NCBI RefSeq assembly: GCF_024519435.1
Contig: NZ_JALJRZ010000012.1
Span: forward strand, 62,001 to 126,000
DNA from: Terrabacter sp. Ter38
GTDB lineage: Bacteria; Actinomycetota; Actinomycetes; Actinomycetales; Dermatophilaceae
Direction of reading: 5' to 3'
DNA length: 64,000 bases
The notes under the pieces are model-generated. The model did not search any database. It saw nothing but the letters and a program-made list of their open reading frames with translations, and was not told the origin of the DNA. Within the stretch, counting starts at the first letter, position 1; every line of letters starts with the position of its first letter. Made by a program: the position numbers and the translations under genes. Below are positions 1-64,000 of this stretch, piece after piece.

Positions 1-314
1 CGGGGATCGGACTGCTCCTGGCTCCGGCGACGGTGCTCGCCGACGACACGATCCGCCTCGTCCGGATCGTGCTGCGCATGCTCTTCTACGGCACTCCCAT
101 CATCTACACGCTCGACAAGGCTCCCGACTGGCTGCAGACGGTTCTGTGGTTCAACCCGCTGAGCGGCATCCTCGAGCTCTACCGGGCAGGCTTCTTCCCG
201 GAGCGCATCCAGCTGGCGCCGCTGCTCATCGGCGCCAGCATGTCGGTCGGGTTCCTCGTGTGGGGTTCCCTCTCATTCGCACGCATGGAGCGTGCCGTCC
301 TCAAGGAGATCTGA
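1..314 (+). CDS. ABC-2 type polysaccharide exporter permease, C-terminal part
   Basis: This is the 3' end of a gene that starts before the window. About 104 codons in frame 3 are visible, with at least two hydrophobic segments and a typical permease loop containing WFNPLSG, as in TagG/Wzm-type membrane subunits. The ATPase gene starts one base after its stop, and the Shine-Dalgarno of that gene (AAGGAG, 303-308) lies inside this gene, so the two are translationally linked. Known role of the family: flipping a lipid-linked glycan across the membrane. Given the neighbours, the likely cargo is the pseudaminic-acid-containing glycan made by this locus; the cargo is inferred. Confidence 0.85.
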   Translation, partial: GIGLLLAPATVLADDTIRLVRIVLRMLFYGTPIIYTLDKAPDWLQTVLWFNPLSGILELYRAGFFPERIQLAPLLIGASMSVGFLVWGSLSFARMERAVLKEI

Positions 315-315
315 G

Positions 316-1092
316 ATGGGATCCCTCGCTGGTCACGAGGCCGGCACACCGAGCGCCCGGGACGTCATCACCGCTGACGGTCTGGGGATCGAGTTCTACC
401 GGTCCCGACGGCGCAAGCTCTCCTTGCGTGAGATGGCGCTGCGCCGCGAGAACACCGCCCCCAAGGAGACCTTCTGGGCACTGAAGGACGTCTCGTTCAG
501 CGTCGGTCCGGGGGAGGCCGTCGGGCTCGTCGGCTCGAACGGCGGTGGGAAGAGCACGTTGCTCAAGATGATCGCCGGCGTTCTGCTGCCCGACGAGGGC
601 TCGGTGAAGGTCCAGGGCGGCGTCGCCCCGCTCATCGAGCTCACCGGAGGTTTTCTCGGCGAGCTGTCGGCGCGCGAGAACGTCCTGCTGACGGCGGGTC
701 TCCACGGCCTCGACAAGCACGAGATCAGCGAGCGCTTCGACGACATCGTCGACTTTGCCGGACCTCAGGTCAGGCAGGGCCTCGACATGCCCTTCAGGCA
801 CTTCTCCTCCGGAATGCAGGTCCGCCTGGGCTTCGCACTCATCACGACGCTCGACGAGCCCATCGTCCTCGTGGACGAGGTGCTGGCCGTGGGTGACCGG
901 GCGTTCCGCGAGAAGTGCTACCAGCGCATGGAGGATCTTCTGTCACAAGGGCGCACCCTCTTCCTGGTGTCGCACTCGGAAGCCGACCTCCGACGGTTCT
1001 GCACGCGCGGCCTCTATCTCCAGTCGGGACGCCTCGTCGCCGACGGACCGATGGAGGACGTTCTGGAGCAGTACAACGCCTCGTCGGCGTGA
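316..1092 (+). CDS. ABC transporter ATP-binding protein of polysaccharide export (TagH/Wzt type)
   Basis: The 258-residue ATPase shows Walker A (GSNGGGKS), the family-typical signature HFSSGM and Walker B followed by DEVLAVGD. These mark the TagH/RfbE/Wzt branch that drives export of teichoic acids and O-antigens. It stops soon after the nucleotide-binding domain, so it lacks the C-terminal carbohydrate-binding domain of long Wzt proteins and cannot select a capped chain end that way. ATG 316 is preferred over GTG 292 because AAGGAG sits 7 bases before it. It pairs with the permease just upstream. Confidence 0.9.
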   Translation: MGSLAGHEAGTPSARDVITADGLGIEFYRSRRRKLSLREMALRRENTAPKETFWALKDVSFSVGPGEAVGLVGSNGGGKSTLLKMIAGVLLPDEGSVKVQGGVAPLIELTGGFLGELSARENVLLTAGLHGLDKHEISERFDDIVDFAGPQVRQGLDMPFRHFSSGMQVRLGFALITTLDEPIVLVDEVLAVGDRAFREKCYQRMEDLLSQGRTLFLVSHSEADLRRFCTRGLYLQSGRLVADGPMEDVLEQYNASSA

Positions 1093-2493
1093 TCAGGAGT
1101 CGACCGCGGCGGCGGCCCGGTCGAAGGCCGTGGTGTCGAGCGCGGTGACGAGGACTGCGGCGGCCCACGAGGGCACGGCCCGGTCCGTCACGGCTGTGGC
1201 CTGGCGCACCACCAGGACACAGCCACGCGTCGCCAGCTCGGCGATCAGGTCACTCGTCGCGGCATCGTCGGGCGTGCCCACCTCGACGTAGCCGACGTCG
1301 GGGCTCTGCGCCGCCCACTCGAGGTCGGCGACGGAGCGGGCGACGAGTCCGAGGCTGCGGGCCAGACCCTCCGCCCGGTAGCGCTGAGCGCGCTCCCATC
1401 CACGAGCGGCGGTGACGGCGTCGGGGAAGACGAGGGCGTCGACTCCGCGGCGACCCAGGTTGGCGAAGCTGCGCTCGACCGATGCCTCGACGGCGACCCC
1501 GTATGCCTCTGGGCACGCGTCATCCTCGAGCGCCGGGGCCCACAGTCGGCAGATCAACCCGAATCGCTTGACGAGGGCCGGCTCGGCAGAGCTGCGCAAG
1601 AGCTCTTCACTGCGTCCGTCGGCACGACCGACGTCCACATGTGTGACACCACGTTCGATGGCGCCCGCCAGGAGCCCCCGCAGGCGCTCGGCGCGCTCCG
1701 CCGGCTTGCTCGAGTCGTGCGCCGGGTCGTCCCCGTCGAACGCCTGGGCAGAGAGGACGACTCGTGACAGGCGTCCGGCGGCGGACATCGCCGACGGAAT
1801 CTGGGGACCTGCGGCGTCGACACTGCTGGCGAGGTCGTTCATGAACTCGAGCCACGGGCGCCCGACCGGGTCCGCGACGTCGTCGAACAGGCTCGAGACG
1901 CGCACGTAGTCGCCGAGGGTGTCGACGGTGGCCCGGTACGCGTGGACGTCGTCGGGGCAGCCCTGCGGCACGAACAAGAGCTCACCGAGCGTGCGGCGCA
2001 GCCACGGGGTGACGTGCTCCCGGTCATAGGCTGCCGTCGCGGAGGAGTCTGCCTCCCGCAGCGCGGCCACGCTGAACGCCTCGGCCCCGAGGCCCTCCGG
2101 GACCTGGTCGATGTCCACCCGCCCATACGTGTGGTCGCTGGACTCGAGGGCGGCGAGCAGCTCGTCGACCAGGTCGGCATCGGCGACCGGGTTGTCGCCC
2201 GTCAGACGGACCACACGATCCTCGGGAGCCAGATCTGCGGTGGCCTGGACGAAGCGGCCGAGCACGTCGTCGAGTGAGCCTCGGACGACAGGGATCCTCA
2301 CTGTCGAGAGATGCGCGGCGATGCGTTCGTCGTACTGCTCCTCGCTCGTGGCCACGACCACCTCGTGGCCACCCCGACTCGCTCGCCGGGCGACGAGCTC
2401 GATGAGGGGCATGCCCGCGATCGTGAGCATGGCCTTGCCCGGCAGACGGGAGGAGTTGAGACGTGACTGGATGACGACGCGGGTGCGCGGCAC
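1093..2493 (-). CDS. SpsF-type cytidylyltransferase fused to an aldo/keto-reductase-like domain (candidate CMP-pseudaminate synthetase)
   Basis: Residues 1-225 form a nucleotidyltransferase of the SpsF/COG1861 type, with a basic SRLNSSRLPGK loop near the N-terminus and RLTGDN at about 96-101. In a pse locus lacking another cytidylyltransferase this is the likely CMP-Pse synthetase. Residues 240-466 resemble an aldo/keto reductase, shorter than the usual 300 residues. The catalytic Asp appears kept (about 287) and a Lys is present, but the Tyr position reads Asp (about 292) and the His position reads Pro (about 357), so this half is probably not a normal reductase. GTG 2493 is chosen over TTG 2508 because GGAGG lies just before it. 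pseG lies 33 bases upstream on the same strand. Confidence 0.8.
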   Translation of the reverse strand: MPRTRVVIQSRLNSSRLPGKAMLTIAGMPLIELVARRASRGGHEVVVATSEEQYDERIAAHLSTVRIPVVRGSLDDVLGRFVQATADLAPEDRVVRLTGDNPVADADLVDELLAALESSDHTYGRVDIDQVPEGLGAEAFSVAALREADSSATAAYDREHVTPWLRRTLGELLFVPQGCPDDVHAYRATVDTLGDYVRVSSLFDDVADPVGRPWLEFMNDLASSVDAAGPQIPSAMSAAGRLSRVVLSAQAFDGDDPAHDSSKPAERAERLRGLLAGAIERGVTHVDVGRADGRSEELLRSSAEPALVKRFGLICRLWAPALEDDACPEAYGVAVEASVERSFANLGRRGVDALVFPDAVTAARGWERAQRYRAEGLARSLGLVARSVADLEWAAQSPDVGYVEVGTPDDAATSDLIAELATRGCVLVVRQATAVTDRAVPSWAAAVLVTALDTTAFDRAAAAVDS

Positions 2494-2526
2494 GGTGGGA
2501 ACCTCCAAGGTGGTGTGGACGACAGG

Positions 2527-3567
2527 CTAGCGACGGCGCGCGACCGCACCGAGAAGTGCATCCGCCACCCGGGACCGACCCAGCCCGTCCACGAGGGCCA
2601 TGCCGCGCTCTGAGAGGGTCGTGCACCGGCCCGGGTCACCCATGAGGTCGGCCGCTGCCGCGACCGCAGTGGCACGTGCGGCCGGGTCGTCGCGCAGCTC
2701 CGAGAGGTGTCCGAAGGGTACGGCCAGGCCTTGCTCCGTGACGGCTTCGTACCCCGGAGCCTGGTTGTCCACGACACACACGAGCAGCGACGGCAGGCCC
2801 AGGCAGAGGAACTCCCAGACCGAGCTTCCGGCCGCCGTCACGGCCAGGTCGCAGGTCGCGGCCAGGCGGGCCAGGTCGGGCGTCGGCGACACCACGTCGA
2901 GACGTTGGCCCGGTCCGATGCTCACGGCATCGAGAGCGTCGGCCACCTCCTGGCGCGCAGCGACCGCGACGATGTCGACAGCGCGCCCGGTGGCCAGTAG
3001 GAGCGGCACGACCACGGGTGCCGCGGCGTACGGGTCCGATCCGCCGAAGACCGCGAGCACTCGCGGAGGGCTGCCGTTCATGCTGCGGGGGGACGCCGGT
3101 CGATGTCGGAGCACCTCGTCGCGGAAGAGGGCGTAGTCGAGGCCGAGCAGCTGTCGCTCGCGGGGGACCCGCGCAAGAGGTCGGGCCCCGAAGTTCTGGT
3201 CGAGGTAGAGGTCTGCCTCATGGCCGCCGCCGAACGTGTCGTCGAGCACGGACAGAGCCACGATGTCCGCGGCGCCCAGGGCGGCCGCGATCCGGCTGTC
3301 TAGGTGGTACCCGTCCAGCACCATGGCGTCGATGCCTCGGTGCGACGCCTCGGCTGCGAGTGCGTCCGGGTCCACGGGTGCGGGGAGGACGGCGAACCCG
3401 CGCGCCTCGACCTGCTTCTGCAGCCACGGCACCCCAGTGATCTCGCCCCAGATGGTCACCTGTGCCCCACGCGCCGTCAGCTCGTCTCCGAGGGCGAGGC
3501 AGCGCACGACGTGTCCGGTGCCCGTCGCAGGGTGGGCGTCGCAGCGCAAAGCGATGTGGGCCGGCAT
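2527..3567 (-). CDS. pseG: PseG, UDP-2,4-diacetamido-2,4,6-trideoxy-beta-L-altropyranose hydrolase
   Basis: The 346-residue GT-B-fold protein starts with the PseG/SpsG signature, an N-terminal R-x-D followed by GTGHVVRC at 16-23; His19 matches the essential His of Campylobacter PseG. The enzyme removes UDP from the bis-acetamido altrose sugar, the fourth step of the Pse pathway, giving the free sugar for PseI. It leads a two-gene minus-strand operon with the cytidylyltransferase fusion. No clear Shine-Dalgarno precedes the ATG; a CACACT box ends 6 bases before it, so a leaderless message is possible. Confidence 0.9.
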   Translation of the reverse strand: MPAHIALRCDAHPATGTGHVVRCLALGDELTARGAQVTIWGEITGVPWLQKQVEARGFAVLPAPVDPDALAAEASHRGIDAMVLDGYHLDSRIAAALGAADIVALSVLDDTFGGGHEADLYLDQNFGARPLARVPRERQLLGLDYALFRDEVLRHRPASPRSMNGSPPRVLAVFGGSDPYAAAPVVVPLLLATGRAVDIVAVAARQEVADALDAVSIGPGQRLDVVSPTPDLARLAATCDLAVTAAGSSVWEFLCLGLPSLLVCVVDNQAPGYEAVTEQGLAVPFGHLSELRDDPAARATAVAAAADLMGDPGRCTTLSERGMALVDGLGRSRVADALLGAVARRR

Positions 3568-3758
3568 GGACCCAGTGTGCCGGACGCGGCGAGACGCCTC
3601 CGCTGCGGGTGAGGTCCCAGCCGGATCCGGCGGAGGGGCGGCCGGACCGGCGGAAGTGTTAATCTCGCCGTCGGCGCTGGTCGAGCGTCACAGTGCGCGG
3701 TGCCCTCAGGGTGGTCCGCGTGCGCGCACATTTTCGTTGATGACCAGGAGGTCACAGG

Positions 3759-4748
3759 GTGAGCATTCTCGAAGGGTCGTCGATCCTCGTCACAGGTGGG
3801 ACCGGGTCCTTTGGCAAGGCGTTCATCCGCGAGGTGCTCGACAACCACAACCCCAAGCGGGTCATCATCTACAGCCGTGACGAGCTGAAGCAGTGGGAGG
3901 TTCGTCAGCTGTTCAACGACGACCCACGCCTGCGCTGGTTCATCGGTGACGTCCGTGACCTACAGCGTCTGCGCCGGGCCATGCACGGCACCGACTACGT
4001 CGTCCACGCCGCCGCCCTGAAGCAGGTCGACACGGGCGAGTACAACCCCCACGAGTTCGTCAAGACGAACGTCCTGGGCAGCCAGAACGTCATCGAGGCC
4101 TCCATCGACGCCGGTGTCAAGAAGGTCGTCGCGCTCTCGACCGACAAGGCCTCGTCGCCGATCAACCTCTACGGCGCGACCAAGCTCACGGCGGACAAGC
4201 TCTTCATCCTCGGCAACCACTACGCCGCCCAGTACCCGTCGCGGTTCGCCGTCGTGCGCTACGGCAACGTCACGGGCTCACGCGGTTCGATCATCCCGAA
4301 GTTCCGTGCCCTGCACGAGGCGGGGGAGTCGCTGCCGATCACCGACCTGCGCTGCACGCGCTTCCTCATCACCCTGCCCGCGGCCGTCCAGATGGTGCTC
4401 GACACGTTCGCCCTCATGCAGGGCGGTGAGCTCGTCGTGCCCCACATCCCCTCGCACCTGGTCACCGACCTCGCTCAGGCGATCGCCCCCGGTGCCAAGA
4501 TGCACGACATCGGCCTGCGCCCGGGCGAGAAGCTCCACGAGGAGATGATCAGCCCCGAGGAGGGCCGCCGCGCCATCATGATCATGGACGGCAAGTACTA
4601 CGTGCTCGAGCCGGAGCTGGCGACGTGGGGCTATGTCCCGCGCACCGACGGCGAGCCCGTGCCCGACGGCTTCCACTGCGCCTCCGACAAGAACGACCTG
4701 TGGATCGGCGCCGACGACATCCGCAAGATGCTCGAGGCGGGTATCTGA
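3759..4748 (+). CDS. pseB: PseB, UDP-N-acetylglucosamine 4,6-dehydratase (inverting)
   Basis: The 329-residue extended SDR has the Rossmann motif GGTGSFGKAF, a YSRDELKQ segment and the YGATK active site of FlaA1/PseB proteins. It converts UDP-GlcNAc to the 4-keto-6-deoxy-L-idose derivative with C5 inversion, the committed step to pseudaminic acid. The GTG start at 3759 has AGGAGG at 3746-3751. The stop is one base before the pseC start, so the two are co-translated. The 191-base region to divergent pseG holds a weak TAATCT box at 3660-3665 but no convincing operator. Confidence 0.93.
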   Translation: MSILEGSSILVTGGTGSFGKAFIREVLDNHNPKRVIIYSRDELKQWEVRQLFNDDPRLRWFIGDVRDLQRLRRAMHGTDYVVHAAALKQVDTGEYNPHEFVKTNVLGSQNVIEASIDAGVKKVVALSTDKASSPINLYGATKLTADKLFILGNHYAAQYPSRFAVVRYGNVTGSRGSIIPKFRALHEAGESLPITDLRCTRFLITLPAAVQMVLDTFALMQGGELVVPHIPSHLVTDLAQAIAPGAKMHDIGLRPGEKLHEEMISPEEGRRAIMIMDGKYYVLEPELATWGYVPRTDGEPVPDGFHCASDKNDLWIGADDIRKMLEAGI

Positions 4749-4749
4749 G

Positions 4750-5877
4750 GTGATCCCCTACGGACGCCAGTCGGTCAACGAGGAGGACATCGAGGCCGTC
4801 GCCACGGTCCTTCGGGGTGACTGGCTCACCACCGGCCCGACCGTCACCGCCTTCGAGAAGGCGCTGGAGCAGCTGAGCGGCGCCACCCGGGTCGTGAGTG
4901 CCACGAGTGGTACGGCCGCCCTGCACATCGCGTACGCCGCGGCCGGCGTTGGTCGTGGTGACGAGGTCGTGACGACGCCGATGACGTTCGTGGCCACCGC
5001 CTCGTGCGCCGTCGCCCTCGGTGCCGAGGTGCGTTTCGTGGACGTCGAGGAGGACACGGCAAACATCGACCCGATCGCACTCGACGCCGCCGTGACGGAC
5101 CAGACCAAGGTCATCGCCGGCGTCGACTACGCCGGTCATCCCATCGAGATCGACGCGATCAACGAGACCGCGCGCCGCGTCGGCGCACTCGTCGTCGAGG
5201 ACGCCGCCCACTCGATCGGGTCGACGTACAAGGGACGACCCGTCGGCTCGCTCGCCGATCTCACGACGTTCTCCTTCTTCCCGACGAAGAACATGACGAC
5301 AGCCGAGGGGGGCGCCGTCGCCACCCTGGACGCCGACCTGGGCGAGCGCGCGCACCGGTTCCACTTCATCGGGCTCGTGCGCGACCGCGACCAGATGCGC
5401 TACCCCGACGAGGGCCCGTGGCACCAGGAGGTGCACGAGTACGGCCTCAACTACCGCCTGCCCGACGTGCTCGCGGCACTCGGCCTGAGCCAGCTCGCGC
5501 GTCTCGAGGCGTTCAAGGCCCGTCGCGCCGCGATCTTCGCGCGCTACCAGGATGGGCTGGCAGGCGTCGACGGCATCCGCCTGCCCACGCAGCGTGACCA
5601 CGTCGACCCGATCTGGCACCTCTATCCGCTGCGGGTGCTGGGCGGCCGCCGGCGTGAGGTCTTCGACGCCATGCGCGCCGATGGTGTCGGCGTCCAGGTC
5701 AACTACATCCCCGTCTACTGGCACCCGCTCTTCGAGGACCTCGGTTTCAAGCGGGGCATGTGCCCGAACGCCGAGACGTTCTACGCCGAGGAGCTGTCGC
5801 TGCCGATGCACGCCGAGCTGACCGACGACCAGGTCGACCGGGTCATCGACGCCGTGCGCACCGCTGTCGGAGGCTGA
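4750..5877 (+). CDS. pseC: PseC, UDP-4-amino-4,6-dideoxy-N-acetyl-beta-L-altrosamine transaminase
   Basis: The 375-residue DegT/DnrJ/EryC1-family PLP aminotransferase begins IPYGRQSVNEEDI, the usual PseC start. The PLP lysine lies in FFPTKNMTT and is followed by GG; VEDAAHSIG is the cofactor-binding segment. It transfers the glutamate amino group to C4 of the PseB product. GTG 4750 is chosen because it directly follows the pseB stop and matches the family's usual N-terminus. The GGAGG near its 3' end (5869-5873) serves as ribosome site for the next gene. Confidence 0.93.
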   Translation: MIPYGRQSVNEEDIEAVATVLRGDWLTTGPTVTAFEKALEQLSGATRVVSATSGTAALHIAYAAAGVGRGDEVVTTPMTFVATASCAVALGAEVRFVDVEEDTANIDPIALDAAVTDQTKVIAGVDYAGHPIEIDAINETARRVGALVVEDAAHSIGSTYKGRPVGSLADLTTFSFFPTKNMTTAEGGAVATLDADLGERAHRFHFIGLVRDRDQMRYPDEGPWHQEVHEYGLNYRLPDVLAALGLSQLARLEAFKARRAAIFARYQDGLAGVDGIRLPTQRDHVDPIWHLYPLRVLGGRRREVFDAMRADGVGVQVNYIPVYWHPLFEDLGFKRGMCPNAETFYAEELSLPMHAELTDDQVDRVIDAVRTAVGG

Positions 5878-5881
5878 GCCC

Positions 5882-6982
5882 GTGCACCACGCGAACCACT
5901 TCTACGGTCATGCCCACATCATGGCCCGCTATGTGGGGCTCGAGCACCCGCCGAGGATCTGGGGCTACCTCCAGCACGGGTGGAACATGCACGACGGTTT
6001 CGCCGTCGGCACGGTGTTCACCCCGCAGTACCCCAAGTTCGTCTGGTCCGAGGCCTGCGCTCGTCGCGGGTGGGCGGCTGGACTGCGCAACTACATGGTC
6101 GTGGCGGCCCCGTGGCTCTACCTGCTGGAGCTCGAGCGCCAGCATGAGTGGCTCGCTGCCGCTCCGCCCCGCGAGGGGACGATCGTCTACCCCTTTCACG
6201 GCTGGGAGGGGCAGCAGGTCCTCGGGAGCCACATGGCATACATCGAGGAGGTGAAGGCGGCCGAGGGTGACGTGCCCATCACCGCCTGCCTCCACTGGAA
6301 CGAGTACGACAACCCGAAGGTCCGCCGCGAGTACGAGTCCGCTGGTGTCCGGGTGGTCACGCACGGCCAGCGTGGCTATCTCTGGCAGGACACCGACGTC
6401 GCGTTCCTCTACCGGCAGCTCCACGAGATGCGTGGCCACCGCCGGGTCGTGAGCAACCGCATGAGCAGTGCCATCCTGTATGCCGCGTCGGCCGGAGTCG
6501 AGGTGGGCGTCTATGGCGACCCCATGGCACTCGAGTCGGACCACGCGGTGCTCGGTGGCGTCGGGAAGCCACGGCGGATCTGGCCCGAGATGCACCAGTT
6601 CTCGGTGCCGATGGACTACGCCGCGCAGATCGCGAACCTGGAGCTGGGGGCCGACGAGATGCTGCTGCCCGAGGAGGTCATCGACGCCTTCGGCTGGGCC
6701 CAGGAGATCGCTGTGCCGGGTCCCCCTCCGCCCGCACCGTCGCTCGAGGAGGACGAGTCCGTCTTCACGCGCCGCCGGCGGCGACAGCACCGCTCCGAGA
6801 GTCACCGCGCACCCGGAGGCGGAGAGCCCTCCGACCTCCTGGTGTCCGTCGACGCGTCGGTCGAGGACGCCGACTTGGCCGCGGAGCCCACTCAGAAGTC
6901 GGCAGAGCCGAGGAGCGACGGGTCCACGTCGGGATCGGCACAGGCGCAGAGCTCCGCGACAGGAGCCGACGACGAGGGCTAG
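5882..6982 (+). CDS. Unassigned protein of the Pse locus, candidate GT-B-like glycosyltransferase
   Basis: I do not recognise this 366-residue protein with certainty. It starts HHANHFYGHAHIMARY, carries WGYLQHGWN and YPFHGWEG segments, and has a C-terminal stretch RVVSNRMSSAILYAAS leading to GVYGDP. That layout (His-rich N-lobe loop, then a Ser/Asn-rich donor-site helix) recalls GT-B polysialyltransferase and CDP-glycerol transferase folds. The last 100 residues are Pro-, Ser- and charge-rich and probably disordered. GTG 5882 has GGAGG 8 bases upstream inside pseC, so it belongs to the pseB-pseC operon. A role in moving Pse or an adjoining residue onto the chain is inferred from position only. 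Confidence 0.5.
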   Translation: MHHANHFYGHAHIMARYVGLEHPPRIWGYLQHGWNMHDGFAVGTVFTPQYPKFVWSEACARRGWAAGLRNYMVVAAPWLYLLELERQHEWLAAAPPREGTIVYPFHGWEGQQVLGSHMAYIEEVKAAEGDVPITACLHWNEYDNPKVRREYESAGVRVVTHGQRGYLWQDTDVAFLYRQLHEMRGHRRVVSNRMSSAILYAASAGVEVGVYGDPMALESDHAVLGGVGKPRRIWPEMHQFSVPMDYAAQIANLELGADEMLLPEEVIDAFGWAQEIAVPGPPPPAPSLEEDESVFTRRRRRQHRSESHRAPGGGEPSDLLVSVDASVEDADLAAEPTQKSAEPRSDGSTSGSAQAQSSATGADDEG

Positions 6983-7000
6983 CGGCACCAGTAGACGTGT

Positions 7001-7035
7001 GGAAGGGCCCCGACCGCGACGGTCGGGGCCCTTCC
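7001..7035. terminator. Bidirectional terminator hairpin between convergent genes
   Basis: GGAAGGGCCCCGACC (7001-7015) is followed by the five-base loop GCGAC and the exact reverse complement (7021-7035), a perfect 15-bp stem. It lies between the convergent ends at 6982 and 7065. There is no U tract on either side, which is common for actinobacterial terminators. Confidence 0.85.
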
Positions 7036-7064
7036 GGTTCGTCAGCGGGCTAGGTCACACGAGG

Positions 7065-8141
7065 TCACACGAGGTCCCACGACATCGGAGTGCCGCGCTC
7101 GACGTCGCGCGTGAACCGCTTGGACTCGACGAGCGCGAAGTCGTCGGGCGACAAGCCGTTCGCGGGTCGGATCGAACGGACGTTGGTGGCGGTCACGGGG
7201 TCACCCGCCTTGACGTCCTCGACGACGAAGAGCGACCGACGGAAGCGCAGCCCCTCGCGCTCGGCCTCACGCGCGCCGATGCGCGGCTCGCCGAGGGCCT
7301 GCCACGCGACCTTGGTCTCGCGAACCAGGGCGGCCAGCTCGTCGGGCTCGAGGGAGAAGGCCGAGTCCACCCCGCCCTCCTCGCGTGACATCGTCACGTG
7401 CTTCTCGACGAGCACCGACCCGAAGGCGACCGATGCGACGGCGGCCCCGATACCCATCGTGTGGTCGGAGAGGCCCACGGGGACGCCGAAGGCCTCACGC
7501 ATCACGGGGATGCCGCGCAGGTTGGAGGACGCAGGGTCGGCGGGATAGCTGACGGTGCAGGAGAGCAGCATGACCTGGCGGTTGCCGGTGGAGTGTGCCG
7601 CGTCGACGGCGGCGGCGATCTCGCCGACCGACGCCATGCCCGTGGAGATGATGAGCGGCTTTCCGGTCTGTGCCGCCAGGCGGATGAGCGGGAGGTCGAC
7701 GATCTCGGACGAGGCGATCTTGTAGGCCGGGACCTCCAGCCCCTCGAGGAACTCGACGGCCGTGGGGTCGAAGGGGCTGGAGAAGGCGAGGATGCCCAGC
7801 TCTCGCGCCAGGTCGAAGATCGGCTGGTGCCATTCCCAGGGGGTGTGCGCCTCCTCGTACAGGTCGTAGAGGCGTCGCGAGCCCCACAGCGCGTGCCCCT
7901 CGGAGAGGCGGAACTCGGGCTTGTCGACATCGATCGTGATGGTGTCGGCGGTGTAGGTCTGCAGCTTGATGGCGTGGGCTCCGGCCGCAGCGGCCATCCG
8001 CACGATCTCGAGGGCCTTCTCGAGACTGCCGTCATGGTTGCCGGACATCTCGGCGATGATGAACGGCGGGACGTCGGGTCCGACGGGCGTGGAGCCGATC
8101 GTCAGGGACGTCGTGGCTGGTGTCTCTACCGGGGTGCTCAT
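7065..8141 (-). CDS. pseI: PseI, pseudaminic acid synthase
   Basis: The 358-residue protein has the NeuB/PseI TIM barrel (IIAEMSGNHDGS near residue 28, KLQTYTADT, KIASSE, SDHTMG, EKHVTM) and a C-terminal SAF domain with FRRSLFVVEDVKAGD. It condenses 2,4-diacetamido-2,4,6-trideoxy-L-altrose with phosphoenolpyruvate to give pseudaminic acid. The SGNHDGS form and overall length fit PseI better than sialic or legionaminic synthases. It starts 6 bases after pseH and shares its transcript. Confidence 0.93.
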   Translation of the reverse strand: MSTPVETPATTSLTIGSTPVGPDVPPFIIAEMSGNHDGSLEKALEIVRMAAAAGAHAIKLQTYTADTITIDVDKPEFRLSEGHALWGSRRLYDLYEEAHTPWEWHQPIFDLARELGILAFSSPFDPTAVEFLEGLEVPAYKIASSEIVDLPLIRLAAQTGKPLIISTGMASVGEIAAAVDAAHSTGNRQVMLLSCTVSYPADPASSNLRGIPVMREAFGVPVGLSDHTMGIGAAVASVAFGSVLVEKHVTMSREEGGVDSAFSLEPDELAALVRETKVAWQALGEPRIGAREAEREGLRFRRSLFVVEDVKAGDPVTATNVRSIRPANGLSPDDFALVESKRFTRDVERGTPMSWDLV

Positions 8142-8147
8142 GGAATG

Positions 8148-8639
8148 TCAGTCCTTCGTGGCTCGAACCCGCAGCACGGGTGTGGGGGTGCCGTCGATGT
8201 CTCGGGTGTAGCGCTCGATCTCCTCGAAGCCGTTGCGCCGGTTGAACCGGCGCACGGCCTCGTTGGCTTCGAGGACCTCGCCCTCCAGGGTCGTCAGTCC
8301 CAGCTCGTCGAACGCGAAGCGCTTGGCCTGGCGCTGGATCTCGATCCAGGCAGGCAGCAGCTCACCGCGCTCCTTGAGGCCGTCGTTGTCGAGGTAGTAG
8401 CCCCACCAGGCGACACCGGACTCACGGTCGATGTCGAAGTAGGTAACGACTCCCGACGGGACGTCGTGGCGGACGTACACGTACAGCTCGCGTGCATCGG
8501 TCTCACGCGTGGCCGCCCAGTACGCCGCGTGCTCCTCGTCCGTGATCTCGTGCTGGGTCAGCGACACTGCGCGTACGTCAGGGTGGTTGCGCCAGCGAAG
8601 GACGGCGGGGCTGTCGTCATCGGTTGCAGGGCGGAGCAT
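8148..8639 (-). CDS. pseH: PseH-like GNAT acetyltransferase
   Basis: The 163-residue GNAT protein starts MLRPATDDD and contains the helix-rich RWRNHPDVR segment near the N-terminus, a central strand set around VVTYFDI, and LEGEVLEANEAVRRFNRR, typical of sugar-amine N-acetyltransferases. In this locus the expected reaction is N-acetylation of UDP-4-amino-4,6-dideoxy-L-AltNAc. ATG 8639 has GAGGAGG 6 bases upstream. It heads the pseH-pseI operon and is divergent from an acyl carrier protein cassette, so use of a longer acyl donor in place of acetyl-CoA is worth considering, though nothing in the sequence proves it. Confidence 0.82.
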   Translation of the reverse strand: MLRPATDDDSPAVLRWRNHPDVRAVSLTQHEITDEEHAAYWAATRETDARELYVYVRHDVPSGVVTYFDIDRESGVAWWGYYLDNDGLKERGELLPAWIEIQRQAKRFAFDELGLTTLEGEVLEANEAVRRFNRRNGFEEIERYTRDIDGTPTPVLRVRATKD

Positions 8640-8705
8640 GCGGCCCTCCTCATGAGGATGCCGCGGGCTCCAGGGGGCCGCGGCAGGGGGTGGGGGATTC
8701 GTTGT

Positions 8706-8712
8706 TAGACTA
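8706..8712. promoter_or_regulatory. Overlapping, symmetric -10 boxes for divergent pseH and acyl carrier protein operons
   Basis: The 7-base TAGACTA reads TAGACT (8706-8711) on the plus strand and TAGTCT (8712-8707) on the minus strand, both fitting the TANNNT -10 pattern. No good -35 is visible on either side. Leaders of about 30 bases (plus) and 60 bases (minus) would each contain a ribosome binding site. Confidence 0.45.
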
Positions 8713-8746
8713 CCGGACGCCCCAACCCCCAGCCCAAGGCGGAAAC

Positions 8747-8998
8747 ATGAGCGCACTGAGCCGTGACGCGATCCGGACGATGATGGCCGAGGTCCTTCAG
8801 GCCCAGGGCAAGATGATGCCCGAGGATGACGCTGCGAACCTCGAGACCATCGGCTTCCGCTCGCTCGACTTCTCGGAGCTCGCCCTGCGGGTGGAGGACG
8901 AGATCGGCGACGAGCTCAACTTCGATGCTCCGGAGCTTCGACAGATCGCCACGATCTCGGACGTGCTCGACTTCCTCGAGCAGCTGCAAGCCGCGTGA
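8747..8998 (+). CDS. Dedicated acyl carrier protein
   Basis: The 83-residue acidic protein has the four-helix ACP pattern, with the carrier serine at 39 in GFRSLDF (the usual DSL reads RSL). The adjoining helix FSELALRVEDEIG is the expected recognition helix. The protein would carry an acyl group on a phosphopantetheine arm. ATG 8747 has a weak purine-rich site (AAGGCGGAA). Its TGA overlaps the GTG of the next gene, tying it to the acyl-activating enzyme. It is clearly not the primary fatty-acid ACP by context, since no fab genes are nearby. Confidence 0.88.
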   Translation: MSALSRDAIRTMMAEVLQAQGKMMPEDDAANLETIGFRSLDFSELALRVEDEIGDELNFDAPELRQIATISDVLDFLEQLQAA

Positions 8999-10212
8999 GC
9001 GCGGGAGCTGGCGTCCCTGCCGGCGCCGCCAACCGCATCATCACGCGGGGCTTCGACGGCCGGTGGGACGAGCTCGAGCCGCTGGACGTCCCCGACTCCT
9101 CGGCCGTTCTCGTGCGGGACAACCACGACGCGGTGCGTGCGGTGTGGGCCGCCGCGTCCGGGGATCGTGAGGTCCTCGTCGCGTCGAGGTCACGCGTCAC
9201 GCCCGACCTCGCCCTGGACCTCCGCGACGCCGGCCTGGCGATCGTCGACGGCGCCGACGTCCAGCCTCCCACCGTCCACCGCGATCCCGTGCCCGGCCGC
9301 GTCTGGCTGCTGACGAGCGGGAGCACCGGCCGACCGAAGCGGGTCTCCCACACGCTCGACTCGCTCACGACGGTCGCCGGTGAGCAGCCGCGGCGGACGT
9401 GGCTCTGCCCGTACGCCCACGGCGCGTATGCCTGGTGGCAGGTCGTCACGCTGAGCATCAGCCAGCCGGGACAGGACGTCCTGTTCATCGAACCTGACGA
9501 GCTGGACACCTGGCCCGCGCGCGCCCTCGAGGTCGGGGTGACCGCAGCCTCGGGGACGCCGACCTTCTGGCGCCAGGCCCTCTACCGCGACCCGGAGAGC
9601 ATCGCGGCGCTGCCGCTCGAGCAGGTGACCCTCGGCGGGGAGCCCGTGGACCAGACGATCCTGACCCGGCTGACCGAGATGTTCCCGTCGGCCCGTGTCT
9701 CCTGGATCTATGCGTCGAGCGAGGCAGGCGCCACCATCGCCGTCCATGACGGCCGCGCCGGCTTCCCCCAGGAGTGGCTCGGCCGCGAGCTGGACGGGCG
9801 AGCCGGCCTGTCCGTCGACGACGGCGAGCTGCTCATCGCCTCGCCCAAGCGCGGCGAGGGCATCGACCGTGTGCTGCGCACCGGCGACCGGGTCGAGATC
9901 GTCGACGGCCGGGTCCTGATCACCGGGCGCCTCGCGTCGGACGAGATCAACGTCGGAGGCGCCAAGGCGTCGGCCTCGGCCGTGCGGGACGTGCTCCAGT
10001 CGCACCCGGCCGTGGTCTGGGCCGCGGTGCGCGGTCGCAAGGCACCGATCGTCGGGAGCATCGTCACCGCTGACGTGGTCCTCTCCGGCGAGGCCACCGC
10101 TGCCGAGCTGACGGCGTGGTGCGCCGCGCGTCTCCCCGACTACTCCGTGCCTCGACGGGTGCGGTTCCTGGACACGATCCCGATCAAGGAGACTCTGAAG
10201 AGCGATGTCTGA
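8995..10212 (+). CDS. ANL-superfamily acyl-activating enzyme (acyl-ACP ligase candidate)
   Basis: The 405-residue protein has the adenylate-forming P-loop LTSGSTGRPKR at about 105-115, an ASSEAG segment, RTGDRVEI and a C-terminal lysine motif IPIKETLK. It is shorter than typical acyl-CoA synthetases (500 or more residues), having lost much of the N-terminal subdomain, as in stand-alone adenylation enzymes that load a carrier protein. The start GTG overlaps the ACP stop by four bases. Likely role: activating a carboxylic acid and loading it on the neighbouring ACP. The acyl substrate cannot be told from the sequence. Confidence 0.82.
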   Translation: MSAGAGVPAGAANRIITRGFDGRWDELEPLDVPDSSAVLVRDNHDAVRAVWAAASGDREVLVASRSRVTPDLALDLRDAGLAIVDGADVQPPTVHRDPVPGRVWLLTSGSTGRPKRVSHTLDSLTTVAGEQPRRTWLCPYAHGAYAWWQVVTLSISQPGQDVLFIEPDELDTWPARALEVGVTAASGTPTFWRQALYRDPESIAALPLEQVTLGGEPVDQTILTRLTEMFPSARVSWIYASSEAGATIAVHDGRAGFPQEWLGRELDGRAGLSVDDGELLIASPKRGEGIDRVLRTGDRVEIVDGRVLITGRLASDEINVGGAKASASAVRDVLQSHPAVVWAAVRGRKAPIVGSIVTADVVLSGEATAAELTAWCAARLPDYSVPRRVRFLDTIPIKETLKSDV

Positions 10213-10954
10213 CAAGACCGAACCCATCGGCCCCGCAACGGTCGTCGTCGTCTCAGGAGGCTCGCGCGGACTCGGCCTGGCGATCGTCGAGGACATCCTC
10301 GCGAAGGGCGCCAAGGTGGCGGCATTCGCGCGCACCGTCACCCCGGAGCTCGAGGCCGTCGCTGCCGCCAACCCCGAGCGGGTGCACGCAGCGTCTGTCG
10401 ACGTCACCGACGTCAAGGCCATCAACGCCTTCCTTAAGGAGGCGGAGAGCCGTCTCGGTCCGATCGACGCGCTCGTCAACAACGCGGCGATGGGCCAGGA
10501 CAGCCTGCACGTGCACACCTCTCCCGAGCAGATCGCCAAGATCGTCGAGACGAACCTGACGGCCCCGCTGCTGCTGGCCCGGGCGGTGCTGCGCCGCATC
10601 ATGGCCAAGGGCAACCGCGGCCGGATCGTCATGGTCACCTCCGTCTGCGCCCAGCGCGGCTACTCCGGTCTCGTCGCGTACTCCGCCACCAAGGGCGGTC
10701 TCGACAGCGCGATGCGGACCCTTGCCCGCGAGATGCACGGTCGCGTGCTCGTCAACAGTGTCGCGCCCGGGTTCTTCGCGTCCGAGATGAGCTCCGTGCT
10801 CGGCCAGACGCAGCTCGACACGATCACGAGGCGTACGCCGTCGAACCGTCTCGTCGAGCCGGACAACATCGTGCCGGTCGTCAGCATGCTGCTGTTCGAC
10901 GACACCAACATCAACGGCCAGGTGCTCACCGTCGACGGCGGCAACAGCATCTGA
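10205..10954 (+). CDS. FabG-like short-chain dehydrogenase/reductase
   Basis: The 249-residue classical SDR has the cofactor motif GGSRGLG (about 18-24), NNAAMG, a catalytic Ser in MVTSVCAQ and YSATK at about 158. SRG-type spacing and overall length fit NADPH-dependent 3-oxoacyl-ACP reductases. It overlaps the ANL gene by 8 bases. In this cassette it may reduce a 3-oxoacyl group to 3-hydroxyacyl on the ACP, or act on the sugar; the choice is open. Confidence 0.85.
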   Translation: MSDKTEPIGPATVVVVSGGSRGLGLAIVEDILAKGAKVAAFARTVTPELEAVAAANPERVHAASVDVTDVKAINAFLKEAESRLGPIDALVNNAAMGQDSLHVHTSPEQIAKIVETNLTAPLLLARAVLRRIMAKGNRGRIVMVTSVCAQRGYSGLVAYSATKGGLDSAMRTLAREMHGRVLVNSVAPGFFASEMSSVLGQTQLDTITRRTPSNRLVEPDNIVPVVSMLLFDDTNINGQVLTVDGGNSI

Positions 10955-11427
10955 TGCTGTCCCGGGCGGACCGGCTGGGGCGGGCCGTCCGCGACCACCC
11001 CGTCGTCATCGAGGCCCGCGCCGGACATCGGTGCGACGGAGGCGTCCACTCCTACCTCGGCGACGGACGCGTCGTGTGCTGGGACGTCCCGGCCCCGGAT
11101 GCGGGACGCCGTGGCACCGATCCGGACGGCTGGCTCGGGGTGGCGGTCGACGCGGAGATTCGCGGTCACACGCCATCCCCGCACGTCGTCGCGCGCTGGG
11201 GCCTGGAGACCACAGCACCGGAGCAGTTCTGGGAGATGTGGTGCGCCACCGAGGTGCTGGCCAAGCTGGCCGACGTACCGATGGTCCTCCTGGCGCGCCA
11301 AGGGCCCGTCATCTCAGGTCCGGTGCGGCGGGGTCAGCTCGAGGTGCACTGGGTGGCGCGCCACGTGGGCGACGTGGTGGTGGCCCACGGAATGGCGTGG
11401 GCCACCACCACGCGCGACGTCACTTGA
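10954..11427 (+). CDS. Small protein with 4'-phosphopantetheinyl-transferase-like motifs
   Basis: The 157-residue protein starts within the stop codon of the SDR gene (TGATG) and ends the cassette. I see two short motifs in the order and rough spacing of phosphopantetheinyl transferases: GVAVDAE at 62-68 (compare GVDIE) and WCATEVLAK at 96-104 (compare W-x-x-K-E-A-x-x-K). The first Lys of the second motif reads Thr99, so activity is uncertain. Position beside a dedicated ACP supports the idea that it installs the ACP arm. An alternative is a hotdog-like or unknown acyl-handling protein. The 3' end overlaps the convergent methyltransferase-like gene by 8 bases. Confidence 0.5.
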   Translation: MLSRADRLGRAVRDHPVVIEARAGHRCDGGVHSYLGDGRVVCWDVPAPDAGRRGTDPDGWLGVAVDAEIRGHTPSPHVVARWGLETTAPEQFWEMWCATEVLAKLADVPMVLLARQGPVISGPVRRGQLEVHWVARHVGDVVVAHGMAWATTTRDVT

Positions 11428-13276
11428 GGACGCGGGTGGCGAGCTGGCGAGCCTTGCTCAGGGTGCCGGGCGGCAGCGCGTCCCGGGCCGTCGACTTCGC
11501 CGCCGCGATGGCCTTCTCGGTCGCGATGCGACGCGGAGCCCGGATGGCCTCGACGGCACGGTAGGTCAAGGTCTCCTCGTAGCGCTCGATGACGCGCTCG
11601 AGCCTGCGGATGTAGCGGTCACGATGCCGCAGGGTGCCCTCGAGCCAATTGACCTGCCCCTGCTTCTCGCGCAGCTCGCGGGAGATGACCCGGTGGTGCG
11701 TGAGCAGCTCGCGGAAGCCGATCTCGTCCGGAGCCGGGAGATCTCGGGCGAACTCGCCCTGCTCTAGGTTGCGCGCCAGCAGCTCGTCGAGGTCCTCGGG
11801 TCGGCCCGCGACGGTGGACTCCACCTCGGCCTCGAGGTGGGCCACACGGCCGATCATCGTCGGGGTGACCGTCAGGCCCGCCATGGCCGCGAGCGTGATC
11901 GTGAGCTCGTCCGGTGTCACGGTGACACGCCACGGATGAGCGGACCCGGAGGCGAGAAGTCGGCGGGCGAAGTCACGCAGACCGCGCACGAGGGCGTCAT
12001 CCGCCGAGACCACGCCGGTCCGCCGCCACGACCCGTCCGCCAGACGGAGGTGCTCGTCGACGACGAGGGTGTTGGCCGGCGTCGCGAAGTAGCGCTGCTC
12101 GGCCGTCCGCGTCGTCCACACGGTCGCGTCCGCCAGCCAGGCCGCATACAGTCTCACGCGCGTTCGGATGGCGGCGTGACGTCGCGTGGCGCACGCCTGG
12201 CGCAGCTCGAGCTCGAACGAGCGACCGCCCGCCGGTGCGACGAGAGACCGGAACACGGTCCCCTCGCTCGTCTCGGTGTCGGGTCGGTCGTTCGCCCAGG
12301 CCATGGTCTGGGATCCGTCGGCGGAGACGACGGCGACGGTGCTCCATCGACTGCCCGCGTCCGCTTCGGAGACGACGATCGCGGGCAGCGTCGGTGCCGG
12401 TGCGGCGGCGCCCTTGGCGGCGACCACGAGCCACGCAGGCGTCAGCTCGTCGAGCATTCCGGCGTCGACGACGTCCTGGAGGACGTTGCGGGGTTCGCGG
12501 AGCATCGGCGTGGTGGTGAAGTGCTCGTCCATGGCGCGACCGGCGAGGACGCCGACCTGGTCACGGAGACCGCCGTCGGCGACGGCGGCGACGTGGACCA
12601 GGAGCCGGTGGTGATCGACCGAGGGGAGCGCGGCGAAGGTCGCCACGCTGTCCAGACCAGCAGCCCGGAGCACGGCGGCGCGTTCACGCGCGAAGAGGTG
12701 GCGCTTGCTGAACCCCCGCGCCCCGACGTACCACCCGGCGTCGGACTCGAGCGTCTCGTCGGGCACGGCCGACACGAGGTCACTGAAGCCGAGCTCGTTG
12801 GCGAGATCGAGGATCAGGCGCCCGTCGTCGTCGACGAGGGCCGAGAGACGAGCGACGTACTCGACTTCCGTGAGGCCCGCGGAGTCGGGGCCGAGCAGTC
12901 GCTCAGGACCGCCGAGGGCCACGACGAGGTCATAGGTGTGCCCGGGCTCGAAGGCGTCGAAGCCACCGCAGTAGAGCTCGGCCGTCTGGTGCAGCCCGGC
13001 TCGGTCGCCCAGGGTGCGAGCATCGGACAGGGACCGCACGACGAGGTCGACCGGGATGTCAGTGGGGACGGCGTCCACCAGGAGACCCGCGCGGGGGCCT
13101 GCGAGCAGGACGCGCCTCGGCCGGTGGGACGCGATGGTCGCGCGCATGACCTCCTTGGCCGCCAAGGGCGCGTCGAGCGAGTCGAGGTCGGACCACATCA
13201 GCATGTCCCCGACGAGGATCCGGGCCCCCGAGATCGCGTCGCGCTGGATGTCATGGTCGCTCAGGTGGGCGGTCAC
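11420..13276 (-). CDS. SAM-methyltransferase-like protein with C-terminal coiled coil
   Basis: The 618-residue protein has an N-terminal class I methyltransferase-like core (VLLAGPRAGLL near residue 56, YDLVVALGG near 115, then DDDGRLILDLAN), a central region of unknown fold, and a C-terminal heptad-rich part (about 520-580) ending in a basic amphipathic tail. Proteins of this plan sit in actinobacterial polysaccharide loci beside glycosyltransferases, where methylation of a sugar or chain-end control is the usual guess. The GTG start has GAGAGGA just upstream. Exact function is unknown. Confidence 0.6.
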   Translation of the reverse strand: MTAHLSDHDIQRDAISGARILVGDMLMWSDLDSLDAPLAAKEVMRATIASHRPRRVLLAGPRAGLLVDAVPTDIPVDLVVRSLSDARTLGDRAGLHQTAELYCGGFDAFEPGHTYDLVVALGGPERLLGPDSAGLTEVEYVARLSALVDDDGRLILDLANELGFSDLVSAVPDETLESDAGWYVGARGFSKRHLFARERAAVLRAAGLDSVATFAALPSVDHHRLLVHVAAVADGGLRDQVGVLAGRAMDEHFTTTPMLREPRNVLQDVVDAGMLDELTPAWLVVAAKGAAAPAPTLPAIVVSEADAGSRWSTVAVVSADGSQTMAWANDRPDTETSEGTVFRSLVAPAGGRSFELELRQACATRRHAAIRTRVRLYAAWLADATVWTTRTAEQRYFATPANTLVVDEHLRLADGSWRRTGVVSADDALVRGLRDFARRLLASGSAHPWRVTVTPDELTITLAAMAGLTVTPTMIGRVAHLEAEVESTVAGRPEDLDELLARNLEQGEFARDLPAPDEIGFRELLTHHRVISRELREKQGQVNWLEGTLRHRDRYIRRLERVIERYEETLTYRAVEAIRAPRRIATEKAIAAAKSTARDALPPGTLSKARQLATRVLK

Positions 13277-13334
13277 TCATGGTCCTCTCGTGGTGGGGTC
13301 TCCGGCGAGCGTGAGCCCACCCGGATGACCTGAC

Positions 13335-13340
13335 TACAAT
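13335..13340 (+). promoter_or_regulatory. -10 box for the GT2/sialyltransferase-like pair
   Basis: TACAAT is a near-consensus -10 hexamer, about 70 bases before ATG 13411. No clear -35 is found at 16-18 bases spacing. Confidence 0.5.
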
Positions 13341-13410
13341 AGCGACGCCGTCCGGGAGCGGGCGCGCCCCCGACGCCCGCACCCCGATGTGCCCGACCGC
13401 AGGAGCCGCC

Positions 13411-14280
13411 ATGCCCGCGCTGACCAAGGTGGCCGCGGTGGTCCTGTCGATGGGCAACCGCCCGGCCGAGCTCGCCATCGCGCTGGAGACGCTCCTGGCG
13501 CAGGAGGGGGTCGAGCTCGACGTCGTCCTCGTCGGGAACGGCTGGCGCCCGGTCGGCGTGCCGGAGCGAGTGCGCACGGTCCACCTCCCCGAGAACGTCG
13601 GGATCCCGGAGGGACGCAACATCGGGGCCCGCGAGGCCCGCGGGGACATCCTCTTCTTCTACGACGACGACGCGGTCCTCCCGACCACCGACGTGCTGGC
13701 ACGGCTCGTCGAGGACTTTGGCGTGGACGACCGGGTCGCCGTCGTCCAGCCCCGTGGAGCCGACCCCACGGGTCTGCCGACGCCGCGACGGTGGGTGCCG
13801 CACCTCCGGACCCGCGGCGGGGGCGCCGCAGGCGACGTCGTGGTCTTCTGGGAGGGCGTCTGCACGATCAGACGGTCGGCTTTCCACGAGGTCGGCGGCT
13901 GGCCGGGTCACTTCTGGTACGGCCACGAGGGGATCGACCTCGCCTACCGCCTGCTCGATGCGAGGTGGCGCCTGCGCTACCGACCCGACGTCGTCGTCAA
14001 CCACCCTGCCACGCAGCCGTCGCGTCACGAGGTCTACTACCGGATGAACGCGCGCAACCGCGTCTGGGTGGCCAGGCGCAACCTTCCGCACCCCGTCGCC
14101 GAGGCGTACGTCGCGGTCTGGTCGGCGATCACCGTCGCCCGCGTGCGCGACCGCGAGAAGCTCGGGGTGTGGTTCCGGGGCCTGCGCGAGGGACTGCGCG
14201 AGGACGCGGGAGACCGTCGTCCGATGACGTGGTCCACGGTCGCGCGGCTCTCCCGTGCGGGACGACCCCCGATCGTCTGA
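13411..14280 (+). CDS. Family 2 glycosyltransferase
   Basis: The 289-residue GT-A enzyme has an N-terminal nucleotide-binding strand (VAAVVLSMGNRP), PENVGIPEGRNIG, the metal-binding DDD in FFYDDDAV at about 84-89, and the acceptor-site GHEGIDLAYRL, the pattern of rhamnosyl/galactofuranosyl-type GT2 enzymes. ATG 13411 has AGGAG 5 bases upstream; an upstream ATG at 13387 lacks one. It is followed 5 bases later by the sialyltransferase-like gene. Likely adds a sugar to the growing surface polymer. Confidence 0.88.
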   Translation: MPALTKVAAVVLSMGNRPAELAIALETLLAQEGVELDVVLVGNGWRPVGVPERVRTVHLPENVGIPEGRNIGAREARGDILFFYDDDAVLPTTDVLARLVEDFGVDDRVAVVQPRGADPTGLPTPRRWVPHLRTRGGGAAGDVVVFWEGVCTIRRSAFHEVGGWPGHFWYGHEGIDLAYRLLDARWRLRYRPDVVVNHPATQPSRHEVYYRMNARNRVWVARRNLPHPVAEAYVAVWSAITVARVRDREKLGVWFRGLREGLREDAGDRRPMTWSTVARLSRAGRPPIV

Positions 14281-14285
14281 GGCCC

Positions 14286-15359
14286 ATGCCCCCCGTGACG
14301 CCCTCCTCGACACGCGTCGTCCTCTCGGGCGTCCGCAGCGTCACCCACCTGGTGTATGCCGCCTCCTGGCTTCGTGACGTCGTCGCGGCGGTCGAGGGCG
14401 ACACCGGTCCAGGCGGGGCCGTCGAGGTCGTGGTCCTCGACGTGGGCTCGGGCTTCGGTCGGGCGACGGTGGGGGAGGCCGAGGTCCGCGCGTATCTCCC
14501 ACGGCATCCGCGACTGACGGTGACCACGACGCCGGAGGACGAGCACTGGCGCACGTCGAAGGGCCTCGACCGGGTGCTGCTCTCGGTCGGCGTCCCTGGG
14601 ACGCGGGCGTGGGCCCGCTTGTTCGTGCGTGGGCGCGGGCGCCGCCCCGGGGTCGTCGTGGTCGACGAGGGGATCGGTTCGTTCGGCAACCTGCGCAGTC
14701 GACGCCAGGCCTACCGACGTCAGGGCGGCTCGGCGGCCCGCGCCGCAGTCCGCGCCACCGTCGTGAGCGTCGGTGGGTGGGTGCTCACCGAGGTCCACTG
14801 GTCCCTGTACGAGCGCACGGGAACGGCGTGGCGCGTCCGGGAGGAGGTCGCCACGGAGTTCCGCCGGGCCCTGTCCGGTCCGGTGCCCGAGGCCGACCAG
14901 GCGATCTACCTGACCCAGCCGTGGCCCGACCTCGGGGTGATGTCCGAGTCCGCCTACCTCGATCACCTCCGGTCGGTGCGCGACGAGTGCGCGGCCGTCG
15001 GTGTCCGGCTCGTCCTGCGGCCACATCCGAGCGAGGACGTGTCGCGCTACTCCGGCTTCGAGGTGCTCACGAGCTCGGTCCCCGCGGAGCTCGCGCGGGA
15101 GGTCGTCGACGCCGCGGTGGTCATCGGTTCGAACAGCACCGCGCTGCTCAACCTCGCTGCGGTGCACGGCACACCGGCCGTTCGGGTCACCGCGTCCGAG
15201 CTGCGCGGTCTCGAGGCCGCGCTCACGACGCGACAGCGCGCCCTTCTCGACGCCTTCCTGCCGCCGGCCGTCGACGTTGACGGCGTGGGGGCCGCGCTGC
15301 GGCAGGTCGTGCGGCCGCCCCGGGGAGAGGCAGGTCCGCGCCCTGCTCGAGGTGGGTGA
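14286..15359 (+). CDS. Polysialyltransferase-like GT-B protein, candidate Pse transferase
   Basis: The 357-residue protein shows features of the bacterial polysialyltransferase/GT52-like group: a C-terminal half with LRPHPSED at about 245 and VIGSNSTALLNLA at about 280, the His/Pro and Ser/Thr motifs that bind the CMP donor in such enzymes. The N-terminal half has alternating strands and a basic central helix. It pairs with the GT2 gene, 5 bases upstream. In a locus making CMP-pseudaminate this is a strong candidate for the nonulosonate transferase; that assignment is inferred. Confidence 0.65.
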   Translation: MPPVTPSSTRVVLSGVRSVTHLVYAASWLRDVVAAVEGDTGPGGAVEVVVLDVGSGFGRATVGEAEVRAYLPRHPRLTVTTTPEDEHWRTSKGLDRVLLSVGVPGTRAWARLFVRGRGRRPGVVVVDEGIGSFGNLRSRRQAYRRQGGSAARAAVRATVVSVGGWVLTEVHWSLYERTGTAWRVREEVATEFRRALSGPVPEADQAIYLTQPWPDLGVMSESAYLDHLRSVRDECAAVGVRLVLRPHPSEDVSRYSGFEVLTSSVPAELAREVVDAAVVIGSNSTALLNLAAVHGTPAVRVTASELRGLEAALTTRQRALLDAFLPPAVDVDGVGAALRQVVRPPRGEAGPRPARGG

Positions 15360-15373
15360 GCCGCCGCGAGCCG

Positions 15374-17797
15374 CTACGGGGCGGTCCTGCCTCGGACGGG
15401 CAGCTCGTAGACGACGATGTGTCCGAGCCGGTAGCGCTCCTGCGCGTAGGTCCCCAGGGGCTTTGACGGAGACGATCCCGGGACCGACTGGGCGACCAGC
15501 CAGGTGACCCCGCGATCGGCGAGGGCCTGCACGTCGGCGGCGGACGGCCTCTCGAAGGCTGTCTGGTTGAGCCGCAGCAGCGCCTGGTCGGGGTAGCCGT
15601 CACGGCCGTTGGGGAGATAGCTCCAGCCATCGACGAGCACCCGTCGACCGGCAAGGCCCGAGATCCACCAGGAGCGTGAGTCGCACGGCTGTTGCACGGC
15701 CCCCGACAGTGGGCGTTCGTCGCGAGGAGCGCGTCGAGCGGCACGTGCGCCTTGATCCACCGCGCCGCTGTGGACTCGGCGAGAGCCGTGGTGCTCTCGG
15801 TCGGCCGGGGCTGGCTGCTGACGCGGGTCACGGTGGAGACGATGCAGAGCGGCCCGGCGATCATGCCCATCGCGACGAGGTCGGCGAGGGGCGCCGGAAC
15901 CCATCGTCCGTCACCCCGCCTCCGACGTACGAGCACCACCACGACCGCGCCGGCGAGCACCACGGTCGCCACCGCGAACTGCAGGACGAAGGTCCGCACC
16001 TCGCGGACCATGTCATCGAGGGTGCTGATGCCCGGGGAACCGAGGCGGTACCACCCCACGACGGCAGTCAGCAGGGCCGACGTGCCCGCGACCGCCAGAG
16101 TCACGCGCCGGCTCCCGGGGTGGTCCCGCACCAGCGCCGAGAGGGACCAGAGGGCGAGCACGCACCCGAACGGGATCGCCCCGAAGACGAAGTAGTACTC
16201 GCTGTAGCCCACATGCCCCAGCCCGAGGAAGGGGACGAGGGCCGCCAGGCAGAGGCCCGAGAGCACCCACGCGGACAGGTCGCGGCGGAGCGTGCCCTGG
16301 AAGAACGGGAGCAGCGCCGGCAGGAGCCGGAGGACGATGAGCAGGCCGATGCACAGGAGGGCGACGAGCAGGGTCGGTCCGAGCTGCGGAGTGTCGACGA
16401 GGCCGGCGATCACCGGGGTGTGGAAGTCGATGTGGGTGCCGAGCAGCATCCGGTAGGGCCTCGTCAGCGAGAGTGACGAGAGGAGCTGGACTCCTGCGCC
16501 GAAGCTGCCGCCGGCGACGAAGCGCTGGGCGAGAGCCGTGAGCACGGCGAGTGAGCCCAGCAGGACGAGTGCCGTGCGACGCTGTCGTCGGAGGACGACG
16601 GCAACGACGGCCGCGACGGCGACGCCGCCCAGGACGATGGGCAGGGCCGAGCTCTTGGAGCCCGATGCGGCCACGCCGGCGATGGCCACGAGAAGTGCCG
16701 ACGCCCGTCGCGATCCGGGCGATGAGCGCAGCAGGTCCACGATGGCGTACACGAGGAAGAGGGTCAGCGGCGTCGAGTACTGCTGGGAGGGCGAGAGTGG
16801 GTTGAGGTGGTTGCTCGACGCCCACAGCTGGGGCCAGAAGGGCACGATGAAGGTCGTGGAGACGAGGGCGGCAGCACCTGCGGCTTCCCACTCGCTGCCA
16901 CTGACCCGTCGGGTCAGTACGGCGGTCAGCACGACGGTGAAGGCGGTGATGGGCAGGATCCACAGACGCAGCAGCACCGTGGTCGTGTCGACACCGGTGA
17001 TCATCGAGGCCGTGGCGATGTGCGCGTCGCTGAACCAGTGATAGACGAGCAGCCCGGCATCCGTGGCCTGGGGGTGCCGAGGGGGAAGGCCCGGGTGGCC
17101 TCGATGACGAGGCCGAGGTGCCACATCAGGTCGGGGTAGTACGTACGCCCGGTCGGGGGCAGGGGGACCGTCTGGAAGTACGAGCGGCTGACCAGCCAGA
17201 CGACCTGAGCACACGCGGCGGCGACCACCATGAGCACCAGCGGTGACCACGGCTGGTGCGGACGCGACAGGATGCGGGCCCGAAGGCCCGGGTGCGCGAA
17301 CAGGAGGAGGGTGAGCAGGGGCCAGAGCCGCAGCAGGCCGCGCGCATCGAGGGCACTGGCCAGGGCCCAGGCCACGAGCTCGGCCGACGGCCCGGCCGCG
17401 GCCCCGAGCGAGACCTCCGCCAGCCACGACCCTGCCGTCCCCCGCACCGCCTTGACGACGATCGTGCCGGGAACCAGGACGCACAGGACCCAGAAGAGGG
17501 CGTACGGACCGATGTCGCCGAGCGCGGTACCGCTGGCGGTCAGGACGAGGACGGCGTAGGCGCACACGGCCAGGGTGACCAGCCACACCGCCACCCGGAC
17601 CAGCCTGCCGGACACCGTTGTTCGTGCGTCGGGACGTCGGGCGGGAGGCAGGTCGGACGCGTCCGACCCCTCCGACGCGCTCCGATCCGCGCCCGCCGGC
17701 GGCGCGGCGCCCCCCCTGCGGTGGCGACGGCAGTGGAGCTCCCGGGCGCCGCGTCTGGGTCCAGAGGCGCCATCGGGACGGCGTCGCTGGGTTCCAT
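15374..17797 (-). pseudogene. Multi-pass membrane glycan protein, broken by three apparent single-base losses
   Basis: Joining three reading frames gives an 808-residue membrane protein with a hydrophilic N-terminal tail, about 12 membrane segments and a soluble C-terminal part with CDSRSWWISG and RRVLVDGWSY, a signature of large actinobacterial membrane glycosyltransferase-like (DUF6541-type) proteins. The frame changes fall in C/G runs at about 17710-17716 (seven), 17070-17074 (five) and 15700-15704 (five). Each is cured by one added base, and the total length then becomes an exact multiple of three. Without repair no frame gives a whole protein; the middle frame alone runs about 440 meaningful residues. 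Either a decayed gene or run-length sequencing errors. The first break is the least certain, because GTG 17615 could be the true start. Confidence 0.75.
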
Positions 17798-17919
17798 GGG
17801 CCCGAGTTTACGTTCGCCAGGCCCCGGCTCTGTCCGGCGGTCGATGGTCGGACGGCCATTGTGGACGAAGGTCACGGTGCGGCAACGATGTGGGGCCGGA
17901 CGTCGTCACGGTCGGTACA

Positions 17920-17932
17920 TTTGGGATATTTG
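17920..17932 (+). promoter_or_regulatory. TTTGGGATATTTG element before the amidase gene
   Basis: This AT-rich 13-mer lies 24 bases before the GTG start in otherwise GC-rich DNA. It contains a possible extended -10 (TGG-GATATT). The same 13-mer occurs in inverted orientation at 53322-53334. Confidence 0.4.
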
Positions 17933-17956
17933 TCACTTCAGGCCCAAGGAGTGATC

Positions 17957-20900
17957 GTGCGTGCCGTTAAACGCCTCCCGTCCGTCCTCGCCGTCCTCGG
18001 CCTCGCGACCGTCGGTGTCGTCCTGCCGACCGTGCAGGTGGCCGCCAAGCCGACACCCGTCAAGCCCACCGTGGTGCGTCTGGCCGTTCCCGACGTGCCC
18101 GTGGCCAGGCAGCAACGACTCAGCAGCCTGATGGGGACGCCCACGGGCACGGGAGCCACCGAAGGGCGGGACCGGACGGTCGTCGCGTCACTCACCTCGA
18201 CCGGCACCTCCTTCGACGTCGCCGGCGTCTCTTTCGAGGGTTCGGCGCCGACCGGCATGACCGTCGAGGCCCGGACCCGCAGCGGCTCCGGCTGGGGCCC
18301 CTGGCTCGAGCTGAAGGTCGACGACGACGGCGGGCCCGACCCGGGCTCGTCGGACGCGAGGAACGCGCACGCCGGAACGGAGCCCCTGGCGGCTGCGGGA
18401 GCGACGGGCATCGAGGTCCGCGTGGCGACAGCTGGTGCGCGGGCGCCACGGGGCCTGGTGGCCATCCTGGTCGACGGCGGGCACGCCGACGCCGACGCCG
18501 CGCTCGGCCGGGCGTCGGGTGCAGCGTCGGCAGCCGTCATCAGGCCGACCATCGTGACTCGGGCCGAGTGGGGCGCCGACGAGAGCCTGAAGCAGTGCAC
18601 GTCGGAGACGCTCACGGGCTACAAGGGCGCCGTCGTGCACCACACCGTCAACGCCAACGACTACACGCAGGCGCAGGTGCCGTCGATCCTGCGCGGGATG
18701 TACGCCTACCACACCCAGACCCTGGGCTGGTGCGACCTCGGCTACCAGTTCCTCGTGGACCGGTTCGGGACCGTGTACGAGGGCCGGGCCGGCGCTCTGA
18801 CGACCTTCGTCCAGGGGGCACAGACGGGTGGGTTCAACTCCGAGACCTTCGGCGTCTCGGTGATCGGGGACCACCGGACCGTTCCCTTCTCGGCGGCGAC
18901 GCGGTCGTCCGTGTCGGCCGTCATCGCATGGGTCGCCGACCGCGCCGACTTCGACCCTGCGGGCAGCACGACCTTCGTGTCGGCAGGGAACTCGAAGTAC
19001 GCCGCGGGCACGACGGTGACCAAGAGCCGCGTCAGCGGTCACCGCGACTACGGTGCGACCGAGTGCCCGGGCGACGCGGGGTATGCGCAGATCCCGTCCA
19101 TCCGGAGCGTGGCCGCGAACGCCTGGGCCGTAGGTCGGCAGGCCTTCACCCCCATGTCTCCGAAGCCGGTGCTCGAGGCGTTCGGACGTCCGGCCGGGAC
19201 CGCCCTGACGGTGGCCGGCCACGGCTGGGGCCACGGGCGGGGGATGTCGCAGTACGGCGCGTACGGAGCGGCCGCGCAGGGCCTGACGTCCACCCAGATC
19301 GTCAGCTTCTACTATCCGGGCACGACCCTCGGCGGCCAGGGCGACCCGGCGGTACGCATCTACCTGTCCGCCCTGGGTTCCGGCGGGACGACGGTCGTCG
19401 GACAGTCCGGAGTGACCCTCTACGACGGTCAGGCGACGACGGTCCTGCCGACGACGGCGACGCGATGGCGCGTCGTGCCGGACAGCGGGGGGCTGACCCT
19501 GCAGTGGCTGGTCGGGTCGACGTGGGCCTCGAGCGGCCACTGGAAGGGATGGACCTCTCCGCTGGTCCTCAGCAGACCGGCGACCGGGGTGCTCCGCGTC
19601 GTCCTCCCGTCGGGTGTGCTCCGTGACTATGCCGGTTCGGTCACCACACGAGCCTGGGGGAGTGCCGCTCGGTCGATCAACACGACGGGCTCCGAGGCGC
19701 ACGTCCGATCCGTCGTACCTGTCGAGATGCCGGCGTCATGGCCGGCGAACGCGCTTCAGGCGCAGGCCATCGCAGCCCGAACCTATGCGGCCTACGGAAG
19801 GGCTCATGCCCCGTCGGCCTACTACGACACCTGCGACTCGACGAGCTGTCAGGTGTACAAGGGCCTGGCGGACTACGACGCATCCGGCGCGCTTCGCTCG
19901 TCGTGGCTCGACGCGCGCTCCACGGCGGCGACCTCCGCGACCGCCGGGAAGGTCGTGCTCTACGGCGGGAAGGCTGCGCTGACCGAGTTCTCGTCATCGA
20001 ACGGCGGTCGCATCGTGAGCAGCTCCCTGCCCTACCAGGTCGCCAAGGTCGACCCGTATGACGGCGCCGTGAACACGGGCGCTCCCCACAGCTGGACCTC
20101 GTCGGTCGCACTGTCCCGGCTGCAGTCCGCCTATCCCGCGGTGGGCACCCTCTCGTCCGTGGCCGTCGTCGACCGCACGGGCGGTGGGGACTGGGGAGGA
20201 CGGACGACGTCGGTGCGCATCACCGGGTCCTCCGGGTCGGTGACGGCCAGCGGCGCGGCTTTCGCTGCGGCCGCGGGCCTGCGGAGCACCTGGTGGGTCG
20301 TGACCTCCGCACCCGCGACGTCGAGCCGACTCCTGCCTCGGGACCTGACGGCCGACTCGCTCGGAGACGCGCTGACGCCGAGCGGCTCCGGCGTCGCTGC
20401 TCTGGCCTACTCGGGCAACCGCAGCTTCACCCTCAAGACGCTCGCCTCGACGGGATGGGCCGGCACGTCCCTGCTCACCGGCGTCGGCCCCTTCGACGCC
20501 GACAACCTCGGCGACGTCGTGGCGCGGCGCAGCGACGGGACCCTCTGGCTCTGGTCGGGAGGGCCCCACGGCGTGCTGGACCGGGCCCCGGTGAGGATCG
20601 GCACCGGATGGGGTTCGGTCAACCTCCTCATCCCGGTCGGCGACATCAGCGGCGACGGCCACACCGACTTCCTGTCCCGAACCACCAGCGGCGATCTCGT
20701 CCTCAACCTCGGGAGCGGAGCAGGGGGGATCACGGGCTCGCGTCGAGTCGGCGCCGGCTGGGGGATCTTCTCTCGTGTCACCGCCGGCGACTTCGACGGA
20801 GACGGTCGAACCGATCTGGCCGCGGTGCGCGCCAGCGACGGGCGACTGGCCTTCTACGCAGGACTGGGTGGAGGGACGTTCCAGGCGGCCCAGCTCATCG

Positions 20901-21091
20901 GCTCGAGCGACTGGCGCCCGTTCAGCGAGTTCCTGTCCCTGGGCGACCTCACGGGGGACGGTCGTCACGACGTCCTGGTCCGTCGGGCGAGTGACGGGGC
21001 GCTGTTCGTCTACCCCGTCACCGGCCGGTTCGTGCTCGGCACCCCGCTGCCCTCGGGCACGCATGCGTGGACGACGCGTCTCGGCCAGTGA
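17957..21091 (+). CDS. Secreted three-module cell-wall enzyme: PGRP amidase, SpoIID domain and VCBS repeats
   Basis: The 1044-residue exported protein has a signal peptide (basic MRAVKR, hydrophobic core, AAA-like cut near 30). Residues about 195-385 are a PGRP/type-2 amidase with zinc ligands visible in VVHHTVN and GHRDYGATECPG. Residues about 420-780 are a SpoIID/LytB domain with GHGWGHGRGMSQYGA and VVPVEMPASWP, whose Glu is the catalytic residue in SpoIID lytic transglycosylases. Residues about 790-1040 are FG-GAP/VCBS blades with D-x-D-x-D-G loops (DFDGDGRTD). It should cleave both stem peptide and glycan strand outside the cell. GTG 17957 has AAGGAG 5 bases before it. Confidence 0.88.
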   Translation: MRAVKRLPSVLAVLGLATVGVVLPTVQVAAKPTPVKPTVVRLAVPDVPVARQQRLSSLMGTPTGTGATEGRDRTVVASLTSTGTSFDVAGVSFEGSAPTGMTVEARTRSGSGWGPWLELKVDDDGGPDPGSSDARNAHAGTEPLAAAGATGIEVRVATAGARAPRGLVAILVDGGHADADAALGRASGAASAAVIRPTIVTRAEWGADESLKQCTSETLTGYKGAVVHHTVNANDYTQAQVPSILRGMYAYHTQTLGWCDLGYQFLVDRFGTVYEGRAGALTTFVQGAQTGGFNSETFGVSVIGDHRTVPFSAATRSSVSAVIAWVADRADFDPAGSTTFVSAGNSKYAAGTTVTKSRVSGHRDYGATECPGDAGYAQIPSIRSVAANAWAVGRQAFTPMSPKPVLEAFGRPAGTALTVAGHGWGHGRGMSQYGAYGAAAQGLTSTQIVSFYYPGTTLGGQGDPAVRIYLSALGSGGTTVVGQSGVTLYDGQATTVLPTTATRWRVVPDSGGLTLQWLVGSTWASSGHWKGWTSPLVLSRPATGVLRVVLPSGVLRDYAGSVTTRAWGSAARSINTTGSEAHVRSVVPVEMPASWPANALQAQAIAARTYAAYGRAHAPSAYYDTCDSTSCQVYKGLADYDASGALRSSWLDARSTAATSATAGKVVLYGGKAALTEFSSSNGGRIVSSSLPYQVAKVDPYDGAVNTGAPHSWTSSVALSRLQSAYPAVGTLSSVAVVDRTGGGDWGGRTTSVRITGSSGSVTASGAAFAAAAGLRSTWWVVTSAPATSSRLLPRDLTADSLGDALTPSGSGVAALAYSGNRSFTLKTLASTGWAGTSLLTGVGPFDADNLGDVVARRSDGTLWLWSGGPHGVLDRAPVRIGTGWGSVNLLIPVGDISGDGHTDFLSRTTSGDLVLNLGSGAGGITGSRRVGAGWGIFSRVTAGDFDGDGRTDLAAVRASDGRLAFYAGLGGGTFQAAQLIGSSDWRPFSEFLSLGDLTGDGRHDVLVRRASDGALFVYPVTGRFVLGTPLPSGTHAWTTRLGQ

Positions 21092-21106
21092 CGGGCACCC
21101 GTGTCG

Positions 21107-21748
21107 TCAGGCCTGGAGGTCGACGGTGAGCTCGGGCTCGGTCTTCTCGCGCACCTCGGCCTCGGTGACCCCGGGCGCCAGCTCGCGCAGCACGAGCCCG
21201 GTCTCGTTGACGTCGAGGACGCAGAGGTCGGTGATGATGCGCTGGACGACGCCGCGTCCCGTGTAGGGCAGCGAGCACTCCTTGACGATCTTGTAGGACC
21301 CGTCCTTGGCGTTGTGCTCCATGAGCACGATGACCTTCTTGGCACCGTGCACGAGGTCCATCGCGCCGCCCATGCCCTTGACCATCTTGCCGGGGATCAT
21401 CCAGTTGGCGATGTCGCCGCCCTGCGAGACCTGCATGGCGCCGAGGATGGCGGCGTCGACCTTGCCGCCGCGGATCATCCCGAAGCTCGTCGCCGAGTCG
21501 AAGAAGGCCGCGCCCTTGCGCAGGGTGACGGTCTCCTTGCCGGCGTTGATGAGGTCAGGGTCCTCCTCGCCGTCGATCGGGTAGGCGCCGACGCCGAGGA
21601 TGCCGTTCTCGGACTGGAGCACGATCTCGACGTCGTCGGGGACGTAGTTGGGCACGAGGGTCGGCAGGCCGATGCCGAGGTTGACGTAGGCGCCGTCAGC
21701 CAGCTCTGCGGCGGCGCGGGCCGCCATCTGCTCACGGGTCAGAGCCAT
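21107..21748 (-). CDS. scoB: 3-oxoacid CoA-transferase subunit B
   Basis: The 213-residue beta subunit carries the catalytic Glu47 in [10 protein letters not shown], and [13 protein letters not shown] typical of ScoB/PcaJ/AtoA. It moves CoA between succinyl-CoA and a 3-oxoacid such as acetoacetate. The gene starts one base after scoA stops. The usual alternative name is 3-oxoadipate CoA-transferase; substrate cannot be fixed because no pca or ato genes are here. Confidence 0.92.
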
Positions 21749-21749
21749 C

Positions 21750-22541
21750 TCACGCCTCCTGCTCGGTGGTCGTGCGCGGGCGGACGGTGCGGCGCTCGAT
21801 GCGCTTCAGGGCGGCCTGTTCGGGGGTCAGCGGCAGGACGCGTTGCACGAAGATGCCGGGCAGGTGGATCTCGTCGGGGTCGAGCTGACCGGGTTCGACG
21901 AGCTCCTCGACCTCGGCGACCGTCACGCGGCCGGCCATGGCGCACAGCGGGTTGAAGTTGCGGGCGGACTGGTTGAAGACGAGGTTGCCGTGCCGGTCGC
22001 CCTTCGCGGCCCGCACGAGCCCGAAGTCGGTCGTGATGGCTCGCTCGAGGACGAAGGTCTTCGTCTCGCCCATCCACTCGAGGTCCTGGGTCTGCTTCGG
22101 CGGCGACGCCACGGCGACGTTGCCGGAGTCGTCGTAGCGCCAGGGCAGTCCGCCGTCGGCGATCTGGGTGCCGACGCCCGTCATCGTGAAGAACGCGCCG
22201 ATGCCCGACCCGCCAGCGCGCAGGCGCTCGGCCAGCGTGCCCTGGGGGGTCAGCTCGACCTCGAGCTCGCCGGAGAGGTACTGCCGCTCGAACTCCTTGT
22301 TCTCGCCGACGTAGGAGCTGACCATGCGGCGGATCCTCTTGTCGCGCAGCAGGATGCCGAGGCCCCAGTCGTCGACGCCACAGTTGTTCGAGACGGCCTC
22401 GAGGTCGGTGAGGCCGGCGTCGTGGATCGCCGCGATGAGGACGGAGGGGATGCCGCAGAGGCCGAAGCCGCCGACCGAGAGCGACATTCCGTCGCTGATC
22501 CCGGCGATGGCCTCCTGGGGGGTGGAGACGACTTTGTCCAT
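21750..22541 (-). CDS. scoA: 3-oxoacid CoA-transferase subunit A
   Basis: The 263-residue alpha subunit starts [12 protein letters not shown] and has the CoA-binding GGFGLCGIP loop at about 24-32, [12 protein letters not shown] and [11 protein letters not shown], matching ScoA/PcaI. It forms the hetero-oligomer with ScoB. ATG 22541 is preferred over upstream starts because a TAGAGT box (minus strand, 22554-22549) ends 7 bases before it with no ribosome site, which fits a leaderless message. Confidence 0.92.
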
Positions 22542-22712
22542 GGGTCGGACTCTATCCGCGCCGTCACGACCGGGTGCCGTGGGGTCGTCCCACAGGGCCG
22601 CGCCGACCTGTGGTCGCCGAGCACGTATGCCGTCGAGCGCGCGGGAAGCGAATGACAGTCGTGTCATTCATGACCCAGGATGAAGAACACCTCTGTAATT
22701 CGTCGGAGCGCC

Positions 22713-22741
22713 TTGTGATGGGTGTGACTGGAGTGCATAAA
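22713..22741 (+). promoter_or_regulatory. Sigma-A-like promoter of the M15/PG-binding protein gene
   Basis: TTGTGA (22713-22718) and CATAAA (22736-22741) are separated by 17 bases, about 45 bases before ATG 22787. The area around it is AT-richer than its surroundings. Confidence 0.6.
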
Positions 22742-22786
22742 TGGTGCGGGAGTAAACCCGTTCCCTCCCCTGACAAGAGGTTCACC

Positions 22787-24649
22787 ATGGCCTGGCGCCG
22801 ACACCCACTGGGCCTCGTCCTCGCTCTTCCCGCCCTGACCGTGCCCATGACGGCGAGCCCGGCCGCGGCGGTCCAGGCGCCGCCGATCCGGACGCTCCCG
22901 AGCACCCTCGACGTGTACGTGCCCTACCAGGAGCAGACGGTCTGCGACCCCGTGGCGCGACCCGGCGTGCTCGCGTTCGCCCGGCTCATGACCTCCCACT
23001 ACGGGATGGGCTCGACGGGGCTCATCGGTCGCGCCTGTGGCAGCGGTCCCTCCGAGCACTACGACGGGCGGGCCTGGGACTGGATGCTCAACGTCGACAA
23101 CCCGGCGCAGGAGGCCGTCGCACAGTCGGTGCTCGCCTGGCTGACGGCCCCCGACAAGAACGGCGTCCAGGGCGCCATGGCCCGGCGCTTCGGGATCATG
23201 TACATCATCCACGACCGCAAGATGTGGCGCTCCTACGCGACGGAGCGGGGCTGGGCGCCGTACTACGGCTCCTCACCCCACACGGACCACGTGCACTTCA
23301 GCTTCAACTACGACGGGGCGGCCGGCCGCACGTCGTGGTGGACAGGGGTCGCGACCCGCAGCTACCTCACCTCCCTCCCGCCTGCGGCGACGACGCTGCC
23401 GACGACGCCGCCCAGCACCCCGACGACGCCGTCGACGCCCGTGACGACGAAGCCCGTGCTGCTCTCCTACGGCATGCGCTCCGAGGCGGTGCGCCAGCTG
23501 CAGGTCCGGCTCGGCAACCTCCCCACGACCGGCTACTTCGGCGACCAGACCAAGGCCCGAGTCGTCGCCTACCAGACCTTCGTCGGACTCCCGCGGACCG
23601 GCGTCGCCGACCTGCGCACCCAGGAGATCCTCGCGGCCCGCGGATGGCGGAGCGTCACGGCCGCCTACCCGGCGTTGCAGCCGGGGACGACCTCGGGCGC
23701 CGTCAAGACGCTCCAGGGCAAGCTCGGCTCGCTGCCGACGACCGGCTACTACGGGAGCCTGACCCGGGCCCGGGTGACGGCGTACCAGAAGTTCGTCGGC
23801 CTGCCGCAGACCGGAGTCGCCGACCCCGTGACGCAGGCCCGACTGTGGGTACGCGGCTGGACCGGGTCCGCGGCGGCGTCCGGCGCGCCGACGAAGGCCT
23901 ACCCGACCCTGCGGTTCGGGATGACGTCATCGGCCGTCAAGGCGCTCCAGGGCAGGCTCGGCTCGCTGCCGACGACCGGCTACTACGGCACGCTGACGCG
24001 CGCCAGGGTGACCGCCTACCAGCGCTTCGCCGGTCTGCCGCAGACCGGCGTCGCCGACTCGGCCACGCAGCAGCGGCTCTACACGCGGGGCTGGTCGGCG
24101 ACGACGAGCACCGTCGCGCTCGTCACCAGCAGCACCACGACCGGGAGGGACCTCGCCATGACCGTCTACGCCAGCACGTCGTCACGCAGCAGCGCCGGGG
24201 TCGCCAGCGTCGACATCGGAACGAGCTACACGGCATACAAGAGCCTGACGCTCGCGACCGGGTCGCGTGGCGCGGCGGTGCGCGTCCTCCAGCGGGCGCT
24301 CGGCGGGCTCGCGGTCGACGGCGTGTTCGGCTCCGTCACGCGCGACAAGGTCGTCTCGTTGCAGCGCTCGCTCGCCCAGCCGCAGACCGGGGTCATGACC
24401 CCCGCGCTCTGGGACGTCCTCGAGGCCCGTGACTTCCCCTTCGTGGCCGACCGTTCGACAGTCCTCCGGGCGGGTGACACGGGCCCGCAGGTCGTCGCCG
24501 TGCAGCGCCTGCTCGGCGTCCGTCAGACAGGCGTCTTCGACCTGGCGACGCGCGAGGCGGTCAAGTCCGTGCAGGCGCGGGCAGGCCTCGCCAGCACCGG
24601 GGTCGTCGCGTCCCGGACCTGGTCGCTCTTCGACCGGCTGTCGGCGTAG
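22787..24649 (+). CDS. Secreted M15-like peptidase with five peptidoglycan-binding repeats
   Basis: The 620-residue protein has a signal peptide cut near AAA at 28-30. Residues about 30-190 resemble the M15/VanY fold: SEHYDGRAWD gives the Ser-x-His...Asp zinc-site pattern and HTDHVHF the second His. A Thr/Pro linker follows, then five PG_binding_1 repeats (about 224-283, 297-358, 378-438, 485-545, 560-618). Repeats 2 and 3 are nearly identical at DNA level. Likely role: trimming peptide stems while held to the wall. ATG 22787 has AAGAGG 6 bases upstream. Confidence 0.8.
   Translation: MAWRRHPLGLVLALPALTVPMTASPAAAVQAPPIRTLPSTLDVYVPYQEQTVCDPVARPGVLAFARLMTSHYGMGSTGLIGRACGSGPSEHYDGRAWDWMLNVDNPAQEAVAQSVLAWLTAPDKNGVQGAMARRFGIMYIIHDRKMWRSYATERGWAPYYGSSPHTDHVHFSFNYDGAAGRTSWWTGVATRSYLTSLPPAATTLPTTPPSTPTTPSTPVTTKPVLLSYGMRSEAVRQLQVRLGNLPTTGYFGDQTKARVVAYQTFVGLPRTGVADLRTQEILAARGWRSVTAAYPALQPGTTSGAVKTLQGKLGSLPTTGYYGSLTRARVTAYQKFVGLPQTGVADPVTQARLWVRGWTGSAAASGAPTKAYPTLRFGMTSSAVKALQGRLGSLPTTGYYGTLTRARVTAYQRFAGLPQTGVADSATQQRLYTRGWSATTSTVALVTSSTTTGRDLAMTVYASTSSRSSAGVASVDIGTSYTAYKSLTLATGSRGAAVRVLQRALGGLAVDGVFGSVTRDKVVSLQRSLAQPQTGVMTPALWDVLEARDFPFVADRSTVLRAGDTGPQVVAVQRLLGVRQTGVFDLATREAVKSVQARAGLASTGVVASRTWSLFDRLSA
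23711..24051 (+). repeat. Internal tandem duplication in PG-binding repeats 2 and 3
   Basis: A segment of about 107 bases from 23711 (starting CTCCAGGGCA) is repeated from 23945, offset 234 bases (78 codons), with only scattered differences; a 29-base core around the GSLPTTGYYG codons is identical. The divergence is far lower than against repeats 1, 4 and 5, so this is a recent duplication. Confidence 0.8.
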
Positions 24650-24660
24650 AGCCCTGCCGC

Positions 24661-25389
24661 TCAGGCACTCTCGCGGGCGTCGACGGTGACACCCTCCGAG
24701 GCGAAGCGGTCCGCGAGGTCGTCGCGCTGACCGCGTACGAGCACGACCGACCCGTCGACCGCCCACGCCGCGAGCGCTCGGCGCAGCACCGGCTCGAGGG
24801 TCCCGGCGAGCACGACGCGGGGCGACGTGCCCCACCCGACGTCAGGCACGACGACGGCGCCGTATGCCGTGTCGACGCCGTCCGCGGCCAGGGCGACGTC
24901 GCCCGGCTCGGGGTCCGACATCGGCGAGAAGACGTCGCCGTGGGTGGCCAGCTCGCGGGCCTCGTCGACTGCGCCACCCGCCTCGTCGGCCTCGGGGTGC
25001 CGACGGGCCAGGGCCGGCAGCGAGACGAGCACGGCGTCACCTCCGTGGCCGGCGGCGGCAGCGGGGGAGCCGGTGACGAGCACGTCGGCCCCGGTGGCCG
25101 CGTCACCGACGACGACCGTCGCGCCGACCGACCACGTCGCGAGGGCCCAGTAGAGCGAGCGCCAGTGCGCCGGGAGGTCGAGGCCGACCGTGGTGCCGGG
25201 GCCTGCCGCGGCGTCGTCCTGGAGGAGGTTCGCAGCCTTGGCGACCCAGTTGGCGAGGACGCGTGCGCTGAGCTCGATGCGCTCGCCCGCGGTGGGTCCC
25301 GGCTCGTCGTCGTACCACGTCAGGCGCGGTCGACCCGGGTCCGAGGCGACCATCCGCGCGAGCACGTCGGCCGGCAGCAGGTCGCCCAT
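24661..25389 (-). CDS. TIGR03089-family protein, truncated acyl-activating-like
   Basis: The 242-residue protein begins MGDLLPADVLARM and resembles the N-terminal part of AMP-forming ligases, but has no adenylation P-loop. This matches the actinobacterial TIGR03089 family of unknown function, which usually sits beside LCP-family genes as here. Its ATG overlaps the LCP stop (TGATG), so it is translationally coupled. No catalytic role can be assigned. Confidence 0.8.
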   Translation of the reverse strand: MGDLLPADVLARMVASDPGRPRLTWYDDEPGPTAGERIELSARVLANWVAKAANLLQDDAAAGPGTTVGLDLPAHWRSLYWALATWSVGATVVVGDAATGADVLVTGSPAAAAGHGGDAVLVSLPALARRHPEADEAGGAVDEARELATHGDVFSPMSDPEPGDVALAADGVDTAYGAVVVPDVGWGTSPRVVLAGTLEPVLRRALAAWAVDGSVVLVRGQRDDLADRFASEGVTVDARESA

Positions 25390-26543
25390 CAGCTGTTCTT
25401 CGCTCCTTCGACCGTGGTGCCGGCCGGGGGCTCGGTCAGCGGCTCGTCGTCCTTGAGGGCCTTGAAGAGCGCCTTGGCGCGCTCGGTGTCCCACTTGACG
25501 GCGAGGGCGCCGGCGCTCGTGCGGTAGGCGAGGTCGGAGGTCGGCACGGACAGGGAGAGGCCCTCGTCGTTGCTGACGGCCCGCATCGCCTGGAGCACCC
25601 GGACGGCGTCCGTGATCCCCGTGTCCTGGCCGACGGCGAGGCCCGCGGCGGAGGCGTCGGCGAAGCTCTTGTAGCGCCAGGGGAGGAGCACGGTCGAGGG
25701 CGTCGCCGCCTTCTTCATGAGCGCCCCGAGGAACTGGCGCTGCCGGGCGGCGCGCCCGATGTCGCCCAGCGGGTCCTCGTAGCGGGAGCGGACGTAGCCG
25801 AGGGCGTTGCCACCGTCGAGCGTCTGGCAGCCCTTCTGGAGGTCGATACCGGCCTTCTTGTCCTTCATGTTGCGCGGCACGCAGAGGTCGACCCCGCCGA
25901 CGCTGTCGACGACGGCGGCGAAGCCGCCCAGCCCGATCTCGACGTAGCCGTCGACGTGGATGCCGGTGACCTGCTCGACGGTCTCGGTGAGCAGCTTGGG
26001 TCCGCCGATGGAGTACGCGGCGTTGATCTTGTTGGAGCCGTGTCCCGGGATGGGCACGTAGGAGTCGCGGGGCAGCGAGACCATCACCGGCTTGCCGCCG
26101 CTCTCGGAGACGTGGACGAGCATGATCGTGTCGGTGCGGTTCCCGGCCGCGTTGCCCGTCGCGTACTTCTTGCGCTGCTCCTTGGTCAGTCCCTCACGGC
26201 TGTCGGAGCCCACGAGGAGGTAGTTGTAGCCCGACGTGTCGGTGGGCCGCTGGCCGTCGGGAACGTTGTCGACCTTGTTGACGGCCCCCCACGCCTGCAT
26301 CGGCACCCAGACCATGAAGCCGATCCAGGCCAGGAGCAGCACGAGCAGCACGACGAGGGCGATGCGCCCGCGGCGCCAGCGGTAGCGGGGTTCCCGCGTC
26401 GGGGTGTCCGGTCCGGCGTCCCTCTCGTCGGCACGCGAGGGGGTGACCACCCCGCCTGCGGGCCGCTTGGGGCGACGACGGGTGTCGACGACGTAGGCGT
26501 CGTCCTGGCCGGAACGACGCGGAGTGCTCGGATCAGTCGGCAT
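25389..26543 (-). CDS. LytR-CpsA-Psr (LCP) family glycopolymer ligase
   Basis: The 384-residue protein has a charged cytoplasmic tail of about 58 residues, one membrane helix (about 60-83) and an extracellular LCP domain with LLVGSDSREG, RTDTIMLVHV, SLPRDSYVPIPG and KINAAYSIGG. These hold the conserved Asp/Arg residues that bind the polyprenyl pyrophosphate. The family transfers wall teichoic acid-like or arabinogalactan-like polymers from lipid carrier to peptidoglycan, so it could attach the polymer made by the Pse locus. It overlaps the upstream DUF2304 gene by 11 bases. Confidence 0.92.
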   Translation of the reverse strand: MPTDPSTPRRSGQDDAYVVDTRRRPKRPAGGVVTPSRADERDAGPDTPTREPRYRWRRGRIALVVLLVLLLAWIGFMVWVPMQAWGAVNKVDNVPDGQRPTDTSGYNYLLVGSDSREGLTKEQRKKYATGNAAGNRTDTIMLVHVSESGGKPVMVSLPRDSYVPIPGHGSNKINAAYSIGGPKLLTETVEQVTGIHVDGYVEIGLGGFAAVVDSVGGVDLCVPRNMKDKKAGIDLQKGCQTLDGGNALGYVRSRYEDPLGDIGRAARQRQFLGALMKKAATPSTVLLPWRYKSFADASAAGLAVGQDTGITDAVRVLQAMRAVSNDEGLSLSVPTSDLAYRTSAGALAVKWDTERAKALFKALKDDEPLTEPPAGTTVEGAKNS

Positions 26544-26961
26544 CGGCTGCCTTCACGCTCGGGGACGGGGGGAGCTCGCCGGACAGTGTGACAGCCGTTC
26601 CTGTCGACCTCACGTGCTCGGCGGCGGACCTCGCCTCGTCGAGCGCGATGCGGCGCGCGAGGCGGGTGTAGCGCGTCTCCATCTCACGGAAGCGCTTGTA
26701 CGTCGTGACGACGAAGCCGAGGAAGGCCACGACCAGCCCATAGAGGATGAGGTCGGCGCCACGTCCGATCCCCAGCGCCTTGGCGAGGTTGGTCCACGTC
26801 TTGCTCGGGTCGATGATCGAGTAGATGACGATGCCGAGGAGGAAGAGCAGCCCCAGTCGGCGCAGGGCCTGGGTGCGCTGGCCGGAGCCGATGAGCAGTC
26901 GCCAGGCGATGGCGAGGACGGCCGCGATGAGCAGGATCTGGACGACACTCTGTCGACTCAT
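26533..26961 (-). CDS. DUF2304 small membrane protein
   Basis: The 142-residue protein has three hydrophobic segments (about 6-22, 34-50, 70-90), then a charged helix. It is the standard partner of GT2 polyprenyl-phosphate glycosyltransferases and overlaps that gene by four bases (ATGA). The role is taken to be membrane anchoring or flipping in the same pathway; the function of the family is not established. Confidence 0.85.
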   Translation of the reverse strand: MSRQSVVQILLIAAVLAIAWRLLIGSGQRTQALRRLGLLFLLGIVIYSIIDPSKTWTNLAKALGIGRGADLILYGLVVAFLGFVVTTYKRFREMETRYTRLARRIALDEARSAAEHVRSTGTAVTLSGELPPSPSVKAADAD

Positions 26962-27644
26962 CGCCAGATCAGCTCCGCGAGGATGTTGACGGCGTTCCAG
27001 AGCGACTGGCCCTTGGCCTTGGAGTAGTCGGTGTAGAGGATGTGCACGGGCTCCTCCGTGTAGGCGACCTTCGCGCCGTCGAAGCGCATCGAGCCGATCT
27101 GGGAGACGATCTCGGAGGCGTGCGCCATCCGGTTGTGGGTGATGTCGAGGCGCTGCACGACGTCGCGGTGCAGGACGCGCAGGCCGTTGTGCGCGTCCGT
27201 GAGGCGGGTGCCCGTCGTGAAGTTGGTGTAGGCGACAGCGGCTCGCAGCACGAGCCGCTTGGACGCCGAGGCCTCGGTGCGCTCGTCGAGGAAGCGTGAG
27301 CCGAAGACGACACGCACGTCGCCCTGCCGGATGCGGTCCACCATGACCTCGACGTCGTGGACCTGGTGCTGGCCGTCGGCGTCGTAGGTGACGACGTAGC
27401 GCATGGCCGGGTCGCCCAGCGCATAGTCGAAGCCGGTCTGCAGGGCCGCGCCCTGCCCGAGGTTCACCGGGTGGCGCACGACGGCCGCACCGGCCTGCTC
27501 GGCCCGGTCGGCCGACGCGTCGTGCGACCCGTCGTCGACGCACACGATGTTGGGGAAGACGGCGCGGGCCTCTCGCACGACGTCGGCGATGACGGCTGCC
27601 TCGTCGTAGAGCGGCACGACCAGCCACACGTCCTCGTTCTGCAT
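26958..27644 (-). CDS. Family 2 glycosyltransferase, polyprenyl-phosphate sugar synthase type
   Basis: The 228-residue GT-A protein has VVPLYDE at about 9, VDDGS at 36-40 and the DAD metal site in YDADGQHQ near 90, the pattern of dolichol/polyprenyl-phosphate mannose or glucose synthases without a membrane tail. ATG 27644 is chosen since the protein then starts right before the first strand. A TACGCT box ends 6 bases upstream and there is no ribosome site, so the transcript may be leaderless. First gene of the minus-strand run that continues through DUF2304, LCP and TIGR03089. Confidence 0.88.
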   Translation of the reverse strand: MQNEDVWLVVPLYDEAAVIADVVREARAVFPNIVCVDDGSHDASADRAEQAGAAVVRHPVNLGQGAALQTGFDYALGDPAMRYVVTYDADGQHQVHDVEVMVDRIRQGDVRVVFGSRFLDERTEASASKRLVLRAAVAYTNFTTGTRLTDAHNGLRVLHRDVVQRLDITHNRMAHASEIVSQIGSMRFDGAKVAYTEEPVHILYTDYSKAKGQSLWNAVNILAELIWR

Positions 27645-27727
27645 GCGCCCAGCGTAGAGCGAAGCCGGTGCCCTGACCGACACGCGAGGCGCGAGCGGCA
27701 GCACGCTCGGGAGCACGGGGCGGGAAC

Positions 27728-27733
27728 TAGAGT
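27728..27733 (+). promoter_or_regulatory. -10 box TAGAGT of the GT4 gene, probable leaderless promoter
   Basis: TAGAGT ends 9 bases before ATG 27743, so transcription would start at or next to the start codon. The divergent GT2 gene has TACGCT (minus strand, 27656-27651) ending 6 bases before its ATG. Confidence 0.45.
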
Positions 27734-27742
27734 CGGGACACC

Positions 27743-29758
27743 ATGACGGACGACTCGACGGGCTCGGCCGCGCTCCGCATCGCGATCGTCGGCCCGACCC
27801 ACCCCCACAAGGGCGGCGTCGCGGCGCACACGACGATGCTCGCCCACCACCTTGCGGACGCCGGGCACGACGTCACCCTCGTGTCGTGGGCACACCTCTA
27901 CCCCTCGAAGCTGAACCACGCCGATGCCTCCGTCCCCGACGGGGTGCCCGAGGTGCCTCCGTTCCCGCGGACGATCCGGGCCCTCAGCTGGGCGCGGCCC
28001 GACACGTGGGTCCGAGCCGGCCGGAGGCTGCGCGACGTCGACGCGATCCTCGTCGTCCACGTCATGCCTGCCGTCGTGCCGGCCCACCTGGCCCTGCTGC
28101 GGGCCGCCGGGGCCACGCCGGGCGGCGCCGGTCCGCGCCCGCAGTCGGTCGTCGTCTGCCACCACGTCCTGCCGCACGAGCCGCGCCCGGGGGACGCCCG
28201 CCTCATGTCGGTGCTCTTCTCACGCGTCGACTCCGTGCTCGTGCACAGCACCGACCAGGCCACGGTGGCCCACGAGCTGGGGGCCCGACGAGTCTCGGTG
28301 GCCGACCTCCCGCCCCACCTCCCCGGGGGCGACCCGGTCCACCGTGGACCGCGGCCCGGGCCCACCCGCCTGCTCGCCCTCGGCCTGATCCGCGAGTACA
28401 AGGGCATCGACGTGCTCCTGCGCGCCATGCGGACCGTGCCCGAGGTGACCCTCACGATCGCCGGAGAGATCTGGGGCACGAACCGCGGCGTCATCAGGCG
28501 CCTCGCCTCGGACCCGGCGCTCGCCGGGCGGGTCGAGATCCGTGACGGCTACGTCCCCGCCGACGCGCTCGCCTCGCTCCTCGCCGACCACGACGTCCTC
28601 GCGCTGCCCTACCGCTCGGCAACGGCCTCGCAGAACGTCATCCTCGGCCACGCCCACGGCCTGCCCGTCCTCGCCTCCGACATCGCCCCCTTCTCCCAGC
28701 AGGTGGCAGACGGCGTCAACGGGATCCTCGTCCCGCCGGAGGACGAGCGGGCGCTCGCGGGTGCCTTGCGTCGTCTCGGCGACCCCGAGGTCCGCCGCCG
28801 CCTCGCCGAGGGAGTGCAGACCCCGGACCTGTCGGGACCGTGGGCGAACTACCTCGGAACGCTCGAGGCGCTGTCCGTCGACGAGAGCGTGCTGCTCGGC
28901 GACCCGGACCTCCCCGCCGACGAGCCCGGAGTGCCCGCTCACGACCCCGGCGACGCTGACGATCTCGACGACCTCGATCCCACGGCCGAGGACGGGCCGG
29001 CGGAGCAGGGCCTGCTCCCGCACGCCCGCCGCGTCCTGGGTCGCGGCGCCAGCAGTCTCGCCGGCCGCGCCCGTCGCACCGCAAGCCGGGCCGTCGAGGC
29101 ACGGCGTCCGCTCGTCTCCCTGCGCCCCGACGACCTGCCCGAGTGGGTCCTCGCGACCGACGTGCTGGGTGAGCCCGACGAGGCCGACGACGCCCGTCGG
29201 CTCTCACGCATCCTCGGCCTGCCGCGCTCGCTCGACAGCGTCTCGGCATGGGCGGCGCTCGGCAGCCTCGCGGCGATCCTCCGCGTGCGCGACGACGGTC
29301 GTCGCAGCGCGGTCATCGTCGACGAGGGCGGCACGCGCTCCCTCCTGTCCCGGTGGGCCCGCGCGGTCGGCTTCGCCCCCGTCGAGATCGACTTCACCGG
29401 GTCGCACCCGAGCGTCGCGGCGCTCGACGTCGACACCGGGTCCCTCGACGTCATCGTCCGCATCCACCCGCATGGCTGCGACGCCGACGACGTCGACCAC
29501 GTGCTCGAGCAGGCTTCGTGGGCGCTCCGCTCGGGAGGCCTCCTCGTCGTCACCGTCCCGATCGGCCCGCGGGCGGCCGAGGGGGCCGTCGGGCCTGCCG
29601 ACGTGCGTGGCATCCTGGCCCGCGCCCACGACCTCGGCTTCGTGCTCGTCGGCGACCTCGACGGCGACGTCAACGCCCGGATGCGTGAGGCCGCGTCACG
29701 CGCCCGGGCCGACGACGCGGCATACGGCCTCGTGCGTCTCACGCTGAGACGGCGCTGA
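27743..29758 (+). CDS. GT4 glycosyltransferase fused to a methyltransferase-like domain
   Basis: The 671-residue protein has an N-terminal GT-B glycosyltransferase (about 1-385) with GPTHPHKGGVAAHT, ALGLIREYKGIDVLL and an ASQNVILGHAHGLPV donor-site helix. An acidic linker of about 40 residues (Asp/Glu/Pro-rich, 390-430) leads to a C-terminal domain of about 240 residues with SAVIVDEGG and a SAM-methyltransferase-like end (LRSGGLLVVTVPIGP). I infer a single chain that adds and then modifies or tests a sugar. Start ATG 27743 lacks a ribosome site but has a close TAGAGT box. Confidence 0.8.
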   Translation: MTDDSTGSAALRIAIVGPTHPHKGGVAAHTTMLAHHLADAGHDVTLVSWAHLYPSKLNHADASVPDGVPEVPPFPRTIRALSWARPDTWVRAGRRLRDVDAILVVHVMPAVVPAHLALLRAAGATPGGAGPRPQSVVVCHHVLPHEPRPGDARLMSVLFSRVDSVLVHSTDQATVAHELGARRVSVADLPPHLPGGDPVHRGPRPGPTRLLALGLIREYKGIDVLLRAMRTVPEVTLTIAGEIWGTNRGVIRRLASDPALAGRVEIRDGYVPADALASLLADHDVLALPYRSATASQNVILGHAHGLPVLASDIAPFSQQVADGVNGILVPPEDERALAGALRRLGDPEVRRRLAEGVQTPDLSGPWANYLGTLEALSVDESVLLGDPDLPADEPGVPAHDPGDADDLDDLDPTAEDGPAEQGLLPHARRVLGRGASSLAGRARRTASRAVEARRPLVSLRPDDLPEWVLATDVLGEPDEADDARRLSRILGLPRSLDSVSAWAALGSLAAILRVRDDGRRSAVIVDEGGTRSLLSRWARAVGFAPVEIDFTGSHPSVAALDVDTGSLDVIVRIHPHGCDADDVDHVLEQASWALRSGGLLVVTVPIGPRAAEGAVGPADVRGILARAHDLGFVLVGDLDGDVNARMREAASRARADDAAYGLVRLTLRRR

Positions 29759-29791
29759 GCACCCGGGTGACACTGCGATGATGGGTGCGAC

Positions 29792-30754
29792 ATGACCCGT
29801 AAGAAGATCCTCACCGTCCTGCGCGTGGCCATCGCGCTCATCACGCTCGCAGCCGTCACCTACGCAGTCGTCCACAACTGGGCCGACGTGTCCGTGCACC
29901 TCGACAAGGTTTCGTGGACGACGTTCCTGTGGTCGACCCTGGCGGCCGCCGTCGGCACGTGGCTGACGATGATCGGGTGGAAGACGCTGCTGCGCGACCT
30001 CGGCTCCGACCTGCACCTCGCACCCGCCTCCGGCGTCTACTTCGTCGGCCAGCTCGGCAAGTACCTCCCCGGCTCGCTGTGGTCTGTGCTGGTCCAGGCC
30101 GACATCGCGAGCCACCTCAAGGTGCCCCGCCGGCGCACCGCCGTGACCGGCCTGCTCGCGCTCGGCCTGGCCCTGCTCACGGGCCTGCTCGTCGGGCTCC
30201 CGGCGGCGTCGTTCCTGCTCACGAGCACCGAGTCGGGCTTCGACTGGTGGCTGCTCCTCGGCATCCCGATCCTCGTCGTGCTCTGCGTGCCCAAGCTGCT
30301 CAACGCGATCATCGCCAAGATGCTGCGCACCATCAAGCGCGAACCCCTCGAGCAGGAGCTGTCGGCGGGCGCCGTCATGCGGGCCGTCGTCATCTTCGTG
30401 CTCGTGTGGGTCGCGTTCGGCGTGCACACCCTGCTGCTGGCCCGAGCGATCGCCGGCGACGCCTCACCCCACCCCGACCTGACGACCGCCGCGATGACGG
30501 GCTACGCCCTGTCGGTCTCCCTGGGCATGCTGACGATCGTCCTGCCGGCCGGGCTGGGTGCCCGCGAGGGACTGCTCACCCTCATCCTCTCCACGGCGAT
30601 GCCGACTCCCGCCGCGGCCGCCGTCGCGATCATGTCGCGGTTCATCGTCACGATCGTCGACGTCGTCGCGGCGCTCGGCGGGTGGCTCTACGCCCGCTCG
30701 CACCACCTGATCACCGAGCGGCACGCCGCCGCCAAGAGCGACGTCAGCGTCTGA
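29792..30754 (+). CDS. Lysylphosphatidylglycerol-synthase-like (UPF0104) membrane protein
   Basis: The 320-residue polytopic protein has about eight membrane helices and the family motif YFVGQLGKYLPGSLW near 75, with LPAGLGAREG near 250. It matches the LPG_synthase_TM domain without the aminoacyl-transferase half. Such proteins act as flippases or membrane parts in glycolipid pathways. It lies 33 bases after the GT4 gene and probably shares its transcript. Confidence 0.85.
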   Translation: MTRKKILTVLRVAIALITLAAVTYAVVHNWADVSVHLDKVSWTTFLWSTLAAAVGTWLTMIGWKTLLRDLGSDLHLAPASGVYFVGQLGKYLPGSLWSVLVQADIASHLKVPRRRTAVTGLLALGLALLTGLLVGLPAASFLLTSTESGFDWWLLLGIPILVVLCVPKLLNAIIAKMLRTIKREPLEQELSAGAVMRAVVIFVLVWVAFGVHTLLLARAIAGDASPHPDLTTAAMTGYALSVSLGMLTIVLPAGLGAREGLLTLILSTAMPTPAAAAVAIMSRFIVTIVDVVAALGGWLYARSHHLITERHAAAKSDVSV

Positions 30755-30787
30755 CCTTTCGCGGTCCGACGCCTCGTGCGCAGACGC

Positions 30788-31222
30788 TCAGCGGCGCTCG
30801 AGCACGAAGACGGGGATGAGGCGGTCGGTCTTCGTCTGGTACTGCGCGTAGGGCGGGTAGGCCGCGACGCACCGCTGCCACCACTGCTCGCGCTCCTCGC
30901 CCTCGAGCTCGCGCGCGTGCACGGGGAACGTCTCGGTGCCGGCCTGGAGGTCGATGTCGGGGTGGGCCAGGAGGTTGTGGTACCACTTCGGGTGCGTCGG
31001 GGCCCCGCCCTGGCTCGCCACCGCGGCGAACGACCCGTCGTGCTCGACGCGCATGAGCGGCACCTTGCGGATCGCCGAGGTCTTCGCGCCGCGCATCGTC
31101 AGCATGACCACGGGCAGGCCCATGATGTCGACCGAGTCGGTCGTGCCCGTGCTCTCGATCGTCTCGACCTGCTTGCGGACCCACTCGCTGGGGCTGGGGA
31201 CGTACGCGCCGGTGATCGTCAT
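30788..31222 (-). CDS. Deazaflavin (F420)-dependent nitroreductase-family protein
   Basis: The 144-residue protein has TMRGAKTSAIRKVPLMRVEHDG and WYHNLLAHPDI, the hallmarks of the Ddn/F420 split-barrel family (the longer segment starts at residue 43). Members use reduced F420 on quinones or nitro compounds. A TACCCT box (minus strand, 31234-31229) ends 6 bases before the ATG and no ribosome site is present, so it is probably leaderless. It is convergent with the UPF0104 gene. Confidence 0.9.
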   Translation of the reverse strand: MTITGAYVPSPSEWVRKQVETIESTGTTDSVDIMGLPVVMLTMRGAKTSAIRKVPLMRVEHDGSFAAVASQGGAPTHPKWYHNLLAHPDIDLQAGTETFPVHARELEGEEREQWWQRCVAAYPPYAQYQTKTDRLIPVFVLERR

Positions 31223-31251
31223 GACGGCAGGGTAACCCGCCGCTCACGCGA

Positions 31252-31279
31252 CCAGCCCCCGGTGGTCACCGGGGGCTGG
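31252..31279 (-). terminator. Terminator of the DUF3105 gene
   Basis: CCAGCCCCCGGTG and its exact complement CACCGGGGGCTGG form a 13-bp stem with a very short loop, 19 bases beyond the DUF3105 stop. No U run follows. Confidence 0.75.
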
Positions 31280-31298
31280 GAGGCGGACGGGGGAGGGC

Positions 31299-32042
31299 TC
31301 AGGCGGCGCCGGGCTCCGGGGCGGAGCTCCACGGGTACTTCTTGACGAAGTCTTCGACGACCGTCGTGTTGAGTCCTCCGCACAGCTGACGGTGACCCAT
31401 CTGCGCGCCGACCTTGCCGGTGGCCTGGTCGACCTCGGCGGCCCAGTGGGACAGGGCGTACTTCTTGCCCGCGGGGAACGCGCCGTAGGCCGGGTCCCAC
31501 GGGCTGATGAGGAACTTGTTGGCCGACTCCTTCATGGCGTTGACCTTGGTCGACAGGGCCTGGAACGTGGCCGCCTGGTCCTTCTCGACGGAGCGGTCGT
31601 ACCAGAGGATCGTGTAGCCGTGCTCGAGGTTGTGCACCAACGTCTCGATCTGCGGGGCGTCCGCGACGGTGTAGACGCGGCGTCCGTCGACGGCCGGCAC
31701 CGCGAAGTGCTTGCCACTCGACGGCGGGACCGTGGAGTACGTGATCTTCGTGACGTCCGGCTGGTTGGTGCCCGGGCCGACGTGCTCGCTCGAGCCGCTC
31801 GCGGGGTCGTTGGTGATGGGGTCGCACGACGCGGCGGCGACGTCACCGCTGATGTTCTGGAGCGCCTCGTCCTTCTTGTTCTGCTCACCGATGATCGCCC
31901 ACGCGACGGCCGCGCCGATGATGGCGATGACGGCCACGCAGGCACCGATCACGACGAAGAGGCGACGGCGCTCGGCCTTTTTCTGGGCGGCCTGCATCTC
32001 GGCGACGCGCTCGCGGCGGTCTCGGCTCGTCTCGCGGGCCAT
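31299..32042 (-). CDS. DUF3105 membrane-anchored protein
   Basis: The 247-residue protein has a basic N-terminal helix (about 1-27), one membrane segment (28-51) and an extracellular domain with HVGPGTNQP, PPSSGKHF, LVHNLEHGYTILWY and CGGL. These fit the actinobacterial DUF3105 family, of unknown function. The conserved His residues (HNLEHG) suggest metal binding. ATG 32042 has GAGGA three bases upstream. It is divergent from the AlkA-type gene and followed by a strong hairpin. Confidence 0.88.
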   Translation of the reverse strand: MARETSRDRRERVAEMQAAQKKAERRRLFVVIGACVAVIAIIGAAVAWAIIGEQNKKDEALQNISGDVAAASCDPITNDPASGSSEHVGPGTNQPDVTKITYSTVPPSSGKHFAVPAVDGRRVYTVADAPQIETLVHNLEHGYTILWYDRSVEKDQAATFQALSTKVNAMKESANKFLISPWDPAYGAFPAGKKYALSHWAAEVDQATGKVGAQMGHRQLCGGLNTTVVEDFVKKYPWSSAPEPGAA

Positions 32043-32167
32043 CGTTCCTCGTTCCTGTCGGTCTGTCGGCGGCGGCCGGTGAGGCCGGTGGGGCGGGGGG
32101 TGTGAGTCGCTCGTCGACGGAGGGGTCAACCCGTGCGGCGACGGTGCCGAGTGTAGGCGAGGATGTT

Positions 32168-33094
32168 GTGGTGCCCGAAGCCCTGACTCGCCTGTGGCGC
32201 AGCGACCGCGAGATCGCGCTGCGCGCCCAGCTCGGTGTCTTCCGCCGGGGCTCGGGTGACCCGACCTCCCGCTTCGGACGCGACGGCACGGTGACGCGGG
32301 CGGCGCAGACGCCCGAGGGCGCCGGCACCCTCCACCTCGTGTGCCGCCCCGGGGACACCGAGGTGCAGGCCCGGGCCTGGGGTCCCGGGGCTGCGTGGCT
32401 GCTCGACGCCGTGCCGGGTCTCCTCGGCGACGACGACGACCCCTCGGGCTTCGAGCCGCACCACGCCCTCGTCGCCGAGGCATGGCGACGCTTCTCCCAC
32501 TGGCGGGTCCCGCGCTCGGGCCTCGTCTTCGATGCGCTCGCTCCGGCGGTGATCGAGCAGAAGGTGACGGGCCAGGAAGCGTTCGCGGGCTACCGCGTGC
32601 TCGTGCGTCGCTTCGGCGAGCCGGCCCCCGGACCCTTCCCCGGGCTCATGGCCCCGCCGACCGCAGCCGGATGGGCGGCGGTCCCGTCCTGGGCGTGGCT
32701 GCAGGCGTCCGTCGACGGGGCGCGCTCGCGCACCGTCGTGCGGGCGGCGGGGTACGCCGGCCGGCTCGAGCAGGGGGCGTCCGTGTCCGTCGCGGAGGCG
32801 CACCGTCGCCTGCGGGCCCTGCCGGGCGTCGGGGTGTGGACGACCGCCGAGGTCGCGCAGCGAGCGCTGGGCGACCCGGACTCCGTGTCCTTCGGCGACT
32901 ACCACGTCGCCAAGGACATCGGCTGGGCGCTGACCGGTACCCCGGTGGACGACGACGGCCTCGCCGAGCTGCTCGAGCCCTACCGCGGGCACCGCTACCG
33001 CGTCCAGCACCTGCTCGGCCTCGCGGGGCACCACCGGCCGCGGCGCGGGCCGCGGATGGCGCCGCGCACGCACCTGCCGACGCGCACGTCCTGA
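32168..33094 (+). CDS. AlkA-type DNA-3-methyladenine glycosylase
   Basis: The 308-residue protein has the HhH-GPD fold: LPGVGVWTTAEVAQRALGD around residue 218 is the helix-hairpin-helix, and the Asp in SFGDYH near 246 is the catalytic residue. It excises alkylated purines during base-excision repair. I prefer GTG 32168 to GTG 32102: the protein then starts close to the usual TRLWR segment, and a TAGGCG box lies 8 bases before it, though that box is a weak -10. The first 22 codons of the longer form look unlike the family. Confidence 0.85.
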   Translation: MVPEALTRLWRSDREIALRAQLGVFRRGSGDPTSRFGRDGTVTRAAQTPEGAGTLHLVCRPGDTEVQARAWGPGAAWLLDAVPGLLGDDDDPSGFEPHHALVAEAWRRFSHWRVPRSGLVFDALAPAVIEQKVTGQEAFAGYRVLVRRFGEPAPGPFPGLMAPPTAAGWAAVPSWAWLQASVDGARSRTVVRAAGYAGRLEQGASVSVAEAHRRLRALPGVGVWTTAEVAQRALGDPDSVSFGDYHVAKDIGWALTGTPVDDDGLAELLEPYRGHRYRVQHLLGLAGHHRPRRGPRMAPRTHLPTRTS

Positions 33095-33250
33095 GGCCGG
33101 TCGGTTCCCGGGGCCTGTATTTCGCCGGTCCCGGCACTCTCTCACCGCCCGTGTCATAGAGTCCGCGTCGGCCCTAGGCCGGACCCGCTGGACCGCGGGC
33201 ACCTCACCAGCACGTGGTCAGCGCGTCGTCAGCACAGAAGGGGCGCCGCC

Positions 33251-35363
33251 TTGATCCGTCGCCATGTCCGGGCGTCCGCCCTCGTCTCCACTCTCGTCGT
33301 GGCCGTGCTGGCAGTGGGTCTGGCACCCGCGCAGGCCCATCCCGGCCACGGGTCCGACCCGGTGCACGATCGGCGCGGCGGGGCCGGAAAGGCCCTGGCG
33401 CAACTCGATGTACGGGATGCGCCGGGCTCCTCGATCGACGGGGGCCGTACGCCCGCGTCGTCGCCGAAGCCCTCGGCAGTCCTGGAGGCGAACGCGAGCA
33501 CGTGCGACACGATGACCGGCTCGAGCATCCCGTTGGCCGACCGTGCCATCGCGCGCGCGTCCTTCCCGGGAGCGGCGAGGATCGTCGTGCAGCGCCAGCG
33601 TAACGAGGGCACATGGCGGACTGTCGGGACGATCGTCGGGGAGCAGGGTCGGCTGGGGGACATGTCGATCAACCCCCGTGCGGACTTCACGTACAGGTGG
33701 ATCGCCTATGCCGCCTCGGGCGCGGTGCAGAGGTCGTGCCAGGACGCGAGCTTCACGAGCGCGTCGAGCAGCGACGGATGGGGCATGGCCGACGCCGTTC
33801 TGGCCGGCGAAGGGGGGTCTCTTCCAGCAGGCTCCTGAGGAGTGGGCCGGCGACCAGATCGCGAGCGGGATCTGGATGACGCCCAGCTACTCACCGGACG
33901 GTCGGCTGCTCGCGGCCACCATCGTGAACCCCGAGACCGGTCGGAGCGTGATCGAGGTGCGTCGGGCCCGGACCCGGGCCGTGGTCTTCACGGTCGACCT
34001 CGGCCCCGACGTCGCGCCTGCCGACAGCGCCTTCTCGCCCGACGGTCAGACGCTGGCCTACACGCGCTACGACGCCGCTACCGGTGAGCCGCTGGGCCTC
34101 GGGCTCGTCGACGTCCTCGGCGCCCACACCACGCGCGTCCTCACCTTCGACGTCCCCGTCGCCGAGCCGGCATGGCGGGCGGACGGGACCAGCCTCGTCG
34201 TCACGGCGTTCGACACCGCCGAGGGGTTGTCCGTCGTCTGCGTGACCTGCACGAAGTCCACCCCCATCAACGGAACGTCCGGCGGCTACTCGCCGGAGGT
34301 GGCGCCCGACGGGACGATCTGGTTCATCAGCTCGTCCGGAGCCGCCAGCCTGCTGCGCAAGCGCGTCGCCAACGGCACCGCGAGCACCGTCCGTTCCTCG
34401 ACGACGGTTGTCTACTCAAGGCCGCGCCAGACACCGGACGGCACCATCTACGTCGGGACAGACACCCCCTCCGAGTCGGACCCGGCACAGTCGTACTTCG
34501 AGGTGGTCAGCGTCTCCCCGGCGGGCGCCGCCTCGGACGGCTGGACGCCGGTCCAAGGCTGGCAGTCACTCGGCCGCGCCTTCTACGGCTACGACATGCG
34601 TCAGGTCCCCAGTCCGGGGACGGCACAGTTCACGGGCAACGGCAACGACGACCTCGTGGCCCGAGACGGGTCCGGCAACCTGTGGGCGTACGCCGCCGAC
34701 GGCGGACGGGTGGCCGGTCGGGTCCTCGTCGCCAGCGGATGGCAGGGCATGAACGCGGTGGTGGCAGCCGGCGACCTGACGAGGGACGGCCGCGCGGACG
34801 TCGTCGCCCGCGACGGGTCGGGACGGCTCTGGCTGTATCGCGGACTCGCGTCTGGGAAGCTCGCGGCCCGCACCGGCCTCGGCTCCGGATGGAACGGTTA
34901 CACCATCCTCGGGGTGGGGGACTGGAACGGCGACGACAACGCCGACCTCGTCGCTCGGGACGGTGCCGGGACCTTGTGGCTCTACCCGGGCAACGGACGC
35001 GGCGGGATCTCGGTGCGCACGAGGATGGGCAGCGGCTGGGGCGGAATGACCGCCCTCGTGGCCAGCGGTGATATCGACTTCGACGCCCGCGCCGACCTCA
35101 TCGCGAGGGACCGGGCCGGCGTGCTGTGGCTGTACCCCGGTAACGGCGCCACCGGATTCCTCTCACGCCGGCAGCTCGGCACCGGTTGGGGCTCGTTCAC
35201 CGCGATGCTCGCGAGTGAGATCACCAACGGCAGGGCGGACCTCTGGGTGCGCACGTCGTCGGGCCAGCTGATCTCGTGGGACATCGGAGGGGACGGCGCG
35301 ATCATCTCCAACACCCGCACCCCTCACGGTTACGGATGGAACGGCATGCTTCTGGCGTCCTGA
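33251..35363 (+). pseudogene. Secreted PD40/VCBS-repeat protein, frameshifted in a G6 run
   Basis: A TTG start at 33251 with AAGGGG upstream gives a signal peptide (cut near AQA, 25) and about 190 residues, stopping at 33838. The matching continuation (LFQQAPEEWAG onward) is in another frame. The tandem paralogue shows the same junction intact (GIFQQG), so the break sits in GGGGGG at 33812-33817; removing one G, or adding two, repairs it. The restored 703-residue protein has a TolB/PD40-like propeller (TPSYSPDGRLLA) and C-terminal VCBS blades with D-x-N-x-D loops. Either a decayed copy, a run-length sequencing error or phase variation. Confidence 0.8.
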
Positions 35364-35540
35364 GCCCCTCGAGCGGGGCAGCTCAGGCCCGCTGGACGGC
35401 ATACTCGGGCTCGGCCGCCCGGCCACGGGTGCGGGAACGTGCAGTTCTGTGCCGACACGACACCACATGTCGCCCGTGTCCTCCAGGCTCCGGTCGGCCG
35501 CTCGGGGACGCGGCCTCCACACCTCACGAAAGGCAGCCAC

Positions 35541-37763
35541 GTGGCTCGTCATCACCTGGGGGCTCGCGCCCTCACCCTCGGGGCGGCAGCGGCCTTGCTC
35601 GGCCCCATCGCCCTCGCCGTCCCGGCGAGTGCGGGGCCGACGCAGGGCTCGCACGGTCTCGACCTGCGCGGACGCACCGGTCTCGTCATCTCCGGCGGCG
35701 CCAAGGCACCGTCCGGCACGGTCGCCCCGAGCGCCCGGAAGGCCGTCGACTCCGTCCAGGGCCGCAAGACGGCCCCGCGTTCGGCCGTCTCCGGACGCGC
35801 CGCCGCGAGGACGCTCGGCTCGCTCTCCCTGTCGTCGGCCACGGTCGACGGGGGCTCGCCCTTGCTGTCGACCCAGGCGGCGCCGCAGGCCGTGGCAGGC
35901 ACGTGCGCCGAGGGCGCCATCGACGTCAACCCGATGGTGGACCGCACCGTCGTGCGGGCCACGTCGCCGATCAACGGCGCCCTGACGCTCCAGCGCCAGC
36001 GCGAGTACGGCTCGTGGCGCACCATCGCCACCGGTTCGGGCACGACGCTCAAGGTCAACGACACGACGGTCAACGAGAACGTCTCGTACCAGTACCGGCT
36101 GCTGGCCAAGAACGGCACCGACCCCGCCTTCGACTGCACGACCGAGTTCATGTACGGCATGTGGACCCGCGACGGTGCCGGTGACCCCGACGCCGTGGTC
36201 GCGGGCACGACCGGCATCTTCCAGCAGGGGATGTTCAGCGTCGGCAGCCGCGCGGTCGCCAACGAGTACCAGAGCCCGCGCTACTCGACCGACGGGCGCC
36301 TCTACGCCGCCACCAAGGTCATCGACGACGCCGCCGGGCGGGCCGTCCTGGAGGTGCGCCGCTCGTCGAACTCGGCGCTCGTCTTCACGGTCGACCTCGG
36401 CACGAGCGCGTTCCCGGCAGACCCCGACTTCTCTCCCGACGGGCAGACGATCGCCTACACCCGCTACGCGGCCGCCACGGGGCAGTCGCTCGGACTCGGT
36501 TTCGTCGACGTCTTCGGCGCCCACACCAAGACCGTGCTCAGCCCGTCCACGCGCGTCGGCGAGCCCTCGTGGCGTCCCGACGGCGCCAGCCTCGTCGTGT
36601 CCACCTTCGGCGTACCGACGCCGGGACTCGCGGTCGTGACGAAGGCGACGGGCGCCGTCACGCCGCTCAGCGGCACAGCCGGCGGCTACACCGCCGACGT
36701 CGCCCCGGACGGCACGATCCTCTTCGCCTGGACCGCGAGCGACGACTCCTCGAGCGCGCTGCGCCGCAAGGCCACGAGCGGCGCGGTCTCGGACGTGCGC
36801 ACCTCGACGACGGACTTCTTCATCTCCCCGCGACTGACGCCGGACGGCACGCTCTACGTCGAGCGGGACACGCCCGACGTCGCCGACCCGACGAGCTACT
36901 CGATGGCGGTCCACTACGTCGACCCCGCCAACGCGCTCGACGACGAGATCACGGCGGTCGGCCTCGAGTTCGAGGACACCTTCATCAACGGCTGGGACGT
37001 GCGCCAGCCGCAGAGCAAGGGCACGTCGGACTTCACGGCCGAGGCGCACCACGACATCGTCGCCCGCGACGCGAGCGGCAACCTCTTCGCCTACCGCAAC
37101 ACCGGCAACGAGCTGAGCGGACGCGTCCAGATCGGGTCCGGCTGGAAGAGCTACACGGCGGTCCTCGCCGCGGGTGACCTCACCGGCGACGACCAGGCCG
37201 ACCTCGTCGGTCGCGACGCCAACGGTGCGCTCTGGCTCTACCGCGGCAAGCCGACCGGCGGCTTCCTCGCGCGGACCGCGCTCGGCACCGGCTGGAACAG
37301 CTACACGCTCGTGGCCCCCGGCGACTGGAACGGTGACGGCCGCGCCGACATCGTCGCGCGCGACGGTGCCGGCACCCTCTGGCTCTACCCGGGGACGGGT
37401 CGCGGCACCCTCGCTGCCCGCGTCAAGCTCGGAACCGGCTGGGGTGGCCTCACCGTCATCGGACCCGGCGACATCGACTTCGACAACCGCGCCGACCTCA
37501 TGACACGCGACTCGGCCGGCCGACTGTTCGTCTACCCGGGCAACGGCACGGGCGGCTTCCTGGCCCGCCGCCAGATCGGCTCGGGCTTCGGGCAGTTCAA
37601 CGCGATGACGATGACCGAGGTCACCTGGCACCGCCCGATGCTGTGGGTGCGCACCACGGCCGGCGAGCTCGTCAGCTTCGAGATCCGTGGCGACGGCGTC
37701 TTCTCGCCCGGTGACGTCTACAGCGTCGGCACCGGCTGGGGATCGTTCACGCTGACCTCCTGA
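35541..37763 (+). CDS. Secreted PD40 propeller and VCBS-repeat protein
   Basis: The 740-residue exported protein has a signal peptide (cut near ASA, about 30), a linker, a fibronectin-like region (about 145-225), a TolB/PD40-like propeller (SPRYSTDGRLYA, DPDFSPDGQTIAY) and five C-terminal VCBS/FG-GAP blades with DWNGDGRAD-type calcium loops. GTG 35541 follows AAAGG by 8 bases and starts the signal peptide. It is the intact paralogue of the gene just upstream and shares its blades with the amidase at 17957. Likely a wall or matrix protein; ligand unknown. Confidence 0.82.
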   Translation: MARHHLGARALTLGAAAALLGPIALAVPASAGPTQGSHGLDLRGRTGLVISGGAKAPSGTVAPSARKAVDSVQGRKTAPRSAVSGRAAARTLGSLSLSSATVDGGSPLLSTQAAPQAVAGTCAEGAIDVNPMVDRTVVRATSPINGALTLQRQREYGSWRTIATGSGTTLKVNDTTVNENVSYQYRLLAKNGTDPAFDCTTEFMYGMWTRDGAGDPDAVVAGTTGIFQQGMFSVGSRAVANEYQSPRYSTDGRLYAATKVIDDAAGRAVLEVRRSSNSALVFTVDLGTSAFPADPDFSPDGQTIAYTRYAAATGQSLGLGFVDVFGAHTKTVLSPSTRVGEPSWRPDGASLVVSTFGVPTPGLAVVTKATGAVTPLSGTAGGYTADVAPDGTILFAWTASDDSSSALRRKATSGAVSDVRTSTTDFFISPRLTPDGTLYVERDTPDVADPTSYSMAVHYVDPANALDDEITAVGLEFEDTFINGWDVRQPQSKGTSDFTAEAHHDIVARDASGNLFAYRNTGNELSGRVQIGSGWKSYTAVLAAGDLTGDDQADLVGRDANGALWLYRGKPTGGFLARTALGTGWNSYTLVAPGDWNGDGRADIVARDGAGTLWLYPGTGRGTLAARVKLGTGWGGLTVIGPGDIDFDNRADLMTRDSAGRLFVYPGNGTGGFLARRQIGSGFGQFNAMTMTEVTWHRPMLWVRTTAGELVSFEIRGDGVFSPGDVYSVGTGWGSFTLTS

Positions 37764-37780
37764 CCGGCATACCCCTCGGG

Positions 37781-37827
37781 ACGCACGGCGGCCCGGCACC
37801 CCCTGACGGTGCCGGGCCTTCGTGCGT
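37781..37827. terminator. Strong hairpin between convergent genes
   Basis: A 20-bp stem (37781-37800 with 37808-37827), with an 11-bp perfect core GGCCCGGCACC and only two unpaired positions, closes a 7-base loop. It follows the VCBS gene stop by 17 bases and precedes the convergent PhoX stop. Confidence 0.85.
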
Positions 37828-37839
37828 CGTGGCGCTCGG

Positions 37840-39894
37840 TCAGCGGCGGTAGGAGACGATCACGCTGGGGCGCGGGAAGCCGTCGGTGTGCGGCCACGTG
37901 CTCGACGGCGTCTCGAAGGTCGCGCCGTCCGTCTCGCCGGGGTGCTGCACGGCGACGAAGACCGATCGCTGGTCCTCGGTCACGAGCGGACCGCACGTCT
38001 CGGCGCCGAACGGCACGGTGAGGAACTGCTCGACGCGGCCGCGCTCGGGTCCGGAGACCGGCACCCTGAAGAGGCCGTCGTTGGAGCCGAGGACGTTGCC
38101 GTCGGTCGAGATCCAGAGGTTGCCGACGGCGTCGAAGGCGACGTTGTCGGGGCAGCTGATCGGGCTGACCTTCGACGTGTCGTAGCCCGCGAAGTACGTC
38201 TCCGGCGCTGCGGGGTCACCGCAGACGAGGAAGAGGTCCCACGTGAACGCCGTCGCGGTGTGGTCGTTCCCGAGCTCGGTGAGCTCGAGGACGTAGCCGT
38301 TGCGGTTGCCCGACTTGCTCGTGAGCGGCGCGTCCAGGCTCGCACGGACCATGCTCGAGGCGAGCGGGTTCGTCTCGTCGGTCGGGTACTTCACGCCGCG
38401 GTCCGAGTTGTTCGTCAGGGCGGCGTAGATCTTGCCGTTGACGGGGTTGGGCTCGACGTCCTCGGGACGGTCCATCTTCGTCGGACCGACGGTGTCGGCG
38501 GCGAGCCGGGTGTTGACGAGCACCTCGGCGACGCTCATGCCCGGGACGTAGGACCGGGTGTCCGAGGTGAGCGCGACCCACGTGCCCGCGCCGTCGAACT
38601 CGCCGTCACCGGTGCCGTCACCGACGAACTTCGCGACGTAGAGGGTGCCCTTGGTCAGGAGGGTCTTGTTGTGCGCGCGGGCAGCGCGCGACTCGCCCTT
38701 GCGGAAGCGGTCTGCCGAGACGAACTTGTAGAGGTAGTCGCCGCGCTCGTCGTCACCCATGTAGGCCACGGCGTGCCCGGAGTCGGAGATCGTGACGTTG
38801 GCGCCCTCGTGCTTGAAACGGCCGAGCATCGTCTGCTTGACCGGCGTCGAGCCGGGCTCGAAGGGGTCGACCTCGACGACCCAGCCGAAGCGGTAGGCCT
38901 CGTGCGGGTGCTTGCTGAGGTCGAAACGCTCGTCGACGCTCGACCAGCCGCGGTTCGTCACGGCTGCGGTGGCGAGGCCGTAGCGTTTGAACGACGTGGC
39001 GTTCGCCGGGTCGACGGCGCCGCTGGCGTCGAAGTAGCCGTTGAAGTTCTCCTCGCCGGACAGCACGGTGCCCCACGGGGTCGTGCCGCCGGCGCAGTTG
39101 CCGAAGGTGCCGTTGACGTGGGTCCCCGTCGGATCCGCGGCCGTGCGAAGCAGCTCGTGGCCAGCGGCCGGGCCGAGGAAGGCGAACTCGGTGTGCACGG
39201 TGATGCGGCGGTTGTGGGGGGCGCGCCGGTGGTCGGCGCGGATCCAGGATCCCTGGGCGCGGCCGCGCTCGATCGTGACGACGGCCATGCCGTGAGCGGC
39301 CATCGCGATCTTCTTGATCGTCGCGTCGTCGTACTCGCCCGCCGGGAACATCAGGTTCTCGTCGGTGTACTCGTGGTTCGTGACGAGCAGGGCCCGTCGG
39401 CCGTCCAAGGGCAGCACGCCGACGTAGTCGTTGTTGTAGCCGAACTGCCGTGCCTGGGCCTCGGGCGTCTGGGCGTGCGCGTCGAACCGGGGCGCCCCGG
39501 CCTCGACCGGGTCGCCCCAGCGGATGACGACGTTGTGGGTGAACTCGGGGGCGTTCGTCACGGCGTCGGCCCGGTTGGGCGCGACGGGCGTGAAGGCGGC
39601 GCGGCCGACGTCCCGCGTGGTGCGGCTCCGGCCGGCCCCGGGGCTGGTGCCGGCGGCCGCGGCGGGCGTGGCGGTCGCGAGGCTGCCGACGACGAGTGTG
39701 CCGGCGCCGATGGCGCCGCCCTTGAGGAGGGACCGGCGGGCGAGAGCTCCCTCGACGAGGTCGCGCATCGCGGGGTTGGCGCTCTCGTTGGGGACGGGGG
39801 CGTCGCAGGCGTCGTTGCAGCGGTAGTGGCACGTCATGCGGCTGCGTGAGCCGTGACGCGGCGTGGCGATCAGGGGGAGAAGCTTGGGGGTCAC
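37840..39894 (-). CDS. PhoX-family alkaline phosphatase (DUF839), Tat-exported
   Basis: The 684-residue protein opens as PhoX proteins do (TPKLLPLIATPRHGSRSRMT, then a Cys-rich CHYRCNDACD stretch) with a Tat signal LARRSLLKGG at about 51-60. It keeps NHEY near 155, GNCAGGTTPWGT, LSGEENFNGYF, RFKHEGAN, MGDDERGDYLYKF and RPEDVE, the Ca/Fe-binding motifs of the family. It would release phosphate from organic esters outside the cell. GTG 39894 has AAGGAG 7 bases upstream. A TAACGT box (minus strand, 39967-39962) is a possible -10; no Pho box was recognised. Confidence 0.92.
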   Translation of the reverse strand: MTPKLLPLIATPRHGSRSRMTCHYRCNDACDAPVPNESANPAMRDLVEGALARRSLLKGGAIGAGTLVVGSLATATPAAAAGTSPGAGRSRTTRDVGRAAFTPVAPNRADAVTNAPEFTHNVVIRWGDPVEAGAPRFDAHAQTPEAQARQFGYNNDYVGVLPLDGRRALLVTNHEYTDENLMFPAGEYDDATIKKIAMAAHGMAVVTIERGRAQGSWIRADHRRAPHNRRITVHTEFAFLGPAAGHELLRTAADPTGTHVNGTFGNCAGGTTPWGTVLSGEENFNGYFDASGAVDPANATSFKRYGLATAAVTNRGWSSVDERFDLSKHPHEAYRFGWVVEVDPFEPGSTPVKQTMLGRFKHEGANVTISDSGHAVAYMGDDERGDYLYKFVSADRFRKGESRAARAHNKTLLTKGTLYVAKFVGDGTGDGEFDGAGTWVALTSDTRSYVPGMSVAEVLVNTRLAADTVGPTKMDRPEDVEPNPVNGKIYAALTNNSDRGVKYPTDETNPLASSMVRASLDAPLTSKSGNRNGYVLELTELGNDHTATAFTWDLFLVCGDPAAPETYFAGYDTSKVSPISCPDNVAFDAVGNLWISTDGNVLGSNDGLFRVPVSGPERGRVEQFLTVPFGAETCGPLVTEDQRSVFVAVQHPGETDGATFETPSSTWPHTDGFPRPSVIVSYRR

Positions 39895-40095
39895 GCGGGT
39901 GCTCCTTCGGCGAGTGAGTCCGCCGCGCCCCTCTGGTCGACGCGGCTGGGAACCGCCTGTGACGTTAGGAGCGCAGGGGGAGCGTGCGGGTGCTGTTGCG
40001 GTGGCCATCCGGTGAACTCCGCGTGTCCCCGTGTCAGGGCGTATGCCGCCCGGAACCGCTCGTCGCGCGTCGCCGTGGGTGGGACGCTGGTCGAC

Positions 40096-41292
40096 ATGCG
40101 GATGCTCTTCGCGACGACGGCGGGCACGGGGCACTTCGGCCCCATGGTCCCGGTGGCCCGGGCGTGCGTCGAGGCGGGGCACGAGGTGCGGGTCGCCGCC
40201 CCGGAGTCCTTCGCGAACCACGTGGAGCACGCGGGACTCGAGCACGTGCCGTTCGACGACGTAGCGCAGGAGGTCATGGGCGCGGTCTTCGCGCGGCTGC
40301 CGTCGATGAGCCCCGAGGAGGCCAACGCGACCGTGGTCCGGGACGTCTTCGGTCGGCTCGACGCACAGGCCGCGCGGCCGCGGGTGCAGGAGCTCGTCGA
40401 CGCGTGGGCCCCGGACGTCGTGCTGCGCGAGCCGTGCGAGTTCGGGTCCCTCGCGGCCGCGGTGCGGTCGGGTGTGCCGCACGTCGAGATGGCGATCGGG
40501 CTCGGGAGCCTCCAGCGATGGGCCGGGCAGGCGCTCGTCGACCCGCTGGGAGAGCTCGACGTCGTCGCGGGCCTCGACCACGGGTCGTGCGCGGCGGCCA
40601 TGTCGTCGGCGGCCGTCCTGTCACAGGTCCCTCCGAGTCTCGACGTTCCGGACCACCTGCCGGGCGCGAGCGGCGTTGGCGCTCAAGACGTCACGAGGGT
40701 CACCCGGTATCGCGACGGTGCGGCCCGCTCCGGCTCGGGGACGCTACCGACCGGTTGGGGCGACCCCGACCTCCCTCTCGTCTACGTGACGTTCGGGTCG
40801 GTGACGGCAGGCTTCGACGCGCTGAGCTCCGTCTTCGAGCTCGCGCTCGACGCGCTCGCCGACCTGCCGGTGAGGGTGTTCCTCACGACCGGGCACGCGG
40901 GCGACCCCGAGAGCCTGCGGCCGTGGCCGGACAACGCTCACGTCGAGCGGTGGTGGCCGCAGGACGACGTCATGCCGCTCGCGTCGGCGGTGGTCGGTCA
41001 CGGTGGGTTCGGCACGATGATGTCCGCCCTCGTCGCCGGGGTGCCGCAGGTGCTCGTGCCCCTCTTCGCCTTCGACCAGGAGGTCAACGCCCGGCGCATC
41101 GAGGAGGTCGGGGCGGGCGTTCGCCTCGCAGGTCGCCACGGTGCGATGGCCGAGCTGTCCGGCGCCCTCACCCGGGTCCTCGCCGACACCGACATCCGTT
41201 CCAGGGCCGCCGCGCTGGCCGACGAGATCGCGGCGCTCCCGGACGCGTCGGAGATGGTCGGCACGGTCGAGGCCATCGCCGTCGGTGGCTGA
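40096..41292 (+). CDS. Family 1 glycosyltransferase (UGT/macrolide type)
   Basis: The 398-residue GT-B enzyme starts MRMLFATTAGTGHFGPMVP and has a C-terminal donor site with WWPQDDVMP near 294 and GHGGFGTMMSALVAGVP near 301-317, ending FDQEVNARRIEEVGAG. This is the pattern of enzymes that glycosylate small lipophilic acceptors such as polyketides, carotenoids or sterols. It stands alone between a phosphatase and a thioesterase, so the acceptor cannot be inferred. Confidence 0.9.
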   Translation: MRMLFATTAGTGHFGPMVPVARACVEAGHEVRVAAPESFANHVEHAGLEHVPFDDVAQEVMGAVFARLPSMSPEEANATVVRDVFGRLDAQAARPRVQELVDAWAPDVVLREPCEFGSLAAAVRSGVPHVEMAIGLGSLQRWAGQALVDPLGELDVVAGLDHGSCAAAMSSAAVLSQVPPSLDVPDHLPGASGVGAQDVTRVTRYRDGAARSGSGTLPTGWGDPDLPLVYVTFGSVTAGFDALSSVFELALDALADLPVRVFLTTGHAGDPESLRPWPDNAHVERWWPQDDVMPLASAVVGHGGFGTMMSALVAGVPQVLVPLFAFDQEVNARRIEEVGAGVRLAGRHGAMAELSGALTRVLADTDIRSRAAALADEIAALPDASEMVGTVEAIAVGG

Positions 41293-41346
41293 CTGGGCCC
41301 GTCCTGGCCCGGCCCTGGTCCGGAGGATCCGCGAGCGGCTCTGGCG

Positions 41347-42297
41347 TCAGGGGATGTGGCGCTCGGCGTCGACCTCGTTGCGCATCTCGACGAGGGCCTG
41401 CGCGTGGTCGCGCAGGGCTACGTCCTCCTCGCTGCCAGGCACCCACGGGCGGGCAGCGACGGCGTTGCCGTCGACGTCGAGCGGGACGAAGACGATGAGC
41501 GAGTGGGTCGTCAGGTCGAGGTCCTGGGTCGAGGGGTCACCCGAGCGGACGTGGACGCTGATGTGCATGCTGGAGGTACCGGTGAGCAGCAGCCGCGCCT
41601 CCACCTCCACGAGGTGGCCGATCCGGAGCGGCCGGTAGAAGCGGACCCCGCCCGCGTAGACGGCGACGTTGGACGCCGAGCCGGTCCACTGCGTGGCGAG
41701 CACGTGCGCAGCCTCGTCGATCCAGCGCATGACGATGCCGCCATGCACCTTGCCGCCCCAGTTGACGTCGGTCGGGGCTGCGAGGAAGCGCAGCACGACG
41801 CGGGGCGCGGTGCCGGCGTCGCTGTAGGTCTGGGCGGCCATGGCTGCGGCGATCTCGTTGCGCAGACCGATCCGGGTGACCGCACTCTCCTGCCACTCGC
41901 GGTCGTGCTCGTCCTCGGGGACGAGCTGGGCGACCGGGGTCGGTCGGCCGTTCTCGTCGACGGCGACGAAGACCATGATGCAGTCGGTCGTCGGCCGCAG
42001 GTCGCCGTCCTTGGGGTTGCCGGCCGAGACGGTGACGAGGATGTGCATGCTCGTCGTGCCGGTGTGGATGACGCGCGCTGTGGCCTCGACGAGGTCGCCC
42101 ACGTCGACCGGCCGGGTGAAGCGCACGTTGCCGACGTAAGCCGTGACGCTGTACGTCCCGCTCCACCCCGCGGCTGCGGCGTAGCCGGCCTTGTCGATCC
42201 ACTCGAGCACACGTCCGCCCCCGACCGTGCCGGAGTAGCCCGCGTCGGTGGGTGCGGCGAGGAAGCGCAGGGTGATCTCTCGGGCGCCGCGCGGCAT
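41347..42297 (-). CDS. Acyl-CoA thioesterase with two hotdog domains
   Basis: The 316-residue protein holds two similar hotdog domains (about 5-125 and 165-290), each with a FLAAPTD start, a G-x-V/H-GG helix (GGGRVLEWID, VHGGIVMRWIDEAA) and a TGTxSMHI strand, as in BFIT/cytosolic acyl-CoA hydrolases. Only the second helix has the usual HGG; the first reads GGGR. The enzyme hydrolyses acyl-CoA. ATG 42297 has AGGAGG nearby. It is convergent with the GT1 gene. Confidence 0.9.
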   Translation of the reverse strand: MPRGAREITLRFLAAPTDAGYSGTVGGGRVLEWIDKAGYAAAAGWSGTYSVTAYVGNVRFTRPVDVGDLVEATARVIHTGTTSMHILVTVSAGNPKDGDLRPTTDCIMVFVAVDENGRPTPVAQLVPEDEHDREWQESAVTRIGLRNEIAAAMAAQTYSDAGTAPRVVLRFLAAPTDVNWGGKVHGGIVMRWIDEAAHVLATQWTGSASNVAVYAGGVRFYRPLRIGHLVEVEARLLLTGTSSMHISVHVRSGDPSTQDLDLTTHSLIVFVPLDVDGNAVAARPWVPGSEEDVALRDHAQALVEMRNEVDAERHIP

Positions 42298-42327
42298 GGG
42301 GTCCTCCTGGGGTGCCTGGGGTGTGCG

Positions 42328-45300
42328 TCACGAGAGTGGCAGAGCAGGGGCCGTCGTGGGCGGTGAGTCCGACCTCCGGCGGTCCGGACGGTCGAGCAGG
42401 GCCACCTGGACGGGTGTTGAGCGGCCGTGGATCACGAGGTGCCCGCGACCGGCACGGTGCGTGCTCTCGTTCTCGAGACGGACGCCCAGCACGTCGCCGT
42501 CTCCCGGGGACGTCGCCCCGAGCAGGATCCCGATCCCGTCGCGCGACACCTCGGGCAGGAGCCCCCGGAAGGCGCCGTTCGCGCGGGCCAGCTCCGCTGC
42601 GACCACGACCATGCCCTCCGTGCCGTCGACGAGGCGAGCAGCCTCGACGAGCGCCGCTTCGGCCCGGCTGCCGTCCACGAGCTCGACGTCGTCGACGAGC
42701 AGGCACAGATCGGGATCGTCACGCCGAACGCCGATGAGCTCCGTGGCGTCGTGTGGTGTCACGGTCGGGCACTCGCCGTCTGCCGCCCACCGGGACAGGA
42801 CGGAAGGGCGTGGACTGACGACGAGAACACGTCGTCCCAGCCGGAGCAGCTGCTCGCCGATGGTCACCAAGGTCGTCGAGCGCCCGGACCGGTTCGGTCC
42901 GGCGACGACGACGCGGCGGTGACCGGGCCCGAGCGGCAGGGCCAGGGGTGCGGCTTCGTCACCGCCGACGCCGACCCACAGGCCGTCCCGGACCGACGGC
43001 AGGTCCTCGAGCCGCGTCTGCTCCGGCAGCGCCGCGATACGCCAGGGGAGGCGGCGCCGTCCCTCCCGGGAGAGGGCACGGTGGACGTCCACGACCCGGG
43101 CCTCGGCCTCCACGACGTCGCCGGCTGAGGTCGTGGCCAGCTGCACCTCATGCCCGGTCCGGAGGTCGATCGCCCGTCCCGGCGTCCTCGTCGTCGTGGC
43201 GAGCTCGGGGGGCACGCCGGCCAGGGTGAGGTCCAGCGGGTCGGGCAGGTGGAGGGCCAGCCGGTGGTCGAGCAGGCCCGGCAGCCGGCCGGAGAGGATG
43301 GCCCGCCCACCCGTCACGGCGAACCTCACTCGCGCACGGGGGCCGTCTCGGAGCAGTCGGTGCAGCTCGTCGACGGCGGCGCCGTGGTCGAGACTCGACA
43401 GCGCCTCTTCGAGCGACTCCCACCCGTCGACGAGCACGACCGTGCGGGGTGCCCCCGACTCGTCGCGGTCGACCTGCTGGAGGAGGCGGGCGACGACGCG
43501 TCGGGTACGCGTCGGGTCTGCGCCGTCGGCCACGGTCCCGACGTGCGGGAGGGACGCGAGCGCGGCGCACGGCCCCGCGACGCCCTGGAGCACGTGCAGG
43601 TGCAGGTCGTCGGGTGAGGTGCTCGCGGCCAGGCCGAGGGCGAGGGTGACGAGCGCGGTGGAGCGACCCGAGCGTGGCCCACCGGCGATGCCGAGGTGGC
43701 CGCGGTCGTCCGCATGCCACCAGAGCGTGTCCCGTCGCTGTTCGTCGGGCACGTCCACGAGACCCATCGGCACGTCGAGCGCCGGCATCGACCCCGACGA
43801 GCGCGCCGTGGCGGCCATCACGTCGGCCGGGGTCAGCTCGGTCGGCAGTGGCGGCAGCCAGGGAGAGGGCTGGGACGGGATGCCGGCGCGACGGGCAGCG
43901 TCGCGTGCCGCGTCGACGACGGCGAGCAGCTCGCTGGGGTGAGGCCCCTCGTCCGAGACGTCCTCAGGAGGGGCGACCGGGGACATCAGGTCGCGCAGGA
44001 CGACGCGGGTGCGATCCGTCGTCTCGGGACCCTCGGCCAGCGGGCCCCCGAGGTAGGCGGTCTGCACCGTGGTCAGGCTGCGGTCGCCCGAGCGCAGGCA
44101 GGCGCGTCCGGGCGCTCGCGGGTCGAGCGAGGCGGCGTCTGCGGCGTCGACGACGTCCTCGCTGTCGGCGCGGTCACGGACCCGTAGCGCGATGCGCAGG
44201 GCGATGTTGGCCCGCATGTCGGCGGAGACGATGCCTGCCGGACGCTGGGTCGCCAGCACGAGATGGAGACCGAGCGACCGGCCGAGAGCCGCGACGCGCA
44301 CGAGTCCGGCGATGAAGTCCGGGAACTCGTCGGCGAGGGCCTTGAACTCGTCCACGACGATGACGAGGCGGGAGAGCTGAGGGAGCTCACGGCATACGCC
44401 CGCGGAGCGCCGGTACTGGTCGAGGTCGCGCGCGGACGCCCGCGCGAGCAGCCGCTCACGGCGCTTCATCTCGGCATCGAGCGAGGTGAGCGCTCGCGCC
44501 GTCAGGTGCGCGTCGAGGTCGGTGACGAGGCCGACCGTGTGCGGCAGCCGCGCGCAGTCGCCGAAGGCCGAGCCACCCTTGTAGTCCACGAGGAGCAGAC
44601 CCAGCGCGTCCGGCCGGTTGCTCACGGCGAGGCCGGTCACGAGGGTCTGGAGCAGCTCCGACTTGCCCGACCCCGTGGTCCCGCCGACGAGCACGTGCGG
44701 ACCGTCCGCCGCCAGGTCGACCACGAGGGCGCCGTCGGTCGACCGTCCGAGGAGTGCGACGGGGCGACCGGTGCTGCGTGCCCACGACCGCGCCAGGCCG
44801 TCGCCGGTCGTGGGGTCGACGCCCGTCTCCCGGTGCAGCTCCACGAACGACACGTGCCGGGGCAGCGCCGCCGATCCCGAGTCCGGTGTGGCGTCGACGT
44901 ACGGAGCCAGGACCCGGCTGACGCCTTCGAGCCAGCCGACCGACGGCAGGTCGGGGACCACTCCGGTCAGGGTGTGCCCGTCCGCACGCACCGTGGCCGA
45001 CGGCGCGAGTCCGTCCAGCTCCACCGTGGCGCGCGTCTCGGCCGGCAGTGCGGTGGGGTCCACGTCCACGCAGATGAGGACGACCCCGGCCATGGGTCCG
45101 TCGCGCAGCAGGTCGGCAACACCCGGACGGGCCCGGAGCCCGCTGGCTCCGTCGAGGAGCACGACGACGTCGGGCGCCGGACATGGTGCTTCCGTCCATC
45201 GGCCGTCGTTCGCCGCGCGGCGGCTGTCGACGAGCTCGCGGAGGAGCGAGACCTGTCGTGCCACGTCCGCCGCGCGTCCGGCGACGCGCGCCGGCGAACC

Positions 45301-46617
45301 GTCGTCGTCCCGGACGTGGGGGAGGTGCGCGGCCCACTCCCAGTCGAGCGCGTGCTCATGCGTGTCGGCGAGGAGGTGGACCTGGACGGTGCGGGGCGTG
45401 TGCCAGGTCGCCACCTGGAGGAGCAGGCCGCCGACGAGCGAGAGCGTGTGGCCCCGGGGGCCTGCGACCCCGACGACACCCGAGGTCGCGATGTCCAGCA
45501 GGGCGGGCAGCCCGTTCACCTGCGGTACGCCGCCGGGTGCCGGACCGGACACCTCGGCCCGGCTCGGTTGGGTCGCGGTCCCGAGGCGAAGCACCAGGTG
45601 GTCGTCGTCCGAGGGCCGCCGCTCCCACAGCCGCGTCCCGCGCCGACGGGCGACGGCCTCGAGGTGTCCCAGGTCGGGATGGTCCTCGCGTCGTCGGGTC
45701 ACGTCGGCTGCGACGGCCTCGGCGAGGCGGCTGTGGGCCTCGGCGAGCAGCGCGGCGTGCTCACGGACCTGCCGGCGATACGACACCCGACCAGCGCGAC
45801 GGTCGCTCACCCACTGTCCGATGAGAAGGACCGGCGACATGAGGGCGAAGAGGAGGAGGGCGGGCGAGGAGAGCGCCACGGCGAGCACGGCCGACAGGGC
45901 GACCGGAGCCAGCGACGTCAAGAGGGGCGCACGGTGTCGGTCCGGGCGGGACGGGACCTCGGGAAAGGGCACCGACGGCGGGACGCTCGCGTCGCGGAAG
46001 CGCGGCTGGCGGTGGATCCGGACCTCGCCGTCCATGACATCGTGGTGACCGGCGCGGACGTCGACGCCGCCCAGGACGAGCGTCGTCGACCCGACGGTCA
46101 GCAGCTGACCGGGCTCGAGGCGCGCCCCGTCGCACGGGAGCGGTGTCCCTTCGATGCGTGAGCGGTTGGTCGGGTGGTGGTCGACGACGCTGACGTGGTC
46201 CGGCGTCACGGTCACGACCGCGTGAGCGCGCGAGACGCCCGGGTCGTCGAGGCGTACGTCCGCGGACGCGGCACGCCCGACCACGTGCTGGCCCCGACCG
46301 AGGGACACGACCCGCCCCGCGCCGACGCCACCGGCGAACCGCAGCTCCACGGCGCCGCGACCCGTCGCGATCCCTACGGGATCATCAGGCCGGGTGACGG
46401 TCAGCAGCGCCCCGCGCAGGAGGGGCGGAGCACCGACGAGGGCGTCGTCGGTGACGAGCCGGCCGCCGGAGCGGAAGCCGCAGCCCGGGACGCCGGCGAC
46501 CTCGGTGAGCTCGGAACGGATCTCGCCGAAGCGTGTGCCCGACGGGCCCTCGATCGTCACGTGTCGCGAACGCGGTCCGAGCACACGGGTGTCGATGACG
46601 GTCATGGTCAGGCGCAC
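42328..46617 (-). CDS. FHA and FtsK/SpoIIIE-domain secretion ATPase, EssC-like
   Basis: The 1429-residue protein has an N-terminal region with an FHA domain (about 110-190; GRAASADVRLDDPGVSRAHA), two adjacent membrane helices (about 250-295) and three ATPase domains. D1 (near 646) has intact Walker A GTTGSGKS and VIVVDEF; D2 (near 976) and D3 (near 1239) read GPRSGRS and PNRSGRS, so the Lys is Arg in both. This order (FHA, TM, three ATPases) is that of type VIIb EssC motors. No WXG100 or other type VII part is in the window. GTG 46617 has AAGGAGGA close upstream. It is divergent from tadA. Confidence 0.85.
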   Translation of the reverse strand: MRLTMTVIDTRVLGPRSRHVTIEGPSGTRFGEIRSELTEVAGVPGCGFRSGGRLVTDDALVGAPPLLRGALLTVTRPDDPVGIATGRGAVELRFAGGVGAGRVVSLGRGQHVVGRAASADVRLDDPGVSRAHAVVTVTPDHVSVVDHHPTNRSRIEGTPLPCDGARLEPGQLLTVGSTTLVLGGVDVRAGHHDVMDGEVRIHRQPRFRDASVPPSVPFPEVPSRPDRHRAPLLTSLAPVALSAVLAVALSSPALLLFALMSPVLLIGQWVSDRRAGRVSYRRQVREHAALLAEAHSRLAEAVAADVTRRREDHPDLGHLEAVARRRGTRLWERRPSDDDHLVLRLGTATQPSRAEVSGPAPGGVPQVNGLPALLDIATSGVVGVAGPRGHTLSLVGGLLLQVATWHTPRTVQVHLLADTHEHALDWEWAAHLPHVRDDDGSPARVAGRAADVARQVSLLRELVDSRRAANDGRWTEAPCPAPDVVVLLDGASGLRARPGVADLLRDGPMAGVVLICVDVDPTALPAETRATVELDGLAPSATVRADGHTLTGVVPDLPSVGWLEGVSRVLAPYVDATPDSGSAALPRHVSFVELHRETGVDPTTGDGLARSWARSTGRPVALLGRSTDGALVVDLAADGPHVLVGGTTGSGKSELLQTLVTGLAVSNRPDALGLLLVDYKGGSAFGDCARLPHTVGLVTDLDAHLTARALTSLDAEMKRRERLLARASARDLDQYRRSAGVCRELPQLSRLVIVVDEFKALADEFPDFIAGLVRVAALGRSLGLHLVLATQRPAGIVSADMRANIALRIALRVRDRADSEDVVDAADAASLDPRAPGRACLRSGDRSLTTVQTAYLGGPLAEGPETTDRTRVVLRDLMSPVAPPEDVSDEGPHPSELLAVVDAARDAARRAGIPSQPSPWLPPLPTELTPADVMAATARSSGSMPALDVPMGLVDVPDEQRRDTLWWHADDRGHLGIAGGPRSGRSTALVTLALGLAASTSPDDLHLHVLQGVAGPCAALASLPHVGTVADGADPTRTRRVVARLLQQVDRDESGAPRTVVLVDGWESLEEALSSLDHGAAVDELHRLLRDGPRARVRFAVTGGRAILSGRLPGLLDHRLALHLPDPLDLTLAGVPPELATTTRTPGRAIDLRTGHEVQLATTSAGDVVEAEARVVDVHRALSREGRRRLPWRIAALPEQTRLEDLPSVRDGLWVGVGGDEAAPLALPLGPGHRRVVVAGPNRSGRSTTLVTIGEQLLRLGRRVLVVSPRPSVLSRWAADGECPTVTPHDATELIGVRRDDPDLCLLVDDVELVDGSRAEAALVEAARLVDGTEGMVVVAAELARANGAFRGLLPEVSRDGIGILLGATSPGDGDVLGVRLENESTHRAGRGHLVIHGRSTPVQVALLDRPDRRRSDSPPTTAPALPLS

Positions 46618-46869
46618 CGGATCCTCCTTCTCGCGTCCCCCATGAGACAGCCCGCGAGCGGGCCGCACGCCCTCCCGTGCACAGGTGTGGACGACGGCGG
46701 CGGCCGGATCCCGGTGCCCGCTACGGTGCCGGGCCATCGCGCCACCTCACGGCGACCCTGTGGAGGAAGATCACGCGTTTGGACGCATTTGACTTAGCTT
46801 GGACGCGCCAGATCCGCGGAGTCCGGGCAGGATGTCGGGCGTAGCAACTCACAGGGTTCAGGGGAACGC

Positions 46870-48108
46870 ATGTCCACACAGGAAGCGGTGCGCCACGTCG
46901 AGGGCGAGGTCCGTGAGCTGATCCGTCGCTCGGGTCTCGATCCCGCCCGTGACTCCAAGGCCGTACGCCGTCTCGTCCAGGACGCCGTGCAGGACTACGA
47001 CGAGCGTTCCCTCCACGGGGGGATGCCGACGCTCGGAGACCAGCGACACGCCGTTCACTCGATCCTCGCCGTCGTCGCCGGCTACGGTCCGCTCCAGCAG
47101 TACTTCGACGACGACGCCGTCGAGGAGATCTGGATCAACGAGCCCTCGCGCGTCTTCGTGGCCCGTGGCGGCATCGCCGAGCTGACCCCCACGATCCTCA
47201 CGGCCGACGACGTGCGCGATCTCGTCGAGCGGATGCTCAAGAGCAGCGGCCGGCGCGTCGACCTCAGCAGCCCCTTCGTCGACGCGACGCTCGCCGACGG
47301 GTCCCGGCTCCATGTCGTCATCCCCGACATCAGCAGGGCCCATTGGCAGGTCAACATCCGCAAGTTCGTCGTCAAGGCCGACCACCTCGACGACCTCGTC
47401 CGTCTCGGCACGATGCCACGACAGGCGGCGACGTTCCTCGAGGCCGCCGTCGCGAGCGGCCTCAACGTCCTCGTGGCCGGCGGTACCCAGGCGGGCAAGA
47501 CGACGCTCCTCAACTGCCTCGCCGCCGCCATCCCGCCGCGAGAGCGCATCGTGACCTGCGAGGAGGTCTTCGAGCTGAAGATCCCACAGCGCGACGTGGC
47601 CGCCATGCAGTGCCGCCAGCCCAGCCTCGAGGGCACCGGCGAGGTCCCGCTGCGCCGCCTCGTCAAGGAGGCGCTGCGCATGCGTCCGTCGCGCATCATC
47701 GTCGGCGAGGTGCGACAGGAGGAGAGTCTCGACCTGCTCATCGCCCTGAACAGCGGGGTGCCTGGCATGTGCACCGTGCACGCCAACAGTGCCCGCGAGG
47801 CCGTCACGAAGATGTGCACGCTGCCCCTCCTCGCCGGCGAGAACGTCTCGAGCCGCTTCGTCGTGCCGACGGTGGCGGCGGCGGTCGACGTCGTCGTCCA
47901 CGTCGCCCTCGAGCGCGACGGTGTCCGACGGGTCCGCGAGATCGTCGCCGTCCCCGGACGGGCCGAGGGGGACGTCATCGAGATCGCCGACCTCTTCGTC
48001 ACGCGCGACGGCGCCCTGCGACGGGCCGACGGGTTCCCGCCCCACCGGGAGGCCTTCGAACGGGCTGGGTACGACGTGGCGGCCCTTCTGGGTCAGGCGG
48101 ACTCGTGA
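46870..48108 (+). CDS. tadA: Tad pilus assembly ATPase
   Basis: The 412-residue CpaF/TadA secretion ATPase has an N-terminal helical part, EEIWINEPSRVFV, Walker A GGTQAGKTTLLN at about 202-213, an Asp-type box, MRPSRIIVGEVR and TVHANS. It powers pilus assembly at the inner face of the membrane. The short basic C-terminus is usual. It heads a seven-gene operon; its stop overlaps the tadB start by four bases. AGGGGAA precedes the ATG. The 252-base divergent region upstream has a TTTGG...ATTTG element at 46778-46791. Confidence 0.93.
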   Translation: MSTQEAVRHVEGEVRELIRRSGLDPARDSKAVRRLVQDAVQDYDERSLHGGMPTLGDQRHAVHSILAVVAGYGPLQQYFDDDAVEEIWINEPSRVFVARGGIAELTPTILTADDVRDLVERMLKSSGRRVDLSSPFVDATLADGSRLHVVIPDISRAHWQVNIRKFVVKADHLDDLVRLGTMPRQAATFLEAAVASGLNVLVAGGTQAGKTTLLNCLAAAIPPRERIVTCEEVFELKIPQRDVAAMQCRQPSLEGTGEVPLRRLVKEALRMRPSRIIVGEVRQEESLDLLIALNSGVPGMCTVHANSAREAVTKMCTLPLLAGENVSSRFVVPTVAAAVDVVVHVALERDGVRRVREIVAVPGRAEGDVIEIADLFVTRDGALRRADGFPPHREAFERAGYDVAALLGQADS

Positions 48109-48977
48109 TCTCGCCTCTCGCGATCGGCCTGTTGCTCGGCGTCGGTCTCTTCTTCGTCTACTGGTCGTTCTGGCCGCAGGAGGAGCCGCCCCGCGAGAAG
48201 GGCGACAAGGGCGGCTTCATGGTCGAGCTGCGTGACCACCTCACCCAGGCCGGGTACTCGTCGGTCACACCAGGCAACGTCGTCGCCGGGTCGGTGGTGC
48301 TCTTCGTCCTGGCCTTCATCCTGGTCCTCGCCCTGACGCGCGTCGTCCCGATCGCGTTGTGCTTCAGCCTCATGGCAGGCGCGATCCCGCTCTCGCTCGT
48401 GCGGATGCGGGCACGCAAGCGCCGCAACAAGCTTCGCGACCTGTGGCCCGACGTCGTAGACAACATCACGTCGGGCGTGCGGGCAGGCCTGGCGCTGCCC
48501 GAGGCACTCTCGCAGCTCGCCGTCCGCGGTCCGGCCGAGCTGCGGCCCGCCTTCGCAGCGTTCGCGGAGGACTACCGGACGACAGGACGTTTCCACGACT
48601 GTCTCGACCGGCTCAAGGACCGCCTCAGCGACCCGGTCGGCGACCGCATCGTCGAGTCGCTCCGGATCGCCCGCGAGGTGGGTGGCAGCGACCTCGGGAA
48701 GCTGCTCCGCACGCTGTCATCGTTCCTGCGTGAGGACGCGCGCACGCGCTCCGAGCTCGAGACCCGCCAGAGCTGGACGGTCAACGCAGCCCGTCTCGCG
48801 GCCGGCGCCCCGTGGGTCGTCCTCGGGCTGCTCGCCCTGAACGGCAGCTCGCTCGCGGCCTACTCGTCGCCCACGGGATGGGCCGTCCTCGCGGTCGGCG
48901 CCGCGCTGTGTGTCGTGGCCTACCGAGTCATGGTGTGGATCGGGCGACTCCCCGAGGAAGAGCGGGTTCTCCGGTGA
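48105..48977 (+). CDS. tadB: Tad pilus platform protein TadB
   Basis: The 290-residue GspF-domain protein has an N-terminal membrane helix, two central helices around VAGSVVLFVLAFILVLAL, a cytoplasmic T2SSF domain (LWPDVVDNITSGVRAGLALPEAL) and two C-terminal helices. With TadC it forms the membrane platform. GTG 48105 overlaps the tadA stop, and its own stop overlaps tadC (GTGA both times), so the three are tightly coupled. Confidence 0.92.
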   Translation: MISPLAIGLLLGVGLFFVYWSFWPQEEPPREKGDKGGFMVELRDHLTQAGYSSVTPGNVVAGSVVLFVLAFILVLALTRVVPIALCFSLMAGAIPLSLVRMRARKRRNKLRDLWPDVVDNITSGVRAGLALPEALSQLAVRGPAELRPAFAAFAEDYRTTGRFHDCLDRLKDRLSDPVGDRIVESLRIAREVGGSDLGKLLRTLSSFLREDARTRSELETRQSWTVNAARLAAGAPWVVLGLLALNGSSLAAYSSPTGWAVLAVGAALCVVAYRVMVWIGRLPEEERVLR

Positions 48978-49951
48978 ACGGGCTGGCGGGTCGACTCGGC
49001 CAGCTCGTCCCCGACGGGTGGTCGTGGGTGGGCGCGAGCGCGGGGGTCCTTCTCGTCGCGGGCGTCGCTCTCGTCGTCGCAGGCCTGCCCGCGAGCCGCC
49101 GCCCGACCCTCGACGACCGCCTGGAGCCCTACCTGCGCGACACGCCCCGCCCGTCGACGTTGCTCTCCCGGCCGGCCCCGCCACGTGGGCCGTTCGGCTT
49201 CGGTGAGCTGCTCGCGCCCTACGTGGCCAGGCTGGGATCCGGCGTGGGTTCGCTCGTCGGTGGCGCCCCGTCCGTGGCGCGTCGACAGCTCCGTGCGGGG
49301 CAGCCGGCGGACGTCGAGCGGTTTCGCGCCGAGCAGGTCATGGCCGGGGCAGCCGGGGGACTTGGTGGTCTCGCCTTCACGGCCGTCGTCGCCGTCGCGC
49401 AGCGGCGTTTCCCCGTGCCGGTCCTCGTGTCGATGGTGATCGTCGGGGTGCTCGGTGGGATCGCCGGTCGCGACTACCTCCTCAGCCGTGCCGCGAGCCG
49501 GCGCGAGGCTCGGATGCTCACCGAGTTCCCCACCGTGGCAGAGCTGCTCGCCCTGGCCGTCAGCGCAGGGGAAGGAGCTGTCGGCGCCCTCGAACGCGTG
49601 TGCCGCCTGTCCCGCGGAGAGCTCTCCGACGAGCTGCGCCGGTGCCTGGCGGATGCTCGGGCGGGAGCCAACCTGCCTACGGCGCTCCAAGGTCTCGCCG
49701 ACCGCACCGGGCTGATGAGCCTGACCCGTTTCGTCGACGGCATCGTCGTCGCGGTCGAGCGTGGCACACCGCTGGCCGACGTGCTCCGGGCCCAGGCACA
49801 GGACGTCCGCGAGGACGGGCGACGCACCCTCATGGAGGACGGCGGGAAGAAGGAGATCTACATGATGGTCCCCATCGTCTTCCTCATCCTTCCGGTGACG
49901 GTGCTCTTCGCGCTCTACCCCGGCCTCAGCTTCCTCCACCTCAAGCTCTGA
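48974..49951 (+). CDS. tadC: Tad pilus platform protein TadC
   Basis: The 325-residue protein has four to five membrane helices and a GspF-type domain (EFPTVAELLALAVSAGEGAVGALERV, seen from about residue 180), ending in a hydrophobic hairpin. The segment KKEIYMMVPIVFLILP near 300 is characteristic of TadC. It follows tadB with a four-base overlap and is 65 bases from the pilin gene. Confidence 0.9.
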   Translation: MNGLAGRLGQLVPDGWSWVGASAGVLLVAGVALVVAGLPASRRPTLDDRLEPYLRDTPRPSTLLSRPAPPRGPFGFGELLAPYVARLGSGVGSLVGGAPSVARRQLRAGQPADVERFRAEQVMAGAAGGLGGLAFTAVVAVAQRRFPVPVLVSMVIVGVLGGIAGRDYLLSRAASRREARMLTEFPTVAELLALAVSAGEGAVGALERVCRLSRGELSDELRRCLADARAGANLPTALQGLADRTGLMSLTRFVDGIVVAVERGTPLADVLRAQAQDVREDGRRTLMEDGGKKEIYMMVPIVFLILPVTVLFALYPGLSFLHLKL

Positions 49952-50016
49952 CATCCGGCTCACCGGGCGTCCTTTTGACCGCAACTTCACCGCAATCCAA
50001 CACAGGGAGAAAGAGA

Positions 50017-50232
50017 ATGAACCGCATCATCACGGCACACGCCCGAGCCCGAGCGGCAGTCATGACCGCCGTGTCGCGTCGGATCACCGGCTCACGTGAC
50101 CGCGGCGACGTCCCGGGCTGGGTCCTCATCACGATCATGACCGCAGGCCTCGTCACCGCCCTGTGGGCCCTCGCCGGTCCCCAGCTCGGGCAGCTCTTCA
50201 GCGACGCCATCTCGGAGGTCAAGGGCCCGTGA
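50017..50232 (+). CDS. Short Flp-like pilin of the Tad locus
   Basis: The 71-residue protein has a basic leader (to about 31), then RGDVPGWVLITIMTAGLV leading into one hydrophobic helix, and a short tail. Size, position after tadC and a leader-plus-helix plan mark it as the pilus subunit. A Glu at position +5 after the leader Gly, usual in Flp pilins, is not seen (GDVPGW). GGAGAAAGAGA precedes ATG 50017. The stop overlaps the next gene by four bases. Confidence 0.75.
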   Translation: MNRIITAHARARAAVMTAVSRRITGSRDRGDVPGWVLITIMTAGLVTALWALAGPQLGQLFSDAISEVKGP

Positions 50233-50702
50233 GACCCGGCCCTCGGGCCCGGGCGAGCCCTGCGTCGCTCCTGACCCGTCTGGAGCATCGCGCGACCACG
50301 GCGGCTGAGTGCGAGCGTGGTTCTGCCATAGCGGAGTTCGTCATGGTGGCTGCCCTCCTGCTGGTCGTGGCCATGGGGGTCTTCCAGCTCGGCCTGGCGC
50401 TCTATGTGCGCAACACCCTGATCTCGGCCGCGTCCGAGGGCGCCCGCTACGGCGCTCGTGCCGATGCGCAGCCCAGCGACGGCGTCGTACGCACCCGGGC
50501 ACTCATCACGTCGGCGTTGAGCTCGACGTTCGCCCAGGACGTGAGCGGCACCCGTTCCGTCACCGCCTCGGGGGTGCGTGTCGTGGAGGTTCGTGTGACG
50601 GCGGCACTGCCGGTCATCGGTCCGATCGGTCCCGCGGGCGCGCTCACGGTGTCCGGTCGCGCCTTCAGCGAGGAGCAGGTCGTGGCCGGAGCGAGCCGAT
50701 GA
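50229..50702 (+). CDS. TadE-like pseudopilin
   Basis: The 157-residue protein has a leader ending RGSAIAEF, a classical prepilin cleavage motif with Glu+5, then the TadE helix VMVAALLLVVAMGVFQLGLA and SAASEGARYGAR. It would be a minor pilin. GTG 50229 overlaps the pilin stop; its stop overlaps the next gene (ATGA). Confidence 0.88.
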   Translation: MRPGPRARASPASLLTRLEHRATTAAECERGSAIAEFVMVAALLLVVAMGVFQLGLALYVRNTLISAASEGARYGARADAQPSDGVVRTRALITSALSSTFAQDVSGTRSVTASGVRVVEVRVTAALPVIGPIGPAGALTVSGRAFSEEQVVAGASR

Positions 50703-51175
50703 TCCGGCCGCAGGACGTGGTCGCGCGGGCCGCCGGCCGGGGTGAGGGTCGCACCGAGGGGGAGACGGGCCGCGCCATCCTCGAGTTCATCTTCCTCGGC
50801 ATCCTGCTCCTGCTCCCGCTCACCTACCTCGTGCTCACGGCTGCCCGCCTCCAGGCCGCCTCGTTCTCGGCGTCCCTGGCCGGGCGGGAGGCCGGTCGCG
50901 CCTTCGTCACGGCTCCGTCCGACGACGACGGCTACGCCCGTGCCCGAGCGGCGGCTCAGCTGGCGTTCACCGACTTCTCCTTCGACCACGGCGCAAGGGT
51001 TGCCGTGGCCTGCGATGGCTCGCCCTGCCTGCGCCCCGAGGGAACGGTGACCTCCACGGCGACGATCGAGGTCCGGCTCCCGCTCGTGCCCGACGTCATC
51101 GCGGCCCACGTGCCGGCCTCCGTCACCATCTCGTCGACGCACGTCGCCTCCGTCGACCGGTTCGTGGCGCGATGA
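50699..51175 (+). CDS. TadE/TadF-like pseudopilin
   Basis: The 158-residue protein has TGRAILEFIFLGILLLLPL after a 24-residue leader (Gly then Glu+5), one membrane helix and a Cys pair (ACDGSPC) in the outer domain. It is the second minor pilin, overlapped by four bases on both sides. Confidence 0.85.
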   Translation: MIRPQDVVARAAGRGEGRTEGETGRAILEFIFLGILLLLPLTYLVLTAARLQAASFSASLAGREAGRAFVTAPSDDDGYARARAAAQLAFTDFSFDHGARVAVACDGSPCLRPEGTVTSTATIEVRLPLVPDVIAAHVPASVTISSTHVASVDRFVAR

Positions 51176-51681
51176 CGAGCACGTATGCCGTCCGCTTCCG
51201 GTCCATCGCCCGCCGGCTCCGTGTCCGGCTGGCCTCCCGCGGAGCCCGCGACGAGGGCCAGATCGGCGTCCTCGCTCTCGGCCTGTTCGTGCTCGCGGCC
51301 CTGCTGGTCCTCGGCGCCGTCGACGTCACCGCGGCGCAGCTGGCGCGGATGCGCCTGCTCGACGCCGCAGACTCGGCGGCCCTCGACGCCGCCGACGCGC
51401 TGGACGAGCGCGCCGCCTACGAGGGTGGCCTCCTCGACCAGCTCGCCGTCACCGACGAGTCCGTGGCCAGCGCCGCCACCGCGCACCTGGCGCGCACGCC
51501 GCTGCCGTCCGGTATCACGTCGTGGTCCGTCCTCCCCGACACCGGAACGAGCGATGGCGCCACGGCCGTCGTCACGATCCAGGGGACGGCGACGCTACCG
51601 ATGAGCGGCTGGGTCCTCGAGTCTCTCGGGGGCAGCGTCACCATCACCGTGACATCCCGGGCCCGTGCGCCGCTCGGGTGA
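51172..51681 (+). CDS. TadG/Rce-like Flp pilus-assembly protein
   Basis: The 169-residue protein has EGQIGVLALGLFVLAALLV as its only membrane helix, then AQLARMRLLDAADSAALDAADAL, the segment shared by TadG and helicase/secretion-neighbourhood Tad proteins. It is the last gene of the operon. No prepilin peptidase or CpaB/TadZ is found in the window. Confidence 0.85.
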   Translation: MTSTYAVRFRSIARRLRVRLASRGARDEGQIGVLALGLFVLAALLVLGAVDVTAAQLARMRLLDAADSAALDAADALDERAAYEGGLLDQLAVTDESVASAATAHLARTPLPSGITSWSVLPDTGTSDGATAVVTIQGTATLPMSGWVLESLGGSVTITVTSRARAPLG

Positions 51682-51797
51682 CTCGGGGCGGCGGCGCGGC
51701 GGACGAACCACGTGTCGTGATCACCGTCCGTCGAGTGACGTGAGGGACATACTTGGCGCAACCGCCTGATCCGCGTCGCCGATCGACAGGAGCCCCC

Positions 51798-53306
51798 GTG
51801 GCCGACCCCGATCCGTTCGAGCACCTTCCGGCTGACCTGCGGCGCGAGGCCCAGCAAGCCGCCGTCGACAAGGCCCGGGCCGAGGCGGTCAAGGCCGAGG
51901 CCGACGCCGCCAAGGCCCAGGCCGACGCCGACCAGGCACGGGCCACCGCCGACAAGACCAAGGCGGACAACGAGGCGGCCCAGCGCTCGGCGGCCGTCGC
52001 TGCCACCGACGCGACGAACCTCAAGACGGCGGCCGAGGCAGAGCGTGACGCGGCTGCGGCCCGGACGTCGACGGCCACGGCGCTCGTGCCCGATCTCGGC
52101 ACGGTCGAGAAGAGCACCCTGACCGTGACCGGCGACCCGGTGCGCGGGGTGGCCGTGAGCACCTTCGCCCTTCGGGCGACCGCGACCGAGGTCGCGCAGC
52201 AGGTCACGGACGTCCTCCCCGACGATCTCTCCACCACGCCGCTGCTCGTCACCACCGACCCCGAGCTGGCTGCCGGGGACGCCGTCTACTGGCAGGTGCT
52301 CTCCACTCTCGCCGAGCTCCGCGGTCAGGTCCGCACGGTCCTCGAGGCGGAGGTGTCGCTGCAGGAACCGGAGGCGCAGGAAGCGCCCGCCCCGGGGACG
52401 GCCCCGGGAGGGAACGAGCTCGGCCCGGACGGTGTCACCGCTCCGGGCCTCGACGTGACCGGCGTCGGCGCGGCAGTGGCGGCCGTCGCGAAGATGGTCC
52501 CCGGCGTGCTCAACCTCTTCGTGGCGGACCGCACCGTCGCCACCTCCGCCGTCACTCACGAGGACTCCACGTGTGCGGTCGCGGTGGTCGGCGCACTGGC
52601 CGCTGCCGGATGCACGGTGTCCCTCGACACCTTCCGGACCCTGGGGCGCAGTCCGCTGCAGAAGCGGCTCGGCCGCCTCGCGGTCCGGCGGGAGGAGCTC
52701 GCAGCCGCGCTGCTGCGACTCGCGTCGGCCAAGGCGGCGGCAGCCACCGCCGTGGCCACCGCCGACCGCGCGGTGGCGGCGGCCAGGTCCGACCTCGCCG
52801 AGCTCGTCGCCGACCCTCCCGTCCAGGACTCGGAGAAGGCCGTCCTCGAGGGCGCGGTCGAGACGGCGCGCCTCACCCTCGCTGCCCGTCAGGAGCACGT
52901 GGCAGCCGTGACGCTCGTGGCCGACAAGGGGACCCTCGTGCTCGCACAGGTCGACGCCTTCCTCGTCTCGGTCGCAGCCACGCCCGCCACCGGCCGGTCG
53001 GCGTGGGCGACGGCGCGCATGCTCGAGTGGCTCCACCTCGCGCCCGGGGTCGGCGGACGTTCGGACCACCAGCCGCCGGCCGTCACGCACGTGGTGCTCG
53101 TCCGCTCCGGCAAGGGCGACGTGACCATGACGACGTCCAACCGGGCGCTGTGGCTCGCCGACCGCTTCTCGACCGACGGTACGCAGTCGCTGTCCTACCT
53201 GTGCCTCGACGTGTCCACGAACACCGTCCTCGCGGCAGGGGTGGCGGCTCGCACCGGCGTGGTCGGGGGGAAGCTGGGCCGCACCCAGGACGTCCCCAAC
53301 CCCTGA
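51798..53306 (+). CDS. Alanine-rich coiled-coil protein of unknown function
   Basis: I do not recognise this 502-residue protein. Residues about 10-95 are an Ala/Lys/Glu/Asp coiled coil with KAEADAAKAQAD-type repeats; a mixed alpha/beta region follows, with an Ala/Gly-rich segment near 230-250, a second coiled coil (about 310-385) and a globular end with THVVLVRSGKGDVTMT. There is no signal peptide or membrane helix. GTG 51798 has AGGAG 5 bases upstream, and a CATACT box near 51745 may be its -10. It stands outside the Tad operon. Confidence 0.7.
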   Translation: MADPDPFEHLPADLRREAQQAAVDKARAEAVKAEADAAKAQADADQARATADKTKADNEAAQRSAAVAATDATNLKTAAEAERDAAAARTSTATALVPDLGTVEKSTLTVTGDPVRGVAVSTFALRATATEVAQQVTDVLPDDLSTTPLLVTTDPELAAGDAVYWQVLSTLAELRGQVRTVLEAEVSLQEPEAQEAPAPGTAPGGNELGPDGVTAPGLDVTGVGAAVAAVAKMVPGVLNLFVADRTVATSAVTHEDSTCAVAVVGALAAAGCTVSLDTFRTLGRSPLQKRLGRLAVRREELAAALLRLASAKAAAATAVATADRAVAAARSDLAELVADPPVQDSEKAVLEGAVETARLTLAARQEHVAAVTLVADKGTLVLAQVDAFLVSVAATPATGRSAWATARMLEWLHLAPGVGGRSDHQPPAVTHVVLVRSGKGDVTMTTSNRALWLADRFSTDGTQSLSYLCLDVSTNTVLAAGVAARTGVVGGKLGRTQDVPNP

Positions 53307-53321
53307 TTGCGAGCGAGGACG

Positions 53322-53334
53322 CAAATATCCCAAA
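53322..53334 (-). promoter_or_regulatory. Inverted copy of the TTTGGGATATTTG element
   Basis: CAAATATCCCAAA on the plus strand is the exact reverse complement of the element at 17920-17932. It lies 16 bases after the coiled-coil gene and 173 bases before the lamin-tail gene. Confidence 0.35.
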
Positions 53335-53507
53335 ACGCCCACGGGCCAGACGGATCCGCACTAGCGTCCGTCGACGACGCCCATACCGCCCAGCACGTCC
53401 AAGGCCTGGCGGGGTGGCGCGTCGAGACAGGGAGTGATGGCGCCGTCCGACGGGCGGCGCCATCCGCACGTGCCGCGACCACGCGTCGCGACGACAGACA
53501 GGACAGC

Positions 53508-53966
53508 ATGCGCACGTTCTTCACCAAGGCCCTCGTGGCCACCGCCGGCCTCGGCCTCGCCGTGGCCGCACCCATCGCCGCCGCCGGCTCGGCCCAGGCG
53601 CTCCCGGCGATCATGATCTACAAGGTCCAGTACGACTCGCCCGGCTCCGACACCGGTAGCAACGCGAGCCTCAACGCGGAGTACGTCGTCATCAAGAACA
53701 CGACGCGCAGCAACCGCGTCCTCACCGGGTGGACCCTGCGAGACAAGACCGGCTACACCTACCGGTTCCCGACCTTCACCCTCAAGGCGGGCGCCACCGT
53801 GACGGTCCACACCGGCCGCGGGTCCGCGACGTCGACGCACCGCTACTACAACAAGACCTGGTACGTCTGGAACAACTCGGGCGACACGGCATACCTCAAG
53901 AACGCCTCGGGCACGACGGTCGACACGTGCGCGTGGAGCGGGGGCGGCACCGCGAAGTCCTGCTGA
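53508..53966 (+). CDS. Secreted lamin-tail domain protein
   Basis: The 152-residue protein has a signal peptide (MRTFFTKALVATAG, cut near AQA, 32) and one lamin-tail (LTD) immunoglobulin-like domain: EYVVIKNT, LTGWTLRDKTGYTYRFP, LKAGATVTVHTG. LTD domains of this type occur in secreted bacterial proteins with a structural or binding role. AGGA precedes ATG 53508. The 338-base stretch after it holds no gene I can support. Confidence 0.85.
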   Translation: MRTFFTKALVATAGLGLAVAAPIAAAGSAQALPAIMIYKVQYDSPGSDTGSNASLNAEYVVIKNTTRSNRVLTGWTLRDKTGYTYRFPTFTLKAGATVTVHTGRGSATSTHRYYNKTWYVWNNSGDTAYLKNASGTTVDTCAWSGGGTAKSC

Positions 53967-54304
53967 GCCGCGAGCTCCTCACGCCCGACGCGCCTCGAGG
54001 GCCAAGGCCTCGCTCGTCACGAGCGGCGCCGTCATCACCGCTGCACGGTCAGGCTCGGTCCGGCCGAGCTCCGCCACCGCCATGACGCGGCCCTCGGGCC
54101 AGGACATCCAGTGGATGGCCGGCGACTACCGATCGACCGCACCACTGCTCGGGGGAGCTTGCACCGCAACCACCATCGGACCCACGGCGTGTGCCGTGGG
54201 CCCGATGCGCGTCGCGACGGCCCTGGTGACGGGCTGGGAAGCGTCGCCCAGCACGCCGCCCGGCGTGCGCGGGGCGGCTCGTCGCTGCCGTAGGCTGTTC
54301 GATC
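53967..54304. other. Gene-free 338-base stretch before prfB
   Basis: No frame in it has coding character on either strand. It holds the hairpin at 54174-54207 and the likely prfB -10 box (TAGGCT, 54291-54296), which ends 8 bases before the GTG start. Confidence 0.6.
54174..54207. terminator. Strong hairpin upstream of prfB
   Basis: CATCGG-A-CCCACGGC pairs with GCCGTGGG-C-CCGATG around a GTGT loop, 14 pairs with one A/C mismatch. No U run follows. It could end a transcript from the lamin-tail gene or be the 3' end of a small RNA. Confidence 0.55.
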
Positions 54305-55417
54305 GTGGCTGTTGACTTCACGCAAGAGATCAGGGACCTGCGCGCGACGATGGACTCCGTGCGCGGGGTCACGAACCTCGACGAGCTCGCCCGGACCATC
54401 GACGAGCTCGAGCAGCAGGCCTCCGCCCCCGACCTCTGGGACGACCCCGACGCGGCGCAGCAGGTCACGAGCGCCCTGTCCCGCGCCAACTCCGAGCGCG
54501 ATCGCATCCTCGGGATGGACGCGCGCATCGAGGACCTCGAGACCCTCGTCGAGATGGGCCAGGAGGAGAGCGACGCCGCCACCCTCGAGGAGGCCGAGCG
54601 CGACCTCGCGACCCTGAAGAAGGACGTCGGCGAGCTCGAGGTGCGCACCCTGCTGTCGGGGGAGTACGACGAGCGCGAGGCCGTCGTCACGATCCGCTCC
54701 GGTGCCGGTGGCGTCGACGCCGCCGACTTCGCCGAGATGCTCATGCGGATGTACCTCCGCTGGGCCGAGCGCCACGGCTATCCGACCAAGGTCATGGACA
54801 CCTCGTACGCCGAGGAGGCGGGCCTCAAGTCCGCCACCTTCGAGGTCAACGTGCCGTACGCCTTCGGGCACCTCTCCGTCGAGGCCGGCACGCACCGCCT
54901 CGTCCGGATCAGCCCGTTCGACAACCAGGGTCGTCGCCAGACGAGCTTCGCGGCCGTCGAGGTCATCCCGCTCATCGAGAGCGACGACTCGGTCGACATC
55001 CCCGAGAACGAGCTCAAGGTCGACGTCTTCCGCTCGAGCGGGCCCGGAGGCCAGAGCGTCAACACGACCGACTCGGCGGTCCGCATGACCCACATCCCGA
55101 CCGGCATCGTCGTCTCGATGCAGAACGAGAAGAGCCAGATCCAGAACCGCGCCGCCGCCCTGCGCGTCCTCCAGTCACGCCTGCTCCTGCAGCGCAAGGC
55201 CGAGGAGGCCGCGGTCAAGAAGGAGATGGCGGGCGACGTCAAGGCGAGCTGGGGCGACCAGATGCGCTCCTACGTGCTCAACCCCTACCAGATGGTCAAG
55301 GACCTCCGCACGGAGTTCGAGACCGGCAACCCGAGCGCTGTCTTCGACGGTGACATCGACGGCTTCATCGAGGCCGGCATCAGGTGGCAGATCGGTGAGA
55401 ACCGCCGCGAGGACTGA
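54305..55417 (+). CDS. prfB: Peptide chain release factor 2
   Basis: The 370-residue RF2 has the UGA/UAA-recognition tripeptide SPF in RISPFDN (about 203-205) and the GGQ loop in GPGGQS (about 246-248). The reading frame is continuous, so the autoregulatory +1 frameshift known from Escherichia coli prfB is absent, as in actinobacteria generally. The GTG start has no ribosome site; a TAGGCT box ends 8 bases before it, which fits a leaderless message. Confidence 0.96.
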
Positions 55418-55551
55418 CATCTCGCGCGATCTCGTCTTTCGGCGGGCGCGCCGGCCCCTGCGCTCGTAGGGTCGCGTCGTCGGCTCCACCCGACGGCCCC
55501 CGCCCACGGTGGGTCGGCGCAGCTCACGCTCCCGCCTGAGAGGTTCCGCCC

Positions 55552-56022
55552 GTGTCACCCCTCCACCGCCTCGTCACGACGCTCGCCGCCCTGCTGGTCG
55601 CTGCCGCCGTCGCCGTCGGACTGGCGCCCGCAGCGTCCGCCGCCTCCACCAGCGCTTCCCAGCCGTGCAGCAGCGTCCGCCAGATCGGCGACCGGAAGGT
55701 CGTCTCCGACCTCGGCATGTCCGCCTTCACGGTCCGCCAGTACGTCGGCTGGTGCCGCGACGCCCGTGGGTCGGCGTGGATGAACTTCACGTCCGTCTAC
55801 GTCTGGGACCAGTACCACGTGCGCGGCTTCGCCTACCGCTCGCTCGCCGGCGTCGCCGTCCGCGGCGAGCCCGAGACGCGCGGCTTCACGACGGGCGCCA
55901 CCCGACAGCAGCTGAGCTACTCGACCCCGGTGCGCACGACCTCGCTCTGCACGCAGGGTTGGGGCAAGCTCTCCCGCGCCGGCGCGGAGACGGCCCCGGG
56001 CCTCACGACGCTCGTCTGCTGA
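55552..56022 (+). CDS. Small secreted protein, function unknown
   Basis: The 156-residue protein has a signal peptide (cut near ASA, about 30) and a mature part with three Cys (positions near 39, 63 and 127) plus a C-terminal Cys, suggesting two disulfides. Strand-forming segments such as FTVRQYVGWCRD and WMNFTSVYVWDQ hint at a small beta domain. GAGAGG lies 9 bases before GTG 55552. A strong terminator follows. Confidence 0.7.
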   Translation: MSPLHRLVTTLAALLVAAAVAVGLAPAASAASTSASQPCSSVRQIGDRKVVSDLGMSAFTVRQYVGWCRDARGSAWMNFTSVYVWDQYHVRGFAYRSLAGVAVRGEPETRGFTTGATRQQLSYSTPVRTTSLCTQGWGKLSRAGAETAPGLTTLVC

Positions 56023-56039
56023 GCCCCGGCCCGGCACCG

Positions 56040-56068
56040 CGGGCCGCCACGCCGGGGCGGCCCGTTTT
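56040..56068 (+). terminator. Rho-independent terminator
   Basis: CGGGCCGCC (56040-56048) and GGCGGCCCG (56056-56064) form a 9-bp stem with a 7-base loop, followed directly by TTTT. It ends the small secreted protein gene. Confidence 0.88.
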
Positions 56069-56204
56069 CCGGGGGTTTCACCCGTCGGCCCGTAGCCTCG
56101 GAGCCGGTCCCGTTCACGCTGGCGTATGCCGTCACGTGCCACCGGGGCCAGCCGCCGTCCCGCTGATGCCCAGCTGATGTCCAGTACGAGTCGAGGCCCG
56201 TCGC

Positions 56205-57104
56205 ATGATCCTCTTCGAGAACGTCACGAAGACCTACCCGCGGACGACTCGTCCGGCCCTCGACGACGTCAGCCTCGAGATCCCACGCGGTGAGTTCGCC
56301 TTCGTCGTCGGCACCTCCGGGTCCGGCAAGTCGACGATGATGCAGCTCGTCATGAAGGAGCAGGACGTCTCCCGGGGGCGCATCCTCGTCGCCGGGCGCG
56401 ATCTCGACCGGCTGCCGGAGCGCAAGGTGCCGGCGCTGCGGCGTGAGATCGGCTGCGTCTTCCAGGACTTCCGACTGTTGCCGAACAAGACGGTCTTCCA
56501 GAACGTCGCCTACGCCCTCCAGGTCCTCGGCAGCAGCCGGGCCCGTATCCGCCAGACGGTGCCCGAGACGCTCGAGCTCGTCGGCCTCGCCGGCATGGAG
56601 AAGCGCCTGCCGCACCAGCTCTCGGGTGGTGAGCAGCAACGCGTCGCCATCGCCCGGGCCTTCGTCAACCGACCGCCGATTCTGCTTGCCGACGAGCCCA
56701 CCGGCAACCTGGACCCCGACACGAGCCTGGGCATCGTCCAGCTGCTCGACCGCATCAACCGCACCGGTACCACCGTGGTCATGGCCACCCACGACACCGT
56801 CACGGTCAACGCCATGCGCAAGCGCGTCATCCGCCTCGACCGCGGCGTGCTCGTCAGCGACATGGAGGCCGGCGACTACACGACCGGCTCCATACCGCGG
56901 ATCCGGCTCGACGAGGAGGCCGAGGCGCCGCGCCGCGCGGCCGAGCCCGAGGTGTCCGACGGCTACGACGACGGGGACCCCACGGCATACGACACGGACG
57001 ACGATCCGGATGGGCTGCCGCCCATCGGGCGCGACGCCGACGCGCCACGCAGCAAGGGCGGAATCTTCCGGCGGCACCAGGCCGTCCAGACGAGCGACCG
57101 CTGA
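56205..57104 (+). CDS. ftsE: Cell-division ABC ATPase FtsE with acidic C-terminal tail
   Basis: The 299-residue protein has Walker A GTSGSGKS at about 36, signature LSGGEQQR near 140 and DEPTGNLD near 163, the FtsE pattern. Typical FtsE is about 229 residues; here about 70 more follow, rich in Asp/Glu/Pro with a final basic cluster, and probably disordered. With FtsX it relays ATP hydrolysis to a wall hydrolase at the septum. ftsX starts 24 bases after its stop. Confidence 0.95.
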   Translation: MILFENVTKTYPRTTRPALDDVSLEIPRGEFAFVVGTSGSGKSTMMQLVMKEQDVSRGRILVAGRDLDRLPERKVPALRREIGCVFQDFRLLPNKTVFQNVAYALQVLGSSRARIRQTVPETLELVGLAGMEKRLPHQLSGGEQQRVAIARAFVNRPPILLADEPTGNLDPDTSLGIVQLLDRINRTGTTVVMATHDTVTVNAMRKRVIRLDRGVLVSDMEAGDYTTGSIPRIRLDEEAEAPRRAAEPEVSDGYDDGDPTAYDTDDDPDGLPPIGRDADAPRSKGGIFRRHQAVQTSDR

Positions 57105-57128
57105 GCGCGAGACGAAGCGAGACACGAC

Positions 57129-58034
57129 ATGCGATTCCAGTTCCTCCTCGGCGAGATCGGCAACGGCCTCCGACGCAACCTCTCGATGGCCGTCTCGGTC
57201 GTCATCGTCACGATGATCTCGATGTACCTCCTCGGCCTCGGCCTCATGGGCCAGCGGCAGGTCGACACCATGAAGGACTACTGGTACGACCGCGTCCAGG
57301 TCACGGTGATGCTCTGCGCCGAGAAGACCCGCTTCACCAACTGCGCGGGCGAGGCCACGACCGACGCCCAGCGCGCGGCGATCAAGGCCGAGCTCGAGGC
57401 GCTCAAGCCGACGGTCAAGGAGGTCTACTACGAGTCGCGCGACGAGGCGTACGACCGGTTCAAGCAGACCTACAAGAACTCGCCGCTCGCGCGGGCGGGC
57501 GAGTCCTACTTCGCCGACTCCTACCGGGTCAACCTCAACGACGCCGGGAAGTTCGACGTCGTCGCGAGCTCGATCAAGGGCATGCCCGGGGTCGCCGACG
57601 TCCAGGACCAGAAGAAGCTCCTCGAGAAGTTCTTCACCTTCATGAACACGGTGTCGTGGGCGGCCATCGCCCTCTCCTCACTCATGGTGCTCGCGGCCGT
57701 CATGCTCATCTCGACGACGATCCGCCAGACCGCCTTCAGCCGCCGGCGTGAGACCGGCATCATGCGCCTCGTCGGCGCCTCGAACTTCACGATCCGCTTC
57801 CCGTTCGTCATGGAGACCGTCCTGTCGAGCGTGCTCGGCGCCGTCCTGGCCATGGGCATGCTCTGGGCCACGGTGCGCTACGGCGTCGTCGGCTTCCTGA
57901 GCCAGACCCTGACGGACACCGCCTTCATCGGGGTCGCGGACGTCTACTACGTCGCGCCGTTCGTCGTCGTGGGCGTCATCGTGCTCTCGAGCCTCACGTC
58001 CTGGGTGACGCTGCGCCGTTACCTGCGCGTCTGA
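57129..58034 (+). CDS. ftsX: Cell-division protein FtsX
   Basis: The 301-residue membrane protein has one N-terminal helix (about 20-42), a large extracellular domain with two Cys (in MLCAEKTRFTNC), then three helices in the FtsX permease domain with RETGIMRLVGAS. It forms the membrane half of FtsEX, which activates a hydrolase through its outer loop. The M23 gene directly downstream is the likely partner. Confidence 0.95.
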   Translation: MRFQFLLGEIGNGLRRNLSMAVSVVIVTMISMYLLGLGLMGQRQVDTMKDYWYDRVQVTVMLCAEKTRFTNCAGEATTDAQRAAIKAELEALKPTVKEVYYESRDEAYDRFKQTYKNSPLARAGESYFADSYRVNLNDAGKFDVVASSIKGMPGVADVQDQKKLLEKFFTFMNTVSWAAIALSSLMVLAAVMLISTTIRQTAFSRRRETGIMRLVGASNFTIRFPFVMETVLSSVLGAVLAMGMLWATVRYGVVGFLSQTLTDTAFIGVADVYYVAPFVVVGVIVLSSLTSWVTLRRYLRV

Positions 58035-58194
58035 GGCGGGCCGCACTGCACGATCTCCCGAATCCGCTGCCCGGGCCGGGGCGGTGTCCCATGCTGTCCC
58101 CGCCGGTCGACGGCACCTCGATCGACATCGACGTGATGGCGGGATCGTGACGATTTCTCCCCAACGCGAGTGACGTGTGGTACCAATGGAGCAT

Positions 58195-59706
58195 ATGTGG
58201 CTCATGAGGCGTTCTGAGAAGAGCGGGCCCGCGACCAGACTGACGGCCGCCGGGCTCGTCATCACGTGTTCCGTCTCCCTGGCGTCGGCGCTCGTCGCGC
58301 GGGCCGACTCGGTGTCGGACCAGAAGAAGCGCAACGACCAGAAGATCGCCGCGCTGGGTCAGCAGCTCGAGGGCACCAACGCCTCGCTCGCGCGCGCCTA
58401 CGTCAACCTCCAGCGCACCAACGCCGCGCTCCCGATCGCCCAGCAGCGCGTGACCTCCGCCCAGGGCGCCCAGGTGCGGGCCCAGGCGGCCCAGGTGGCG
58501 GCCGAGGCCACCGAGGCCCGCGCGATCGTCGCCGAGGCGAAGGCCCGCGCCCACAACGAGGCCGTGGCCCAGAAGCTCGCCGTGGCCCAGGCCAACGAGC
58601 AGCGCGCCAAGGAGCAGCTCGCCAAGAGCGGCGCCGACCTCGTCAGCAGCCAGGACGCCCTCGACTCGTATGCCGCCGAGGTCTTCCAGGGGTCCGGCCA
58701 GGAGTCCCAGCTCGGGATGGTCTTCGGATCCACCTCGCCCGAGGACTTCGCCAACCGCCTCGTCATGGCCGACACAGCGAGCGCGGTCGCCAGCGACACC
58801 ATCGACACGCTCGCCGCGATGACGGCCGACAACACCTCGACGCGTTCGTACCTCACCTCGGTGCGCGGCGAGATCGCGGAGCTCAAGCGTCAGGCCGAGG
58901 CGGCGCTGCGCGGGGCCGTGGCAGCCGCCGCGGCCGCCACCCAGGCCAAGAACCAGGCGATCATCGCCAAGAACAACGCCGTCACTGCGGCCCAGAACGC
59001 CGCCGCGGCCAAGACGCAGCTCGACCAGCTGAAGTCCAAGCAGTCGGCCTACACCGCCGACCTCGCGGTGCAGAAGCAGAGCGAGGCCGCAGACCTCTCC
59101 GCCGCCCGCGCCGAGTCGGCCCGCCTGCAGGCCGTCCTCGTCGAGCGGGCCCGCCAGGCCCGGATCGCCGAGCAGAAGCGCCAGGCCAGGCTGCGGGCCG
59201 AGCGCGCCGCCAAGATCCGCGCCGAGCGGGCCAAGGCCGCCGCCGCCAAGAAGCGCGGACAGGTCTACATCCCCAAGACGCCGCCGCCGGTGCAGAGCGA
59301 CCCGACGCCGTCGAACTACCTCAGCTATCCCGCCATCGGCCCGACGACCTCCGGCTTCGGCATGAGATGGCACCCCGTGCTCCAGAAGTGGATGCTCCAC
59401 GACGGTCTCGACTGGGGCATCCCGTGCGGCACCCCGGTGTACGCCGCGGCGCCGGGCGAGATCATCCGCGCGGGCTGGCGGGCGAGCGGGTGGGGCAACC
59501 AGATCCTCATCGACCACGGCATCCACCGCGGCATCGACCTCGTCACGAGCTACAACCACCTGTCGAGCATCGTGAAGTTCGGCGGCAGCGTGAACCGTGG
59601 CCAGCTCATCGGCTACTCCGGCACGACCGGCTACTCGACGGGCTGCCACCTGCACTTCGGCACCTACGAGGACGGCACGCCGGTCAACCCCCGCAAGTGG
59701 CTCTGA
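58195..59706 (+). CDS. EnvC-like coiled-coil M23 peptidase
   Basis: The 503-residue secreted protein has a signal peptide, long coiled coils (about 40-130 and 220-340, Ala/Gln/Lys-rich) and a C-terminal LytM/M23 domain (about 385-500). Zinc ligands are present: His402 and Asp406 in HDGLDW, and HLH at 485-487. So unlike EnvC it should cut peptidoglycan cross-bridges itself. The start is uncertain between ATG 58195 and ATG 58204; GGAG lies at 58188-58191. Position after ftsX suggests it is the hydrolase controlled by FtsEX. Confidence 0.88.
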   Translation: MWLMRRSEKSGPATRLTAAGLVITCSVSLASALVARADSVSDQKKRNDQKIAALGQQLEGTNASLARAYVNLQRTNAALPIAQQRVTSAQGAQVRAQAAQVAAEATEARAIVAEAKARAHNEAVAQKLAVAQANEQRAKEQLAKSGADLVSSQDALDSYAAEVFQGSGQESQLGMVFGSTSPEDFANRLVMADTASAVASDTIDTLAAMTADNTSTRSYLTSVRGEIAELKRQAEAALRGAVAAAAAATQAKNQAIIAKNNAVTAAQNAAAAKTQLDQLKSKQSAYTADLAVQKQSEAADLSAARAESARLQAVLVERARQARIAEQKRQARLRAERAAKIRAERAKAAAAKKRGQVYIPKTPPPVQSDPTPSNYLSYPAIGPTTSGFGMRWHPVLQKWMLHDGLDWGIPCGTPVYAAAPGEIIRAGWRASGWGNQILIDHGIHRGIDLVTSYNHLSSIVKFGGSVNRGQLIGYSGTTGYSTGCHLHFGTYEDGTPVNPRKWL

Positions 59707-59796
59707 CCCCCGGACAAAACCGACTCTGAGCCGAGGGCCCCTTCGGGGTAGCGTTGGTGCGCTGACCACACACCTCAAAGGCGGAAGGACGGTCCG

Positions 59797-60270
59797 GTGC
59801 CGAAGGAGAAGGGGCGGTCGCTCATCGCGAGCAACCGCAAGGCCCGACACGACTACCTCATCGACGACACCTTCGAGGCGGGCATCGTCCTTTCCGGCAC
59901 CGAGGTCAAGGCGCTGAGGATGGGGCGTGCGTCCCTCGTCGACGGCTTCGCCATGTTCACCGGTGACGAGCTGTACCTCGAGAACGTCCACATCCCCGAG
60001 TACCTCAACGGCACGTGGAACAACCACGCCCCGCGTCGCAAGCGCAAGCTGCTCCTGCACCGCGCCGAGCTGACGAAGATCGCGCACAAGACCCGTGAGA
60101 GCGGACGCACCATCGTGCCCCTGTCCCTCTACTTCAAGGACGGCCGCGCCAAGGTCGAGATCGCCATCGCGACCGGCAAGAAGGAGTACGACAAGCGCCA
60201 CGCGCTGCGCGAGCGCCAGGACAACCGCGAGGCCGACCGGGCGATGAGCGCCGCCAACCGCCGCCGCTGA
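59797..60270 (+). CDS. smpB: SsrA-binding protein SmpB
   Basis: The 157-residue protein has [17 protein letters not shown], the tmRNA-binding [14 protein letters not shown] and a basic C-terminal tail ([13 protein letters not shown]...), the hallmarks of SmpB, needed with tmRNA for rescue of stalled ribosomes. A tag-RNA gene is not found in the 78 bases downstream. The GTG start follows GGAAGGA. Confidence 0.96.
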
Positions 60271-60348
60271 GCGGTCGCACGGAACCGCGCGCCCCGGTGC
60301 AGCGTCCGGTGTCAGGATGCATGGGACCAACGACGTGGAGGCACTCCG

Positions 60349-62325
60349 ATGGCTGGACCGACCGGACCGACCGGATCGAGCGTGACGCGCGGACGCCGAC
60401 TGGGCGTGCTGGGTCTGTTCCTGGCAGTCGCCCTGTTCCTGCTCGCCCCGGCTGCCGGCGCCCGGGCCGCGGGGGACGAGGCGATGGACTCCTTCGCCGC
60501 GGTGTACGACATCCAGCCCGACGGCAGCATGAAGGTCACCGAGACCATCACGTGGCGCTTCCCGGCCGGTGAGCAGAAGCACGGCATCTTCCGCGACATC
60601 ATCGTGCGGATGGGCTGGAACGGTGAGGAGAACCGCTACCGCTACTACGACCTGACGGACGTTGCGGTGTCGAGTCCGAGTGGGGCCCCCGACGCCTTCC
60701 GCGTCACCGACAACGGTGCGGCCAAGGAGATCCGGATCGGCTCGCCCGACGAGTACACCAGTGGCACGCAGGTCTACACCATCAGCTACACGCTGCACGT
60801 CGTGCTCAACCCCATCACCGCCGACGGCAAGCCGGCCGCCGACTCGAGCACGGCCGACACGGTCGAGCTCTACTACAACGTCTTCGGGACCAACGAGACC
60901 ACCGTGCGTGACCGCGTGTCGATCACGGTCAAGGCGCCCGCGACGCCGACCCAGGTGGCCTGCTACCAGGGCGTCAACCGGTCGGACACCCCCTGCCAGG
61001 CGACGGCGGGGGACCCGGCCCGCTTCTCGGCCACCGGGCTGACCGCGGGCGAGGCCATGTCGGTGCTCGCCTCCTACCCGGCCTCGGCGTTCGGGGACGT
61101 GCGAGCCGACGTCCGGCAGGGAGACTCGGCGTCGTCGATCGGCTCGGACGCAGCCCCCGCCGCCAACGCCGCCGCCTGGGCCGGCGGGATCGGTGCCCCG
61201 GTGCTCGCCCTGGCGGTCATGGGCACCCTCGTCTGGACCCGCGGCCGGGACGAGCGCTATGCCGACCTCACGCCCGGGCTCTCACCCGCCCACGGCACCG
61301 GTGCCACGGGCGACGGGACGCCGAGCGCCGCGACGGTGCGCGGCGGGTCGTCCACGGTCGCGGTCCAGTTCCAGCCGCCGAAGGGCGTGCAGCCGGGCAT
61401 GGTCGGCACCATCATCGACGAGACCGCCAACCCGATCGACGTGTCGGCCACGGTCATCGACCTCGCGGTGCGCGGCTTCATCCGGATCGAGGAGAGCGAC
61501 GGTGGGGGAGTCTTCAGCCGCACCGACTGGACGCTGACCCGGCTCGCGCCGCCGGCCGACGAGCGGCTGCTGCCCTACGAGCGCCAGCTGCTCGACGGCA
61601 TCTTCTCCAGCCGGGGCGACGTCGTGCGCCTCTCGGAGCTGAAGAACACTTTCGCGAGCACCCTCAAGCGCATCCAGGCGGGGATGTACGAGGAGGTCGT
61701 CACGCGGGGCTGGTTCCGGTCCTCGCCCCAGACCCAGCGCGGCGCGTGGCAGGGCCTCGGGCTCGTCATCGCCGTGCTCGGCGGCCTCATGCTCTTCTAC
61801 GGCCGAGCCGCGATCAGCGCGATCCTCGGCGGCAGCTTCAGCGGCGGGGTCGCTCTCGGCATCGGTCTCGTCGTCGCCGGCCTCATCGTCTGGTTCCTCG
61901 GCGGACGGATGGCAGCCAAGACCGCCGAGGGCTCGGCCGTGCTCGCCCAGTCCCTCGGCTTCAAGGAGTACCTCACGACCGCCGAGGCGGGGCAGATCGA
62001 GTTCGAGGAGGCGTCCAACATCTTCAGCCGCTACCTGCCGTATGCCGTCGTCTTCGGTGTCGCGGACCGGTGGGCCAGCACGTTCGCCGACGTCGCGAAG
62101 GCGGCCGAGGCCGCGAACCGGCCGCTCGTGATGCCGACGTGGTACGTCTGGAGCGGCAACGCCTTCCCCGACTTCACGAGCATCGCCGACGGCGTCGACT
62201 CCTTCTCGACGACGTCGACGGGCACGTTCACCTCGACGCCGGGCTCGTCGGGATCGTCCGGATTCTCCGGCGGCGGTGGCTTCTCCGGCGGCGGTGGCGG
62301 CGGATCGTCGTCCGGCTCCTGGTGA
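60349..62325 (+). CDS. DUF2207 membrane protein
   Basis: The 658-residue protein has a signal/anchor helix (about 18-40), a large extracellular domain (YDIQPDGSMKVTETITWRF, HGIFRDI) typical of DUF2207, a membrane helix near 282-302, a cytoplasmic winged-helix-like part and two more helices (about 465-525). It ends in a Ser/Gly-rich tail (GGGGFSGGGGGG). This family is of unknown function, often near envelope genes. ATG 60349 has GGAGG about 9 bases upstream. Confidence 0.88.
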   Translation: MAGPTGPTGSSVTRGRRLGVLGLFLAVALFLLAPAAGARAAGDEAMDSFAAVYDIQPDGSMKVTETITWRFPAGEQKHGIFRDIIVRMGWNGEENRYRYYDLTDVAVSSPSGAPDAFRVTDNGAAKEIRIGSPDEYTSGTQVYTISYTLHVVLNPITADGKPAADSSTADTVELYYNVFGTNETTVRDRVSITVKAPATPTQVACYQGVNRSDTPCQATAGDPARFSATGLTAGEAMSVLASYPASAFGDVRADVRQGDSASSIGSDAAPAANAAAWAGGIGAPVLALAVMGTLVWTRGRDERYADLTPGLSPAHGTGATGDGTPSAATVRGGSSTVAVQFQPPKGVQPGMVGTIIDETANPIDVSATVIDLAVRGFIRIEESDGGGVFSRTDWTLTRLAPPADERLLPYERQLLDGIFSSRGDVVRLSELKNTFASTLKRIQAGMYEEVVTRGWFRSSPQTQRGAWQGLGLVIAVLGGLMLFYGRAAISAILGGSFSGGVALGIGLVVAGLIVWFLGGRMAAKTAEGSAVLAQSLGFKEYLTTAEAGQIEFEEASNIFSRYLPYAVVFGVADRWASTFADVAKAAEAANRPLVMPTWYVWSGNAFPDFTSIADGVDSFSTTSTGTFTSTPGSSGSSGFSGGGGFSGGGGGGSSSGSW

Positions 62326-62338
62326 CGACAGCCAACAC

Positions 62339-62384
62339 GACCGGCCGGGTGCCCCGGACGAGGTCCGCGACACCCGATCCGGTC
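62339..62384. terminator. Imperfect hairpin between convergent genes
   Basis: GACCGG-C-CGGGTG pairs with CACCCG-AT-CCGGTC around a loop of about 19 bases, between the stops at 62325 and 62396. No U run. Confidence 0.4.
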
Positions 62385-62395
62385 TGTGGGCGTGT

Positions 62396-63223
62396 TCAGC
62401 AGCTCACGTCTAGGGTCCAGTAGAGGTCGGTCGGGGTGCCGTTCGGCGCATACGTTCCGGCGTAGACGTAGCCGCCGCTGACATAGGCCGAGGCGAAGTA
62501 CGAAGAGCCGTTGATCGACGCGGTGGGCGTGCAACCGTTGAGGTCACGGTCGATCTGGACGCGGTAGCTGCCCGTCGAGAGCCTGGTGCTGGACAGGACG
62601 AGCGGGCTGCCGGTGTAGACGCCGCCGTTGTAGCTGAGCACGGCGTGGATCTGTGGCGAGTAGTAGCCGTTGACGTCGATGGCGAGGTGCGAGGGGCCCT
62701 GCACGTTCTTGACCGTGACCTTGCCGGCGGTGCCGATCTGCAGGTTCGAGCCGGTCGTCACGTTGACGCCCTTGGCGTAGTAGAGGGTGCCCTGGCCGAC
62801 GGGAGTGCCGGTGGGGTAGGCGATGAACGCGCCGTTGGCGTCCGACGCCGTCGACGTGACACGCGCGCTGACGGCGGTGGCGTAGGCGGGGATACCACAG
62901 CCACCGGAGGTGCCCCCCTGCGTCGTGAAGCCGGTCGTGCCGGTCATCTGGAAGTCACGCGTCGCGCCGTTGGGGATCTTCCCTCCGGCCGTTGCCGTGG
63001 CGACGGCCCGGCAGTTCTTGAGCGGGACGTAGAGCGACATCGGGTTGTTCGGGGCGATGACGGCGGAGGCGCTCAGCGTCCCCCGGGGCATCGCGGCAGT
63101 GGCCGCACCGGCGTTCGGCGACGGCGGCGGCGTCGGGCTGACCGCACTCGCGACACCGAAACCGCCGCCAGCGGCTCCGAGTGCGATGAGGGTGGCGACG
63201 GTGAACTTCTTCGACAGACGCAT
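62396..63223 (-). CDS. Secreted protein with IDVNGYY motif, function unknown
   Basis: The 275-residue protein has a signal peptide (MRLSKKFTVATLIALG, cut near ASA, 27), a Pro-rich linker, and a beta-rich domain with VTSTASDANGAFIAYPTG and HLAIDVNGYYSP, a motif found in many secreted actinobacterial proteins of unknown role. A Cys pair (NC near 70 and GGC near 109) may be disulfide-bonded, and the protein ends in Cys. ATG 63223 has GGAGG 7 bases upstream. Confidence 0.75.
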   Translation of the reverse strand: MRLSKKFTVATLIALGAAGGGFGVASAVSPTPPPSPNAGAATAAMPRGTLSASAVIAPNNPMSLYVPLKNCRAVATATAGGKIPNGATRDFQMTGTTGFTTQGGTSGGCGIPAYATAVSARVTSTASDANGAFIAYPTGTPVGQGTLYYAKGVNVTTGSNLQIGTAGKVTVKNVQGPSHLAIDVNGYYSPQIHAVLSYNGGVYTGSPLVLSSTRLSTGSYRVQIDRDLNGCTPTASINGSSYFASAYVSGGYVYAGTYAPNGTPTDLYWTLDVSC

Positions 63224-63349
63224 GGGACTGCCTCCGTGGAGTGGTGGAGACCCCGGCAGGACGGCGAACGGCTCGCAGCCCTTCCCCCGGGACCTGGTGT
63301 CCATCGCCCGACTCCGGGTGGGCCGCCCGCTCGGCTGAGCGCGTGGACG

Positions 63350-63553
63350 TCACGGTTGGTCCGGAGGCACGATCGATGTGACCTTCGGTGCGGGGCGCGC
63401 CTGCGGTGATACACGCGCCCGTCTCCCCACGCGCGCCGACGCGAGGGCGAGGATGGCACCCACGCGGGCAGCGGTGAGCACCACCATCGCGACGACGGCC
63501 GCGGCCGCGACGCCCAGCCAGGTCAGTCCGAAGATGACGAACCCGACTGCCAC
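63350..63553 (-). CDS. Possible truncated small membrane protein
   Basis: The reading frame gives two hydrophobic helices (GFVIFGLTWLG, AAAVVAMVVLTAARV) and a basic tail. The frame stays open upstream into 63600 and beyond (GRPAIPIIATGYAL) but shows no start with a ribosome site. It may be the C-terminal part of a membrane protein cut by rearrangement, or only a chance open frame. Confidence 0.3.
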   Translation of the reverse strand: MAVGFVIFGLTWLGVAAAAVVAMVVLTAARVGAILALASARVGRRARVSPQARPAPKVTSIVPPDQP

Positions 63554-63579
63554 GAGGGCGTATCCGGTGGCGATGATGG

Positions 63580-63841
63580 GAATCGCGGGGCGGCCCCGGA
63601 GGCCGACGAGATCCCGGGCGGCATCGGCTGCACGCCCGAGTCGTGCACGTACCGCGACCGTCTCGGCGAGTTCGCCGACCTCGGGGCCTCCGTCATCGGG
63701 GTCTCGACCCAGCGACCGGGGACGCAGCCGGACCTCGCCGCCGCGAACAGCATTCGCTTCCCCCTGCTCTCGGACGCCGACCCCGAGCTGACGATCGCGA
63801 CCGTGTCTTGCGCGCCACCCACTTCCCGACCCCCGACGTGA
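63580..63841 (+). pseudogene. Truncated peroxiredoxin (AhpC/TSA family) remnant
   Basis: The plus-strand frame ending at 63841 reads EIPGGIGCTPESCTYRDR, then GASVIGVSTQRP and RFPLLSDADPELT, the middle of an atypical (BCP-like) peroxiredoxin with its Cys-x-x-x-x-Cys site. There is no start codon before this part, and the text after ELT departs from the family and stops early. The N-terminal third is missing, replaced by unrelated DNA. Confidence 0.55.
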
Positions 63842-63912
63842 GGGTCGGTCGAGGACACCCTGAGCCTCGTGCGTGGACTCGGAGGCGGCTGACGCGGCCG
63901 GCCCGCACGGCG

Positions 63913-64000
63913 TCAGCCGATGACGACGAGCAGGTCGCCACCCTCGACCTGTTGGTGCGCGCCGATGGCGACCCGCGCGACGGTGCCACCCGTGGGGCTC
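63913..64000 (-). CDS. Biotin/lipoyl-carrier domain protein, C-terminal end
   Basis: The last 29 codons of a minus-strand gene enter at the window edge: SPTGGTVARVAIGAHQQVEG, then GDLLVVIG and a stop. This is the closing strand pair of a biotinyl/lipoyl domain, most often the C-terminus of an acyl-CoA carboxylase alpha subunit. The biotin lysine lies outside the window. Confidence 0.6.
   Translation of the reverse strand, partial: SPTGGTVARVAIGAHQQVEGGDLLVVIG

Follow-up and report, generated by a model that had tools for sequence, protein, structure and literature searches.

Pseudaminic acid (Pse) with hydroxybutyryl, lactyl, glyceroyl and other N-acyl groups is known chemically (passages of PMC9912281; a reference title in PMC4270759). 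In the open literature searched we found no enzyme route to such non-acetyl N-acyl forms, and no study dealing directly with ACP-linked Pse acylation or with the Pse chemistry of actinobacterial walls. A comparable gene set is described for the group II flagellar islands of Aeromonas, where the accessible text of PMC7874193 places an acyl carrier protein (ACP), a 3-oxoacyl-ACP reductase and an AMP synthetase alongside pse genes. This trio (orf1-orf3) stands together in the pse island, downstream of pseH in strain AH-3, for which a Pse derivative of 376.14 Da is described. In the same text the authors tie the trio only to fatty acid synthesis or channelling and assign it no glycan function. We computed a mass of 376.148 for Pse5Ac7Ac with one acetyl swapped for C4H6O3; the 376.14 Da mass also has isobaric alternatives.

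A second related arrangement is found on an Azospirillum megaplasmid, where the annotation of 2 of 12 Azospirillum records gives the locus pseI-GT-PP-hydrolase-ACP-ANL-SDR-KASIII-flagellin. Separately, the annotation of the Azospirillum locus L168 shows a GNAT lying about 7.5 kb upstream.

We analyzed a 64,000-nucleotide stretch of Terrabacter sp. Ter38 (the window), in which a pse locus (Table 1) contains a four-gene cassette at 8747-11427. The earlier note had described four overlapping genes encoding a carrier protein, its likely loading enzyme, a FabG-like reductase and a phosphopantetheinyl-transferase (PPTase)-like protein, and the open reading frames, Pfam matches, motifs and fold bear this out. 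The cassette is real: the genes form an operon on one strand, with overlaps of 4, 8 and 1 bases between ACP and ANL, ANL and SDR, and SDR and gene 4, and, as had been claimed, they face pseH-pseI; 107 bases separate the divergent genes. The suggested check for the same four-gene order in other actinobacteria found it in 31 of the 31 other cassette genomes of the host family, which excludes chance. A Pfam scan of 30 window ORFs, which covers part of 292-48108, found no condensing enzyme, consistent with the claim that no fatty-acid synthesis genes lie around the cassette.

Table 1. Features of the pse locus and its cassette, in window positions.
Feature	Position	Strand	Evidence
pseF-like cytidylyltransferase, aldo/keto-reductase-like C-terminal part	1093..2508	-	PF02348 E 2.9e-28
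pseG-like UDP-sugar hydrolase	2527..3567	-	TIGR03590 142 bits, below cut-off 153.6
pseB	3759..4748	+	TIGR03589 442 bits, cut-off 408
pseC-like aminotransferase, start uncertain	4747..5877	+	sequence and place beside pseB; homologues in pse loci
pseI, pseudaminic acid synthase	7065..8141	-	TIGR03586 459 bits, cut-off 340
Stand-alone PseH-like GNAT with CoA-loop insertion	8148..8639	-	TIGR03585 92.7 bits, cut-off 93.1
Divergent intergenic region pseH/ACP gene, 107 bp	8640..8746	.	putative shared promoter region
Acyl carrier protein (ACP), 83 aa	8747..8998	+	PF00550 (PP-binding) E 2.8e-4
Short ANL adenylating enzyme, 405 aa	8995..10212	+	PF00501 and PF13193 above cut-off
FabG/MupS-like short-chain reductase (SDR), 249 aa	10205..10954	+	adh_short E 8.2e-46; S146, Y159 present
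Gene 4, very divergent phosphopantetheinyl-transferase-like protein, 157 aa	10954..11427	+	motif and fold
Polysialyltransferase-like protein, candidate glycosyltransferase of polymer	14310..15359	+	PF07388 E 8.8e-5, 22.6 bits, cut-off 23.3

Compared with this cassette, the Aeromonas island adds luxE and luxC, has flagellin as its target and, in the accessible text of PMC7874193, goes without mention of gene 4; the likeness is one of published description rather than of compared sequences. The Azospirillum locus keeps the ACP-ANL-SDR order near pseI, with an ANL about 40% identical. It differs in adding a condensing enzyme, a second carrier-like protein and a hydrolase, in adjoining flagellin and in having no gene-4-like product annotated.

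Of the 186 genomes of the host family, 32 have the ANL orthologue; the same 32 have gene 4, and all of them have pse genes. A pseI match was found in 31 of these (two on another contig), and in the remaining genome pseI is cut by a contig end. The cassette is absent from 8 of the 39 family genomes with pseI, including one (G182) whose PseI is 73% identical. These cassette-free pse loci carry a PseG-PseH fusion in seven of eight cases, with none detected in the eighth, whereas the cassette loci carry the stand-alone PseH-like GNAT. In this family the cassette and the stand-alone PseH are present or absent together, and the cassette-free PseH is of another type.

The linkage extends beyond the family. 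Among 80 named loci found through ANL, pseH lies within the flanks (within about 7 kb) in 76 and pseI in 70; of the four without pseH, three are Kribbella loci no more than 2.7 kb from a contig end, and the fourth belongs to a genome split over contigs. Sampled across the phylum, 396 genomes yielded ANL in three at E 1e-25, and all three have pseI and pseH. Fisher tests on the linkage ignore shared ancestry and were set aside as evidence. The linkage recurs, in several gene layouts, in records titled Dermatophilaceae, Propionibacteriaceae, Frankiaceae, Nocardioidaceae and Micromonosporaceae. In Micromonospora pseH is still divergent beside ACP though pseI is elsewhere, while in Kribbella, L112 and L132 pseH stays with pseI, about 3-7 kb from ACP, and the closest neighbor of ACP is thus not pseH in every case. 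The part of the earlier interpretation that ties the cassette to pse genes, pseH included, therefore holds. The same interpretation had also offered the 5882-6982 protein as an acceptor-side enzyme, and this part is not supported: the protein has no Pfam match, and homologues of 31-35% identity occur in three cassette-free pse loci. As a cassette acyltransferase it was rejected because it is not cassette-specific.

We classed the GNAT next to pseI as PseH from its GNAT fold (AlphaFold2 pLDDT 96) and its place in the pse locus, and call it PseH-like because its TIGR03585 score falls 0.4 bits under the cut-off. Its most likely start is at 8639, with AGGAGG just upstream. A Foldseek search with the model returned spermidine acetyltransferase at rank 1 and HpPseH at ranks 3, 9 and 10, and the second-best PDB profile match is FdhC, a 3-hydroxybutyryl-transferring sugar GNAT. 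The cassette PseH resembles the canonical PseH of C. jejuni and H. pylori (TIGR03585) in GNAT fold and pathway position; it differs in an insertion at the P-loop/helix 3, in its score below cut-off, and in being a stand-alone protein that goes with the ACP cassette. In a set of cassette PseH that counts some genomes twice, 105 of 108 match PA[WF] or LAW and the other three are close variants. Of the 87 sequences that could be parsed (the 21 unparsed were left out), 77 have a loop segment of 37 residues; in the other ten it measures 30, 35, 36, 47 or 51, some of these likely being parsing slips. For comparison, PseH of C. jejuni and of H. pylori has 30 residues in this segment, and four non-cassette PseH have 30-33. 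The insertion is thus found in cassette PseH and absent from the non-cassette segments compared. Lying at the CoA loop, it may hint at a donor other than acetyl-CoA. HpPseH has an atypical P-loop and yet uses acetyl-CoA, according to the accessible text of PMC4964394, and therefore the insertion is no proof of ACP use.

We favor, with a probability of roughly 60%, a reading in which the cassette supplies a special acyl donor for Pse and PseH transfers the acyl group from ACP to the future N-7. Wide occurrence of the cassette away from pse genes, which the earlier note had named as counter-evidence, was not seen for the orthologue group; distant homologues (ANL 33-43% identical) do stand in stretches where no pse gene was seen, which argues against a purely Pse-specific reading. 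In L184 the order ACP-ANL-SDR-gene 4 lies behind a hexapeptide transferase, and in L169 and L084 the ACP-ANL-SDR trio lies beside one, as it does by annotation in L170. In these four loci the hexapeptide transferase replaces PseH, and no pse was found or annotated in the stretches seen. Such neighbors are what would be expected of a portable acyl-donor module. They also fit a different reading, in which the cassette makes acyl-ACP for another envelope-polymer acceptor (a different sugar, or an O-acylation) and PseH uses acetyl-CoA in the ordinary way, as would the small shortfall of PseH against TIGR03585 and the distance of several kb between pseH and cassette in Kribbella. We consider this reading unlikely, since no other sugar acyltransferase family was matched among the 30 window ORFs scanned, and since cassette and stand-alone PseH co-occur in the family while cassette-free loci have another PseH type.

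The attachment serine for phosphopantetheine in ACP is S39, within GFRSLDF. The protein is 67-95% identical to those of the 31 family relatives, all of which contain GFRSLDFSELAL; a comparison of ACP with plasmids gave no match. The adenylating enzyme belongs to the ANL superfamily, with AMP-binding (E 7.8e-16) and AMP-binding_C (E 6.6e-12) domains and the catalytic motifs, including the A10 lysine K402. The nearest solved structures were not decisive for its substrate. Profile matches of the ANL alignment include NRPS adenylation domains and a DltA-type ligase, as would be expected if the enzyme worked in the manner of Dlt, charging the carrier protein with an amino acid for polymer decoration. 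This is improbable: the best matches are two MenE enzymes, with DltA at about rank 20, the conserved unit includes a reductase, and no MBOAT (DltB) partner was matched among the 30 window ORFs scanned. The best PDB sequence match of SDR is MupS (4yxf, E 2.8e-42), FabG-type enzymes come next, and it scores 167 bits against the FabG equivalog TIGR01830, whose cut-off is 298. By sequence it is a 3-oxoacyl-ACP-reductase-like protein and not FabG itself.

Gene 4 as a single sequence had no match in Pfam, NCBIfam or PDB sequences. PPTases bind metal through a DxE and E-x3-K pattern, usually with a lysine preceding the E of E-x3-K. In an alignment of 41 gene 4 sequences D37, D66, E68, W96, E100, K104 and P109 are invariant, of which D66, E68, E100 and K104 form this pattern; the lysine preceding E100 is replaced by another residue. 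Against PF01648 the window protein gave no match and four of the 41 members matched weakly (best E 0.11), short of the curated score. The AlphaFold2 model (pLDDT 90) has AcpS/PPTases as all 11 of its best Foldseek matches, at E 0.037-0.36 and TM-scores of 0.27-0.50, and an hhalign profile comparison with the AcpS and Sfp-type enzymes encoded by the host genome gave weak matches. The motif, and probably the fold, speak for the name PPTase-like; the family score does not. By tblastn and by motif, gene 4 is missing from 19 of the 80 named loci (15 of the 19 named Kribbella), and it is therefore not essential to the module.

That the cassette merely hitchhikes in the pse locus and makes an unrelated small product (a lipid or metabolite) is very improbable: ANL and SDR do come from broad superfamilies and two distant relatives among actinobacteria have no pse genes in their vicinity, but the linkage recurs across the five actinobacterial families in several layouts, and in Azospirillum pseI precedes ACP-ANL-SDR-KASIII and flagellin by a few genes.

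In the rest of the locus, the C-terminal part of the pseF-like protein matches PF00248 at E 0.0064, under its cut-off. A candidate promoter-like element, TTCGTTGTTA[GC]ACTACC at 8698-8714, is shared with three close relatives, as counted without a shuffle control. The host genome has no PF00669 match, and the same search was positive in 4 of 14 control genomes. Flagellin was therefore rejected as the glycan target, and an envelope glycan is likely the target.

Under donor supply to PseH, the reading that we favor, gene 4 or a housekeeping PPTase would attach the phosphopantetheine arm to ACP, ANL would adenylate a small carboxylic acid and load it onto ACP, and SDR would adjust the ACP-bound acyl group by reduction, most simply from 3-oxo to 3-hydroxy. 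The PseH-like GNAT, altered at the loop that usually holds CoA, would act as an acyl-ACP-dependent N-acyltransferase and move the acyl group from ACP to the UDP-sugar precursor, at the 4-amino group that becomes N-7 of Pse. PseG, PseI and PseF would afterwards lead to CMP-Pse bearing an N-acyl group other than acetyl, destined for an envelope glycopolymer. Our best guess for the acyl group is a hydroxylated C3-C4 acid, and 3-hydroxybutyryl is one of several candidates. More broadly, we give even odds to an ACP-dependent branch of Pse synthesis, in which ACP, ligase, reductase and private PPTase serve a re-tooled PseH, with the same cassette acting as a portable donor module for GNAT or hexapeptide sugar acyltransferases in actinobacteria and proteobacteria.

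Our literature search found no biochemical or glycan data on any cassette-bearing strain. NMR work on the wall teichulosonic acids of Kribbella and Actinoplanes reportedly exists. Kribbella walls contain teichuronic or teichulosonic acid (accessible text of PMC6113628), and the cassette is present in several named Kribbella strains kept in a culture collection, so their wall chemistry is directly checkable. Where a pse locus bears the cassette, the Pse probably carries something other than the usual acetyl. The cassette offers a concrete, testable route to unusual N-acyl Pse and a genomic marker of strains that may make it.

We found that 8747-11427 is filled by the four cassette genes, which lie on one strand and overlap by 4, 8 and 1 bases. 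A divergent gap of 107 bases separates the cassette from the oppositely oriented pseH and pseI, so the four overlapping genes facing pseH-pseI that the earlier note described are borne out. The source genome is 4.83 Mb in 54 contigs.

Features of the window considered in this part
Feature	Position	Strand	Observation
pseH	start 8639	-	
TTCGTTGTTA[GC]ACTACC	8698-8714		pseH/ACP intergenic; common to three close relatives (L087, L088, L089); possible promoter
ACP	8747-8998	+	attachment serine retained
ANL	8995-10212	+	nucleotide motifs and A10 lysine retained
SDR	10205-10954	+	Ser and YxxxK retained; most like MupS and FabG, score far under the FabG equivalog cut-off
Gene 4	10954-11427	+	PPTase-like
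CoA transferase subunit	21750-22667		PF01144, E 1.4e-68; some 10 kb away from the cassette; a possible link to acetoacetate metabolism
AMP-binding match	24661-25494		weak, under its cut-off
FG-GAP/PD40 beta-propeller repeat proteins	33543-37763		two side by side, close to glycan genes
4HBT thioesterase-type protein	41347-42297		

Linkage of the cassette to the pseudaminic acid (Pse) genes was followed in 186 genomes of the Dermatophilaceae. An ANL orthologue was found in 32 of them (61-100% identity, E <= 2.3e-146), the best score in the remaining genomes being 1.3e-15, and gene 4 occurs in exactly the same 32. PseI is present in 39 genomes at E 1e-60 and the cassette in 31 of these; in the 32nd cassette genome (G088) pseI is cut by a contig end, and in G175 and G179 a full pseI lies on a different contig from the cassette. 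pseH adjoins ACP in 30 of 31 family relatives and is on another contig in one (G179), and three loci (L059, L062, L064) have a pseH-pseI gap of 1-3 kb. Second, lone pseI copies, 65-71% identical, occur at L078, L079 and L080 (in G090, G089 and G029), with no homologue of the window's other pse genes in 20 kb.

A scan of named genomes, a set that overlaps with the family set, kept the best 80 of 147 ANL relatives, in which ANL is present by construction. ACP and SDR were found in all 80 loci, pseH in 76 and pseI in 70. The four loci lacking pseH are three from Kribbella, with the cassette <=2.7 kb from a contig end, and one from a split genome (L099). The ten lacking pseI comprise these four, another five in which the downstream sequence runs for 0.2-3.6 kb, and L162, where the ~8 kb on either side contain no pseI. 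Further out, ANL matches at E 1e-25 number seven in 297 order genomes and three in 396 phylum genomes; only two of them, distant (42%), are without nearby pse genes.

A stand-alone PseH-like GNAT is encoded in the 32 family cassette genomes. The window's PseH is modelled with confidence as a GNAT fold; its closest structural matches are spermidine acetyltransferase, a lasso-peptide acetyltransferase and Hp PseH, and its profile matches Cj PseH (1.9e-11), FdhC (7.6e-6) and Hp PseH (1.4e-5). PA[WF] or LAW is found in 105 of the 108 cassette PseH proteins (family and named loci) and a close variant in the other three. The loop segment is 37 residues long in 77 of the 87 that could be parsed; the Cj and Hp enzymes have 30 residues there, FdhC has 32, and four PseH from loci without the cassette have 30-33. 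Seven of the eight cassette-free family pse loci encode a PseG-PseH fusion, and no PseH was found in the eighth. The fusion proteins (L070, L072-L077) extend in some cases into PseF. L076 (G182) is an exception to the pattern, with a PseI 73% identical to the window's yet no cassette and a PseG-PseH fusion. In the phylum sample, ten cassette-free pse loci contained no cassette gene; five have PseH-like frames, and the insertion is absent from all segments listed. The P-loop of HpPseH is described as likewise atypical (PMC4964394), so the insertion is a hint, not proof, of ACP use. In Micromonospora pseH is still divergent beside ACP and pseI has been relocated. The loci of Kribbella, L112 and L132 keep pseH next to pseI, ~3-7 kb from ACP, and the Kribbella layout weakens the case for pseH as the always-nearest partner.

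Gene 4 alone gave no family match. An alignment of 41 sequences has seven invariant positions, including D66, E68, W96, E100 and K104, and DxE...E-x3-K is the pattern of phosphopantetheinyl transferases (PPTases). Among families, only Pfam ACPS draws matches from two or more members (four of the 41, best E 0.11), and the top 11 Foldseek hits of the AlphaFold2 model (pLDDT 90) are AcpS and PPTases with modest scores (best E 0.037). The genome has two other such enzymes, a normal AcpS and one of the Sfp type, which would make gene 4 its third and private PPTase. It is fast-evolving (30-64% identity among family relatives). Among the best 80 named loci it was detected in 55 by tblastn and 58 by motif, and by neither in 19, of which 15 are named Kribbella; at least two non-Kribbella negatives (L106, L142) are cut by contig ends. 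In a draft genome, the match at L038 (G175:C537:1873-2316) has one TAG inside the matched stretch.

N-7 of Pse derives from the 4-amino group of the UDP-sugar precursor. It is on this group that PseH acts (PMC4964394). Pse with a 7-(3-hydroxybutyramido) group is known from S. fredii (a reference title in PMC4270759), and N-lactyl, 7-N-glyceroyl and 4-hydroxybutyryl forms are mentioned in PMC9912281. No Sinorhizobium plasmid was matched in the plasmid searches, so a route to 3-hydroxybutyryl Pse that does without this ligase may also exist. Aeromonas group II islands are described as holding pse genes together with ACP, 3-oxoacyl-ACP reductase and AMP synthetase (PMC7874193), a trio that by these gene descriptions is like the window's, both being with pse. 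Because such trios are already listed in pse islands, the cassette is not of a wholly new kind. The same source gives 376.14 Da for Pse of Aeromonas AH-3; replacing one acetyl with C4H6O3 gives a computed 376.148, within 0.01 of this value, for which isobaric alternatives exist, such as di-O-methylglyceroyl plus formyl.

Outside the orthologue group the trio order is constant and the partner varies. Two Azospirillum plasmids carry pseI, a glycosyltransferase-annotated gene, a small protein, a hydrolase, ACP-ANL-SDR, KASIII and flagellin. Rhodobacterales plasmids and a further relative (L084) have hexapeptide or annotated acyltransferases with the trio, and no pse genes within the stretch examined. 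An IMG/VR contig (L184) encodes, at 242-3682, a hexapeptide transferase, ACP (44%), ANL (39%), SDR (47%) and gene 4 (34%, E 1.2e-5); it also carries an integrase and is probably a piece of host DNA bordering a prophage. A donor module shared among different sugar acyltransferases would account for the constant trio with changing partners.

The pse-linked cassette with a matched, modified PseH is a sound finding. Its best explanation, to which we give a probability of roughly 60%, is that acyl-ACP made by the cassette is a special acyl donor for Pse: ANL would load a small acid on ACP, SDR would adjust it, and the PseH-like GNAT would transfer the acyl group, possibly a hydroxyacyl, to a Pse precursor. 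The cassette is surrounded by pseB, a pseC-like aminotransferase gene, pseG-like and pseF-like genes, an ABC transporter, GT2, a borderline polysialyltransferase-like protein and a LytR-CpsA-Psr protein. No flagellin match was found in the genome, the control of the same search being positive. This gene setting and the flagellin search favour an envelope glycan over flagella as the likely target.
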